DNA from: Acephala macrosclerotiorum
Taxonomy: Eukaryota > Ascomycota > Leotiomycetes > Helotiales > Mollisiaceae
Assembly (NCBI GenBank): GCA_014904845.1
Contig: MU119203.1
Coordinates: forward strand, 851,237-915,236
DNA length: 64,000 bases
Reading direction: 5' to 3'
The notes below the pieces were generated by a model. It saw only the letters and a list, made by a program, of their open reading frames with translations. It had not been told where the DNA came from and did no database searches. This document shows, piece after piece, positions 1 to 64,000 of this stretch (positions within the stretch are counted from its first letter, which is position 1; every line of letters starts with the position of its first letter). A program made the position numbers and the translations under genes.

Positions 1-2121
1 TTTGCATGTGGACGTACAGTACGTGACTTCCGCTACCCGCGGAATGTTTCCCAAGCAAAAGGAAGAATTCTTCCATGCCCAAGACGAGACGGCGGAATTG
101 GCATTCCACTGCGAAATGCAACAAAGCATCCAAACTCTCAATCACAAACCAGAAAAAGATGCAGCTCGTCTCAAGCAAGAGTCTATTCGAGACCGAGATC
201 CGAGATCAGACCTTGTTGAGATCCATCTCAAAAGTTTGTTTTGGGAACGAGTGCTCGGACGAAAACCCTCGCTCTCTGAACCTCAAAGATGGACGTAAAT
301 GTAGCAATTTCGAAAACTCAGGAGCCAGTCCGCTTGCGATATGCAACAGGAATTATTAGAGATGGTTTGTTCTTGAGGATGAAGTGGTGGAAGGAAGTGA
401 TGCGGATGACTGACGTGCAGCACTAGCGTGGGGGGAAATCTCCCGGGCGTGGACGCGAGAACTCACTTTCTCACCTGCACTCCACCCCCGAAATGCAACA
501 CAACACGCACCAATCTTCCGTTCATGGCGATCGAGATAATCGATTAAGACCCTCTTTCGATTTTAAGATATGAGTTGTCTCCGAGCTGTCTTGGTTCCTG
601 AAGGGTTATGAGTAATGTGGACGAGCTGCAGGTGGACAACGGACATCTGACGTTTTGGCATTTCCAACCGACCTGTTGGAGCTTGGAGGGATGAGTGTGT
701 CCATTTGGATGTCGGAATGGCGCCATGTGGTGTGTGAGGGCGGAGGTATTCCACTTGTCGATGTGCAACAGAGGGGTTGATGAGGTGGATATCGATCTGA
801 GAGATATTGGTAATCTGGGACAATCGACCCTCGATGACATGCCAAAAATATGGAATACTTGCACCTATCCTTGAACGGCAAACGCCCTCTCGGGGCCAAG
901 GGAAGGTTGGAATCCACGAGAGAAACTTGCTCGACGATAACTATTAGGCTTGCTCCCAGTAAGTTGAGTTTGCAACCCAAGTACCAATCCGGAGAACAAA
1001 TACACCCCTGTGGTCCTCTTGCAAGCTGAAAGACCTAGAGAGAGAGACAAAGACAAGCAGACCATATCGTCTCCTTATGGTTCGAGAATCTCTCGACCTC
1101 GCTGTTAGGAGACTCTAGCCGTCATCAAAGCAAAGAGCCGGAACAACATATCCATTGTGTAGGGATTGTGAGGCACACCAGCCAGGAACCAGGCCACACT
1201 GCAACAAAGATACCTAGAAATGCGATCGATATTGGAAGTCACATTTAATCTTCGATGCGAATTACCGATTTAAGTCGATGAAACGAGACGGGATAGATAC
1301 TAGATATGTACCGGATGCGTACTGGATGTGTAGCGGACGTCGAGGAGTAAGAGACGAAGTTCTATATCCTGTACAGCGAGACGACAGAATTATTTTACCA
1401 GGCGCAGGTCGTTATATTTGGACGCCAAGGTGTTGCAAATCTCGACAGAATTTCTCTTGCGCAGGACAGCGAGGATTTAGTCATTTAACCCTCCTTTCGA
1501 AGTTGGAAAGCACGATAGCAAGCAATACGCCTGGACCACCACACTCACTACAGCTGATCGAACATCCCACCTATTTCCCAACTCTGAGGAACCTTTGTTG
1601 CATGTTCATCTCGCTCAATGTACCATGTTTGCTTCAACTTTGGTCAATTTTATTGAACTTGTATCATTTGTTGCACAATGACAAGTCCGAAGACATTCCG
1701 GACTCCGGACTTTCTAAAAGCCACGGGAAGCAACAGACATTGCGATCTACAACAAAAGCACGTTACCTACTACCGGCGCAGAACAGGTATGGCGGGGCGA
1801 AGCAAAACTTCAACCAGCTGGCGGGACCTCACGCTCACATTTGATCTACAACTACATATGATAACACCCGACCTCCTATATCACTTCTTTAGGTCTCAGT
1901 TAGCTCCATTGCGATCAAGCCGCGACTTCATACCAATTTTGAAGTGCTCGGGCTGAACGACGCCTAGGATAGGTTATGTGGCGTGTAGGTGCACAATAAG
2001 CCCAATCGTGTTCAACTTGCTATGCAATGCAAGCCGTCGGCAATCACACAGCCACCATCTGACTGATACAAACGTGAACGACAGAAGGTAGTCTTTTCCT
2101 TCTGACTTCATCCTCTTAACC
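1..2121. other. gene-poor interval, no supportable gene
   Basis: Only short overlapping open frames occur here on both strands. None has a recognisable domain, a convincing start context or a plausible splice model. The partial frame entering at base 2 could be the tail of a gene lying outside the window, but its composition gives no support. The nonamer TGCAACAAA, or its complement, recurs at about 118, 1200, 1593 and 1667. Confidence 0.5.
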
Positions 2122-3900
2122 GTGCAACCTCTCTCGCAGCACCAACTTTTAACGTTTGCGATCGAGAAGCACGATTTTCGCACCACACCCGAAAGCCGGG
2201 ATCAGTTCCTTGCATCTACTTTTGCAAGCCTCCATCATCCACCAAATGTCTTTAGTCTCTCAATTTCGACCACCCTGCAGGTCTCTATTGTTATTCTCGT
2301 AGCCCTTTTACGAGTTGATGTATTCGTTGACGGCTGGGCGAGCTCTGGCAGCAACTTTCACTTGATCTCTGTTACCTCGCTCACAGTTCTGGCCACGTGA
2401 TAACATCGGTCACAACAAGCACCGTTCGAAAGCTATGGTTCCAACGATTCGTACTTTTCACCGCCGAATGTGGCTCTCTGACTCAAAGCCGCATCAAGGT
2501 TCTCGTGGGGCTTGGCGATTTCAAAGACCAGCTCGGACAGTGGCAAGTCGTCTTTACGTTCACCTTGATCAGCCTTATCACTACTTCAATCGTTGCTGGC
2601 TTGACTCCAAGGTCCATCACTTGTGAGTCACACCCTTTCCTTCTTTGCTATGCTTCATAAAGGAAACGGCAGTGGCCACTGATCATTACCAGATGTAAGC
2701 GACTCGAACCTTGGAAAGATATACATACTCGTGGATAAATACTGCCTCAGCGATGTAGGAATACGTTCTGTCTCCGGTCAGTGGTTCCCATGGACATTGC
2801 ACGATGGCTCAAATATCACCTACGACCAGAACCTAGGTATTCTCGCTAGGCAATGTGAAGCAGGGGCAGCTAAAAATTTTCATACAGCGACGCCGAATGG
2901 AAGAGTCCAAGGAGTCTGGTATATCATGGGCGATGTCCTAGTCTTCCAATGTGCTTCTGGCGTACCATGGAGCTATAAAAACGGCCTCGACGATGTTTTC
3001 GGCACAACGTGGAATTCAGACTTCCTTTGGGCATTCGCTGCCTCCCTGTTCTTCAACGAAATTCAGTTCATTGCTCCGCTGCTGGCGCTATCACAATTGA
3101 AAGCACAGGAAAACTGCCAGTAACCAAGGGAAACTGCAAAATCACGAGCCAATTTCTACAAATCCAAGCATCTAGAGATTCGGCAGCAGTGCTCGGTGCC
3201 TGCACTAATAATAACACCATTGGAACCGCGACTATATTGCTCAGAGCAAATCGGATACCAGGTACAAGCCATTTTCGACTCCACTTGCGAGATGTACGAT
3301 ATGAACGATTTTCCCTTCACGATAAGCCGAATTCTCAGCTATGCGGCACTCGCAACAGAAGGCGGGCTGTATGGCCTTTATTAGCGGATACTACGATGGA
3401 TGATTTGATACCTTGAACTATGTGGTGAACCAAGACCTCAATGCCAGCAATGGTGGAAGAACCTTCAAAGATTCCACGAATCCTCTTGAAGATGCACTCG
3501 GCTTGGAAATTGCCCTTGATATGGGCTCTTCTGCGGAGGTTACACCACAGATACCAACTACACAGCGATTCAGGATGGAACGCATTCCTATACCAGGGTT
3601 CGGCTCGGGTCAAGTAGTCTTTGGGGTCTCCTGTACTTGTTTCCCCTTTTGTTCTCGTGATGTGTTCTAGTGTGCCTCGTCTTTGGAATCCTGAGAGATT
3701 CTGGGAGGAAAGGAAAGATCACTCGTCCGTGAGGAATGATACTTGCTAGTCTCGGAATGGACACAAAGTAGACTCAAGGCGCTATGGACCTTTTCGTAGC
3801 CGGCGTTAGGTTCTTCTACATCATCCGAAACGCCACAGAATGTCTCGAAGCTGGTGGATTATATTTGGATTTAGGAATTTTTTTTTGTTTACGTTTTGAG
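2122..3900 (+). pseudogene. decayed membrane-protein gene, multiple frame breaks
   Basis: A protein-like signal runs left to right but switches frame repeatedly. It begins with hydrophobic stretches at about 2250-2330 and 2540-2600. It passes a believable intron at 2623-2692 (GTGAGT...CCAG) and continues as a polar, Cys-containing ectodomain-like segment to about 3070. Continuity then needs single-base shifts near 3080, 3225 and 3380. In-frame TGA or TAG codons stand where Trp would fit, at about 3402, 3660, 3711 and 3769. A last transmembrane-like Leu/Phe/Val segment lies at about 3630-3690. I do not recognise the family. Because coding-like composition persists across the breaks, I read this as a once multi-pass or bitopic protein that has decayed. 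Exact ends are uncertain. An assembly with several indels is an alternative, but the stop codons argue against it. Confidence 0.6.
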
Positions 3901-5030
3901 GAGCTGTCATATTCCTGAATTGGAAATAGATTTTCATGTCGTTGTGCCGTCTGCCTGAGTCATCGCACTAAAGATCTTCGAATACAAAAACTTCGCCTTC
4001 CTCAAGGCCCTTTCATCTCTTCATCTTGCACGGAACCTACCGATAGCGTCGTAACTCTCAACGTTACTTAATGATGATACGGTTAGTGTATCTGCATCAC
4101 CGCAAATCCTAATGCAGCCATGCCATCTTGGTATCGGCTTCTGCAACAGGCAGATGGACCGTTCTTGGCTCATTTCTGAGAGATCCTCTCTTCCCCTATG
4201 ATTTTGGATTGGATCTATTTCGAGTAGTAATGATTGTGCATAGGGTGAGGCTCATGATGATGGCGCACAAGGGTATGGAGAGCAAGCTAACTGGAAACAT
4301 TGGGCGCGAGGACGAACATGACACTGAATGGGAACTGCCTCGAGCATCCATCGGCCACCTTGATATATCCTAGTAGCTAGCTAAACAAGGTAGCTGCGGG
4401 GCTCCCTGGTTACGACTTGCAACAAAGCTCCTAAAGAGGAGAAGTGGTTCAAGGTCGTAAAACCGGCATGCGGGATGCTCATCACGGGACATGGAGCTTG
4501 CGCACATTGTCCTCAGACAGTAAAAGCCATACACTACCCTTGCTGGGAATAGTATTGCACTGGCGATGCGCAACAAAAGGCGTTAACCGGACTGGGAAAG
4601 AAGGCTGTTGGGGAAGTCCGGATGCGTTTTGGCTACTTGCGTATACGGCTGCAGCAATAGCCGGGAATCCAGTGACTTGGAGACTTATTAGCCGATACGG
4701 CCATGCCATATGTGACTGGCTGAGAGGCTTGGTGCTGGGGTAAGTGCATCGTGAGGCTCTTCGCCCCTTTGGCGTTACAGGTCAATATGTTGTGGGTGTG
4801 GCGCTGCCAAGTGGCTCCAGTGTACTACGTACACAAAAGCACCCCGCCATCTCCAGTTAATGCACCCGACCATGTTCTCCTCGGCCTTGGAGTAGTTTCA
4901 GCTGCCGTGCTTACTTTTCTTGATCTGCACTTAAAGCCCCATTCGGAAGCTCGTAGTCTGGTAGCGCTTTGACTTCTGTGTTTATCTGAATTCCCACCTG
5001 AACCTCCTATTTTTTGCTTCAATACTAAAA
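3901..5030. other. intergenic, no gene seen
   Basis: Short random frames only. A run of T (3879-3887) lies just before it, and two more copies of a TGCAACAAA-like motif occur near 4418 and 4567. The last part serves as promoter and leader of the decarboxylase-like gene that begins at 5031. Confidence 0.5.
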
Positions 5031-6100
5031 ATGGAGAATTGCAATCTTCCCGAGCGAATTGATGTTCACTGTCACGCCGTTCCAGAAAAGTATCGTGAGC
5101 AATTGATCAAAAATGGTTATCAGAATCCTGATGGAATGCCAGCTATTCCAGTCAGTCAAATGCCCCTTTCTTCAAATACCCCGCTCACAAAAACCAGGCT
5201 TGGGATGCAGAGACTCACATTCAACTCATGAAAGATCGCAACATCAGCAAATCAATCCTCAGTATCACCTCCCCGGGGACAAACCTCACACCCAAAAACG
5301 CCCAAGAAGCAGTCACTACGACCCGCCAAACTAACGAAGAGCTCGCGTCAATCTGCAAGCTCCACTCCTCACACTTCTCATTCTTCGCCTCTCTCCCTCT
5401 CCCTGTCGCTTCCGCATCCATCCAAGAAATCGACTATGCACTCGACACTCTCGGCGCCGTAGGCTTCGTTATCATGTCAAACGCCCATGGACTCTACCTC
5501 GGCGATCCAGCCTTCACTCCCGTCCTCGAGAAACTCAACGAGAGAAAAGCAACCATATTCATCCACCCCACGACATGCAACCTCATCATTCCTGAATCCC
5601 AAGGTTCTGGTCGGGAGGTTAAACCAGTTACCGTCTTGCCCTATCCTCGGCCTGTGATGGAATTCATGTTCGACGAAACGCGTGTCGTGGCCAATATCCT
5701 GCTTTCCGGACTCCTAGACACTTATCCCGACCTCACGTTCATTATGTCGCATTGCGGATGTGCTTTACCTCCAATAATTGATAGGATTGGGGCCTTTGAT
5801 GCGATAATATATGGAAAGGAGGATTCGGGTCAGAGGTTTAAGGATCTTTTGAAGACAAGGTTCTATTTTGATCTTGCGGGGAAACCATTCCCAGAACAGA
5901 TTCACGGGTTGGTGAGAATGTTGGGTGGAGCTGGGGAGGCAGGAAAGAGGTTTGTTTATGGGAGTGATTTTCCGTTTACGCCGGAGAAGGCAGTTATTGG
6001 GTTGCAGGATTTGATGGAGGGTGGTTTGGAGGAGGTTTTTGGGAAGGAGGTTAAGGAGGAGATATATGTTGGAAACGCGAAGAGGCTGTTTGGTCTCTGA
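5031..6100 (+). CDS. amidohydrolase-2 family decarboxylase/hydrolase
   Basis: Two exons, 5031-5150 and 5198-6100, are joined across a 47-nt intron (GTCAGT...CCAG), giving 340 residues. The splice restores continuous homology-like sequence (PAIP then AWDAETHIQLM). Metal-binding signatures of the ACMSD / gamma-resorcylate decarboxylase branch are all present: DVHCH near the N-terminus (H13, H15), FIHP (H163), MSHCG (H225) and YGSDFPF (D297). The length is usual for this TIM-barrel family, whose members decarboxylate aromatic acids such as 6-methylsalicylate or 2,6-dihydroxybenzoate using a divalent metal. The start codon has an A-rich AAAAATGG context. It has no signal peptide and is probably cytosolic. 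The substrate cannot be read from sequence, and no polyketide synthase lies in the window. It looks intact and functional. Confidence 0.9.
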
Positions 6101-6297
6101 AGGGAGAAGTGGGTGGCATCTAGAGTTCTGAAGCCAGGAGCTGAAATTGACGTGCTATCTGGCACTGCAAGACTATCACGAGAGCAGTGCAGAAATTCCA
6201 GTGTTCAATGTCCATCCTTGGCAGGTATATTTCTAAGTTTTCCTCAGATACTTTCTCAATCGATATATGTGTCCCACCATGTACCAACACATCAACC

Positions 6298-6744
6298 TCA
6301 TGTCTTCTTAACAACACACACTAAGCAAACATCGCCTTCTCCCAAGCACCCCAATTTATCAACCTTATGTTCCTGAGCCCCATCTGCAGCATTATAGGGA
6401 TTATTTCCCAACCAGATCTTGCCATCCCCCTCCTCCATAAAGACCCGAACAGTATTCTTTGGGACGCTGTCTAACGTATACAATGTGATGGGCTCCCTAA
6501 CGTCGTAGTTTTCTGGGAAAGACTTGAAGAATTAGTTAGTCTGCTTGCAAAGCGTAGCGGATAACTTACCTGTTTCTGTTTCCATCTTTCAGCATCTTCT
6601 TTGGCTCCCATGGTCTCCAGCCTGATGTGGCACCAAGTGTTCTTTAAGACTGGTTTGGGAAATAGCAGAGAGGTAATAGTCGTTATATTCCGTAACGACG
6701 TGATTGATGGTGACAGCTCGCGTGAATACGATTCTGCCTAACAT
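6298..6744 (-). pseudogene. small unknown gene with a one-base frameshift
   Basis: Reading leftward, an ATG at 6744 opens MLGRIVFTRAV and runs through a Tyr-rich segment ending YYLSAIS. One extra C in a CCC run near 6660 then breaks the frame. Skipping it gives KPVLKNTWCHIRLE and on to a clean donor. The intron 6523-6569 (47 nt, GTAAGT, CTAACTAAT branch, CAAG) joins in phase 0 to exon 2 at 6522-6298, which ends at a stop. The corrected product would be about 132 residues. No signal peptide, membrane segment or domain is recognised. The preserved splice signals and coding composition on both sides of the break argue for a real gene that is either freshly mutated or mis-sequenced at a homopolymer. 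Function is unknown. Confidence 0.6.
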
Positions 6745-6841
6745 TGCGTGACGTGCCCAATCATACCGCCGCGTGCGGATCTTACTTGCAGCTGCCCGCG
6801 AGTTTTTACTCGCTAGGGTCCCTAGAGCCTATTATGCCCCC

Positions 6842-7264
6842 TCACAACAACCCCACAACCACACTCACCCCCAAAACCACCGCCCCTAACCCCCACTCCA
6901 CCTTCAAACTCTCCACCTCCGGCAGGAGCAACGCTAGCTGTAGCCGTCGCTGCTGTGTAACTTGAACGCGTGGATGAGCTTGAAGCTAGAGATGAGGAGA
7001 CGGAAGATGCGGATAGAAGGGAGGAAGCTGCGGATGAGGCGGAGTTTGAGGATGAGGATGGGGAGATGGAAGAGGCGGAAGATATGGTGGAGGATGCTTG
7101 TCTTGCTTGGAATGGAAGGTGGGGTTAGTGGTTTTTTTGAAAGGGAAAGAGGAGCGGGTGAGAAGGGGAAGGGAAGGGGGTACCTCGAGTGGATTTGCGA
7201 TTGCTGCAGGAATGACGAGAATGGAAAGCGCCGCCACCCGGAGATAGGAGACGGAGAACTTCAT
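6842..7264 (-). pseudogene. secreted Ser-rich, probably GPI-anchored protein, frame broken
   Basis: Exon 1 (7264-7184) encodes 27 residues with a textbook signal peptide: MKFSVSYLRVAALSILVIP, then AAIA before a predicted cleavage site. A donor GTACCC follows. After candidate acceptors near 7100, a frame rich in Ser, Ala and Thr runs for about 70 residues (6900-7100), as in fungal wall proteins. A hydrophobic tail suited to GPI attachment (LGAVVLGVSVVVGLL, then a stop at 6842-6844) is in a different frame. The phase-0 donor also does not connect to the Ser-rich frame by any AG I can find. All three modules of a small GPI protein are therefore present in order, but not in one frame. I infer indels, either genuine or from sequencing. 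An unusual splice form is possible. Confidence 0.5.
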
Positions 7265-8025
7265 CCTGATGATTGGAATTGCTCAAGAAAATTACTCGAA
7301 ATGTTCAACCAAGAAGAAATTTGACTGCGTATGCAGACCCGCAGCATATATCACAGAACATAACTCAACTACGTCAACGACTTGTTGATTGAGCATCGCA
7401 AGAGCTTCCGAGCTCGCATTGCTGATCTCTTACAGTTCTTCGCATCTCACAAACACGTTCATACAAACAAGCTTCACATTGGCAGAAACAAAATTAACGA
7501 ACTCTGTCAAAAGAAACACCACAGCATAGGAAAGTAACAAGTGATTGGTACGGAGAAGTAGTGAAATGTTTAGGAGGGAGAATAATCTGGGAAGTCAAAA
7601 TAAGCCTACGATGGCTGCCGATCTGACGTTGCCGAGTCGGGATGACGACACGACCTTTGTTTGAGGCTCAAATACTTTACTACGAATGAATGTCGGTTCA
7701 GAGGCGAAGACGAAAAGAAGATGAGAAGTGAATGACAATTTGGTGGTGACCGACATTCAAAATCTCTATCCTTACCGAGATAGTGAATTGACCATTCCGG
7801 ACATTGGCCTTTGTTCTGAATGTCCGGGCGAAGAATAGATGAACCGTGGGAGTCTTGCTCGAAATCAAAGTATCAAGACCAGGTGGGACAATGAGCAAAA
7901 CAACGCCATGTTCATATGCTATGTGCCAGTTCTATCACCATGCCACCAATGTGTAAAGCCATGCAATGCAATCATCCAAACCAATGCTCAATGTCCCAGC
8001 CATGCACCGTCATCATATCCCGTCG
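7265..8025. other. intergenic, one hairpin, no gene seen
   Basis: No coding sequence is supportable. It contains a 9-bp inverted repeat, CCGGACATT at 7797-7805 and AATGTCCGG at 7819-7827, with a 13-nt loop. The right end is the 3' flank of the leftward Elg1-like gene. Confidence 0.5.
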
Positions 8026-11000
8026 TTAACCATCCACCAACTCATCTCTCTCGCTTTCTGTCTTGAACTCCTCCAGACTTCCCTTACTTGATCTCCTGCT
8101 TCCACTAGTAGCCATGTCTACCAAAGCTGCCTCCGTCCAGTCTTGCTTCCCTGTCTTCATAACCAGATGTGGATTGAGCAAGGAGCCAAAGTACTTCTCT
8201 CTTCTTGTTGTGCTGCGGGCACCACCTTCAAGAGCAGACATGGCAGCCCTGGTCATCCGCATCTTCTTCCCTTTTCGCCCGCCTTCACTTAATAGATTGC
8301 TGCGCCTGACACGCTCCTCTTGTAGCCGAGCATCAAAGTCGACAATGGAACGAACATAAGGAGCCATATCCTCGACGATAATACTCATTGTGCGATCGAA
8401 GACTGAGGCTTCCAACTGTCCCGTGCTGAACAAAGATTTCTCGGGTTCCGAGACAGGGTCGAACGCAGCGCTGAAGTCGCGACGGCTCAATGATGAATCG
8501 GCCGAGGTTGCCTCTTTCCGAATCAGTCGAATGATGTCCGATTCGTCTGGTCGCCTGAGCTCTGGTGGCACTTCTTTATCCATCTTGACATGTTGGTCAA
8601 TGTGCAGACGATCCCTGCTGCGAGACCTCATCCAGAGCGAGATGTCTTTACTTAGTGTGTCGTAATTTACTAGCGTGGCGGCTTCGAGAATTTCAGCTGC
8701 TAAAGTGTAATCCTCACGTGCCTTGCTGGTCAGTTCTGGCATTGAGGCATCGATTCTGATCTGTGACACATCAACAACGCGTTAAATAGAATACTTCTTA
8801 GGTCCTTACCTGATTGTTGGACGCAAAAAGTCCCCCAGAACAGACATCAGCACTACTCATTGCCTCGAGAAAATCATCGTAGGCTCGAAGTGCTGCTTGA
8901 CTCTTTGTCTTGTCATCATTTTGCGCCCAAGACTCGAGGTCGAGGCTTTTCTGCCAATCGCCAATGTCCAAATCCCAACCATCACACATTTCATGGAGAG
9001 TTTCTTCCTCGATATCTAGATGGTGCATATCACTCTCAAGGACATCTTGAGAAAGCCAACCCATGCCAGTTTTGTACGTTCCTTCACTGACGACTCGAAA
9101 GGTGTTTCCGTCCTTGTCGACATCACTTCCTTTGGGCCAACGAGAAAGATACCAGCCAAGTCCATTCTTCTTGTCTCCAACAGCGAATTGGCACCAGAAG
9201 TTCAAATCCGTCATAGCAGCTCGTAAGTCCATATTCCGACTCTCGTACACAGACTGTACCGCCTCACGTCTTAGGACGTGACCTTCACAGGCTGCTACTA
9301 CTAGCATGTAATCAGCTGCAAGATCGGCTGGAGGAGGATTCATGCGTATAATAGCGTGCAGCGGCAGGCTTTTGATCGGAACGGCGGACTCGTCGTTACA
9401 AGTGATGACAATTGGTCGTTTTGATGTCGTTGCTAAGTTGAGAATAGTAGGCCAGAATTGAGTGTCCTCTCTGTAGAGAATATCGGCCTCCTCGATCAAG
9501 ATCAAGGATTGTTTTTGTGCTTTGGCTGATGTTTTAGGCTTCATATCCTCCTTGATTAGCTGAGGCTGTTTTGTTGAACCTTTGGAGGTTGCAGCTGGAG
9601 CCTTTGACTTTGCCTCGGATTTCGTTGCTGGCTGGGACTTAAAGAACGAGTTCATAGTTCCTTGCCTTCCACTTTTCAGGTCGTTGGCTAATGCTTCGTC
9701 GATTCGACGCTTGTCCTCGTCTCCTGCCCCGTCAATCTGTGGAAGGCCTGGTGGCAGTCTTTGTACCTGATGATTTTGCGTCATGTCACCAACTTTGTCC
9801 ATGATCTCCTTGCCGCTCCGTTTGGCTCCTGGATGTATCTCGAAGACTTCAAAGCCCAATTCCTTTGCAACGGCATACACAGCTGCAGTCTTGCCACACC
9901 CATGAGGACCGCTGATCACCACAGCGTTTGTCAACCTTCCAGAATCCTTGTTCTTAAGTCCAGTACGAACAACGGTTTTGATTTGCGGGCCCTGGCTTCC
10001 AAAAGGCGAGGGGTTGTCATCTGGCTCGGAAATCTCATCCATATCGTCATCCGCCTCATCCGAAGATATAACAAAGCCGTCCAATTTCTTGGACTTGCGC
10101 TTTCGTTTCCCACTGGGCTCGGACTTCCCCCCTGATCGCTTTGAGGATGAGCAAGCTCCTAGCCCTGCTTCTACAGACTTTACTGTCAAAGATTGCAACC
10201 ACTCTTTCAATACGGAAACTTCCTTCCCGGTCTGTAGAACGTCAGAAGCATATTTAGGAGAATATTTGTGGATCCACGATTGACTCTCGCATCGGCCTTT
10301 GTCGAATGCAGAGAGAGAGGTCGATATTGAGCCATAAGTTTTCAGTATTGCAGGATGAAGACGCGTCTGTTCGTCATCGTTCTGTTGAATTTCATCTTCA
10401 CTTGCGCTTTGCGCCATAGAGTTGGAAGGTGGAAGGCGCGTGCGTAGCTCCTTCCGGACCCTTCTCTGGATCTCAAAACCTGGCTCCAAGTGCTTGGTAG
10501 GAACCCTCAAACAATCGGAAACCGGAGGAAATTCGTTCGGGTCGATATCCCTGATGCCTTGAACGACGTTGGCAATGCGTAAATCCTTTGCTAGATTTCC
10601 AAGGATATCCTCTCCCTGAAGGATTCGTATCGCTTGATATTTTGACTTCTTGCTTTGTGATGGCACGCTTGGTGCGCTGGATGGCAATTGCTGAGAATTT
10701 TCTAATTGGTCAGATAGGTCTAGACCTCGAATATGGACCATGTCTTTCCAAGGCCATGCTGGTTCGGTGGCCCCGGGAAACTTCATGATCTTCGCGGATG
10801 TTCCGAAGCCTGAGAATGGTATCGCGGTCTTGGGCAGAGGAGACTGTTTGCCACGAGGTGGTGTTCGGGCTCCGGCTTGTGGAATTCTTTCCTTGGCGGC
10901 TGTAAGGTCAATGATTGAGGGCCGCCTCTTGGCCGGCTTTTGAGGACTTGCTTTCACCGCAGCTACCTTTCCCAAAAAGAATGGATGGGTCGATTTGGCA

Positions 11001-11893
11001 GGCTTCGGGGTAATGGCCTTTACAGTCGCTGGGGAGTCCACTTTCTCCATTGGTATGGCTGGATTGCTATTGTTGAGAATCCGGCCTATCTTCTGGCCAA
11101 TTGTTGAAGGGAGAAGTTGGCCTTCTCCGTAGCGTATAGTGACGATTCTTGTCTTCGGGACCTTCCCTCGGCTGCTTGTGCTTTTCTTTCCACTTTTCGT
11201 AGGCTGGGGTTCAGTCCTTTTGGCTGGTGGCGAGCCAATTGTTCCAGTTTTGGGGTTGAAGAGCAGGACTTTTCGCGGTTTAGCGTCGTGCGGATTTATG
11301 TGTTTCGCGGTGCTGTTTGTAGCATCGCCTCCTTTCGTCCCAATAACTGCCTCTGGAATAGGACCCATGGATTTCGGGACAATTGCTCCATTGTCCTCCG
11401 AAGCCTTGGCAGATTCGCCGCGTTCCCCGACCCTCTCTTTACCTGACTGTCCCAAGGCAGCGGCCTCCTTCAATGACCCTCCCTCAGTCGAGCTAGTCTT
11501 GCGGCGCTTCCTCCTGCTATTGTTCGGGTCCACTTCCAACAACTCGCCATGTGCCGTTGTATTTTCTGCCAAAGGACTGTTGGACGCGGCTACTTGTGCG
11601 GAGTCTAGAGGAGAGGCTTTTGACTTCTTGCTGGTTCGTGATCCATCTTTAGAAGCATTCGCAAATGCGATGTGCGCATTGGGTGCCTTAGAATTTGTTT
11701 GAGTATCTCGTTTCTTGGGAGGTGGTGGTTGTGTGGCTATATCAATTAGCATCAAGAATGAAAATCGAGCCGGTCTGCATTGAGTAGATAGAATACAACG
11801 ACAGCACATACCAGTGCCTTTTTGGAACAGAGGAAACACAGGAGTTCCCTCTTTGTTTAGATCTCCCATGCTTCTCTCGACAAGCACTGACAT
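8026..11893 (-). CDS. ELG1: Elg1/ATAD5-like PCNA-unloading AAA+ ATPase
   Basis: Three exons, 11893-11812, 11736-8810 and 8760-8026, give 1247 residues. The introns are 75 nt (GTATGT...ATAG) and 49 nt (GTAAGG...ACAG). The long N-terminal half is basic and disordered, with a THPFF motif resembling a PCNA-interacting peptide. The AAA+ core has Walker A GPHGCGKT (about residue 638). A Walker B-like LILIEEADIL (about 773) matches the degenerate LILFEEVD form of ATAD5/Elg1 rather than the DExx of Rfc1. Elg1 replaces Rfc1 in an RFC-like complex with Rfc2-5 that unloads PCNA behind forks. The C-terminal exon continues the lid/collar region. The 75-nt intron is stop-free and a multiple of three, so retention would only insert 25 residues. 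The start is the first ATG of this frame; MGDLNKEG slightly downstream is an alternative. It is divergent from the Utp8-like gene. Confidence 0.88.
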
Positions 11894-11931
11894 TGGGTTG
11901 ACTGAAAGTGCTTTGGCAGAACGCGAACGTC

Positions 11932-11937
11932 ACGCGT
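11932..11937. promoter_or_regulatory. ACGCGT (MCB-type) box upstream of the Elg1-like gene
   Basis: A palindromic ACGCGT lies 38 nt upstream of the Elg1-like start codon, with a related ACGCGAACGT about 10 nt further from it. ACGCGT is the MBF site that drives G1/S expression of DNA replication genes in yeasts. The hexamer is expected by chance roughly once per 4 kb, so this is only suggestive. Confidence 0.3.
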
Positions 11938-12322
11938 CCTACGGATTGAATATCGATGATTTCATGCCGCAATAGATTCGAAGATGTACCGTGGGATAAA
12001 ATAGATGGTAGTGCAATCCAAGTTGTCATACCAAGGGTGCGTCGAGCAGATTGAAAGGAACGGAAGTGAGGAGGTGTCGCTGCTTCTGCAGCTTCAGTCG
12101 CGAAAATGTCCATGATGGTCGCGTTTTGGTGAGTACAAATTGTGGAGACGGAACAAAGTAAGAAGAAACGCCGATTGGTGAGATTTCTCGGGGATAAGAT
12201 AGTCCGGCTAGCATGAAAGACCCCTGTCGTTATTTCGAGCATCAAAATAATTTTTGTCCGAGTTCCCCAAGTTTGCTGTGCAGCTTCTGCGACAGCAGCA
12301 ACAACTCACACCCAAACACAAA

Positions 12323-15165
12323 ATGTCGTCGCGCTTCTCAATACAGAAACCTTATGTTATTGCTTCCTTACCACAGCCCATTGACCGCTCAAATGGGCGA
12401 TATGTTGTCGGTGAGGTTGTTAGTGGTGGGGTCGGCACAAAGAAGCGGAAACGATCAGAGTTAGCTGTGGGAATTGACGGAGAAGGATTGAGCCTCTATG
12501 ATGTGAGTAGTTTCTCAGTATAGCTTTATATGATCTAATGCTATTGCAGATCTCGTCCTCGAAATTGATTACCTCTTATGCCCTTCCTCCACAATCTTCC
12601 TTCACTTGCGCTCCCGTTTCTGTCAGAACAAGAATTTCGAAAAATATCGTGGAGCGAAGATCCTATGCCTCGACCACAACGCCACAGGCACAGCTTACTT
12701 TGTTTAGAGAAGTTGTGACAGGGACATCCACCGAATCTTCTACCACGTCTCGCACATTGACAAAGTCATCGAATCCAATCGCGTACCTGGGAACAATTAC
12801 TTCTGCAAAAGCTCCAGAAGCTGCGATCAATACATTTGATGTGCTTGCTGTAAAAGAGGATGGAGGGATACATTGCTTCGATGGCGACTCGTTACAAGAG
12901 AGATGGGTCTCACCTGCCAGTGCTCTTGTGCGAGATGTTACACGGCATATCAGTAACTGGAAAGTCGAATTTGCACATCTCACCAACGCATACACTGCTG
13001 GCCAAGGGATTCTCAAGGGAAGGCAGGATGTGTTTGCCTTATACCCTCAAGAAGTGACTGAAGATGGTTTCAACCCCGATATTTTGGTCCTCATCACCAA
13101 ATCTAGCGGTGAAGCCCCCTCCAGATTTTTACACATTGTCAGCTTGCCACGGAGAGCTGTAGTTCACATGAATGGTCTGCAACACTCTGTGGACTCGCTG
13201 CTTGTGGCTGAGATACTGCCAACATCTACAGACAACATCGGTAGGCAGGCATCGTTCAGTCTACAGGTCTCAACGGGAGTACTACAACAATTTCAAAACG
13301 ACACATTAACCACTTTCGACCTTAGCGATACCTTACCCAAAGAACAAACTAAACTCAGGACTGTTGGTGGCACTTCTTTTCTGCGGTTGTCAAGTACCTC
13401 CGTACTCGTCTCGTCCTCGCAGTCCGTAACTGTTTACAATCCCAAATATCAGTCTACTTTAGCCATTGTAGAGTTGGATCTAGCAGGTAGTTCTGACACC
13501 CGGAAACGAAAAAGGGAAGCTACGGACGAAACCATTCCTGGGCCGAAGGATCACTGCAAATTCATTGTCTACTTTCCCAAACTCGCTGTCGCGACTGCAA
13601 TCCTCGGCAACAAATTGATCGGTATCCAAGTCGAAGGCCACCAGGACCGTCAGGGGAGGTTACGAACTGCTGGGCTTTTGATAGACTCCATTGGGTGTTC
13701 CGCAAAAGGCCAGACACGACCTGCTAAGCCAAGCAATTCCGCCAGCACCAAAATTGATGGCATCAAAACATTGTCGAATTTCCTACCATCTACCATTGGC
13801 CACCATGTGCCTTGGGAGGACCAAATTCGCGACGTTGAAAGTTGGTTCAAAAAGGGCGACTGCGACGCATCCTCGTTTGACAGAAGAATGGCGCCTCATC
13901 TCGGCTTGGATTTGCCAGTCGAACTACAAAATGGCCTCACGAACGGAGTAGATTCAGCAGCTGAGAAGGAAGAGAAGCCTGCCTCGAACAATATTACATC
14001 AGTGGCTGCACGCTTAGCGCCTGGTGATGTAGACCGACGATGGATTTTGTACATCCTTGGCAAAATCTTTACGACCGAGAATGATGGTGGTGATAGTAAG
14101 TTATCAGCAATGTTCTACGATTCGCATACCTTCATGTGGCTCCTTGAACATGGTTTCATGACGGTGACGAACATTGAAGCTGCTCTCAGAAAGAGTGGTT
14201 CCATTTCGGAAACACTTTCTCCTGGTCAGCTTGTGGACCTGATTGTCGATATTGATCAGAACATGCACCTGCTTCTAGTGCTTGTTGCAAAGAACTATCT
14301 AGGCGCAGCAGAATTATTGCACGTCATTCGCAATCTGATGGAAAGCCTCGGGCTTTTGGGTGAAAATCCCAACACGAAACAAGGACTCCTCGCGAATGGA
14401 GACGATCTGGAAATACGCAATGAAGATGTGGAAGAGCAGGTCGAGCAATTGGAGGCTCAAATCGAGCAGGATCTGGAGATGGCAGAGTACCAGTTGGGAG
14501 CCGGATCAGGAACACGAGGGCATGCGTTGAGTCAAGCGTTGTCGAAGCTATATACGAGACCAAGTTCGGATATCGTCCAGGCTCTCCAGACGACATATAC
14601 AAGTCAGGAGATTGTATGTCTGATATATTTATTGCGATTCGAACTCGCACGCGGAGGTTGGACTACAAAGTACATCGACGTTGCTGAACTTAATGCCGGA
14701 GACGAAGATACCGGATATGAAGACAACGCGATAATTCTCATAGCGAGCTTACTCAATAGCTGCGTAGATGCTATCGGAGCAGGTGGGTGGTTATCAGGAG
14801 AGGCCAGATTAGTTGATGGGGACCGTTTCGAGGCCGAGGAGTTGATCTCGAGTCTGAAGCTGGAAATTAGTGCTGCTCTGGAGGGTGTTGAGGAGGCTGT
14901 GTACTTGAAAGGCTTGACTTCGGAGATGATCAAGTACAGCGATGCTATCGAGGCGGCTCTTCCTAAACACAAGCGCACTGATATCCTCATGTCACCGACA
15001 GAAGAGGACATTAGCCTACTGCCAGTTGGTCTGAAGGTTGACAAGGAGATTGCGCTTAACAAAGTCGGGGCTGGAGGAGCAGTCTACAAGCGCACCAAGC
15101 GAGATATCGGGTACCTGAAGAGTCAGAAAGTTGGGAAGTACTCGCGGGAGAGAATCCGTATTTGA
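12323..15165 (+). CDS. Utp8-like U3 snoRNP / 90S pre-ribosome protein
   Basis: Exons 12323-12502 and 12550-15165, with a 47-nt intron (GTGAGT...TTGCAG, phase 0), give 931 residues. The N-terminus has a beta-propeller-like character: repeated short strands and motifs such as SSSKLITSYALPPQSSFTC. A KKRKRSEL patch lies just before it, and a second basic patch RKRKRE is near residue 335. The C-terminal half is helical and acidic, ending in basic residues. This matches fungal Utp8, a t-UTP subcomplex member needed for rDNA transcription and 18S rRNA processing in the nucleolus. Identification rests on overall pattern and is less certain than for Elg1. The start context AAAATGTC is good; a start 69 nt upstream in the same frame is less likely. 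It shares a roughly 430-bp promoter with the divergent Elg1-like gene. Confidence 0.7.
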
Positions 15166-16102
15166 TACAGTCTGGCTGATTAAAATAATGAATGAAAGAT
15201 CTATGTCCCTCCTATTTCCGCACAGTGAAGAGGATGCATATTACATCTAAAAATCCAGCCCAACTTGCCGAGTAGCGAAACTACTCATGCACTAGACCTT
15301 GGATGCAGAACTTGCCACGAATAACATCCCAGGGCACGAACGAGTACGACCTTGGATCATCTGACCCGTTTCGATACGTGTCGCCAACACAACCTCATGT
15401 CTGATGCTTCTCGCCTTGCCGGACGATTATCTCCCATCATTCTCGCATCTCGCCAACACGATCTCGCCCCTTAGATTAGCGACCCAACCAAACCCTCCAA
15501 TTCAATCGAGACAGAAAACTTTTCAGCCCCAACATCAAGGCCAACGGCCAAAACCCTCGTATCCAATACCCCAATACTTTTAGAGACTCAAGAAAACTCA
15601 CGGCGAACATCTCACTAAAACCTTCCATCGCCTTACCCACTCCAGCCTTAGCGAGCCTATCCCAACAGCAGACACGGCAAAATTATGAGGCTGAGTCGCC
15701 CACCAAAACATACCGAGTAATAACTGCGCCACCGCGTTCGTGACACACCATTTCAACCCCGCGAATGAGATCGGACGCTAGCTAGCCCTGCACAGGCTCT
15801 CCACTTTCCAACATGAACCTGGCCCGCTCGTATGGAAACAGCGCGCTTCGACGTCACAGTTGTGCAACCTTCAAATTGTAACGTGTTGCTACCTGATTTC
15901 AGCTTCAGCCTTTCATTTTGATTGCTGTTATATATCTGCGAACTTGCGAAACCTTGGACGAGGCAATTAAACTTGTTTTATAAGGTTTGCGAACGAGTTT
16001 GCGGAGTTCGATTATTGAACCACGAGACCTGCGAAGCGCGAACGACCATGAATCTTTGATACAACGTGGGACAACTGAGGGGAGAAACAAACAAGAGCGA
16101 TC
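15166..16102. other. intergenic/promoter, no gene seen
   Basis: C/A-rich sequence with many in-frame stops in all frames. It holds the 3' flank of the Utp8-like gene and the leader of the gene at 16103. No RNA gene or repeat was recognised. Confidence 0.5.
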
Positions 16103-18454
16103 ATGAGCTTCGGCACCTCGCCATCGGATGTCGATACCGTTGTAGCGTTCTGCAGAGCGCTGTATCGAAAGTGCAGAGATGCGGGAGGGGAATACGATGA
16201 AATCAGTCAGGAAGTGAGAGGGCTACACACGGTTCTCAAACATTTGAAATACGAAGTCGAGGCTTCTGATTCTCCCGTGAATCGCGATCGCGCGACATGG
16301 AGTCGTCAACTTTCGCCAATAGTTGAGGGCTGCGATGATACTCTGCGCGAGCTCGACGACCTGGTGCGCGAGTACAATAGACTCAATCATGCGAGCAGCA
16401 GCCCGACTTCCTCACGTCGTCGCGGGGGCAATTTGGATACATTGGGGTTGATTAGAGTGAAGCTTCTAAGTCACAAATCGAAATTGACTAAGCTCCTGGA
16501 CAACATTCAATTAGAGGAGAATGTGCCGGAAGAGTTGGACAATCAGGACGGACACTTGGATACTATTCTTGACAAGGTGGATAGTATTGCCGCACGTATT
16601 GGATCACAAAACAGGAAAGGCGCGTCAGTGACTCATAATGGTGATGATAGAGAGGTCTGGAAACAGTTTCGCAGAGAGTTGATTGCAGAGGGCTTCTCGC
16701 TTGAGGTTTTGGACCATCATAGAGTACGTTCACGCTATTTCTGTTTGTGGCTTCTTACTGATCAATCTTGCAGGACGTCTTGAGAGCGTATATCCGTGAG
16801 ATTGACCAGAAAGGTCTTCTCGAAGAATGCCCACCGAATTCCCAACCAACTCCAGTTGCGGGTATCACATCTAAACGATGGCTTGAGCCAGTAAAGGCTA
16901 TACAACCGGGAGAGCGGCCGCCAACATTTAGCTCACTCGACCTGCCGACAGACGATGGCAGAGCCAAGGCGGTGTTATTCGAGGAGGCAAACATGAAATT
17001 TCCACAATCCTTGAAAATGGAGTTGCGGCAGCCAGAAATCCGGAGAGGTGGAGGAGGTAGAGAGGAGTCAAATCAGTGAGGACCCCATTCGAACTTCCGA
17101 AGTCAAAACTAACGTTAGTAGGATCGTGCCATCTTCCTCGAGACAACGAAGAACGAGCGGCAATAGCCATCGACTCCCATCGCAAACAATTCCGAGGCTG
17201 ATTACTTCTGACGGAAAGGACGACAAAGATTTTCACTACCTCAGCACCGAGAGCTCATCAGACGACGAGTCGGATCGCGAGTCCCGACGACGATCTGAAG
17301 CCCTCCAATTGGTCAAAGTCATCAACACAACAGAATTGATAGCTTACAGCCAAGCATTACAACTTCATCCACACTCACCCTCAAGCTTCAGGAGCAACCA
17401 GGGCTACTTCGACGACGACACTACTTCACGACAACTACCATTCCAGCCAAAGAAACAGCTTGAGTTCGGCACATCTCCCATACAGCCAGGCGCAATCCCG
17501 ATCCCTCAAACCAACCCCAGAACCTCAAATTCAAGCTTCGGCACCAGCCCACGCACATCCTCAACACGCCTAGAACCCGACGAGCACGGAAACGAAATCC
17601 CCCCCGACGCAAAATGGACAAAAATAAACCGTCGTCTCGTCTCCCCCGAAGTACTAGATCAAGACCATCGACGCTACGAAGCTCGTCCCGAATTCGTCGC
17701 CGTCCTCGGAGTCCTCTCCCGCGCGGAAATCCAAGGTCTAGCCGAACGCTCACGCATCATTCGTGATGCTCGCTTTCGTCGAAGTTTGCCTGTTCAAGCT
17801 CCGCCGCAACCGCCGCCTCCAAGGCCAATGAATGTTCCTGTTGCTATACCGATTCCAAATGTATCTTCGAGGCACAGGAGTAGAAGGGATACTCCTTCAT
17901 CGTCGGATTCCGAATCGGAGGATAGTGGGAGGAATGCGAGGGGGAAGAGTAAAGGGAGGAAAGGGTATGCGGGGAGTAACATTGGAGCGCCGGTGAGCGG
18001 GTATCCGAATCCGTTTGGGCAGCCGTTGCCGAGTCCTGTGAGGAGTCCGGGTGCTAGGGACGGGAGCGGGGCGTGGATGTCTGGTAGTGGGTCGTATAAT
18101 GAGAAAGATAAGAGTAGGGAAAGAGAGAGAGAAAGAGACCGAGAGAGGGACAACTCATCGAAAGGTCATGTGAGAGACTGGGATCGAGAAAGAGAGAAGG
18201 ATAACTCATCGAAGGATTATACGAAAGACAGGGATCGGGAGGGACATCGAGAGAGGGACAGAGATGGGTCGAGGAGAAGACATAGTTCGAATGGGAGTCG
18301 AGCGAGGGGAAGCGATCGCCGAGATCGAGAGCGAGACGCGAGAGAAAAATACCAAAAGAGTAATAGGTGGAAGGAAAATCTTACGGCGGCAGGCATCGGC
18401 GGAGCAGCTGTTAGTTTGCTGAATGTTTTGACCGAGGCTGCTGAAGGACTATGA
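16103..18454 (+). CDS. helical N-terminal, RS/RE-rich C-terminal fungal protein of unknown function
   Basis: Exon 1 is 16103-16723 (207 codons). A 50-nt intron (GTACGT...TTGCAG) leads in phase 0 to an exon from 16774. The N-terminal ~200 residues form an amphipathic helical domain (VVAFCRALYRKCRDAGGEYD, then SQEVRGLHTVLKHL) of the type at the N-terminus of many fungal STAND-like proteins. Near residue 520 the segment RPEFVAVLGVLSRAEIQGLA is a recognisable fungal domain (I believe DUF8035, low certainty). The C-terminal ~150 residues are dominated by RE/RD/RS dipeptides (18100-18340), ending in a short Gly/Ala/Val/Leu-rich helix. The reading frame changes by one between 17010 and 17080 with no convincing intron; either an unusual 65-nt intron (16971-17035) or an indel is needed. 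No biochemical function can be assigned. Confidence 0.7.
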
Positions 18455-21400
18455 GATTCGAGTACGGACAATGTTCCAGCTACCATATCTGACGAAATTC
18501 TTCAATAAGTTGTTAGCCGGGGTAAACGGTACCAAATTTCCGGAGGAAATCGGCGTCATCAAAGGGAGCTTTCGAATGTCCCGGACGTCCGGGACATCCT
18601 GGGGCTAAGATTTGGGTATACACAAAGTTGTAAGATGGCTTAGATTTCCTGTAAGGTGGGATATGATGTTATGACGTGAGACGATAGGTAAACATAGCTA
18701 CAGTATGAATTATGATGAGAATGAGAATAATGATGGTACCAATGAGAGCTCTAGAGGCAGGTTTGATGTCTGGATCCCTTCTTTACCAGGACTTTTTCGT
18801 CCGACTTTCTCCGAGGGGTTTCTTAATTCTTTCTCTGGTCAATGACACATCTCCCAACTGACTACTACAAGTACCCAAACTCAACCCAGAGTCTTCAAAT
18901 TGTTCCCTCTCACATTGAACTTCCAAGTCACCTCTCAATTACTCTCCACGTGACTCAAATGGCGTCTTTCCTGGTCCGTGCTCCAAGCCTCCAAGACTTC
19001 ACCGACTCCAATTCCCAACTCCCCATTTCTCTCTTCACTTCCTTCCGCACGGCATCACAATTCCGAGCCCGACAGAGATACGAAACATCCTTCCAAAGAC
19101 CAGCGGACTTCAGGGGATATCTCGGATTGTGCGGCCCCAAAATATGCACATCTCATCTCGAAGCTAGAAACCCCACGTTCCTTGTGGTTCTCTAGGTCCG
19201 GCCTTGAAGAAATTCAAACCTTGATGCCCGCCTGCCAGCAACACCCTGGATGGATCCTGGAGAACCCCAGATCTTGGGTATCGGGAGTATAAGAACCGAG
19301 ACAAATGTTATGTCCGCATTGGGAGTTTGGGGGTAGGAGGGTTTGGCCTTGCAGATTGTAATCTTACTGTTGGGTGGGCCTGGAAATCCATGAGATTCGG
19401 TGCGAATTTGGCGGTCTATGCGAGGGGATTGAGTCTGCGAGTCCGGTATACGGTCTATCGACCGTGAGGGATTTAAGACCGACCTTGGCCGTTTTGAGGA
19501 ATGCGGAAATACCATCCTATCCTGTTAGATGGAGTCCTTGGGGACGGCATATCTGCAAACACAAGGCGAAGGAGCTGAAGCCATATGGGGCATGCAGCGC
19601 TATGGATAACGCAGCGCTATGGGAAGGGAGTATCACAAACAGGTACGAAAGAGAAGACGCTGGGTATCATCCCATATTCGTCAAGCCTAGGCTGAATTGG
19701 GACACCAAGTGTTGCTCCTCGAGACGAGCACGGCCCGTATTGACCACGGAATCTGGAGTCTTCTAAGGTTTGGAGCCAGCGGTCCAACTAGCAACAATGC
19801 GGCATCTCCTTGTGCCTGACACACAGATGATCATGGAAGCCCTGAACGCTCTTCATCCTTTAACTTCTTGGAGGATGAACAAGACGTTCAGCTAGCTGAT
19901 CCGTACGTCAAGCTTCAGACTGGTTTGTTGATCTAGCACTCATATTCGAACCTTTTAGGCACCGGCGTCTCTCACGAGGAGCTTGCCTTCTTGGGTCGCA
20001 GACTTTGAGAAAATTCTCCTAGGCCGGATCCCAATCCCTCGGCCTCCTCCTGGTAAAACGAGGACGGCACAGCACAGTCTCCGGCCACCGTCAAATTCCG
20101 CAAAGAATCGCGGCCACCATTTTGAGGAAGCTACGACTGCGGCTGCCAACGGTTAGGTAAGGTGGCCCGTTAAAGCCGACTAGTGGATGAAGCGCCTTGG
20201 TTCTCTTGGGTTACAGGCACGAAGTGATCTTCACGCGAAAACAGTAAGCCCCCCACAAATCAGTTGCACAGCATTTGACGTGCGGGGTTTTCTCTTCTAC
20301 TTCTGTCTGATTGTCCGATGAGGAGTTTCCTGGCTGGGGTGTTCAAGTCTTCCACTCTCCCGATCTCCCAGGTCGATTCTGACGTTGGACAATGCAGGTC
20401 CTTTGATATTACTTGCCGCTTAGAAGTACGGGATGCTCGTTGCAAGTTGCCTTCAAGCTGAATGCCTAATGCAGACGAATATGTACTTTATGGCCATCCA
20501 GCCCCACGATGCGCGGCCCCACATCTTACGCCGCTGCCGTATGGCGGCGGATGCTTCTCCCTACGAGGGGAAGCAACAAGTGGTGGAAAGTCAAAAACTG
20601 TCTAGAGCGGCACTAATACCCCGCACAACGCTAGAGCTTCCAACGTCAGTCGTTCTCCTCTCGCCTCGAGCTGCTAGATCTTCCCTTGCAAGGATAACTG
20701 CCACCTCGATATTGGCACGCATGCGAAAGTCCCTGTCCCACACTGACAAATTTATCTCATTGATTGCTGATCAGCGGGGGGCGCACGCCGCGCGGAGTGA
20801 TGGCTGAGGGTGGCTTTGTTTGGCTTACCCGGATAGTTCGGTAGCACGAGGAGTCGCGTTTCCTTGTTCTAGACCGAGTTATCTTCGGGATATTTCTTCC
20901 TTCCGGTATAATTCCAGCCCCATATCTGTTGAGAGGACATTCTCCTGCCGCCCTTGTGGAGGAGCGAGATACCTGACTGCAAGTGCGGACATGAAGCAAA
21001 GCGGCTCCGCACTTTTCTTAGAGAGTTGACGGCGGACTTATGACAGGAAACTGTCAAGCCTTCCCTCCTATCCCATATCCAGATCGACTCACGTACTTCT
21101 GAGTTGCGGGGTAAAGTCCGTCTCCTGGATGCAGCGGCTGTGTCTCGTATGAAACCTTCCCTGCGAAATACCAAGCTCTCATTTGATGCTCAAGGACAAG
21201 CTAAATGCCGAGTTATTTCCACTGTCAACCTCATCAAACTTATTTCAGCAACTGCACGAGGTGCATTCTGCGTCAATCGTATCTTGTGTCGTTCGTCCCA
21301 AGATAGTCTGACCACAAGGTGATCAGAAGAGGGGTAGATGATCCTTATCCGTGCATCAGAATAGCTCTAGGCATGCTCCTTCCATGTAACCATGCAGTTG

Positions 21401-21665
21401 GAAAATGGGGTTTGGAATCCAATTGAGTCTCTACGATAGATCTGGAGCTCAAGCAACCCGCGTCAGAAAGATGGCTAAGTTCCTTTAGCCCTCTTGGATG
21501 TGAGCACAGCGTGCGGGGTTGAGGGGTCTGGAGAAATTCAAAAGAAGTGGTTCCCACATTCCCGGATTGTATTGAAACCAAGCTCTTCTCTTAAGAAGGA
21601 GGCAGCAACCAATATACCAAAAACCACAAAAACACTGTACTAAGAAGTGTCTTGAAGACTCCAAA
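18455..21665. other. 3.2-kb gene-free interval upstream of alcohol oxidase
   Basis: Apart from the palindrome at 18576-18597 I see only short, overlapping, uninformative frames. No TE domain, tRNA or rRNA was found. The last few hundred bases are the promoter and leader of the alcohol oxidase gene. Confidence 0.5.
18576..18597. other. 22-bp perfect palindrome
   Basis: A perfect 22-bp inverted repeat without spacer, centred on GGACGTCC and with ATGTC/GACAT ends, lies about 120 bp after the stop of the preceding gene. It could be a protein-binding site or form a GC-rich hairpin in the 3' UTR. Confidence 0.7.
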
Positions 21666-24147
21666 ATGACAGTCCCAGACGAGGTTGATATCATTGTGTG
21701 CGGTGGTGGTAGTTGTGGATGTGTTGTTGCTGGCCGGTTCGTCCGCTTCGACCACTTGACTTCCTCGGGGAGGTAGGAACGGCTACTGACCAACGCAGGT
21801 TGGCCAATCTCGACCACAATCTCCAGGTCCTCTTGATTGAGGGCGGAGAGAGCAATCTGAATAACCCATGGGTGTTCAGACCCGGAATTTGTAAGAAGCC
21901 AGTCACCAGCCATTGATACATACTAACATATGCTAGACCCGAGGAACATGAAGTTGGACAGCAAGACTGCCTCCTTCTACTACTCGCGACCTTCAGAATG
22001 GCTCGGTGGCCGAAAGGCTGTTGTTCCTTGTGCTCATATCCTTGGTGGTGGCTCATCGATCAACTTCATGATGTACACTCGAGCATCTGCTTCTGACTAC
22101 GATGACTTCCAAGCCAAAGGATGGACTACAAAGGAACTCATTCCCCTCATGAAGAAGCATGAGACATATCAAAGAGCATCCAACAACCGGTAAAATTGGG
22201 ACCTAGAGTCTGCCTGAGCCCTTCTAACTCTCATGATAGAGACATCCATGGCTTTGAAGGCCCAATCAAGGTTTCTTTCGGAAACTACACATACCCAATT
22301 ATGCAGGACTTCCTGAGAGCTTCCGAGTCTCAAGGTATTCCAACCACGGATGATCTTCAGGATCTCGTCACTGGCCAGTAAGTGAACATGATAATTTCGA
22401 GTAAACGACAGTTACTGACCATGCCGACAGTGGTGCTGAGCACTGGCTCAAGTGGATCAACCGAGACGTAAGTACTCATGCTGTCTGGGTAAGTGTCCAA
22501 GCTAACCTCAATGCAGACCGGTCGCCGAAGTGACTCGGCTCACGCCTACATCCACTCAACAAGGAGTGTTCACCAGAACCTCCACCTCCAATGCAACACC
22601 AAAGTTGACAAAGTCATCCTCGAGAACGGCGTCGCTGTCGGTGTTCGAACTGTTCCAACAAAGCCTCTCCACCCAAGTGTAAGTTTGTAGAGTTTCCCAA
22701 GATAAACATTGTTGATACGAGTTCCCCCAAGCAGCAACAATCTCGCACTTTCCGTGCCCGCAAGCAAATTATTGTTTCGGGAGGCACACTTTCATCGCCA
22801 TTGATCCTTCAGCGATCTGGTATTGGTGACCCAAAGAAGTTGCAACGCGCTGGTGTTAAGCCAATTGTCAACCTGCCTGGTGTGGGTTTGAACTTCCAGG
22901 ACCATTACTTGACGTTCTCTGTGTTCCGTGCCAAGCCTGGTAAGCCTTTGCATGCCTCGACTGCATCACGAAAGCATACTAATGTGAACAGACACTGAGA
23001 GTTTCGATGATTTTGTTCGTGGTGATCCTGAGACCCAGAAGAGGGTCTTCGATGAATGGAACCTCAAGGGCACAGGTCCACTTGCCACCAACGGCATTGA
23101 GGCCGGTGTCAAGATCCGCCCAACTGAGGAGGAGTTGGCGGAGATGGAGAAGTGGCCTACGCCACACTTCAAGTCGGGTTGGGATAGCTACTTCAAGAAC
23201 AAGCCCGATAAGCCGGTCATGCATTACTCCGTTATCGCTGGGTATTTCCTCTCTACTGTTCTGCTAGTAAGCTTCACTGACCTTATACAGATGGTTCGGT
23301 GACCACATGCTCATGCCAGCCGGCAAATTCTTCACCATGTTCCACTTCTTGGAATACCCATTCTCTCGTGGTGAGACTCACATCGTCTCACCTGACCCAT
23401 ATGAGGCTCCAGACTTCGATGCTGGCTTCATGAACGATGAACGAGATATGGCTCCCATGGTCTGGGGATACATCAAATCCCGTGAGACTGCCCGCCGTAT
23501 GGAAGCATACGCCGGCGAAGTCCAAGCCATGCATCCATTCTACGCCTTCGACTCCCCAGCTCGCGCTAAGGACATGGACCTTGCTACCACCAAGGCATAT
23601 GCTCTTCCAGGCAACTTGACTGCAGGTATCCAGCACGGATCTTGGTCGATGCCGGTTGAGAGTGGCAAGCCGCCTCAAGCAAATCTTCTCAACAGCAACA
23701 GTCAACATGTGTATGAGGACTTGAAGTACTCTAATGAGGACATCAAGCATGTCGAGGAGTGGGTTAAGCGACACGTTGAGACTACCTGGCACAGCTTGGG
23801 AGTAAGTCCATTCACCCTTCCATCCCATCCCATCCCTTACAACCCATGATACTAATATAAGACAGACATGCTCCATGGCACCAAAAGAAGGCAACAGCAT
23901 CGTCCAACACGGCGTCCTCGACGAGCGCCTCAACGTCCACGGCGTCAAGAACCTCAAGGTAGCCGACTTGTCTATCTGCCCAGACAACGTTGGCTGCAAC
24001 ACCTACTCCACTGCTCTCCTGATCGGCGAGAAGTGCGCTGTTCTCACGGCTGAAGATCTTGGTTATAGTGGTAAAGCGTTGGAGATGAAGGTTCCGAATT
24101 ATCACGCTCCGGGTGAGTTGTCGGGCATTGCTTCTGCTAGACTTTAG
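21666..24147 (+). CDS. AOX: alcohol oxidase (GMC, peroxisomal, FAD)
   Basis: There are ten exons: 21666-21736, 21799-21890, 21937-22189, 22240-22377, 22431-22467, 22517-22678, 22735-22939, 22992-23241, 23291-23801 and 23866-24147. All nine introns are 46-64 nt with GT-AG ends, and phases agree throughout, giving 666 residues, the usual size. The N-terminus DIIVCGGGSCGCVVAGR is the FAD-binding Rossmann motif. The insert WFGDHMLMPAG and the C-terminal CPDNVGCNTYSTAL are typical of short-chain alcohol oxidases. The WHSLGTCSM motif contains the expected active-site His (H570). The protein ends in ARL, a type-1 peroxisomal targeting signal. The enzyme oxidises methanol or other short alcohols to aldehyde plus H2O2. 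In non-methylotrophic fungi it is linked to use of methanol released from pectin or lignin. No defect was seen. Confidence 0.95.
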
Positions 24148-24555
24148 GTCTGCGGGATGCATGAGATGGTAATGAGATGGAAGGAGACCAGATTGTGACC
24201 TGATGACGGGAATGAGGATATGTTTCTGTTCATAGGATCAATTCTTTTGAGTAATTCAAAATGAATATACGCTCCTTCTATAACATTTACGTCTGCAAAC
24301 CTCCCAAACGATAGTACCCCTCTGGAATATCCTTCTCGTAATACTTCAAATACCTGTCGCTACAAAATTGAAGGCGAAGTACTTTTGATTGACCGTAGAT
24401 GCCTCAGGACTTTTCTGGCAATATCGAACGTAAAGTGGTACACTCAACGGTAAATTTTAGCGATGGCAGCCTTATCTTTTAGCGACAGCTGCCCTGACTC
24501 GTAAAATATAGTGACTAAAGCCTTGGGGAATAACTCGCTGAGCGGACAGCTAACA

Positions 24556-25129
24556 AGCCTGTCAGCAGTAGTCTGTGCGCCCAGGCTGCTGACAACCAAA
24601 GTCTCTTTTTTCACTCTTTAAGTCTTCTACAATTGCTTAATAAATGTACTCCTTAATTCGAAAAATACCTTGAAATAAGCGAAAGTGTATTTATAGCTAT
24701 ATTTCGAAAATATTAAAAAGGTGGGGAAAAAAAGTGGAACAAAGTGGAACAAAGTGGAACAAAGTGGAACAAAGTGGAAAAAAGTGGAAAATTTGTTATA
24801 GGGGTCGTAAGTAACGAGCCTGGGATCAAAAGTCTGTGTTTTATAGGGCTTCTCGCTAATAAATGAACGCTGAAGCTAAATTTCGATTTTTAACTACGAA
24901 GTTAAATTAACTCGGATTTGCTTTATAAACTTATTACAGCTTTTTATAAGTATCGCATTATAAGATCAAACGATTCCGATTTGTGCAGACTCTATACTTT
25001 TAAAATGAAATCGTCGATTTTGGTTTTCGTCGCTTAAAAGTGTCTTAAAAAATGTCTAGAAAACACAGACTTATGATCCCAAGCTCGTAAGCAAAAGGCC
25101 CTGATCGCAGAGACTACTGCTGGTAGGCT
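24556..25129. mobile_element. non-coding inverted-repeat element (MITE-like), nested termini
   Basis: Outer arms at 24556-24579 and 25106-25129 are inverted copies (about 21 of 24 positions match, core CAGCAGTAGTCT). Inner arms at 24812-24843 and 25059-25090 are also inverted copies (about 28 of 32 match, core GTCTGTGTTTT). On the right the two arms are 15 bp apart. On the left they are separated by about 230 bp that includes a 10-bp tandem array, as if DNA was inserted or expanded there. The core between the inner arms is A+T-rich with many remaining CpGs and has no coding capacity. Clear target-site duplications were not found. I infer a small non-autonomous DNA element that has been mutated. 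Confidence 0.55.
24731..24790. repeat. 10-bp tandem repeat, six copies
   Basis: The unit AAAGTGGAAC is repeated four times exactly and followed by two AAAGTGGAAA copies, all in register. It lies inside the left part of the inverted-repeat element. Confidence 0.95.
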
Positions 25130-25963
25130 CATAAGAATTACGGTATATCCCAGCCCGATGGCGGCAGCCCAGATTCTGGACAAGGCCAGGCTTCGCTGAT
25201 GGCTTTCCGATGTGCAACAAACTCATTTTAACCAACTCTGCCCAGCATTGTTATGGAATTCTACTGGGATTTTTCTTCGTAAGGTTATTTGAAAAGGAAG
25301 GAGCACCACAATTCCTCAAGCTTCGTGTCCTCCCTCAACCAAAATATTCTCAAAAAATCCAGCTAGAGAATCCAAATATTAGATCATCTGCCATTCTTCC
25401 ATGCTTCACTCCGATGTGCAACAAAAGTTTAATTATAGAAAATGTCAATGATCTCATGCATTAGTACCTGATTGACGAGGCATGAGACTGGGCTTCAAGC
25501 GAGGTTCTTTTCGCCGATGCCCAACCTCTCTCGCTCTGACAACTCATCCAGCCCACATGCAAGATATCAGGCACTCAGCGATGATACGTTCAGAAATTTG
25601 CAACATGAAGCCTCATATATGTCGCCCCATTATTACTCTCCTCCGTGACCAGACGGGTTTATGCACGTTGCCTTCCACTTCCTCCCATCCTCCAGGTCGT
25701 AGGCAGCATGGCCGCGAGGCTCATTTACGATGCGGCGGATCGCGTTCCGAGCCAGTGGCTCAGTTCTTGTGTTTGTAAAACTTTATCTTGTGTGGTAGGT
25801 GCAGTGCTGATTTCGACTCATATCTGCATTCATTAGGTTGAAAGTGGCAAAGCTGTCCTCACCGACTTCGTTGCTCTGTCATTTGCGGTGGAGCTGGTCA
25901 CGTATATGTTTTCTCCTTGCACGCTTTTAAGATGGCCTATCCTTCTTTTGAGCAGTCTTCGAT

Positions 25964-28900
25964 ATGTCCAACGAGCTTGAAGCGATTGAAACCATCGATT
26001 CTTCCTCTGAGAGCGCCTTCGAAGCGGACCCAGAGCATACTCCTGAACCTGAACCTGCTCTTGAGTTCACTGAAGAAGTCGACCCCGAGCCTTCTAACGA
26101 GCATAACGAAGAACTCGCCCTAGAGCCGGAAACTATTGCTGAGTTGACGGAGGAAGCAATACCAAAAGAAGACCAAGAAGAGCCCGAGTCTACTCTTGAC
26201 CTTACCGAAACCCTTCTAGAGACCATTGACGAAGTCGAGCCAGAGGCGGAATTAATCAGCGATCCGATCGAGAAAACAATTGAAGAAGAAATTGGAGAGG
26301 TAATCGAAGAAGCAATCCAGGAAGCGACTCCTGAATCTACTCAACCAGATATCGAGGAAGAGTATCTACAAGACCTTCCTGAGGACGAGCCAGTGTACGA
26401 AGACCCAACCTCCGAGTCCAATTCAACGGCTGTGGAGCAAATTCTTGACAGAGTCCAAGATAATCTCGCTTCTCAATTGTCTGAAACCATCGCCGGTATA
26501 CTTTCAAACTCCATCAAAGATCTCACAAAAACTCTCGTTGACAACCTCGAAGCATCCGGATCTACCATGGCTGAATCTGCCGCCCCTCAGGATGTCATTG
26601 CAGCACCGGTCGAGGCGGTGTTCAGCATGCCATACACTCGAAGCCCGGACTTTGTTGGCAGATTTTCAATACTCTCCCAGCTCTTTGGGCTGTGGAAACC
26701 GGGTGAGAATGGTCGAATTGGTGTTGTTGGTCTTGGTGGCATAGGGCAAGTATCTCTCGCATCTAGATATGAGATCTCATGACTAACCCAAATCAGGAAG
26801 ACTGAGCTTGTTATCGAATTTGTCTACCGAGTCCGCGAACTCTCACCTGCAACACCTATATACTGGCTCAGAATCGAAGAGCTTCAGTCTGGCGACGTAC
26901 CTTCCGCGAAAGCCGAAGAAAATGCCCTCCTTGTAGTGGACCCAGGAGAGAGATTTGATCTGCTACTTGCTGGGCCACCCAACGGTCGGCTTGTGGATAA
27001 ATTGAAGGGCTTCATTGGGACTGTTATCTTGCTTGCTAGGAGTGCTCAACACGGTCGTGAACTAGTCAGCGCTCGCGGCTTATGCGAAGTTGGAGATCTC
27101 GAACTCGAGGCATCCGTCGACTTGTTCCGCGCAAACCTCGGCATCGACGCTCATCTTATATCCACCGAGAGCCAGATCCAGGAGGTCGCCAAGTTGATCA
27201 CTTGCTCACCCCGAGCCATCATTCAAGTGGCAAAAGTCATCAATTGCACTGGGATGAATCTCTCCCAGTTTCTCGACCTTTATAAACGCGGAGACCCGTT
27301 CAAGCTCCGACTTTTCAGCCAAATCGACCCCTTCTCTTATCCGGATCCCGAAAGCTCTGTTATTGGCAAAGGTGTCTTTGATGTAAAATTGTTCCGAAGT
27401 ACATATCGTCAATTCAGCAAATTCTTGTATCAACTTTTCTTCTTGGGCGGCACCTCTGTACCAAAAGCTATTTTCTCTTCATACGATCCTTTAGACATGG
27501 TTATCATACTGTTCCTCATCAAGGGACATTTCCTGGTTGTCGAAGATGCCTCGAATCAAACATATACCATTCATCCTCTGGTATACCTCACGATCCGAAA
27601 TGCAATTGGGCTGGGAAGATCGGAGTCAGAAGCGGTGGATATTTTGGAGGAACGACAATGGTATGAGGATGTGGTCCTCGCCTTCTCAAATCACTACCCT
27701 GATGCCAAGAGTGATAGCAGAGCTTGGTGGAAAGATTGCTTCGCACATCTCATTGGCGGCTACGACTTGCACAATGACGTTTTGCGCGTTGCCGTCGCCA
27801 CCATCTACCAACGAGAGTCTGCTTTCTTCAAACGAAAAGGGATGTACACTGAGGCGTTGAAGATGGCTGTTCTTGCTAGAAGTGTGCTTCCAAATCCGAT
27901 GCCTGCCGAGCAACTCAGTATCGTCCAGGACCAGGTCACTCTTCTGTCTCTGCTTGCGAGATATCGAGACATGCACCACGTTCTACAGAGCTACTCTGCC
28001 GATCAAGGTCCAAAATCAGCAATGTGGAAGAAGCGAATGCTGGCAAAGTTGGAACAGACGGATTGTGCGAATCAGTACGAATCAGCCGTCAACGCATTCC
28101 AACAAATACTCTTGGCGAGCGAAGGTTCCAATTTTCCCAAAGAGGATCTTTTCCTAGCTATGGATGATGTCGGACAAGCCTTGATGTTCAAGGGCAAGTA
28201 TCGGGATGCCGCTCTCGTCTGTCGGAAAGCTCTCGACGAGAGAAAGGATACTTTCGGAAGCTCATACCCAGACACTCAATCTAGCTGTCATAATTTGGCT
28301 CAGATCCTTAAACGAGATGGTAAAATCGACGAGGCCCTGCGATACATCCAGAGCGCGCTAGTCGGCAGAGAAAGTATCTATGGTGCCGACCACCCCGAGA
28401 CGATTCACAGCAAAGTCGTCAAGGCAAGCATTTTGCGAATGAAAGCGGTGTCAACAGCCGAGTTCGATGAAGCAGAAGAAATACTTCTGACTTGCATTGA
28501 TCGCTTGACTGCTCGTCTATCGGCCACCCACCCTCTTGTACTCTCGTGCAAGAGTGAGATTGCGCTTATCATGCTTGGTCGTGGAAACTATGAGGATGCG
28601 GAGCAGCTGAATCGGACGATGATGATTGTCAGGGAGCAAGGACCCTGGCTGGATCCAGCAACTCATCCCGACACGTTGACTAGCAAAAACCAACTTGCCG
28701 AAGTCCTTCGGCTGAAGGAAGGATGCAAGGCTGCTGACGCTCTGAGCGAGCGTGTTCTGGCTGAGCGAACTGCTGTCCTCACGAACGGCACCATGAAAGG
28801 AGAAGACTTCCATCCCGACCAGCTCACCAGTCTTCACCATCGAGCAATCGTTCTCTCAGGCCTAGGACAGCACGCCGAAGCATCAGAAAAGATTGACCTC

Positions 28901-29419
28901 GCGCTAGCAGGACGAAAGACCATTCTCGGCGACGAGCACCCCGATGTTTTCCTAACCATGACCTGGAGAGGCGAGATCATGCGTGCCCAACTAGCCAAGA
29001 AAGGTCCCGAGCGAGAAGAACAACTTGATGCAATCGAAAGCATGCACAAACAAGCACTCGAGCGCCTCACCTGGCTCTTTGGCCCCGAACACCAATCCAC
29101 GCTCCAATGCGCTACCAATCTCGCGCTCCTCAAACACGAGCGTGGTGGCCCCGCTCGAGCAGAAGCTGAGCATCTCCATCGCCAGATCTATAAAGCTTAT
29201 CAGCGAAGTGTCGGTGGTCTCCATCCTGAGACACTGAAATCCAAAGCGAGGCTTGCGGAGGCAATGAGTGCGAGCTCAGTTGCTGATCCTGAGGAGGCGA
29301 AGAGACTTTGGAGGGAGAGTTGTGCGGGCTTCGGGAAAGCATATGGTGTCGATGCTTATGTGACGGCGAAGGCTTATAAGGAGTATGAGAAGAGTTTGAG
29401 ACTGCATTTGGATCAGTGA
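25964..29419 (+). CDS. STAND/NB-ARC-like NTPase with C-terminal TPRs (fungal NLR-like)
   Basis: Exons 25964-26745 and 26797-29419 give 1134 residues. The 51-nt intron has a GC donor (GCAAGT...ATCAG) and interrupts Walker A; splicing yields GLGGIGKTELV (residues 256-266). Residues 1-220 are extremely acidic and Pro/Thr-rich, followed by an amphipathic stretch; no HET, HeLo, PNP or patatin domain is present. Residues ~225-245 carry RSPDFVGR, the usual entry to fungal NB-ARC modules. A Walker B-like LLVVDPGE follows only ~50 residues after Walker A, so the domain is compact. The sensor motif, normally TTR-like, reads ILLARSA. GLPLA is replaced by SPRAIIQVA. From about residue 660 onward, ~40-residue TPR units of kinesin-light-chain style occur, with repeated HPET/HPDT motifs. 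Such proteins act as cytosolic allorecognition or immune receptors. The degenerate motifs leave nucleotide hydrolysis in doubt. Confidence 0.85.
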
Positions 29420-30191
29420 CTTTTGTTTTATACGGTTTGGACGTTCGCTTGGCTTGTTAGATTATGGAGATATGTATGAGGATGGATTACAGGACATTCA
29501 TTTTGAGGTTTCTTTGTTGTTTGAGGCATTTAAGGCAAGCATATGGAGTAGTCAAGTAGTCAAAATCATCGCTCGTAATTCTTTTACACATTCTAAAATC
29601 ATTTCAGAGTATACTCCCATCTAGATAATATTCTCCTGTCGGTCGTTCACAAATTACGACCCTTCCAATGTCCGCCTCAGACAGGCTCAACCGGCAGTTC
29701 CGCTCCCAATTTCTTCTCCTTCCTCGCTATCCCCAAGTATTGCCAACAATTGCCAACAATTGCCAACAATTCCCAACGTAACACAACATCCCAAAGTCTC
29801 TCAATTGACCTATCACCTCTCATCTCCCCCCAACATTCATCATCAAGCACGCGAATTCCACGGGTTGTGAAGATCAGGCTAAGAACACCCTGCAGCATCA
29901 GCATGCATGCCAGCAAACATCACACAAATGAGGCGTGCATCTTCCCACGCATCGTGCCCCACTCCACTTCCAATGCCACTCAACCTTTATCAAAATCATC
30001 CCAGGTGCTCAAGGCCAATCGAAAGATGCAAGGCTACTTTCTAGGGAAATACTTCTTTCGGAGATTATCCTGCGCATTTGAAAATTATGAAAAGTCTTTG
30101 CTCATTGTGCAACTATCTATACCATGAATTGTCGACTCGCTAAAGTAGCAGCTCAATCTGTTCCCCTTTTTTATTTTGAGGAGAGGCATTC
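29420..30191. other. intergenic, no gene seen
   Basis: It holds the 3' flank of the STAND gene, a pyrimidine-rich stretch and the small tandem repeat. No coding sequence is supportable. Confidence 0.5.
29739..29777. repeat. 10-bp tandem repeat (about 3.7 copies)
   Basis: The unit TGCCAACAAT is present three times exactly (29741-29770), preceded by AT and followed by a degenerate copy TCCCAAC. It lies in the gap between the STAND gene and the membrane-protein gene. Confidence 0.9.
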
Positions 30192-31352
30192 ATGTCGCCT
30201 GCCCCGCTTAGGACCCATGGCCTTGGGCGTAGGAGAGCGACATCGGATGTTTCTCTACTGATTCCATCCTCAAACTCGCAAATGCCAAACCTCTCCACTT
30301 CAACTTCAACTCCTATTCGAGCTACTTCCGAAAACTTGATGACGGCACCTCCGAGTTTAAAATTAGAGCAGAAAGATGGATCACCATATTACGTTGTGAT
30401 TACAGTAACGAATGGATCTGGGATGCATATCACGACCGTTGTGCTCGGGGATAGCTATCCGACTACTTTTTCTGGGGCTGCTGTCGGTGGGGGCTCTGGT
30501 GGTACGTGATTATCTTCATGTTCGAAAATGCAATTGTTCAAGTGCTTTGTGGTGTGCTTTGATGCATCTGGGCAGTCCCTTTCGAGTAACACTTAAATGA
30601 AGTGAGAAGAGACTGTTTGTTTCAGAAGCCAGGATATGAAATGGCGGGGCCAATGTTGAGAGAGAACTGAGTGGCATTGATGCTTCGTTTCCTCCAGAAC
30701 CCAGGTCCTAGGTCCTCAGAAGGGGGCTTGAGAAGTTGAGATTGAGAAGTGTTTCTCCATTTCACCTCGGAGACAAAGTTGAGAAGCTCTGTATTTATCT
30801 CCGCTTCAAATCATTTACTTCTAGGTTTATTCTGAGCGCAGGACGTATGCGGAAAGCATTTCCAAGATTCTCACTTACTCCACTCCCTCCACCCCCTGCC
30901 CCGTCCTCTCTCCGCCCTCACCTCAAAACCCCGCTAACAGACAACCACAGGCTCACACCCAGGTATCTCAACAGGATCAATAGTAGGAATAGCAGTCGGT
31001 CTCACCCTCGGCTTCCTCGTCTTCTTCGCAGCGATGTACATCTACTTCTTGCGATTGAGGCAAGCGAGACAGTTGAGGCGTAAGAAAAGGAGGCGGAGAT
31101 CGAATGGTGGAGGGTCAAGAAAGGGGAAGATACCTTCCGCTAGGGGAGGAGGGGGAGGAGGTGGTAGTCCCGGTGAGTTTAATTTCTTAATGTCTGATTT
31201 CGGGAGGGAGGGACTACGGGGAGGGAAAAGGTGGAGGCGCACTAGGAAAGAAAAGAGAGGAGCAAAGAAAGACAAATGGAAGAAAAGCTGACGAGGGTTC
31301 CACAGGACCTCCTCCTCCACCTCCGTCGGGGCTAGCACCTGCTAACCCCTGA
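30192..31352 (+). CDS. single-pass membrane protein, Arg/Gly-rich cytosolic tail
   Basis: Exons 30192-30501, 30951-31172 and 31306-31352 give 192 residues. Introns are 449 nt (GTACGT...CCACAG) and 133 nt (GTGAGT...CCACAG), both phase 1. There is no signal peptide. A Ser/Thr-rich N-terminal part contains LKLEQKDGSPYYVVITVT. One strong membrane helix follows (SIVGIAVGLTLGFLVFFAAM), then a very basic juxtamembrane run (RKKRRRR), a Gly tract, and a Pro-rich end encoded by exon 3. The layout (short ectodomain, Gly-rich linker, one helix, basic tail) matches fungal mid2-like or receptor-type proteins in form only. The gene at 36998 shares the core motif and layout and is likely a distant paralogue. 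Function is unknown. The long first intron is unusual for this window. Confidence 0.7.
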
Positions 31353-31643
31353 GATTTTGAGGGACGTTAGGACTTTTAGATGCACTTGAATCTCTTTTAC
31401 TGCAATTTTTTTTGTATGTTTTCGTGTTGATATGTTGGTTGTAAGAGAGTTCATGGATATATGGGACATTCACTTAGCGAGGAGTCAGGGGGTGCATTGT
31501 AGGAGCTTGTTTTGATCTGAGGAGCGTCTTTCTCTATTGCTTATTATGAAGTACGATTATGCATTTAATGGTATCCAAAACGCCCTGCTCATGCTTCTGC
31601 ACAAATGAAATTAAAATGTCTAGTTCCAAGTCTTGCTCAACGG

Positions 31644-33582
31644 TCACTCGTCAACGTCCTTCTCAGCAACAAGGTGGCTCACAGCCGTCGTAGGTGGACT
31701 TTCCGCGTCAACTGCAGTCTCCGTATCCGTGACTATATCTTCCTCTTGATTTTCGTCTCTCTTCTCCTGCGCAGCAGCATCCTCAACAAGAGGTTGTGGC
31801 CCACCTTGCTTCAACCCCTTAACACTCTTCCACTCCATTGTCAACCCCGCAATTATCGTCGCACAAGCACATGCCAAACCCACCTTAAACACATCACTCA
31901 ACGCCTTATTATACGCCACCAACACCGTCGCCAAATACTGGTTCGGCACCAAATTCCTCAACTCCGTCGCTCCAGTATTAATAATCATCGCTGGCGTAAC
32001 TCCCTGAAATCCAGCTAGGTATTTGATAAGTCTGGAAGTGAAAATAGTCTGAGAGATAGAGACGAATATAGAGCCTCCGAGGGCTTGGAAGAAGAACATG
32101 ATGGCGACGCCGGTCATGACGTCTTTTTTCGCTAGGCAGGTTTGTGCGGCCATGCCGGCTTGTTGCATGCCGAGGCCGAGACCGAAGCCGTAGATAAATT
32201 GGTAGGAAATCCAGATGGAATGTCCTGTTCCTACTTTCAACGTCGTAAGCAGTCCAGCTCCAATACTCATGATGATTGACGAAGCGATTAGTTGACCGAC
32301 GTAGTAGCCTATTTTTGCAGTGAGGAGGCCGGCGAAGATTGAGGCGACGACGAGGGACATGACGAGTGGTAACGTGTCGATTCCGGAGTGGACGGCGGTG
32401 ACGCCTTTGATGGCTTGGAACCAGAGGGGGAGGTAGTAGATCATTACCATCATTGAGCCGGGGGACATGACAGAGAAGTAGGCGCCTGCAGCGACGGAAC
32501 GTTGTTTGATGATGTGTATTGGGACAGTGGCATTATCGCCGGCTTTGAATTGGATGAAGATGAAGATTGATAATAAAAGGCCAGCGAGGATGAACAGGAC
32601 GATGATTCGGGCGTTGGACCAGGAATAGGTTGTTCCTCCCCACTGCAGAGCAAGCAGGAAACAGACGATACCTGGGAGGAATACAATAGAGCCAAAGGGA
32701 TCAAGTTTCATGATTTGTTGTTTGAGTGTGTCGGTGTTTTTGCTGGGTTTGGTTTCGAGGACGAAAAGAATTACAGCGACGACAATGGCACCGACTGGGA
32801 GGTTAATGTAGAAACACCAGCGCCAGGAAACTTTTGTTGTGAATACCCCGCCAACTAGAGGACCACAGACAGATGCGATACCGAACACAGCTCCGAATAC
32901 GCCTTGATACATGGGGCGTTTGTGGAGAGGGATTGTGATGACCATGATGTTGATGGCGCCAGAGAAGATTCCTGCTGAGCCGAGACCTGCGATTGCACGG
33001 CCAACGATGAAGGCTTTTGAGTTTGGTGCTGCACCGCATACGGTTGACTATGATGGATTTTAACATGCATACAGAAATACCGAGAAGATCGAGAAGAGGT
33101 TACATACTCCTAGCTCAAAGAGCCCGATTGCACATAAGAGCACCCATTTCGCCGAATAGAATGTGTATACTCGACCATAGATGAGTTGAAAGGCACAGGA
33201 AGTCAGAAGGTATGAACTAGCATACCATCCAACATCATCAATCGAATGGAAATCGTCAGTAATTTTCGGTATCGCTGTACCAAGAATTGTTCGATCCTGT
33301 CACGAATCGTCAGCATGGGTATTGCCTGCTGAGAGGGGGTATATCGAAACGTACTAATGCCACAAGAAACATGGACAACCAAACTGCTAGCATAATAATC
33401 AACACCTTCACTCCACTCGGAAACTCGTCTTCAGCCTCATGTTGTGCGCCGGTTCGTGCTGCCACTGCGTTCTCCACATCAACTTCTGTGGCTATGCTCT
33501 GAGGCTCTGCATCATTGCTTGGCTTTTCCTCCATCGCGAATGATTGCGAACTTCGAAAGGAGAATGGTGTACGAAAAGGCAT
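31644..33582 (-). CDS. DHA2-type MFS multidrug/toxin efflux transporter
   Basis: Exons 33582-33355, 33296-33108 and 33047-31644 give 606 residues. Introns are 58 nt (GTACGT...GACAG) and 60 nt (GTATGT...CATAG), both phase 0. The protein has an acidic cytosolic N-terminus and about 14 hydrophobic helices. Motif A-like sequence follows helix 2. [17 protein letters not shown] at the end of helix 1 is the DHA2 signature, and helix 5 has [14 protein letters not shown], antiporter motif C. The C-terminus is acidic. Members export fungal toxins, antifungals or secondary metabolites across the plasma membrane in exchange for protons. M17 (33534) is an alternative start. It is divergently transcribed from the Zn2Cys6 gene at 34190 with about 600 bp between starts, which suggests the regulator controls it. 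Confidence 0.92.
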
Positions 33583-33782
33583 GATCTGAGGAATGTGGGT
33601 GGTTCCTTCGTTTGATGTCTAGGAGATGAGAGACGTGGCTTGGAATTGTAGAACAGGAGAGGGAAGGCGAGGAGCTCTGATGTTTATACCTGAGCTTCAA
33701 TCGTTGACGGATCTTCACAGTACTCACTCGAGTCCCCGAAAGCAGGCAACTACTGCACCGGAAAATAGAATCGAACGCATTG

Positions 33783-33795
33783 CGGCCCCGAGCCG
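33783..33795. promoter_or_regulatory. CGG-N7-CCG inverted triplet between MFS and regulator
   Basis: Inverted CGG triplets with a 7-bp spacer lie in the shared promoter of the divergent efflux pump and Zn2Cys6 regulator. Zinc cluster dimers typically bind such everted or inverted CGG pairs. The assignment is by position and form only. Confidence 0.35.
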
Positions 33796-34189
33796 CGCAT
33801 GCTGATATGTGTCTGACTTGAATCGATTTCATTCGCGATCGACGCATCACACAAAACATGGTCAACCTTAAATTGATGCACGGGCTGCTCGGGACCGAGA
33901 ATGTCAGACTCTGCCCGAGAGACGCTACATAACCTCTTAACTCTCCGGGAAATCTACGATTTCTATTTTTCATCATAAGACGGGACGATAATTACTTGTC
34001 AGACGTCGCATTCGCCTTGTGGTTATCGTAGTGCAATAACGGTCGCCTACTGAAGTTGCACTAGATCTTGTGTCCTCAAAACGTGGCTGTCGTCCCACAA
34101 CTTCTTTCGCTATTTTCTATTCACCGAAGTCCGAAAAAGTAAAAACACAGCACCCCTGCCTCGCTCACATCACCAGTCGCAGGCTCTCA

Positions 34190-36448
34190 ATGTTGTCGAC
34201 GCCGTCCGGATTAGGAGGTAATAATAACAACCCCGAGCTGCCTCCTCCGCCAGCATACAAGATCACTAGGGGCCATTCGTGCGTTCTCTGTCAGCAGCGG
34301 AAGGTTCGATGCGATCGTCAGAAACCTTGCACCAACTGCATTAAAGCACGTGCCGAGTGCATTCCAAGTGCTCCGACACTACCGAGGAGAAGAAGGAGGA
34401 AATTGGCGGAGACTGATATTGTTGGGAGGTTGAAGAGAGCGGAAGATTTGTTGCGGAAGAATGGAGTCAAGATTGATGATGACGATGAAGCGGAAGAGCA
34501 GCGTAATGAGGAGCCATCATATTCTCGACCAGAAAGGGAGCCTGTTTTGAGTATGTCGGGTCCTAGGCGTCGTTATTTACCTCCGGGAGCTCTCTTCAAA
34601 GACAAGGAGAACTCTCACTATGTTGAAAAGTATGAGAGCCTATTCTGTCAAAATACTTATACTGACTTGGTCACGTTTAGTACTCTGTGGGAGAACTTGC
34701 GTGATGAGATCCAGGATCCCAAGGATGCATTGCAAGGCTCGTCTGATTCTGATGAGACCAGCGAGACTCTGTATCCCCATGCCGAGACGTTGCTCGTCGG
34801 TTATGGTTCTCACTCGGCGGACTTGAGCGCGTTGCATCCACCAGCAGTGCAGATCTTTAGGATGTGGCAGACGTTCTTAGTCAATGTCAATCCATTGGTG
34901 AAGATGTTCCATGCCCCTACCATCCAGCAACTCATTCTTGATGCAAGCGGCAATTTGGAGAACATTCCAAGGCATACCGAGGCTTTGATGTTTGCCATCT
35001 ACTTTCTAGCAGTAACTTCGTTGACGACTGAGGACTGCCAGAGCATGTTCGAAGCGTCAAGAAACCAGCTCTTAGCGAAGTACTCTCATGGCACCCAGCA
35101 AGCACTCATCAACGCAAGGTTCTTGAAGTCTCTCAATATCTTGACACTTCAGTCTCTTGTGCTCTACCTTCTTGGAGTTCGAAAATGCTACGATCCTCAC
35201 TCTTTATGGATTCTCACTGGTGTCTGCGTCCGAATCTCACAGCGTCTGGGCCTTCATCGCGATGGTTCAAATCACAAAATTTCTCCATTTGATGCAGAAA
35301 TCAGACGACGAACATGGTGGCAAATTGTCTGCCTCGACGGACATTCGTCAAAACTTGCTGGGGCTGGCTTCCCCGGCTGGCTTGCAAAATTTGACACCAA
35401 GATCCCTCTCAACATTAGCGACAGCGATATGAGTCCAACTATGAAGGAGCCGCCAAAGGAGAAAGAAGGAGCTACCGAGATGTTATTCTGCTGCCTAAGG
35501 TATGAGACTGCACAAGCAATTCGATGCACTAGAAAGATCGGCGGCAAACACGGCGGCTGGCACGTCACTCCGAACCCAGAAGTCATCCCCGAGAAAGACA
35601 AAGCCATTGATGAACTCGAAAAGCGCTTCGATGAGAAGTTCATTCGATTCTGCGATCCATCAATCCCACTCCATCTCCTCGCGATCTACGTCGCCAAATC
35701 CGTCATCTGCACCATGCGAATCATGGCCCACCATCCTCGCCAATACCCCGACAAAGGAGCCAGCATGCCCCAGAAAGAAAAAGATATGCTCTTCTCCGAA
35801 AGTTTGAAAGAGCTAGAATACAACTCCCTCGGTCACACAACAAAATGCATCCAAGGTTTCCTCTGGCACACAACCTCCCACTTCCAATTCGATGCCTTTA
35901 TCTACATTATCAGCGAGCTGCGACATCGCACCGAAGGCGACCTCGTTGAACGTGCTTGGCAACAGGTAATCTTCTCCTATGAACACCGTCCTGAAATGAT
36001 AACCGACACCAAAAACTCGCTCTACGTTGCCATGGGCAGCTTAACTCTTAAAGCCTGGAAAAAACGTGAAGAAACACAACTACATTCCCAAGTCCCACCT
36101 CCCCGTTTCATCTCTCTCCTCCGCGCTCAGCGAAACATCCCTGATCCGCCAAGAAGACAGACACCACCGGAAAGACAAGATCATATCGCGAGGCAGAATT
36201 TGAGGACGGGGAGTAGTAGTATGGTGCCGTTGAGTATGGCGTATAATAATACGGCGCCGGATGGGTGGAGTAATGTGGATTATGGGTTTGGTGTTGATGT
36301 TAATATGGGTATCAATATGCCGGAGATTACGCCAGTCGATTGGGAGTATTGGCAAACATTGATGGATGGGGATTTGCCGCCTTATATGGGGGATGCTTCG
36401 GGGGCTGGGGGTGAGCAGGGTGGAGGAGGGGGATTTTGGCCGAGTTGA
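34190..36448 (+). CDS. Zn2Cys6 transcription factor with fungal-specific TF domain
   Basis: A single exon of 752 residues. The frame is open further upstream, but only to a GTG, so the first ATG (34190, MLSTPSGLGG) is taken as start. The zinc cluster has C31, C34, C41, C47, C50 and C57 with CX2CX6CX5CX2CX6C spacing, followed by a basic RRRRRK linker and a short coiled coil (VGRLKRAEDLLRKNG). The middle homology region (about residues 220-450) contains RRRTWWQIVCLDGHSS, characteristic of the fungal_trans domain. The C-terminus is Gly/Asp-rich, as in an activation domain. It is nuclear. Its divergent arrangement with the MFS pump, and the CGG repeat between them, suggest local control of efflux. 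Confidence 0.93.
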   Translation: MLSTPSGLGGNNNNPELPPPPAYKITRGHSCVLCQQRKVRCDRQKPCTNCIKARAECIPSAPTLPRRRRRKLAETDIVGRLKRAEDLLRKNGVKIDDDDEAEEQRNEEPSYSRPEREPVLSMSGPRRRYLPPGALFKDKENSHYVEKYESLFCQNTYTDLVTFSTLWENLRDEIQDPKDALQGSSDSDETSETLYPHAETLLVGYGSHSADLSALHPPAVQIFRMWQTFLVNVNPLVKMFHAPTIQQLILDASGNLENIPRHTEALMFAIYFLAVTSLTTEDCQSMFEASRNQLLAKYSHGTQQALINARFLKSLNILTLQSLVLYLLGVRKCYDPHSLWILTGVCVRISQRLGLHRDGSNHKISPFDAEIRRRTWWQIVCLDGHSSKLAGAGFPGWLAKFDTKIPLNISDSDMSPTMKEPPKEKEGATEMLFCCLRYETAQAIRCTRKIGGKHGGWHVTPNPEVIPEKDKAIDELEKRFDEKFIRFCDPSIPLHLLAIYVAKSVICTMRIMAHHPRQYPDKGASMPQKEKDMLFSESLKELEYNSLGHTTKCIQGFLWHTTSHFQFDAFIYIISELRHRTEGDLVERAWQQVIFSYEHRPEMITDTKNSLYVAMGSLTLKAWKKREETQLHSQVPPPRFISLLRAQRNIPDPPRRQTPPERQDHIARQNLRTGSSSMVPLSMAYNNTAPDGWSNVDYGFGVDVNMGINMPEITPVDWEYWQTLMDGDLPPYMGDASGAGGEQGGGGGFWPS

Positions 36449-36997
36449 GAAGGGGATGAAAACTTCATGTTTGGGTTACAAGAGATGGGACTTGAATAAA
36501 GGGTGGAATCCGCGTCTCGGGACTTGGTTGAAGAGCAGCATGAGGATAATTATAGCGACTCTCTTGACCGACTTTTTTTCCCCGAGAATGTTCGAGATCA
36601 CGGCGGTGATTGGTGTGGCTGCTGACAGACTCGTGCTGCAGACCGAGTACAGATCCAGCCTCATTGGTCACCTCTCATGCATCTTGGAGACGCAAACTCG
36701 AGCTTATGCAAGCCAATTCTACAATGATGCAATGACAGCACGAGGCTGCCACATTATAGTTGACGAATTATGACCCGCGTCTTCACGATGATGGTTGCGA
36801 CACCGGGTAGAGAGGTGTCTCAGTCGGACACCATCAAGTTTGCTGCGTGTTATTACAAGATGGTTCTCGTCCCAGTTCATCCTTTGTCTTGTTGGTTTAT
36901 AAGATTAGGAACTTCCGCCTTCGGGCCGCATCCCTATTTCGCTGAATCGCTTTCGAGCCGCATCGGTGTGCAACATCCCTGAGCCGCATCGCGAGTC
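36449..36997. other. intergenic, no gene seen
   Basis: Short uninformative frames only. This is the 3' flank of the regulator and the promoter of the following membrane-protein gene. Confidence 0.5.
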
Positions 36998-37852
36998 ATG
37001 GCACCCTTCCCAATCACCCTCCTCCCTCCAGAGCCTCATCTCGAGGTGAGGCAGAATGGAGCTCCATATGAAATCACGCTTACCATAACCCGCGCGACAA
37101 CAACACTCACCACGACCATGGCTCTCGGTCAAGCGACTCCCACCTCACCCAATTCCAACCCCCAAACCACGCAACCATCAACCTCAACCTCCTCTGCTCT
37201 CCCATCGGCCGCTGGAGGAGGCGGAACCAGCAACTCGGCCGTCATAGGCGCAATCCTCGGCTCTTTGATAGGATTCCTCGTTATCATGGCTTTTCTCTGG
37301 TTTTGCTGTACGGGCGCTGCTCCTAATTTTGTTTTTTGGCGTCGTTCTTCGTCCTCTGATTCGGATTCCTATTACTCCTATTCTGACGAGTCTGAGAGTT
37401 CGGGGTCGCAGAGCGTGAGGGTTAGGCGGAGAGGTGGAGGGGGTGGAAGAGCGGAATTTGGCTGGGGAGGGGGATTTGGGGGTGGATTCGGGGTTAGGAG
37501 GCCGGAGAGGGTTAGGATTGTAAGGGAGCGGGATGGGAGGAGGGTGAGTGGGACGGGGATGGAGACGAGGAGTGGTTCGAGTGGAGGGTATCGGAGGAGG
37601 AGGGCGGGACCGAGGAGAAGGGCGAGTTTTTGCGGGTGGCCGTTTACTAGGGTGGTGGCGGCGAGGAGGACGAGGGGGAGTCGTGGGACGAGTACTACGA
37701 CGAGTTCTGGGAGTTATGTGAGGTCGCCGAGGAAGCAGGGGAGCTTTTGGGGATGGCCGTTTGCGAGTACGGCGATGAGAGAGACGGTCAGAAGAGATGT
37801 ATGGATTGGGGAAAGGAGGAGTAGTGGATTGAAGTATTCTATTGATGACTGA
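36998..37852 (+). CDS. single-pass membrane protein with Arg/Ser/Gly-rich tail
   Basis: An unspliced frame of 284 residues. The order is a short N-terminus with LEVRQNGAPYEITLTITR, a Ser/Thr/Pro-rich linker, a Gly run, one membrane helix (AVIGAILGSLIGFLVIMAFL then WFCC), and a long basic tail. The tail has Ser/Asp/Tyr clusters, GGGGGR and GGGFGGGFG tracts, and two related motifs containing GWPF. The core motif and layout parallel the gene at 30192, so the two are probably diverged paralogues flanking the MFS/regulator pair. It has no signal peptide, so membrane insertion would be by the internal helix. Function is unknown. Low-complexity coding makes small undetected introns possible, but the frame stays open throughout. 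Confidence 0.65.
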   Translation: MAPFPITLLPPEPHLEVRQNGAPYEITLTITRATTTLTTTMALGQATPTSPNSNPQTTQPSTSTSSALPSAAGGGGTSNSAVIGAILGSLIGFLVIMAFLWFCCTGAAPNFVFWRRSSSSDSDSYYSYSDESESSGSQSVRVRRRGGGGGRAEFGWGGGFGGGFGVRRPERVRIVRERDGRRVSGTGMETRSGSSGGYRRRRAGPRRRASFCGWPFTRVVAARRTRGSRGTSTTTSSGSYVRSPRKQGSFWGWPFASTAMRETVRRDVWIGERRSSGLKYSIDD

Positions 37853-40547
37853 GGCGTGAAGGTCCCGGCGTTGATGGCAGATTTGTCGGCGTTCTAAGCG
37901 TGTCTGGTACTGGAGCTGTACTGAGTGACAGATTGTTCTACCGTAGCTGCGACTTTGGAGCGGGAGTTCAGGTTATGGTAGGCGGAGCGATGAATTATAG
38001 ATACATTTCATCGTTCCTGATCGATAGTTAATATGAATATACTAAAGCTTCCAGGACCGCATATTCCATCCGGGTTCTTTGACATATTTAGCATCTCGCT
38101 TCAGAACTCGTGTGCGTGCCTGCGCATTTGGAAAAATTTCCTTCTCACGACAATCTACGAATGTGCCACATTTATAAGTACATCGAAGAAGTCCCTTCGG
38201 AGCAAGACCCAATCTCTCCCCTACTCCGCGCTCTCCATTGCAAGACAAGAGCTAGACCCATGTGATCTCGATTTGCATTCCGGTAACCACATCTCACCCC
38301 TAGAAGTTGTAAATAAGCATGGGCTTGAAAAGGCAAAAACCTATCGTGATGTAGCCGTACAAGACTGAAAATTCGATGGAAAAAAGTTGACAAGCGTCCT
38401 CTGTCGCACACGTGTCCTGAAACCCGAATTTTGACAGGCTCCTCCGCCTTTGCTGTTGACTGTGTCGAAACGTTGCAGTTTCGTGGGAGGGAATACTCAA
38501 ACTGTTTAAGGTAAAGTTTCGAGGACCTCCAGAATCATGAACCTCAGGTTGCTACATTTGCAGTCAATAGCGTGAGGGTGCAATGCTCTTTGAACTGGAT
38601 GCTCTCTCAGACATGCATTTTGGGTGATGGCGATGGCCGCTAGTGGTTCCTGCCAAATTTGTCGAGGACTTCTCTCTCAATGGCCCCAACCACCAATAAC
38701 CTAGAATAAAGAAGAGAAAATAATGACAACGTTAGACGTGTACTTGTGCAATGTGCATCAGAAAATCCATTGCAAGAATTCTACTCGACTGCGGATAGAA
38801 TTGAATCTCTAGTTCCACCGTGCACCAGTGATAGATGTGACAGTCAACACAGGTGTGCCTTCCCCAGCAGTTCCTTGCCATCTCAGCACTCACGCCTTCC
38901 CACTACAGCACCTTCCCTTGCAACCCCTCAACCCAGAGCATAAACTCTCCCATCTTCTCTTCCTCTTCTTCTCTCCTCACACACAACACACAACACACCC
39001 ACAGCCTACCCTTCACCTGATTCACCTCGAACCCAGTCAATGCATAATTCCTGCCTACGAAACGTTCCGATAGCTGCGAAAGCAGGCCTGTAGGTCCAAT
39101 TCCTCTATTGTCCAAAGTACTGGCGGTTTAACTGGGCGGGTAAGCTCTGTCTGAATATAATACGGAAGGTTTGACACAACATGATGCTGCGTACTCGATA
39201 TCTTTGTTTGGGGATGGGCGTTGTTTTGTGTTATGCAATTAGCGGTTGCAATTTCGATGTCTAGTGGAGAGAATAGAAACGAAGAAAGGTACGTGATCGA
39301 AGCGAGTTAGTGATTGAATGAGTGCTAACTCGAAAGCAGAGAATCGAGCGATACGAGATGAGAAGAGGAAAGACTAAGCCCTGGAGGAACAATGGGATAG
39401 ATACAAGGCGAGTACAGGCCTGCGAGCAGAGAGAAGAGGGGCAGGATGTTGACCCCAACCCAAGACACGTCAAGAATGGGAAGAGAGGAGAGTAAGAAAT
39501 GATGCTAGGAGGATGGATGTATACAAGGTGAGTAGAAACCCCAGCCCCGACTCGATATGCCGAGAATGAGAGGAGAGCAAGAGACCATGCCATCCGATGT
39601 CCTTCGACGCGTTGGACAATCGAGCCTCCAGAAACTCAGACAACGAAGCCCTCTTGAATCGATACCGCCAATATCAAACAAGGTGAGCAACAACCATGTC
39701 GTTACTAGTATTGGGTGCCTGAATGCTGACTTCAAGACAGGAGTAGTAAGAAGAGAGGCGAAAAGGAGAAAAAGAGAAAATATCCCTCAACGCGTCGGCC
39801 ATTCTGAGCCTCACTATGTCTGCCACCTCCACAGAGCATATGGCGCAAGATGAGTGAAGTCTTACTGGAATGCTCCACCGAGTAGGGTGCTGATTTGAGG
39901 ACAGGAACGAGATGAGCGGAAAGGAAATCCCACCACTTAATGTTCCACAACGCGTCGAAACATTGAAACTAACTAAGTTCGGCCGTCAGCATCCGCAAAC
40001 AATCCCTTGATTTCCCTACTGGAATAGATGCACGGTAGTAACTTGATGACACTTGCAGTTCGAGCCTAGTGCCCACGAAGCTCTCTGTTCGGCCCTTGTA
40101 AATCACCCACCAACGCTACACAGACAATTTCGAGGCAAGCAAGGTCGAATACAACTGGGACATTGCCTGGCGCAAAGGGAGGGGCAGAGGAGAGTCTGGA
40201 TATCGGCGATCGTTCTCGAGAAACTCGTCCTACCAAAGTCCCGACAGACGCGGGACATTGAGAGCGGCCTTGGGAATGCTCCAACAAAGAGTTCTCGAAC
40301 TCTGAGGGAAAAGTAGGTCTCGTCCCATTACATTATATTGCATTCCACCTTCCGATATTTTTGTCGTTCGACGTCAATCGAGGGAAGGTGTTCTTATAGC
40401 CTTAGGCTGCAGGCTGGAACAACCCCGCTAGCAAGGGCCAGTGACGCTAAGATAATTGATAGCAGATTCACAGAATTATTTTCGACTGCAAACCGCAAAT
40501 GCTCAGAAACTCAACATTCCCTGCTCACACCCTCAGTTACAGTCGCA
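37853..40547. other. 2.7-kb gene-free interval
   Basis: No supportable gene. Three ACGCGT hexamers occur at 39607, 39790 and 39950. Pyrimidine-rich sequence near 38900-39010 and purine-rich sequence near 39280-39480 are low-complexity. The end is the SDA1 promoter. Confidence 0.5.
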
Positions 40548-42939
40548 ATGGGCAAGAAAAGGGTAGGCGCACTGGAGAAGGTTGATGCCGACCTGTGAGT
40601 CTCCTAAAATGTTACTCTAGTCCTGGGTCATTCAAAATCTAACCGTTTGTAGGGCCAACCTACAATACAAAATTCGACGAGACCCCAAGTAAGTTGCCAC
40701 AGCCACAATTGTCCCGTATGGTTGGTACAATACTTATAAGTCCCTTAGATCATACAGTGAAGACTTCCTGAACCAGTATGGCCAATACCAGTCTCAACGC
40801 GATATCTTCCTCGCCTCCCCTTCCACCGCAACCTCCACAGGCATAGTTTCCTTCCGCGACCTCATAGATTTCGTCGCCCACGTTGCGGACTGCTTCCCCG
40901 CAGATACCGCATCCTTTCCCTCAGACCTCAAGACCATCCTCACACTCCATCATGCCGAACTCGAGTCGGAGCTACGTGAAAAGATAGTTGGGTCTCTAGT
41001 ACTTCTGCGGAGGAAAGAAGTGATCGACTCTGCAGAGTTGTTGAACACACTGTTCCCGATATTGGTCCAGACACCGAGTAAAACATTACGGACGCTCTTG
41101 TTCCAGAAGATACTGGGTGATCTGCGCACAAGCAACTCCAAGCATATCAACCACAAATTGAACAAGACAATCCAGACTGCCCTCTTCAACCTCCTCACAT
41201 CCGATCGTGCATCTGCGAAGGGCATATGGGCAGTCAAGATCACAAGAGAGCTATGGAAACGACAAATATGGACCGACTCCAAAGCCGTTGAGATCATGAA
41301 GGAGGCAGCCCTGGCAGACAACGAGAAGGTCATTGGGGGTGGAGTTCGGTTCTTCTTGGGCGGTGACAAGGAGCGAGAAGAGATGGAGGACGATAGTAGC
41401 GACGATGATGCGCCGGATGTCGGCAAGATGAAGCATCAAATCGGTATCAACAAGAAAAGTCGAAAGTCGAAGCAGAAGCTCGAGGAGGCTGTCAAGAAAG
41501 TCAAGAAAACCGAAAAGAAGAAGAACCAGCCACACCCTCTGAATTTCTCCGCTCTACATCTATTGCACGACCCACAAGGATTCGCAGAAACGCTATTTTC
41601 GAAACATCTCCAGAACTCGAAGTCGAAACTGAATCTCGAGCAGAAGTTGCTTGTGCTACAACTGGTTTCGCGATTAGTGGGCTTGCATAAGTTGACTGTC
41701 ATTTCGCTTTACTCCTACTTCATCAAATACCTCACGCCAAGACAACCATCAGTCACTTCCTTCCTAGCTTCTCTGGCCCAAGCGACACATAATTTAGTTC
41801 CTCCGGATGCATTGGAGCCGTTGGTCCAGAAGATTGCGAACGAGTTCGTATCCGAGGCTTCGGCTGCTGAAGTAGCTTCTGCCGGTTTGAACGCTATCCG
41901 AGAAATCTGTGTGCGACAACCTTTAGCTATGAGCGATACACTTCTGCAAGATCTCGTCATGTATAGGAAGAGTAAAGACAAAGGCACCATGATGGCTGCC
42001 AAGGGTTTGCTTTCACTCTACCGAGAAGTCGGCGCGGATCTGCTCAAGAAACGAGACAGAGGCAAGACAGCAACAATGGGTCTTAAAGCAGGATCTATCA
42101 AGGAACGACGGTTTGGAGAGGAGGAAGTTGGTGGTATTGAGGGTCTGGAGTTACTTGAACAATGGAAAGCCGATGAGAGGAAACGAAAACGGGTTGAGAA
42201 AGGCCTCCCAGAGGAGCTCGGCACAGATGAAGAGGACGTAGACTCCGAAGATGACGAGGAGAAAGGGTGGGAGAATTGGGATGCAGAGAGTGATGCTAGT
42301 TCCGATTCTGGTGGATGGATCAACGTCGATAGCGATGATGAGATCGAGATTTCCGATTCCGAGGATGACAAGCCTGCTGCGAAGAAGGTCAAACTGGATA
42401 AAGCTGCTTCTGCAGATGCGCCAGACGAGGAGAAGGAGAACAAGGACAAAGTCCTCGAGCAGAAGATTTCCACACTCGCCACAACGAAAATTCTCACGCC
42501 CGCGGATCTCGCCAAACTCCAAGAACTCCGCCTCGAAGCCTCCCTCAACAAAGCAGTCAACAAACCCTCTTCTTCCTCTCGCGCTGCCCGCCTCAAAGCC
42601 TTAACCGAGAAGCACGCCGATGACGGGCTCACAGCCGAAGACATCGAACTCGCAGCCAAGCTCCGGAAGACTACCAAGGAAGAACGTATCGCTCTAGCTA
42701 GGGAAGGCAAGGGAGAAAGAGGAGAACATAAGTCTACCCAAGCTATTAGGAGAGCGAAGAAGGATAGTGAGGGCAAGAGTACGACGAATAGAGAGAAGGC
42801 GAGGAAGAAGAATTTCTTGATGACATTAGGGAAGGCAAAGAGTAAGGGAAAGAGGAGTTTGAAGCAGACGAGTAGGACGTTGAAGGCGCATGTTGAGAGG
42901 AGTAAGAGGGGTGGGAAGAGGGGAAATATTGGTCAATAG
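40548..42939 (+). CDS. SDA1: Sda1, 60S pre-ribosome assembly/export factor
   Basis: Exons 40548-40594, 40653-40688 and 40749-42939 give 757 residues. Introns are 58 nt (GTGAGT...TGTAG) and 60 nt (GTAAGT...CTTAG), both phase 2. The N-terminus is the conserved SDA1 start: LANLQYKIRRDPKSY, then FLNQYGQYQSQRDIF. A long alpha-helical HEAT-like region follows, with LVLLRRKEVIDSAELLNTLF. The middle carries a Lys-rich stretch, then the segment HPLNFSALHLLHDPQGFAE typical of the family. The C-terminal third is highly charged with acidic tracts, and the end is Lys/Arg-rich with nuclear-localisation character. Sda1 works in the nucleus on late 60S particles and is needed for export and G1 progression. 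Length and order agree with fungal orthologues. Confidence 0.95.
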
Positions 42940-43877
42940 TTGGTGTTCTGGGCAGATCGCTTGTTTGTTGCTCGATAGGTACACTTGAGAGGGCAAAAGA
43001 AGTGGTATCTGATGTCTAATCTGCCCTTCTAACTAAGTGGGGATGCTCCCTTAATAAAGTGATTTCACTGGTGCATCCAGACCAGCCTAGACCGCCCATA
43101 TGAGCCAATGCTCGGTCAAGTGTGCGGCTTCATTTCAACACGAACGATGTCTCAGTGCATTGGCCCCAATACCACCTAATTACGTGATCTCAACTGACAA
43201 CAGTATCTGCTGAGCCTACGTAAGAGACTCACGGGTCTTCTTACAAATATCCTGATAGAAAAGGGATACTAAGACCATTCGTTCTATGGAAGTCTGATGT
43301 TCATTCTCTTCACTGGGCAGGCATCGCATAAGAAGGGTGTTCATCCCGGTCCCGACTATTGAACACGAGCGCAAGTGTGCAAAATTCCCGACTTAACTAC
43401 CGGCATCAGTCTGAAGCTTTACGCTGTTGCTATCGAGCATATGTTTACGCCTGCATGTTCCAATCTGATTCGTGTCGCTCCAAATCGCTTCTTGCTGCCA
43501 AAAGCTTGTTGTATTATCATGTTTTGCTTGGTAACCGCTCCGCATCTGCCTGTTTCTCAGGCGAGAAGCATTATCTCTCGTCTCGTATCAGGTAGATAGA
43601 GTTGCAATGAGAATTAATTCTTAATCATTATCTAATATGTGCTTGAATTGAATATACACGGTGCCAATTTGTGTTGGGATATTAATTAGTGATATCTAGT
43701 TGTTCTTCCCTGTGCACACATGTGCACACGGTCCGAAAGTCGTCGCTCAGAAGGACTTTTGTTTGCGCCATCTGTCGCAGTAACATGCTGCAGCAATCAG
43801 AATGGAGCTAGCTTGTAGCTTCCTAGTTCGAACATATCATCGTTTTGTGATTTTCAATTCCCCCAACTAGGGAAAGT
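42940..43877. other. intergenic between convergent genes, no gene seen
   Basis: Terminator-side DNA of SDA1 and the ankyrin gene. Only short frames occur; CACATGTGCACAC-like direct repeats lie near 43715-43730. Confidence 0.5.
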
Positions 43878-45878
43878 CTAAGCTAACCTGGGAGCCTGGA
43901 AGCCCCAATTTGATTTCTGCGTGTCGCCAAAGGTTCTCTCGCTCTCTCCTGAATCAGCAAGCCAGAATACATCTTCTTCATCCTCTTCAGGCTCCTCTTG
44001 AATTGTTATGTCAAATCCAGCTTTGTTCAATGCGTTGACGTAGGTCATGTAGGCCTCTTCGCCTTCATTTTTGGCGACATCAGCTGGCGTTACTGCTAGA
44101 TTCTCTAGGCCTTCCGGCACTATACATGAAGTTGCCGTCGAGACTATATGAGGGTCGGCGCCATGTTGAAGGATAAGGTCCAACATGGTAGAGCTACCCA
44201 TGCTTGCGGCCTCATGCAGCAAAGTCCAGCCTCGAACATCTTTGTTGTTGATGAAATTCGGCTGAAGATATTTCGCAAGTTCAAGAAATGTCTCCACGTT
44301 CTCGAATCTCACAGCACATCTTATTGGCATCCAGTTCATATGCGTAAGTAGTGTGACAGAGCTTCCTCTCTTGACTAAAGCGGTGACATCGTTTGCGGTC
44401 CCAAACGCCGCTGCTCTATGCATGGCAGTCCAGCCATCTACATCCCGGATATCGAACTCCGAGAATGTCGACGAGGATAGAAGCTCCAAGTATTCAACGC
44501 AAGGGTCGTCTGTTTTATGAATCCATTTGAATCCAAATAAATTGAAAGCAGGCGTCCATCCTTTGGCGCTGATGTGGTCCACTCTCGCGCCTCTCGTGAT
44601 AAAAAGCCTGGCGATGTCGATTTTCCGACTTGCGAATGCCCATTCTAATGGGCTCCTTGAACATAATCAGTATGAAACATTCTCAATGTTGTAGTAATAC
44701 ATACGTCATGAATTGTCCGAATGGTGCGTTGACATCAGCCCCTGAAGCCAGGATGGTTTGGACGAGTTCCTGCGATCCGTTTTCGATGGCATACTATAGA
44801 AATGAGCATGTTGAAAGCCGAATTCCATCGGAGCATACGATACTTACTCGTAGAGGAGAAGAGTTCTGAGGGGTAACATCATTTGGACTCGCCTGCCCTG
44901 TACGGAAAAGCTCCCTGACCGAAAGTACATCACCCTTTTTGCAAGCAGTCATTATCGTTGAATCCTCTGGCACGATATTCTTCACGCTAAGTCCACCAGC
45001 TATAAATGAAAGTCCTAACCCAGCAATTGGGAATCGCCTCAAACGTAGATCTAAGGACACAAGCTTCAGTCCTAGAAGTCGGTGCAAACGACATCTCCAA
45101 GAAAAATTGTACGTCGTTTGATAATCATTTCCATACATTGACAGCACAGCTTCAATGCCTAGAAAATACAGCCATGACTTCTCGAGAAAGACCAAGGACT
45201 TCCAAAACTTGTTCTTGTCGTGGGGATCTCGAGTCGCGAGGCCGTTGAGCACAAGATTTTCTGGTGCCTTCCCTTGCTGAGCGTCCTCTTGCAGGGTTTT
45301 GCGAATAGTAGCAACATCCTGAAGTAAGATAGTGTTCGACGTGATTGCCAGCGACGAAGCAGTTGCGACAGCATGTCTCGATAAATTTGCAATACGGCTG
45401 GTTATACTTTAGCGGATTAAAGTTTTGACGAAAAAGTGGACGGTACGTACAGATTGATGGCAAGCAAGATGGTCTGCAAACTTGTTCGGACTGGTTCTAA
45501 TCGCGACACCACGCCCTTCAATTTTGATTGATCGTGAAAGACCCAGCGCAGACGAGTTTGTTTTTTGACCTTCCCATCTTGCTTGTACTTCTCGCAAGCT
45601 CCTTGGACTTCAAGTATCAAGGTCTCGGCTTCCTTCAGGGCTTTGGATAGATCTTCAACCTCGTTGGGGAGCAGCGCCAAATTATCATCACCGGCTTCTC
45701 CTTGTAGATTGTTGATGAAAGTCAATTCGGACTGGAGTAGGCTGAGTTGACGCGCGATTTGCAGGAATTCTTCGGGAGCGTCTCGAAATCGGCGAACGAT
45801 ATCTGTGGCAGCGGAGCAAGTGATAGCTGCGATTTGGATGAATGTGATAACTGCACTTCCCGAGGCAATTGCCTCCAT
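43878..45878 (-). CDS. HeLo-like N-terminal domain plus ankyrin repeats
   Basis: Exons 45878-45451, 45397-44848, 44793-44705 and 44655-43878 give 614 residues. The introns are 49-54 nt with GT-AG ends and consistent phases. Residues 1-145 (MEAIASGSAVITFIQIAAIT, then a heptad-rich helical bundle) resemble the HeLo-like N-terminal domains of fungal signalling proteins. A linker of about 180 residues follows, with a Gly-rich hydrophobic stretch (AGLGLSFIAGGLS). From about residue 310, ankyrin repeats appear, e.g. DVDGWTAMHRAAAFG and DVRGWTLLHEAASMG. The C-terminus is acidic (EEPEEDEED). Such proteins are linked to heterokaryon incompatibility or programmed cell death. There is no NTPase domain, unlike full NLRs. 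An in-frame ATG 120 nt upstream is less likely as the start. Confidence 0.85.
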
Positions 45879-45998
45879 CGTATCCGTTTCTCTGCTAGTT
45901 GTGTTGTTGAAGAAGTTCTTTTCAACAGGGCCGCCCCCTGTGGAGGTGTGGCATGTCATTTTATTGAGATCGCACAAGATTGAATAGTCGACAACCAT

Positions 45999-47373
45999 AA
46001 AGATACAGATTGGGCCTCATGGAGTGGAAAATTGGGGCCTGTGAAAAAAGGTGTGGGAGGACAGGAGGGCGAGAGGCGACACGAGTAGGCCAGCATTCTC
46101 ATCGATCGCGAGATCGCAGCATTTTCAATGGGTAGGCAGTTTCAGTTTTGAGTGCGACAGCTGCTGTGTCAGTAACCAATCAAGGGTGAGAGCGCATATC
46201 CCGTATATCGCACCCGTGGTAAGTAAAGGTCAAATGTCAATTTAAGTAGAATAGCTATCACTAATCAATAAGTATGAATTGATATCTTGAGTTGAGCACG
46301 AAGCTCTTATTTAATAGAACGAGCGTGGTTATATAGAACTTTCGGCTTATAGATCCCCTGGATCCTTTTTAGATCCTTTGGACTCCTTTGGATCCTCACC
46401 TAGGATTCCAAAAAAAAGTCTATCACGTGATTGATTGCGTGACCTCGCCTAATCCTGTCGCGGCTCGGCGTCCACACGTAAGCCGTAATATTATCCCTTT
46501 TCCGCGTAATTCCTACGTTTAAGTATTTAAAAAAAGTATTATAAAAAAATTTATTTCTATTTTATAAATTTTAATTTAATTAAATAAATAAATTTTTTTT
46601 TTTTTATAATTTCGATAATAAAATTAATTTATTACTTTTTAATATTTGAAAAAAACTAAGCCGAATTAAGTAAATCCAGATAATTATACTAGTTCGCACT
46701 AAGACTATTTATTCATTGAAAACGCTACCAGAACGTGTTTGCTCGCCATTGGCTAAGTATCAAAGGCGGGTTGCACCATTAGCCACCAACATAAATTCCA
46801 ATTCCCTGGCCTCATTTCTGGCGCTCCTTATAAGGCTGAAGGGTTCACGTGCAGTCTGGCAACTAAACTTACTTTTGCACTCTTCGTTTTATCTGCGTTT
46901 CGTTGTAAGCCCTTCAAAACTTCTTAGTCTTATTGAAAAATATCGTGATTTAGAAATTCTTAGTTTTACAAGCATTTCATACCATAGGTTACAGTACTCA
47001 AATGCTCAAGTGATGGTTGGGAGTACGAACTTGCTACCCCGCACTTACTAGAACTGCCTAATAGTAGTGCAAGGCTTAGGCAAACTGCCAGGCAATGTGC
47101 TAATTTTAACAGTTTCAACGTGGTGCCAGTCCAGTCGAGGTTTTGATCTCGCTTCCACCAGACCTGGTAAGTAGTGTCAAGCTGGCCTTGAAGCTTCAGC
47201 CTCGGAGCTTCCGCATCACTCTATAAGTCCTACCACATCCGGTCTGTGTATTGTGACCTGAACGCTGAAGCGCAGATACGATCGAATACCAACCAAGGAA
47301 GCGGCAGTACTCCCTGCTCCCGTCGCCACACACTTGCGCCCGATCGTACACCTAAGGAATTCCGGTAGCCACG
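45999..47373. other. intergenic with repeat relic, no gene seen
   Basis: The upstream region of the ankyrin gene, the A+T-rich relic, then ordinary sequence up to the small Cys-motif gene. No coding sequence is supportable. Confidence 0.5.
46500..46690. repeat. A+T-rich hypermutated relic
   Basis: About 190 bp of almost pure A/T, with several of the remaining C or G bases in CpG, resembles the large block at the window's right end. It follows a stretch (46350-46400) with repeated GGATCCTTT-like motifs. It is probably a small remnant of a silenced repeat; no terminal structure is visible. Confidence 0.5.
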
Positions 47374-47668
47374 ATGGTTCCCGACATAGATCCAAACTCC
47401 AGAAATCGCGACCGTGAGCCTGTGTAAGTTGTCTTTCAGCCACAATACTTATACGATCATGCTTAGACATAATTGGTACAGGAGCTACACCTCAAAGCCA
47501 TGCTCCAAGTGTGGTGGAAACTGCACCGCTGGCGGTTGTACCTCCGGAGGTCCATATACCACCAACGAAGACCCGAAAGACAGCTACAATGCTTATGAAG
47601 CTGAGAAAAGAGATAGAAATTCCAAACAAGGGCACTCTAAGAAAAATGGTGATCGCAAACACAAATAG
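47374..47668 (+). CDS. small protein with CxxCGGNCxxGGC motif
   Basis: Exons 47374-47423 and 47482-47668 give 78 residues. The 58-nt intron (GTAAGT...GGTACAG, phase 2) restores a frame that begins MVPDIDPNSRNRDREP. The centre has CSKCGGNCTAGGC, four Cys in a Gly-rich setting that could bind a metal or form disulphides. The C-terminus is Lys/Arg/Asp/Asn-rich, ending in DRKHK, with no signal peptide or membrane helix. The good splice signals and a clear stop support a real gene. I do not recognise the family. It is isolated between repeats and long gene-free DNA, so it may be lineage-restricted. Confidence 0.6.
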
Positions 47669-49849
47669 TTCCATGCGTATTCTTATAATGGTAAGAAGTC
47701 TTGTGACTCGAATCTTGTGACCGTATCTAATGATTAAGTTTGTTATGCCACCAGGATCAGAAGTAAGGTGTAAGGGGCTCATCTGGAAAGGATACCGTTT
47801 GTACGAGTCTGTATGAGTCAAGATTTTGGTGGTATTGTCCTGTACTTGGCTCAGTACAGCTATTGGGTTCTGAGGTATACACGTGACATTTTGGGAAAGG
47901 ACATCGTGAACACAAGAAGGACACGAGATACAATGTTTCCATGATAAGTGAAGTTTGTTATGAATTATATGGAATATATGTCAATCCTTGGTATCGCGAT
48001 TTGATGTGACGACTAGAGGAGCAAATTCGCCTAAAGCTAAGTTTGCCTTGGCCCTGAGAGCTGTCCCTGGTTAGGTTACACCCTAGTGGAATTTGACATT
48101 TGATATGGGTTAATGTTGAAATTCACCCGACATTTTATATCACGATGGTCAATGACCCTCTTCCTATGATGTGTCCTCAAATGCGGATGATCGATTGTCA
48201 AACCTCCTTTACTCTCAAGTATTTACCTTATTATCTCATTTTCACGTATGAGCACAAGAGCTGTACTCCGGTATCGTATCTTTTTTACCCACACTCCTTG
48301 GATTTCAATACCTGCTTTTGTTGCTAAGTCTTACTTTGCTTTCAATCGTTTATGTGTATCTGTCAGTGGGTGCTTTAGGTCCAGGCTCCAGCGGGTCACA
48401 TACTTGAAGCTCACATATAGCCCAAGCACAAGTGTAGAGAGTTCTTGCTGTTAGTACTGTCGTCTTCTTCCCCAACAAGGCCATCATCCTCAGCCTCCTC
48501 TATGCGATCATGTCTTCATATGAGAAAGCAAAGCTTCTCTATGTCCATCTTCAAACCCAACCCATTACGTCCATGTACTAGCGTTCCTTTCCTTTGACTC
48601 ATCTTCCTTCCTTCTATTCATAAAACAGCGAGTACAGCGACTAGCTTAAAGCGCGCTTCGTGCCCCGCTTTGAACGATCAAACCTACATTACCTTACTTT
48701 CTTTTATATTACAAGCTGGTGCTGTGGTCGCACGGGCGCAACAACGAATAACACGCCCTTGTCCTGGAAGATTCTCGCGCTTCTGAACTGGAACGAAGGG
48801 GATTGCATTGTTTGAGAATGTGGGACATGCGAACCTTGTTTAATCCACCGTCAAGGCTTGTGCGGCTGCGAACAAATGTCAGACGAGTGTTCTACTTCCC
48901 ATCCAACATCTCTCGCAACTGTCACGAGCAGTATCGCTGCGAACTCAGCCGAATATTCTACTTCCCATCCGATAATTGTCACTAGTAATGTTACTGCGAA
49001 CAATTCTCAGACGAATCTCCAATCTCAGGAAGCTTAGAAGCAAAGGAAGATTTTGACGGTTTGACACTGAATTTGGCAGCAATGCAAGACCGTGGATCGG
49101 CCTCAAGTTGTCGCACCGGTGCTAAGGCAGAAATGTGGTTGTGCTGTGTTGATGGTTATAGTTCGTTAAGGGCGAGAGATGTAAGATTATTTATAGGTGC
49201 GAAAAGAGGGTCAAAATTCATGACTCATTGTTAATCGTTGGGACTAAGATGTCGTGACTTTGCTAGAAGCGTCGAGTTTCCGAAGATGAGTAGTGAATTG
49301 GAAGAGGATGAGTCAAGCTGTCGTGGGATAGCTTGAGCAGCTGCAAGGCTCGTCATGTCTTCAAATTAGTGAGGAGATTGAGATATGGATCTGAAAGGTG
49401 AATAAGGTGAGTGCGGGGCACAGGAGGCGAAAGTTTCCACGAGAATACATATTTAACATGAATACTAGATGTGTTCACGTGAAAGAAGCTGTATATACTG
49501 GGTATAAGAAGACCTTCTTGGTCATGCAAAGCAAACGACACAACAATCACAACATGGATGTTCCGGGTCAAGGGAGATGAAGACAGGTGGTTTGTTGCTA
49601 CGTACTCCGTGTGGTTCCTTCGTTGTGCTCGATCGGGGTCTTCCAAGGGCTATGCTGTTACTGGGAGTAATTGCTTTAGGACCACCTCAGAGTTCTTGGT
49701 CTTTCGCCTATGAGCGTTGATAGCAAGTTGAGAATGATGACAACAATGATCTCGGAAGAGAAGAATCTCGGCTCCCGGGCCGAGCCGATCAGTCTGCGCA
49801 CATCGGTTTCATCCCCTACCCCACTTCAGATCCTTCCTCTCCTTGCAAC
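47669..49849. other. 2.2-kb interval with decayed coding-like repeats
   Basis: No full gene. Imperfect repeats at 48860-49037 are described separately. The end is the promoter of the TPR gene. Confidence 0.5.
48860..49037 (+). repeat. diverged tandem repeat, Ser/Thr-rich in one frame
   Basis: CTGCGAAC recurs at about 48866, 48937 and 48994, and TTCTACTTCCCATCC occurs twice (about 48890 and 48956), marking units of about 57-71 bp. One frame, from an ATG at 48876 to TAG at 49035-49037 (53 codons), reads Ser/Thr/Asn-rich with repeated STSHP. That resembles the stalk of a wall protein. It may be the remnant of such a gene or chance. Confidence 0.4.
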
Positions 49850-51535
49850 ATGGACGACAAGCTACCGCTTCCCGTGTCCTCGCGGGATGAATACTACGAC
49901 CTTGGGTCTTACTTCCGGCCTATAACAACCAAAAGCAAAGACGCGCAAATATGGTTCGGCCGAGGCCTCATCTGGAGCTATGCCTTCAACCACGAGGAAG
50001 CCGCGAAATGCTTCGAGAACGCCATCTCCAACGACCCGCAATGCGCAATGGCATACTGGGGACTTTCATACTCACTTGGACCGAACTACAACAAGCCGTG
50101 GGAAGTCTTTGATGAGGATGAGATAGTCACTAGCGTCAATCGGACACATCATGTTGTCATGCAAGCAAAAGAACATTCTGCTGCTGCATCACCAGTTGAG
50201 CGTGCTATCATAGATGCGCTTCAGTTTAGGTACCCGAAAGAGTGGCCAGCGAAAGAATTCTCGATGTGGAATCAGCAGTACGCAGAAGCGATGGAATCTG
50301 TGTACAAAGACTTCTCAGATGATCTTGATGTGGCGGCACACTATGCTGATGCGTTGATGAACCTCACGCCATGGCAGCTGTGGGATTTGACCTCTGGGAA
50401 ACCAGCTGAAGGAGCGCGTACTATGGAAGCAAAGATAGTTCTCGACCACGCCTTATCTACGGAAGAAGGACTCCGGCATCCAGGTCTCTTGCATCTCTAC
50501 ATTCACCTCATGGAGATGTCAGGCACACCTGAGACCGCTTTGACCATAGCCGACCACCTACGAGGTCTCGTCCCAGATTCTGGTCATCTGAATCACATGC
50601 CAACTCATCTCGACATCCTGTGTGGAGACTACCGACGAGCAATTGCCTCGAACTCAGATGCAATTCTTGCCGATGAGAAGTTTCTTGCTCGCGACGGGCC
50701 GCGGAATTTCTATACATTGTATCGATCTCATGATTATCATTTCCGTATCTATGCTGCCATGTTCTCTGGGCAGTCGAAAATTGCTCTGCAGACTATTGCA
50801 CAGTTGGAAAATTCTATTCCGGAAGATTTGCTACGTGTCAAGTCTCCTCCGATGGCGGACTGGCTGGAAGGTTTTGTGAGCACAAAGATACATGTCCTTG
50901 TTCGATTCGGACTCTGGCGGAACCTCATATATCTCGAACTTCCACAGGACCAGCAGCTTTACTGCGTCACTACGGCGATGATCCATTACGGGAAAGGGAT
51001 TGCTTTCGCAGCCACTGGACAGGTCTCGGAAGCAGAAAGTCAACGAAAACTGTTTCTCGAAGCAGTGAAGCGTGTACCGGATTCTCGCACACTGTTCAAC
51101 AACACATGTATCGACATTCTGGCCATCGCTTCAGCCATGTTAGATGGAGAACTTGCCTACCGCCAAGGGAACTACGACCTCGCGTTCAACAAACTCCAGC
51201 AATCTATCAAACTTGATGACAGCCTGCCCTACGATGAGCCTTGGGGTTGGATGCAACCTACCCGCCACGCATACGGTGCTCTTTTACTCGAGCAAGGAGA
51301 AGTTGAGAGAGCGGCGAAGGTATATGCCGCTGATCTTGGATTTGACGATACGCTGCCAAGGGCATTGAGACATCCGAATAACGTTTGGGCGCTGCACGGG
51401 TATTATGAATGTTTGATGAAGCTGGGACGGACGGCGGAGGCGAGGATCGTGGAGCCGCAGATGAGGTTGGCTGTTGCTGTTGCGGATGTGCGAATTAAGG
51501 CTTCTTGCTTTTGTAGGTTGAAGACGGAGGGTTAG
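49850..51535 (+). CDS. TPR-repeat protein (fungal, unknown role)
   Basis: A single exon of 561 residues, starting at an ATG with context CAACATGG. Several tetratricopeptide-like helical pairs are visible, for example AFNHEEAAKCFENAISNDPQ near residue 45 and ALLLEQGEVERAAKVYAADL near residue 475. Between them lie conserved-looking His-rich stretches (LLHLYIHLMEMSG, then DSGHLNHMPTHLDI) and the segment SHDYHFRIYAAMF. There is no signal peptide or membrane helix. Homologues in fungi and bacteria are annotated only as TPR domain proteins. The His-rich centre hints at a metal site, but that is inference. It stands alone, with no visible partner. Confidence 0.85.
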   Translation: MDDKLPLPVSSRDEYYDLGSYFRPITTKSKDAQIWFGRGLIWSYAFNHEEAAKCFENAISNDPQCAMAYWGLSYSLGPNYNKPWEVFDEDEIVTSVNRTHHVVMQAKEHSAAASPVERAIIDALQFRYPKEWPAKEFSMWNQQYAEAMESVYKDFSDDLDVAAHYADALMNLTPWQLWDLTSGKPAEGARTMEAKIVLDHALSTEEGLRHPGLLHLYIHLMEMSGTPETALTIADHLRGLVPDSGHLNHMPTHLDILCGDYRRAIASNSDAILADEKFLARDGPRNFYTLYRSHDYHFRIYAAMFSGQSKIALQTIAQLENSIPEDLLRVKSPPMADWLEGFVSTKIHVLVRFGLWRNLIYLELPQDQQLYCVTTAMIHYGKGIAFAATGQVSEAESQRKLFLEAVKRVPDSRTLFNNTCIDILAIASAMLDGELAYRQGNYDLAFNKLQQSIKLDDSLPYDEPWGWMQPTRHAYGALLLEQGEVERAAKVYAADLGFDDTLPRALRHPNNVWALHGYYECLMKLGRTAEARIVEPQMRLAVAVADVRIKASCFCRLKTEG

Positions 51536-52221
51536 GGAATAAGGGATCATAGGTCTTGATGGATGCTTCCTCTCAATCTGTCTGATGCGTTTCACTCTCA
51601 TCATTTCAACAGTCTCATGACAAGCAACTATCTCCATAGTTGAAAGCCAGTAGCATCAATGTTTGCTTTGGAAAGTCTCAATCGACATCGCACACTGTTC
51701 TACAATGTTGTTGAAGAGCTTTGAGTTCTTCACACTCATAATCCTCTTCGACGTTCATCTCACATGTATCATTTGCTACACGCCGTGCTATGAGCATTAC
51801 CTATGTATTTTTTTCTGCGCACGCCGGATTCTGGCCCCCACCTTCAGCCCTTCACCTCACCGAAATGCAGCATTAACCCCGCATCAACATCATGATCATT
51901 GGATGCAAGTGCGAGCTCACCGAATTCCTTGCTGCTTCTCAATATTCTTACTTCCGCGATTCATTCGCAAGTGCTGGTGATGTTCGGTGTGGCGTGCGGA
52001 TACCGTAACCGGCAGGATTCGAGGCTGAGTCGACGTCGCGCGGAACCTCACCACCTCTCCTCGCATAGTGCCTCCTCAAAGATCTGCCTTCTCAAGACAA
52101 GACAGACTTTGGAATCTTGACTCAGTACCGCCTTACACTTCTCCAGTTCCTCTCAAACTTTCATTTTCTCTTTTCGCTCAAGTCATCAATCAGAAAATAA
52201 CCTTCAACTCAATCAGCCAAG
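51536..52221. other. intergenic/promoter, no gene seen
   Basis: Pyrimidine-rich leader DNA of the next gene; no supportable coding sequence. Confidence 0.5.
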
Positions 52222-53404
52222 ATGGGATACACACATTACTGGGATATCCTAAGCGTCGAGAAATACACAGAGGAATATGAGCAGTTGATCAACGACACGA
52301 ATCTGATTATTGAGCTTGCTGATATCCCTCTTGAGGGATGGGGGGAAGGAGCTACCAGTATCGCAAAACCGGACCATGGATTTGGAGATGATGGAAACCT
52401 GGTGGGTGAGGAGTTGGGTATCGGTGGGAATAAAAGTAATGTATTTGAAGAAGTGAAAGGAGGTGATGGAAAGATGGATGGGGGTGTGAATGAAAAAGAG
52501 GATATGGCTAAGGGAAAAGAGGGTTATGTCGAGCCCGTGCCCGGGGAGGAGCTGGCCTCTGAATCGAAGAAAGATACAACACCCAAAACGCCCAGCACAG
52601 CAACCTCTAATCCAAAAGTTTCAAACATAGAACTGAAGGCCCATGGCACTCCCTACGCATCACTCGAACGCGGAATCTTCCTCAACGGCCTCGGATCCGA
52701 CGGCCATGAAACCTTCGTTCTACCCGCGCCAAAGAATCTAGAAGATGAAGATTACAGCTGGCGGCTTGGGGGTGGCCCAGGAGGGTTCTGTAAGACGGTT
52801 AGGAAACCGTACGATTTGGTTGTTTGCGTGGTGTTGATGAGAGCGAAGATGCTGATGGGTGAGGGGTTTAACTTTAGGTTTGTTTCTCCTCGTCCTCCCT
52901 CTCCCAATTCTCAATCCATTTCCCTTCAAAGGTAGTATGGAAATTCGGGAAAATATCTAAGCTAACACGATCACAAGTTCTGATGGAGTCTTCGACTTCG
53001 ATAAAGAATGGATTGCAGCCCGAGAATTCTACGCTCAACTATGGCCCGAAGACTGCCTTACAGCTGAGAAAATCGGCATGGAGGCGTTGTCTGAAGAGCG
53101 GATTAAAGAGATGGAATCGAGATACGGACCGTGGGCTGATGAAAGATGGGTGGGAACTATGTTTATGAAGGAGGTTCTCGGGCCAATGCAAGCGGTGTTG
53201 AATGCGATGATGAGTGGGGAAGGAGTCAGTGAGGAGCATTTGGAGTGGTTGAAAGGGCCGTTGCCGGATCTGACTCCCAATCGAGCAGAGAAGGACGACG
53301 AAGGGTGGGATGAGGGTTTGAAAGGTCAGAATGAGAATGGTGGAGGAGGAAAGGAAGACAAAGGCCCCGAGGGGTATGTGGGGTGGGGCCCGTGGGCAAT
53401 GTAG
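52222..53404 (+). CDS. unknown protein starting MGYTHYW
   Basis: Exons 52222-52877 and 52978-53404, with a 100-nt intron (GTTTGT...CTAAC...CACAAG, phase 2), give 360 residues. It opens with MGYTHYWDI, a conserved start also seen in some bacterial and phage hypothetical proteins. Residues ~40-135 are acidic and low-complexity (Gly, Glu, Lys). A folded-looking C-terminal half follows: LNGLGSDGHETFVLPA, then KTVRKPYDLVVCVVLMRAK, and FDFDKEW after the splice. The end is a Gly/Glu-rich acidic segment. No catalytic motif was recognised. It converges with the HET-domain gene; the two stop codons are only 23 bp apart, so transcripts may overlap. Confidence 0.8.
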
Positions 53405-53427
53405 AAATGCAGGGTTTAGATTTTTAG

Positions 53428-55137
53428 CTACCATAATGAGATGAACTTGGTTTTGGGTCTAGCTAAAAGCCAACTTGAGAATGGAATCTTGCAACGCATC
53501 GTGTTTACTCTGAACATCTTCTCGTTGACCTCTTCATAGCACATCAGGATCGTGATCACCGGCTCCTTTTCCTCTTCTCCCCGAACAGCATGCACGACGA
53601 AGAACTTCAAATCATCACCGTGTTCCTCTCTCCATTTCCTGTCAAGGTTGATCTTCCCATACACAATTGATTCGTCCTGTATGGAAGAAACATTGAAATC
53701 TTCAGAGGTCGACACTGAATCCCGCCCGCTGATTGAGGCAGACGGACTGACTCTCAACGTTGCGGTACTAGCTTCGAACAAGATATTTGCGGAATGCGAA
53801 TATTCGCCCCAACTCCTCGGCAGCAAGGTCTCACTCTTGAAACTCGCCCACGGACCATTAGCCCTCTCATGCGTGAGTCTGATCAAATCACTTGTATACC
53901 AATACCCATTTTCTCCTCCCGCATGCTCATAGCTCACTTCCTGCTGCCACCCTACCCAACTCCAGCTCGGGAATTCGAGACGCCGTAGAGAAGGTCGGTG
54001 TGTTTTGACGGACCAGCAGAATGCGAAATCGAAGGCTGAAACGGGCAGGCCGTAGGTGAATGTGTTGCTCTTCTGATTCAACGTCGTGAAGAGGCCTTGA
54101 ATCCCGGAGAAGGCTTTCAGGGCATCGGATTGGAAGGAGAGATTTCGTGTTGAGTATTGCTCCACTAACCTCGTGTACATCACGAGCTCTGAGTCTGGAT
54201 CCAGAATCGGAGGATCTGGTTGAGACTGTGGTTGTGTGTCAAGGGAAGGACGAGGAATAAAAGTCGGAGAGAAGAGAGAGGAGCTGCACCGGAAGAAAAT
54301 GGTGTGCTTGGTGAAGATGAGCATCCGTGTTGAGAGGACTTTCTCTTGGAATGTCCAGCCTCGAGTATCCCATTTGCATCCCTTGATCTCTTTCTCAAAT
54401 TCTTCATCAACATCTACTTCCATCTTCTCACCTTCCCTTTCTTCGCTTAGTAGCGAAGTCAGAGCAAGTCCAGCGTCAGCGTCGTCCCCCGCAGCAGCAA
54501 CGATCGTCAATACAGCACCACGATAAATTCTTCCCATACGACCAATTTGCCACATCTTGTCGCGTGGACTATCTTGGATGATACATAGGGTATCAACCCA
54601 AAGGTATCTCTCTCCTAGTTCTCGACAGAGGGAGATGGCATCGGAAACTGTTTTTGAGATCCTGGTCCCAAGGCCTTGGTCGTCTGTTGAAAGCGCACCT
54701 GGAGTCTTAAAGGCCGAGAGAGTTCTCTGGACTAAATGGAGCTGTTTTGTTTGCCCCCATACCTATTTAAAGGGTCAACCCTCATTGAAGCGGTGTATAT
54801 AGAGATATATTGTCTTTCAGTCCCCGTTTAGAAGGTGAGGAGGGTTGAGGTGATACGTGTACAAAGATAAGCACCTACATAGCTAAGCGCAACATACCTC
54901 TCCCCCTTCCTCGCATCTACTATGCACATTTGATCGACGTCAATAACTCTGATCCTACTCACAGCACTACTCGTCAACGGATCATCGAGAGGGGTATGCT
55001 TGCACGTGATCTGATGATTCCGTTCGCAGGTTGAGCGGAAGGAGCGGAGGAGAGGGACGTTGTGCTGCATTGTTCGATTTGATTTGGGTGTCTAGGCGAA
55101 TAGCTAACATACATACTTGATGGTCAGAGAGGGACAT
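53428..55137 (-). CDS. HET-domain protein (heterokaryon incompatibility)
   Basis: Exons 55137-55117, 55064-54879 and 54762-53428, with introns of 52 nt (GTATGT...TGCAG) and 116 nt (GTAGGT...AATAG), give 513 residues. The HET blocks are all present: YVALSYVWG (formed by splicing), RYLWVDTLCIIQDS, IYRGAVLTIVAAAGDDADAG and RGWTFQEKVLSTR. A divergent C-terminal region with the common FPSWSWVGW motif follows. HET domains are TIR-like and trigger cell death on non-self recognition. The frame continues open upstream of 55137 to about 55314 without an ATG, so a 5' exon may exist; I use the first in-frame ATG. Motifs are intact, so function is plausible. Confidence 0.88.
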
Positions 55138-55696
55138 ATCTACGAAAGCGAGGCTGTGCAAAGAAAGATCACGCTCGGTGAATTCGGTGAGAGAGATGGG
55201 ATGAAGGGTGGGGTTAAAAGGTTGCCTGCCTGGGACAAAAGTTCGGATGTTTGAAAACAAAGTTGTCGATTGGTTGTGTAACTGGAATTGAATGTAGTGA
55301 GCGCCGGTGACAGTTTAAATGTTTACTATTTAAAGGGCCATTCTGAAGCTGAGAATCTGCGGACCTGGCTAGGCGTTTAGTGCCACTTGGCAGCGGGGAA
55401 AAAAAAATTTCTCGTAATGCAAAGGGAAGATGAAAACTATCGAGGAAATCTTAGAACTAATAGTTAGCTATATCTTATGATATCCACTCCATCTCGCTCG
55501 TATAACGAAGGCAAGTCATGTTCTGTCCATTACAACTTGTCATTATTTCGTACCAATTGATAGCAATCTAGGTATCCAGTTTCATTCCCAACCTCGCCAA
55601 CTAAACGCACGCTTTGCAAATTACCCTTCACCTCACTGCATCCCCCTACAACCATGCGCACCGCGAACCCCTTCTCAACGCTCGCGTACAGGCTCG

Positions 55697-58600
55697 CTAC
55701 TTCCTCCCCCTAACAGGGCTCTGCGCAAACCTAATTCCCCTACTCTTCGCCACCGGCGGCGGCACCCTCGGCGTATCGTCATCATCGCTATCCTCTCCGC
55801 CTCCACCTGACACACCAAGCGCAGCCTCTCTCCTCCTCCTTTCCGCCGCGGACTCCTCTATTGCTCCATCACTGCCACTCCCTCTTCCGCTCCCACCACT
55901 CTCCTCATCAAATCTCGATTCCGATCTTCCGCGTCCAAGCTGTGCGGGTGTAACTTCGTCCACTCCTTTGAGAGCTTGTTCGCGTCTCCTCCTCTCGGCC
56001 TCGGATTCCGGCATATCGTTGGAGGGGTGATTCACGTCCGGTATGGCGCGCATCCTGGCGTTGGTATTTGCAGACGAAACGTGAGCTTTCTTCGGTCTCG
56101 TCACGACCCTCTCTTCACCATCATCTTCACTATCACTCATAGGCGACTGCCCCCTCCCTTCCTCATCCACCCTCACCCCCCTATCCCTTGCCATCTTCGC
56201 ACCAACAGCCTTTGCCGTTTCTCTTCCTGAAGCACGCTCAACGCCCGTGGCGCCGAACAGGCGTGAGCTGCCAGGAGAGTCCTGACTCGCGTCCTTCTTC
56301 GCAAGATCCTTCATCGCCGGACTCGCATCACTCCCAGCAACAACCTCGCACCTAGCCTTCGGATCCAAACTCTGAATCTCCTTCAAAAAATCCTCTTTCG
56401 TCAACCTCTTCCCTGCACCACCAATCGTAAACCTAATATGTCTATCATCCTCCGCATCATTATGTCTCGGCGTCCCTTCTTTCCCCGTATTCTTACCGCC
56501 GAACCCCCAGTTGAAGCTTGGTTTGGTGGAGGATTCAGCTTCGGCTTTTGGAGTTTTGGGATCCTCGGGTTTGTTGTCTTTCTTCGGGCCGAGACCGGTC
56601 CAGGTTGACATTCGGGTTATACCTTGGCGGACTGGGTTCGTGCTGGTTTCGCCGGAGTTGGAGGGGTCTTGGGATTTGGTGGTTTTGGAGGAGGGCAGTT
56701 CGTAGGTCTTTACTACTTCGCCATCTTCGTCTTCGACGATGATCTGTTTGTGTTTAGCTATGGGTTTGGATAGTAGGTAGTAAGGGGAGTGCTCACGGTA
56801 TTTCCAAATTGATATGCCAACGCAGGACCTCGCTTTCTGTGAGCCTGCTTTCCTTTCTCTCCATTATCACCAACAGGTTCATCTTTATGTCTCCACACAC
56901 CAAGCTTCTTTCTCAAATTTTTGTAAGCTTGCATTGGGTGCTCGACATCATCCTTGATTTCCTTCTCTGCTTTCGCCAAAGACTCCTTCCTTTCCTTGGC
57001 ATGCGAACTGATCTTAGTACTCAGAACCTCACCATCTGCATCCTCGATGATAACATCATCGCCCTCCTGGTACACATTGGTGTCATCTGGGTGACGTTCG
57101 GCATCGGATCTATGCTGGTCGCGCGTCTCATGATCTGAATGTCGGTGCAATATTTCGTGCATCTCAGGGTCATCTTGCACATCTCCGAGAGCGCTCTCCT
57201 TCCTCTCATCGTCATCGTCCTTTTCATTCATCGGCAAATTCTCTGGAGAGTCACCCGGTGTCAAAGTATCGGACGTCTGTTCGCTCATATGCTCACTCTG
57301 GCTTCGGCGCTGAGGATAGATGGCAGATTGACTGATAGGTCCACCAGGTCCACGACCATCATCCCATCTCTTCTTTCGGCGATGACGTGAAATTAGAGAA
57401 GATGCTCTACTTCCTGGTGCACTGTTGCTGTCTTCTTCTTTCTGTCGACGTAAGAACTCGCGAGGAATACCAGTCGGTGGCAATGCTCCTGGTGGCAAAC
57501 CTTCCATCTTCATGTCATCGGCATCAGTCTCGGAAGCAAATGACTTCGCTTGTGATCTCGAGGTTGATGAAATACGTGGAAGTCTGTTCAGCCAGCTTGG
57601 TCCATCGACATCGGTTGTGTACGACATGGTGAGGTGGAGCGTGTTGATGTGCTTGCCAAGCGTGAAAACAGCGATGGATGATCCGTGTACCAGAATCGAG
57701 GAGATGACTAGGAAGGTAGTGATTGGCCAGATGACAGTAACGAGTTCCCAGTTCTCAGCGCCCAGGTCGGGATAGGAGGCGAGTGGGGTGCTATGGCCCG
57801 TTTCCAATTCAGCTCTGGCAAGGATGGCGACGAAGATTGCTCCGACGCCAATTGGACCGAAATGGCCTGCGAATAGAGCTTCTCGCCAAGTTTTGACATC
57901 CGGAATGATCGGTTTGAGTGCCATCATGATTGGAATCCGACGGAACAGAATGACGAAGATAGCGAGTATGACCAGCCTCCATACAGTCAAACCAATGGCG
58001 TGGTTGTTGTACTGCTCCCAAGGAATGATTGTGCCTAGATAGACGAAGTATGCCAAGTTGATGAGCAGATCAATAACGTTGGAGACGTGAGACTCTTCAG
58101 TCTTTTGCGTAAACCAACCATCGTTAGAGAAACCCACTCCAGCAGCGAAACCAACCAGAAGGTCATCAACACCGAGGATACTACCTGATCCAGCACAGAA
58201 GAGTGCCAACACAAAGTAGAACACGAGAAAACTTTCTCTGTCGACAAGATCATGCTTTTCAGCATACTTGATCCCATGCCGTCCAATGTATCCAATCATG
58301 AAGCCATAGAATGCACCGAACACACATTCGTATAGAATGGTGATAACGAACCAATTCAAAGCAACCTTGTCCGCATCAGGTCTGTAGTCGATGAGGTACA
58401 GGGCTAGATAGATGAAAGGGAAGGCCATTCCATCATTGCAGCCAGACTCGGCAGACAAGACATCTCTCAAATGTTTTGGCACCCGCTTGGCGAACTTGCC
58501 CTTTCCCACAACCGAACTGGCCAAGACAGGATCCGTAGCAGTGACGCAAGCAGCGCAAGTAAGAGCCTGAAGCCAATTGATCGCAGGAACCATCCACCAA

Positions 58601-58962
58601 ATAAATAGACTCGTCATCAACCATCCGAACGTCATGACGGGAAGCAGTAAGAATACCACACTCCTCCAATGTTTCTCCATGTAGTATTTTGGCAGTTCGA
58701 CTCCGACGGCGAAACATTGGACGACGAGGACGATTCGCGAGAATTCGAGGGTGATTTGATCGGTATTTCCCCATGTTCCAGGGTTAATCAGGTTCGCGGC
58801 GTGAGGACCGAAGATAATTCCACAGAGCGTGGCGACTGTCGCTTCACCGATGTACAGTCGTTCCTTGATGAACGACGAACACAGCATGAACAGTGAGGTG
58901 AAGCCGCCAAGGATTATGTAGACCAGATGCGGTCGATTGATCGAGAGGTGGTCCCACGCCAT
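55697..58962 (-). CDS. NHA1: Nha1-type plasma-membrane Na+(K+)/H+ antiporter
   Basis: Exons 58962-56797 and 56743-55697, joined across a 53-nt intron (GTGAGC...AACAG, phase 0), give 1070 residues. Residues 1-440 hold about 12 membrane helices of the CPA1/CPA2 type. They include VTATDPVLASSVVGKGKFA and LSAESGCNDGMAFPF, the ion-binding ND region, and GHFGPIGVGAIFVAILAR. About 630 residues of cytosolic, charged, low-complexity tail follow. Splicing joins QFGNT to IIVEDEDGEVV, so the downstream frame that could be mistaken for a separate gene is the tail. It contains two related motifs, ESEAERRRREQALKG and EESAAERRRREAALG. Nha1 exports Na+ and K+ for protons, regulating salt tolerance, pH and volume; its tail is regulatory. 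Confidence 0.93.
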
Positions 58963-60228
58963 CTTGGCTCAGTCTTGTGTATCCTGGGAAGCTTGTGAGA
59001 GGCTTGGTGGCTCGAAGGTCGGTGGGCCGTATGACCGCGTATGGATTCGAAATGGTATCGGCAGAAATCTGCAGGCCGCTGCCTTCTTTCAAGGCCCAAT
59101 TCCCCAGTCTGTCGATTCCCTTAACAATATTGCGTGGTGCCGGAGCATTCAGACACCGGTCGCGCCCAGTCGCCGCTCCCAACAACTAAAGAATGTTTGT
59201 TGACCTCCACGACGTCCCCAGCAGATTCGTAGGTAATGATCGGAAGTCGTCAGGGTGAGGATATAAATATTCTAGGGCGTTATCGAGTCGATCGACATAG
59301 ATTGATAGGAGATGGCGGGGTACGGAAGATTTAAAAGTTGTGACGAATGTTCACAATCGGAATCTTTAGGCTTTTTTTTTTAGCAGGTGGGCTAGTACTC
59401 TTCTTAAACCAACGAAGAAACAACAGCCAAGACCGCCAAAGACGAATAACAAATGGATTCTTACCGACCAAGAGAGTCCAAGGCGTGACAGAGAAGAATG
59501 AGTGAAGATAATTGGGGTTTGCACTCGAGCGTGGAGAGAATCTGCGAGTCCGGGTCTTGGTGCGTGGGGACAGAAAGAACCAGCAGGGAAGATGTCCGAT
59601 GAGGTGACTGTGCATGCAGTGGCACGGCCTGGAATATCGCCTTTTCTTTCCGGTACAGCGCACAAAGGACGATTGTCTAGAAGATGTCGAAGTATTTTCT
59701 CTAGGAACGTGCATATACGTCTCCATCAACCCCTATTTATTATACTTTTTTCTATTTTATTTTTATCAGTTCTGCTTGTTCCAATCTCATCCTCGCCGCC
59801 TCCTCGCAAATATCGACCAGGCGTCCTTGCATAATGACGTATCATTGGCCCAGTGCATTATTCTGCCAAGCCACAACCAGCCATGTTTATTGCCTGATAT
59901 GGTTTCCGTGCCCGTGATATCAGCCACAATGAGGGCGGTGAGAGGGGTCCCTAGACCCGCCCCGAGGCGCCCCCAACTCAGAACGGCACTTCACTTCTTT
60001 CACTTTATGGCCACGACTCCTCACGAATTGGTGAGATCAAGATCTAGACGACACAATACAGCACCTAGCAGCTGAAGTCAGCATGCGCAAGCAGATGGAA
60101 AGCTGACTAAGGTTACTCCTAGCAAGTCCTTCCAGATGGATATGTAGCACGGAAATTCCCCACAAAGTTGCGCTGTACGTTTATCGTCGTACGGCTGCGT
60201 TGTTGTGTATCTCGATGTCGTGGCAAAC
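58963..60228. other. intergenic, no gene seen
   Basis: The promoter side of the leftward antiporter gene and of the rightward Zn2Cys6 gene. It contains a run of T (59371-59380) and no supportable coding frame. Confidence 0.5.
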
Positions 60229-61873
60229 ATGCTTCAGTCGGGTACGGACAAGGGTAAAACGAAGAGGGCTTCGGCTCCGAAGAGTCGGAATGGATGTCAA
60301 ACTTGTAAAGTGTGTCTCAGTTGCCGAGTTCCTTGGGTTCATGTATCACGAGTTCTGACTTGATAAGGCAACACGAGTGAAGTGTGACGAGAATCACCCA
60401 GCAGTAAGTGCATGTCTACAACCAGGTCCTCGGGTCTGCTCTAACGCCTCCGAGTGCAACATGTGTCTCAAATCCAACAGACAATGTCAATGGAAACAGA
60501 AGCAACAAAAATCTCAGCGAATCCTCATACCTCAGAGCACAAACCAAATCAACCAAGTCCGGCCTTCAGAAACACTTCACTTCATCGACCCAAGAGAAGC
60601 AAGCTACTTCAAGGCCTACCAAGAAGAAGCTGCTCCCGAGCTATCCGGGCTTCTGAGATCCTCAGTCTGGAGTTACACAATCCTCCAAGCATGTTACCAA
60701 GAACCTTTCGTCCTTCGAGCTGTGGTCGCAGTTGGAGCCCTGAACAAAGCTATCAAGACCGAATACCTCGCCTCTATCAATCCTCAAAACTCGGCTGTTG
60801 CCCTGGCACAACGGCATCGAGCATTTGCTCTCGCTTCCTATGACCGCGCCCTCTTCGGAATGAAGCAAATCACTCCTGAACCCAAAAAATCTTCCTCGCT
60901 TCGGAAAGCACTCCTCGCCTGTCTTCTCATCTACTGCATCGAGAACTTCCTCCAATCCCCCAACACCGCCTTCATACAATCCCAAACTGGTTACTCCCTC
61001 CTTCAACAATGGATATCCTCGAAATTCTCACAAAACCTCGGAATCGAATCCCCGGACTCAACCGCCATCGAAGACGACATATTCCACGAATTCGCACGTA
61101 CAGATCTCCAACACGCCATCCGCTGGGGCGAACACGCCCTCACCCGGCACTCAACCCGTCGCCTTGAAGGCACCCTCACAATAAAAAATATGCCTACCCG
61201 CTTCTCCCACTTAGACGAAGCGCGCGTCTACCAAGAACTACTCATGCGAAGAACCTACCACCTAATCGGCGAGACATACGCCAGGATCATAGCAGCGAAA
61301 GATGAGATTAGACATACATTCGCAAGCGACACTCCCGGCGAGCTCGTAGATCCTTGTTTCCTCCCCAAAATCCTATACCCAGACCGCGATCAATATCTCC
61401 AGGACATCCGGCATTGGTGTGAAGCCTTTCAGCCCATCTTCCCCAAACTCCTTCGCTCCCCCAACCCCCTAATCTCCTCTGGCGCAGCTTTACTTCGATT
61501 ACATATGCTCAATGCAGAAATCAGATTAGCAGGCGCATTCTTCATCCTCGAAACGGATTTCGATGAATATCATAAGCACTACAAGGAGATAGTGAGTTTA
61601 TCAAGACATGTGGCGAGGAAGACGGAGCAGTTGTATCCTAGAGATCAGCCCACTTTTTTGTTTTCAGACGGAAGCGAGAGGCCGCTTTGTGATGTCGCAC
61701 TCACCTGCCGTGACAAGACTATCAGAGAAGATGCTCTAGCGGTGTTGAGATCAACGGCTCATAGGGATGCTACCAAGAATCAGGCACGCATGATCACACG
61801 AGCTTCCTTCCTCGTCTCCCTCGAAGAGTCTGCCCGTCTCCCAGATGGCACCATCCCCGAGACCTCTCGGTAG
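60229..61873 (+). CDS. Zn2Cys6 transcription factor, cluster assembled by splicing
   Basis: Exons 60229-60309, 60368-60403 and 60455-61873 give 511 residues up to a TAG. The introns are 58 nt (GTGTGT...GATAAG) and 51 nt (GTAAGT...CTAAC...CGAG), both phase 0. Only the doubly spliced form gives a canonical cluster, CQTCKATRVKCDENHPAC followed by NMCLKSNRQC, spacing CX2CX6CX6CX2CX6C. A helical fungal-type regulatory region without a clear fungal_trans signature follows. The 51-nt intron is stop-free and in frame, so retention would insert 17 residues and spoil the cluster. The frame stays open for 98 more codons after the TAG (see next entry), so the annotated end is probably a nonsense mutation. 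The target is unknown. Confidence 0.8.
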
Positions 61874-62170
61874 CGTCTAGTCTGGGTCCTAAACCACTAC
61901 CGAGAAGAGAAAAAACATCTCACGTTAATAGCAGTCAAGAGACTTGGCTTCCCGATTGGGAAGCAATACCCAGCCAGAAGAGAATATGCGAGGAGGACCT
62001 TTACACAAGAGGAAGCTGAGAGTATGAATTGCACGCCTTGGAAAAAGGAGACGCACTTTGCGTATTGGCCGCCGCCAAGGATATTGAGTTTGCCCAGGCC
62101 TTTGCAGTGGAGAGCTATTTATGATGAGATGTTGGGTGTTGAGAAGGGGGAGAGGACACGGTTTGGATGA
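61874..62170 (+). pseudogene. in-frame continuation of the Zn2Cys6 gene after a TAG
   Basis: Directly after the TAG at 61871-61873 the same frame runs on for 98 sense codons to a TGA at 62168-62170. It is protein-like: VWVLNHYREEKKHLTLIAVK, then GFPIGKQYPARREYARRTF and a Trp/Pro-rich end, the usual style of this regulator family's C-terminus. I infer that the ancestral stop is at 62170 and that the TAG (Trp or Gln originally) arose by a TpG to TpA or CpA to TpA change. It lies about 470 bp from the hypermutated block. Stop-codon readthrough or a sequencing error are alternatives. Confidence 0.6.
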
Positions 62171-62344
62171 TGTTTGGATGAGAATAGCTGGTTGTTTAAC
62201 CTGAATCCTCACTTGCACGAAATCTGTTTTTGTTCGGAAAAGTGAGCAGGGCTGCTTTATCGGCCATACTGGGTAAGCTGAGGTAAATAAGGGTAAGGCG
62301 AAAGTGAAAAGTGGGTAAGCGATGGTAAGCAAAAGTAGACGGCG

Positions 62345-64000
62345 GCAAGGATTAGCTTGAGTATGCGTTGAGAGCTATTTTAACGCTTAAAAAAGCTCGT
62401 TTTAACTCTTTCAAAGCCCGGTTACACTTTTTTTGTTTTATTTTTAAGCGCAAATCCTATTTTAGCTTCGATTAAAAAATTTTTAAAAACTATTTTTAAA
62501 TTTATATTCGTTTATATATACGTAATAAAATTAAATAATTTAATTTTATCGTTTTATAATGTTTTTTTAACGTTTTAAAAGCGATTTTATATAATATTTA
62601 AATTTTTTTTTTTATTTTAAATATTTTAATAATAAATTTATAAATAATAAAATCGTATTAAAAATTATATTAATATTATTAAAAAATTAATTAATAAAAT
62701 TAAATAAAATTACGTTTTTTAAACGTAATATTATTATTATATAAATTTTTATTTTATTTAATTTCGATTTAATTAATTTTATATTATTAAAATTTATATA
62801 TTACGTACGTAATTTTTATTATTTATATATAATCGAGTTTTTTATTTAATAAATTATTATTTGAATTATTATTTATATTATATATATTTTTATAATAAAT
62901 ATTATTAATTTTTAATATAATTTTTTCGTAATATTAATATTATATAAATTTTTATTTTTATTTAATTTATATTTAATTAATTTTTTATTATTAAATTATA
63001 TTAATAATATAATTTTTTTTTAAAAAAAAATTAAAATAATATTTAATTCGTATTATTATTTAATATAAAACGAATTAAATCGTATAAAAAAAAATTTTAA
63101 TAAAAAAAATTTAAATTAATTTATAAAAATATATATAATAATATAAAAATTTTTTTTTAATAATTATTACGAATAATAATATTTTTAATTTATATTATAT
63201 TATAAACGTTTAAAAGTATTTTAATATTTTATATTTTTAAAAAATAATATTTTTATATATTTTCGTATTATAATTTAAAATTTTAATTAATATAATATTA
63301 TTAAAATTAATAATAATTAAATATATTTTCGTTTTATTATTCGATTAAATAATATTTAATACGATTTATATTTCGTAAACGTATTTTTATTTTTTTTATT
63401 TTTACGTTTATTACGTTTATTTTATATTCGATTAAAAATAATTATTAGTTTAAATTTAATTTATATTTATTTAACGATTTAAATTTTAAATTTTGAATCT
63501 TTAATTTAAACGTTTTATAAATATTTAAAATTAAAATAATTATTAAAATAAAATTTTAAATAAAAACGTATTTATTATAAAATTTTATATTAAAAAAAAC
63601 TTTTTAAAATCTCGTTTTTATATTTAATTATTTAATTAATTTAAATTATTTTATTTAATATATAATTTTAAAAAAAAACTTTTTAAAATTTTTTCGAAAA
63701 TTATATAATTGTAAAATAATTTTTTAATATTTTATTATTTAAATACTAAATACTTAAAATAAAAACGTATTTAAAAATTTTTTATAATCGCGATTTTTAT
63801 TAAATATAATTATATTTTATTAATTTATATAATAACGAATTAATAAAATCGTTTAAAATTTAAAATTTAAAAATATTTAATTAATTTTCAATTTTTTTAT
63901 AAATTTTATACAATTTAAATTAATTAATAAATAAAAATTATAAACGTAATTATAATCGCGAAATTTTAATATTTTTTATTAAAACGATTATATATTATTT
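62345..64000. repeat. extremely A+T-rich hypermutated block
   Basis: From about 62.35 kb to the window end, and probably beyond, the DNA is nearly all A and T. By eye, almost every remaining C or G sits in a CpG, as in ACGTACGT near 62812 and TCGCGA near 63790. CpA, CpC, CpT and their complements are almost absent. There are no coding frames or recognisable transposon domains. This looks like the end state of RIP-like C-to-T mutation of repeated DNA that spares CpG. The left border is a gradient across about 62340-62480. Confidence 0.85.

What the first reader, a model, noticed from the sequence alone, without database searches (positions are those of the whole stretch)
62345..64000. A+T block in which C and G survive almost only as CpG
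Seen directly: nearly all remaining C and G in about 1.65 kb are in CpG dinucleotides. Classical RIP in Neurospora mainly converts CpA to TpA and leaves other contexts. Ordinary methyl-C deamination removes CpG first. Here the opposite pattern holds, suggesting a mutator acting on all non-CpG cytosines, or long-running RIP with a CpG-sparing preference. That would be an unusual context specificity.
Basis: partly seen in the sequence, partly recalled or inferred. Interest (0 to 1): 0.75.

Follow-up and report, generated by a model that had tools for sequence, protein, structure and literature searches.

The report
Fungal repeat mutation that spares CpG
This fungal DNA seems to have been bleached to almost pure A and T by the fungus's own anti-transposon mutation system, which here hits cytosines in every setting but only rarely those followed by G, so that the few C and G letters left stand mostly in CpG pairs.

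Summary
In the A+T core (62,461-64,000, GC 6.7%, running to the contig end) 42 of 52 C and 42 of 51 G are in CpG; shuffles average 1.7 CpG, at most 8. The genome is Acephala macrosclerotiorum, with two RID-type methyltransferase genes, a DIM-2 homologue and two further DNMT genes. In 34 of 34 A+T tiles from other contigs, 23-67% of C+G lies in CpG; this block (82%) is the extreme. Three ungapped copies of one repeat differ only by transitions; polarised C>T rates are CpA 13.9%, CpT 7.8%, CpC 7.2%, CpG 2.2%. So this is most likely saturated repeat-induced point mutation (RIP) in which CpG is the least used context. Simulation with the measured rates leaves too few CpG (24 against 42; 1 of 300 runs), so sparing was stronger here than in the young copies. 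Orders in print differ: N. crassa CpA>CpT>CpG>CpC, T. reesei CpA~CpG (passage). Why CpG is spared is not known.

The parts
62461..64000 (.). A+T core (GC 6.7%) in which 84 of 103 C+G are in CpG; read as DNA close to saturation by CpG-sparing RIP; ends at the end of contig C2
   Evidence: RIP indices TpA/ApT 1.04 and (CpA+TpG)/(ApC+GpT) 0.107, against 0.63 and 1.27 in the flank
62345..62460 (.). transition zone from GC-normal DNA to the core
   Evidence: 100-bp windows fall from GC 0.38 (62,341-62,440) to 0.11 (62,461-62,560)
1..62344 (.). GC-normal flank (GC 0.487, CpG o/e 0.87) used as the unmutated reference in counts and simulations

Best explanation
[quoted passage not shown] The RIP spectrum of this fungus turns C into T (G into A on the other strand) before A, C or T several times more often than before G. 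After many rounds nearly all CpA, CpC and CpT are gone while about half of the usual CpG density remains, so C and G survive almost only as CpG. Shown here: the composition; CpG excess in all A+T tiles examined on other contigs; transitions only, mostly in non-CpG contexts, between long repeat copies; presence of RID-type, DIM-2-type and further DNMT genes. Inferred: that RID, perhaps with DIM-2, does this in this species; that the block itself was once repeated; the reason for the sparing. Of the possible reasons I favour a preference of the mutating enzyme against CpG (about 60%) over repair of T:G mismatches at methylated CpG (about 30%).
For: Polarised C>T in three ungapped copies (L030, L031, L032): CpA 93/670, CpC 38/529, CpT 66/842, CpG 17/779; CpG against CpA, CpC, CpT: P 8e-18, 2e-5, 1e-7. 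Transversions: 0 in 230, 171 and 235 differences. Older pair L011/L020: 4 transversions in 781 differences, CpG again lost least. CpG o/e 2.8-22 in 12 of 12 A+T blocks, found in 9 of 14 stretches of other contigs; 34 of 34 tiles with CpG share 0.23-0.67. RID-type, DIM-2-type and other DNMT genes. Short MITE-like copies in the same genome do not show it: transitions/transversions 31/28, 41/47, 47/41.
Against: With the measured rates and their uncertainty, simulation leaves 24 (12-34) CpG where the core has 42, reached in 1 of 300 runs; the core needs a CpG rate 0.3-0.4 of that measured. The young spectrum predicts CT+AG about three times CA+TG, but 24 of 34 tiles have CA+TG at least as high as CT+AG. 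I could not show that the block is a repeat: the copy search did not complete. Rates rest on one element family. 58 singletons in the T>C direction, 46 of them in L031, were left out of the polarised counts; in the unpolarised pair counts CpG is also lowest. No methylation or cross data.
Confidence: 0.85

Rival explanations
1. Two phases: an early RID-type phase (CpA > CpT, CpC) and a long later phase in heterochromatin, perhaps tied to DIM-2, that prefers CpT; both avoid CpG. This refines the best explanation.
For: In the older pair L011/L020 CpT loss exceeds CpA loss (pooled 305/485 against 180/340, P 0.005; singly P 0.06 and 0.03); simulated site-to-site rate variation under the young spectrum gave T/A ratios up to 1.02, against 1.25 and 1.55 seen. 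A switch from the young to the L011 spectrum gives CA+TG and CT+AG like the other tiles. DIM-2 of N. crassa prefers CpT (PMC13297926 and PMC8016269 passages).
Against: Different element families, one pair only; partly circular, since some tiles come from L020. The window core itself (CA+TG 6, CT+AG 13) does not look like the late phase. In Z. tritici Dim2 acts at CA, hardly at CT.
Confidence: 0.35
2. All cytosines are mutated alike, but T:G mismatches at methylated CpG are repaired back to C:G, so CpG only appears to be spared.
For: In Z. tritici CG sites are preferentially methylated yet not mutated at high rates, and the authors suggest better repair at CG (PMC8016269 passages). This genome has two further DNMT genes besides RID and DIM-2 types and three UDG-family (PF03167) matches. 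Sparing is stronger in the core than in young copies.
Against: No methylation or repair data. UDG-family genes are widespread (13 of 14 control genomes). An enzyme preference explains the counts as well.
Confidence: 0.28
3. Ordinary CpG methylation with deamination, or a CpG-type RIP as in Microbotryum or of Masc2 type.
For: A BAH-domain DNMT with the ENV triad is present; about half of the CpG density is missing in the core.
Against: CpG is the context least mutated and is in excess.
Confidence: 0.03
4. Organellar, foreign or misassembled DNA at a contig end.
For: The block lies at the contig end and has very low GC.
Against: 12 blocks with the same CpG excess in 9 of 14 stretches of other contigs, some of them internal; GC falls gradually at the boundary.
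Confidence: 0.02

Closest known systems
RIP of Neurospora crassa (RID-dependent, with a DIM-2-dependent branch)
   Same: Transitions only in long repeats, CpA most used in the young copies, A+T-rich relics; RID-type and DIM-2-type genes present
   Different: Published order CpA>CpT>CpG>CpC (PMC5496416 passage); here CpG comes last and CpC equals CpT
RIP in other Leotiomycetes (Phialocephala subalpina, Botrytis, Sclerotinia, Monilinia)
   Same: P. subalpina has two RID-type, one Dim2-like and one Masc2-like gene and CpA/TpG under-represented in repeats (PMC5148876 passages); CpA and CpT signatures in Botrytis and Sclerotinia (PMC4352252 passages)
   Different: Monilinia is described with CpG to TpA double mutations (PMC8959702 passage); I saw no statement of CpG sparing in the passages read
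Dim2-dependent mitotic C>T mutator of Zymoseptoria tritici
   Same: Non-CpG cytosines of repeats mutate while CG does not mutate at high rates (PMC8016269 passages)
   Different: There the target is CA; here CpC and CpT are hit too. Its dependence on Dim2 was tested there, not here
CpG-type signatures (Microbotryum, Masc2-type genes; also Trichoderma reesei, CpA~CpG)
   Same: C>T in repeated DNA
   Different: CpG is a main target there; here it is the least used

Membership tests
RIP (repeat-induced point mutation) | C>T and G>A transitions, nearly no other change, between copies of long repeats | tested here: met
   0 transversions in 230, 171 and 235 differences; 4 in 781
RIP (repeat-induced point mutation) | RIP indices TpA/ApT at least 0.89 and (CpA+TpG)/(ApC+GpT) at most 1.03 | tested here: met
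   core 1.04 and 0.107; flank 0.63 and 1.27 (thresholds as in PMC2621366)
RIP (repeat-induced point mutation) | RID/Masc1-type methyltransferase: PF00145, PCQ, and EQT in place of ENV | tested here: met
   frames on C158 and C45; nearest named relative P. subalpina PAC_01402, 66%, called RiD-like in PMC5148876; EQT rule from PMC6709928 passage
RIP (repeat-induced point mutation) | CpA is the preferred context | tested here: inconclusive
   met in the three young copies (CpA against CpT P 2e-4); reversed in the older pair L011/L020
RIP (repeat-induced point mutation) | acts on repeats above a length limit; short repeats escape | tested here: inconclusive
   three copies of a 275-bp MITE-like repeat show no transition bias; one family only
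RIP (repeat-induced point mutation) | the window block is itself a repeat | tested here: inconclusive
   no similar stretch among fetched loci; the genome search was unanswered
RIP (repeat-induced point mutation) | depends on RID and happens before meiosis | not testable with these tools
   needs crosses
CpG methylation decay or CpG-type (Masc2, Microbotryum) mutation | CpG lost first | tested here: not met
   CpG mutated least and in excess in the A+T blocks
Dim2-dependent mitotic mutator | mutation in vegetative growth that needs Dim2 | not testable with these tools
   a DIM-2 homologue with a 1,659-codon open frame is present

The most novel reading that the evidence does not exclude
In this fungus CpG dyads are actively kept while the other cytosines of repeats are erased: RIP, or repair coupled to it, turns transposons into A+T deserts whose cytosines are nearly all in symmetric CpG sites, that is, in the sites at which maintenance methyltransferases (the BAH-domain DNMT on C55, or the methyltransferase-SNF2 gene on C139) could carry heterochromatin methylation forward. 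Mutation would then silence the element for good and leave it markable. Sparing would grow with age (CpG rate in this block 0.3-0.4 of the young-copy value), pointing to methylation-guided protection rather than enzyme preference alone.
Probability: 0.15. Interest if true: 0.65.

Novelty: new variant of a known kind. Interest (0 to 1): 0.38.

Why it matters
RIP context is usually summed up as CpA. A genome in which CpG is clearly the last context, with two RID-type genes, a DIM-2 homologue and two further DNMT genes, offers a natural test of what sets RIP specificity: the enzyme's target recognition or repair at methylated CpG. In practice, CpG excess inside A+T blocks could serve as a marker of this kind of RIP beside the usual CpA-based indices.

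Tried and rejected
Considered and rejected: CpG methylation decay, CpG-type RIP, organellar or foreign DNA, assembly artefact (see rivals). Spectra taken from young copies alone do not fully account for this block nor for the CA+TG level of the other tiles; spectra from L011/L020 and a two-phase mixture suit the other tiles better but not this block. CpG-sparing RIP followed by pure CpG decay left 0 (0-3) CpG at the core's C+G and does not fit. Site-to-site rate variation did not reproduce the CpT-over-CpA order. Rfam: no family in the window at gathering scores. PDB: general DNMT1 and other cytosine methyltransferase matches for the RID frame, and for the DIM-2 frame a strong match to 9bap and 9baq, listed only as DNA (cytosine-5-)-methyltransferase. 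UDG-family search: three matches, not decisive. The N. crassa-like proportions simulated are recalled, from no call. Masc2-, DNMT5- and Rad8-like are names by analogy or recalled; no tree was made.

Papers: 15 were opened. I saw passages only, except the outline and section 9 of PMC12543289. Figures and supplements were not seen. I do not claim that CpG-sparing RIP is absent from print: ten searches of open-access full texts listed papers of which I opened only some.

Full report
What is there. The window is the last 64 kb of contig C2 of a 69.66-Mb, 778-contig genome. The DIM-2-like protein on contig C4 (873,132 bases) matches at 100% a protein of Acephala macrosclerotiorum on a contig of the same length, and the RID-like frame on C45 (315,240 bases) does likewise, so the genome is that of this helotialean fungus, called an ectomycorrhizal ascomycete in PMC7550596 (passage). 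GC is about 0.47 in the last 100 bp before 62,340, falls within about 120 bp to 0.11 and stays low to the contig end.

The observation. In 62,345-64,000, 47 CpG stand against 3.1 expected from composition; in the rest of the window CpG o/e is 0.87. In the core 62,461-64,000, 42 of 52 C and 42 of 51 G are in CpG; 10,000 shuffles gave mean 1.7, maximum 8. CpG density is 27 per kb in the core against 52 in the flank: about half of the usual CpG is missing too.

It is not confined to this block. Of 14 stretches of 10 kb on other contigs, chosen by me and mostly contig starts, 9 hold 12 A+T blocks, all with CpG o/e from 2.8 to 22. Of 28 fetched loci (L010-L037) cut into 1,540-bp tiles, without tiles holding N and without the ends left over, 34 tiles had GC under 0.20; 23-67% of their C+G is in CpG, median 49%. 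The window core, 82%, exceeds all 34.

Which sites mutate. Three copies of an element with an RVT_1 match (L030, L031, L032) align over 2,586 bp without gaps and differ pairwise by 230, 171 and 235 transitions and no transversion. Taking the state shared by two copies as older, the third shows C>T at CpA 93 of 670, CpC 38 of 529, CpT 66 of 842, CpG 17 of 779; 58 singletons in the T>C direction (46 in L031, the copy with the highest GC) were left out. CpG differs from each other context (P 8e-18, 2e-5, 1e-7); CpA exceeds CpT (P 2e-4); CpC and CpT do not differ (P 0.68). Unpolarised pair counts agree that CpG is lowest. An older pair (L011/L020, 4 kb, GC 0.28 and 0.18; 4 transversions in 781 differences) again loses CpG least, but there CpT loss exceeds CpA loss. 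As a control, three copies of a 275-bp MITE-like repeat, one of them in the window, show transitions and transversions in about equal numbers (31/28, 41/47, 47/41). PMC4522978 likewise reports ten MITE families of another fungus without dinucleotide bias (legend passage).

Does that spectrum make the block? I let GC-normal window DNA decay at the measured rates until C+G equalled that of the core. Median CpG left: 23 (25 starting from L031); with rate uncertainty 24 (12-34). Flat, CpA-only and N. crassa-like spectra (the last from recalled proportions) left medians of 1, 4 and 6. So sparing of CpG is necessary. The other tiles lie at or above what the measured rates give, roughly at CpG rates 0.6-1 times that measured; the core (42 CpG; 1 of 300 runs reached it) needs 0.3-0.4 times, a CpH:CpG ratio of about 11-15. 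Also, 24 of 34 tiles have CA+TG at least as high as CT+AG, which the young spectrum does not give; a switch from the young to the L011 spectrum does. Site-to-site rate variation did not produce the reversal. These are small samples from different element families, and I keep the two-phase idea as a rival that refines the main reading.

Machinery. Of 12 PF00145 matches on 7 contigs, five loci were examined: a DIM-2 homologue on C4 (open frame of 1,659 codons; PF00145, DUF7893, a BAH match just under its cut-off), two RID/Masc1-type genes on C158 and C45 (PCQ and EQT read from the frames), a BAH-domain DNMT on C55 (PCQ, ENV) and, on C139, a methyltransferase frame (ENV; at motif IV it reads CDD, not PCQ) followed by a frame with an SNF2 match. 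Two weak matches with a stop inside, on C174 and C153, were not followed. P. subalpina is reported with two RID-like, one Dim2-like and one Masc2-like gene (PMC5148876 passages); the C45 protein is 66% identical to its PAC_01402. Three UDG-family matches exist, which says little.

Against the literature seen. PMC5496416 gives CpA>CpT>CpG>CpC for N. crassa and CpA~CpG, CpT>CpC for T. reesei (passage). PMC4352252 links CpA and CpT signatures with RID-type genes and CpG signatures with Masc2-type genes (passages). PMC12543289, on 1,239 fungal genomes, concludes that RIP-like defences share a preference for CpA (section 9). Monilinia is described with CpG to TpA double mutations (passage). Anisogramma repeats have CpG 2.8 times rarer than control, with CpA and CpT mutations dominant (passages); that absolute drop is not far from the twofold drop here, so absolute CpG loss alone would not set this fungus apart. 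The closest precedent for spared CpG is the Dim2-dependent mutator of Z. tritici, where CG is methylated yet not mutated at high rates (passages).

Verdict. Observation confirmed. It is a variant of a known kind. Open: why CpG is spared, and why this block is purer than the young spectrum predicts.

Noticed in passing
window 24811-25092: MITE-like element of about 275 bp with imperfect terminal inverted repeats; relatives at L019:3446-3721 and L023:4107-4391, about 68-77% identical in BLAST, with transitions and transversions about equal. Searches for further copies were unanswered.
   Followed up: partly
window 24731-24790: Six head-to-tail units of 10 bp (aaagtggaac and aaagtggaaa) just before the MITE-like element.
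   Followed up: no
window 46521-46660: Short A+T patch (GC 0.05-0.06 in 120-bp windows) inside GC-normal DNA, with only one CpG per window; too short to test for CpG excess.
   Followed up: no
G000 contig starts: C12, C19, C24, C160, C246, C285, C343, C633: Eight DDE_3 (PF13358) matches begin within the first 70 bases of a contig (of 100 matches), as if a repeat of this family marks many contig ends.
   Followed up: no
L011:1-3988 and L020:4335-8325: Losses differ by strand: where L011 keeps C or G, L020 has 373 G>A against 228 C>T; where L020 keeps them, L011 has 142 C>T against 34 G>A. This would fit RIP events that favour one strand.
   Followed up: no
L037:4476-8690 (contig C139): Methyltransferase frame (PF00145, 51 bits) with CDD in place of the PCQ triad, followed by a 1,123-codon frame with an SNF2 match; possibly of DNMT5 or Rad8 type (recalled names).
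   Followed up: partly
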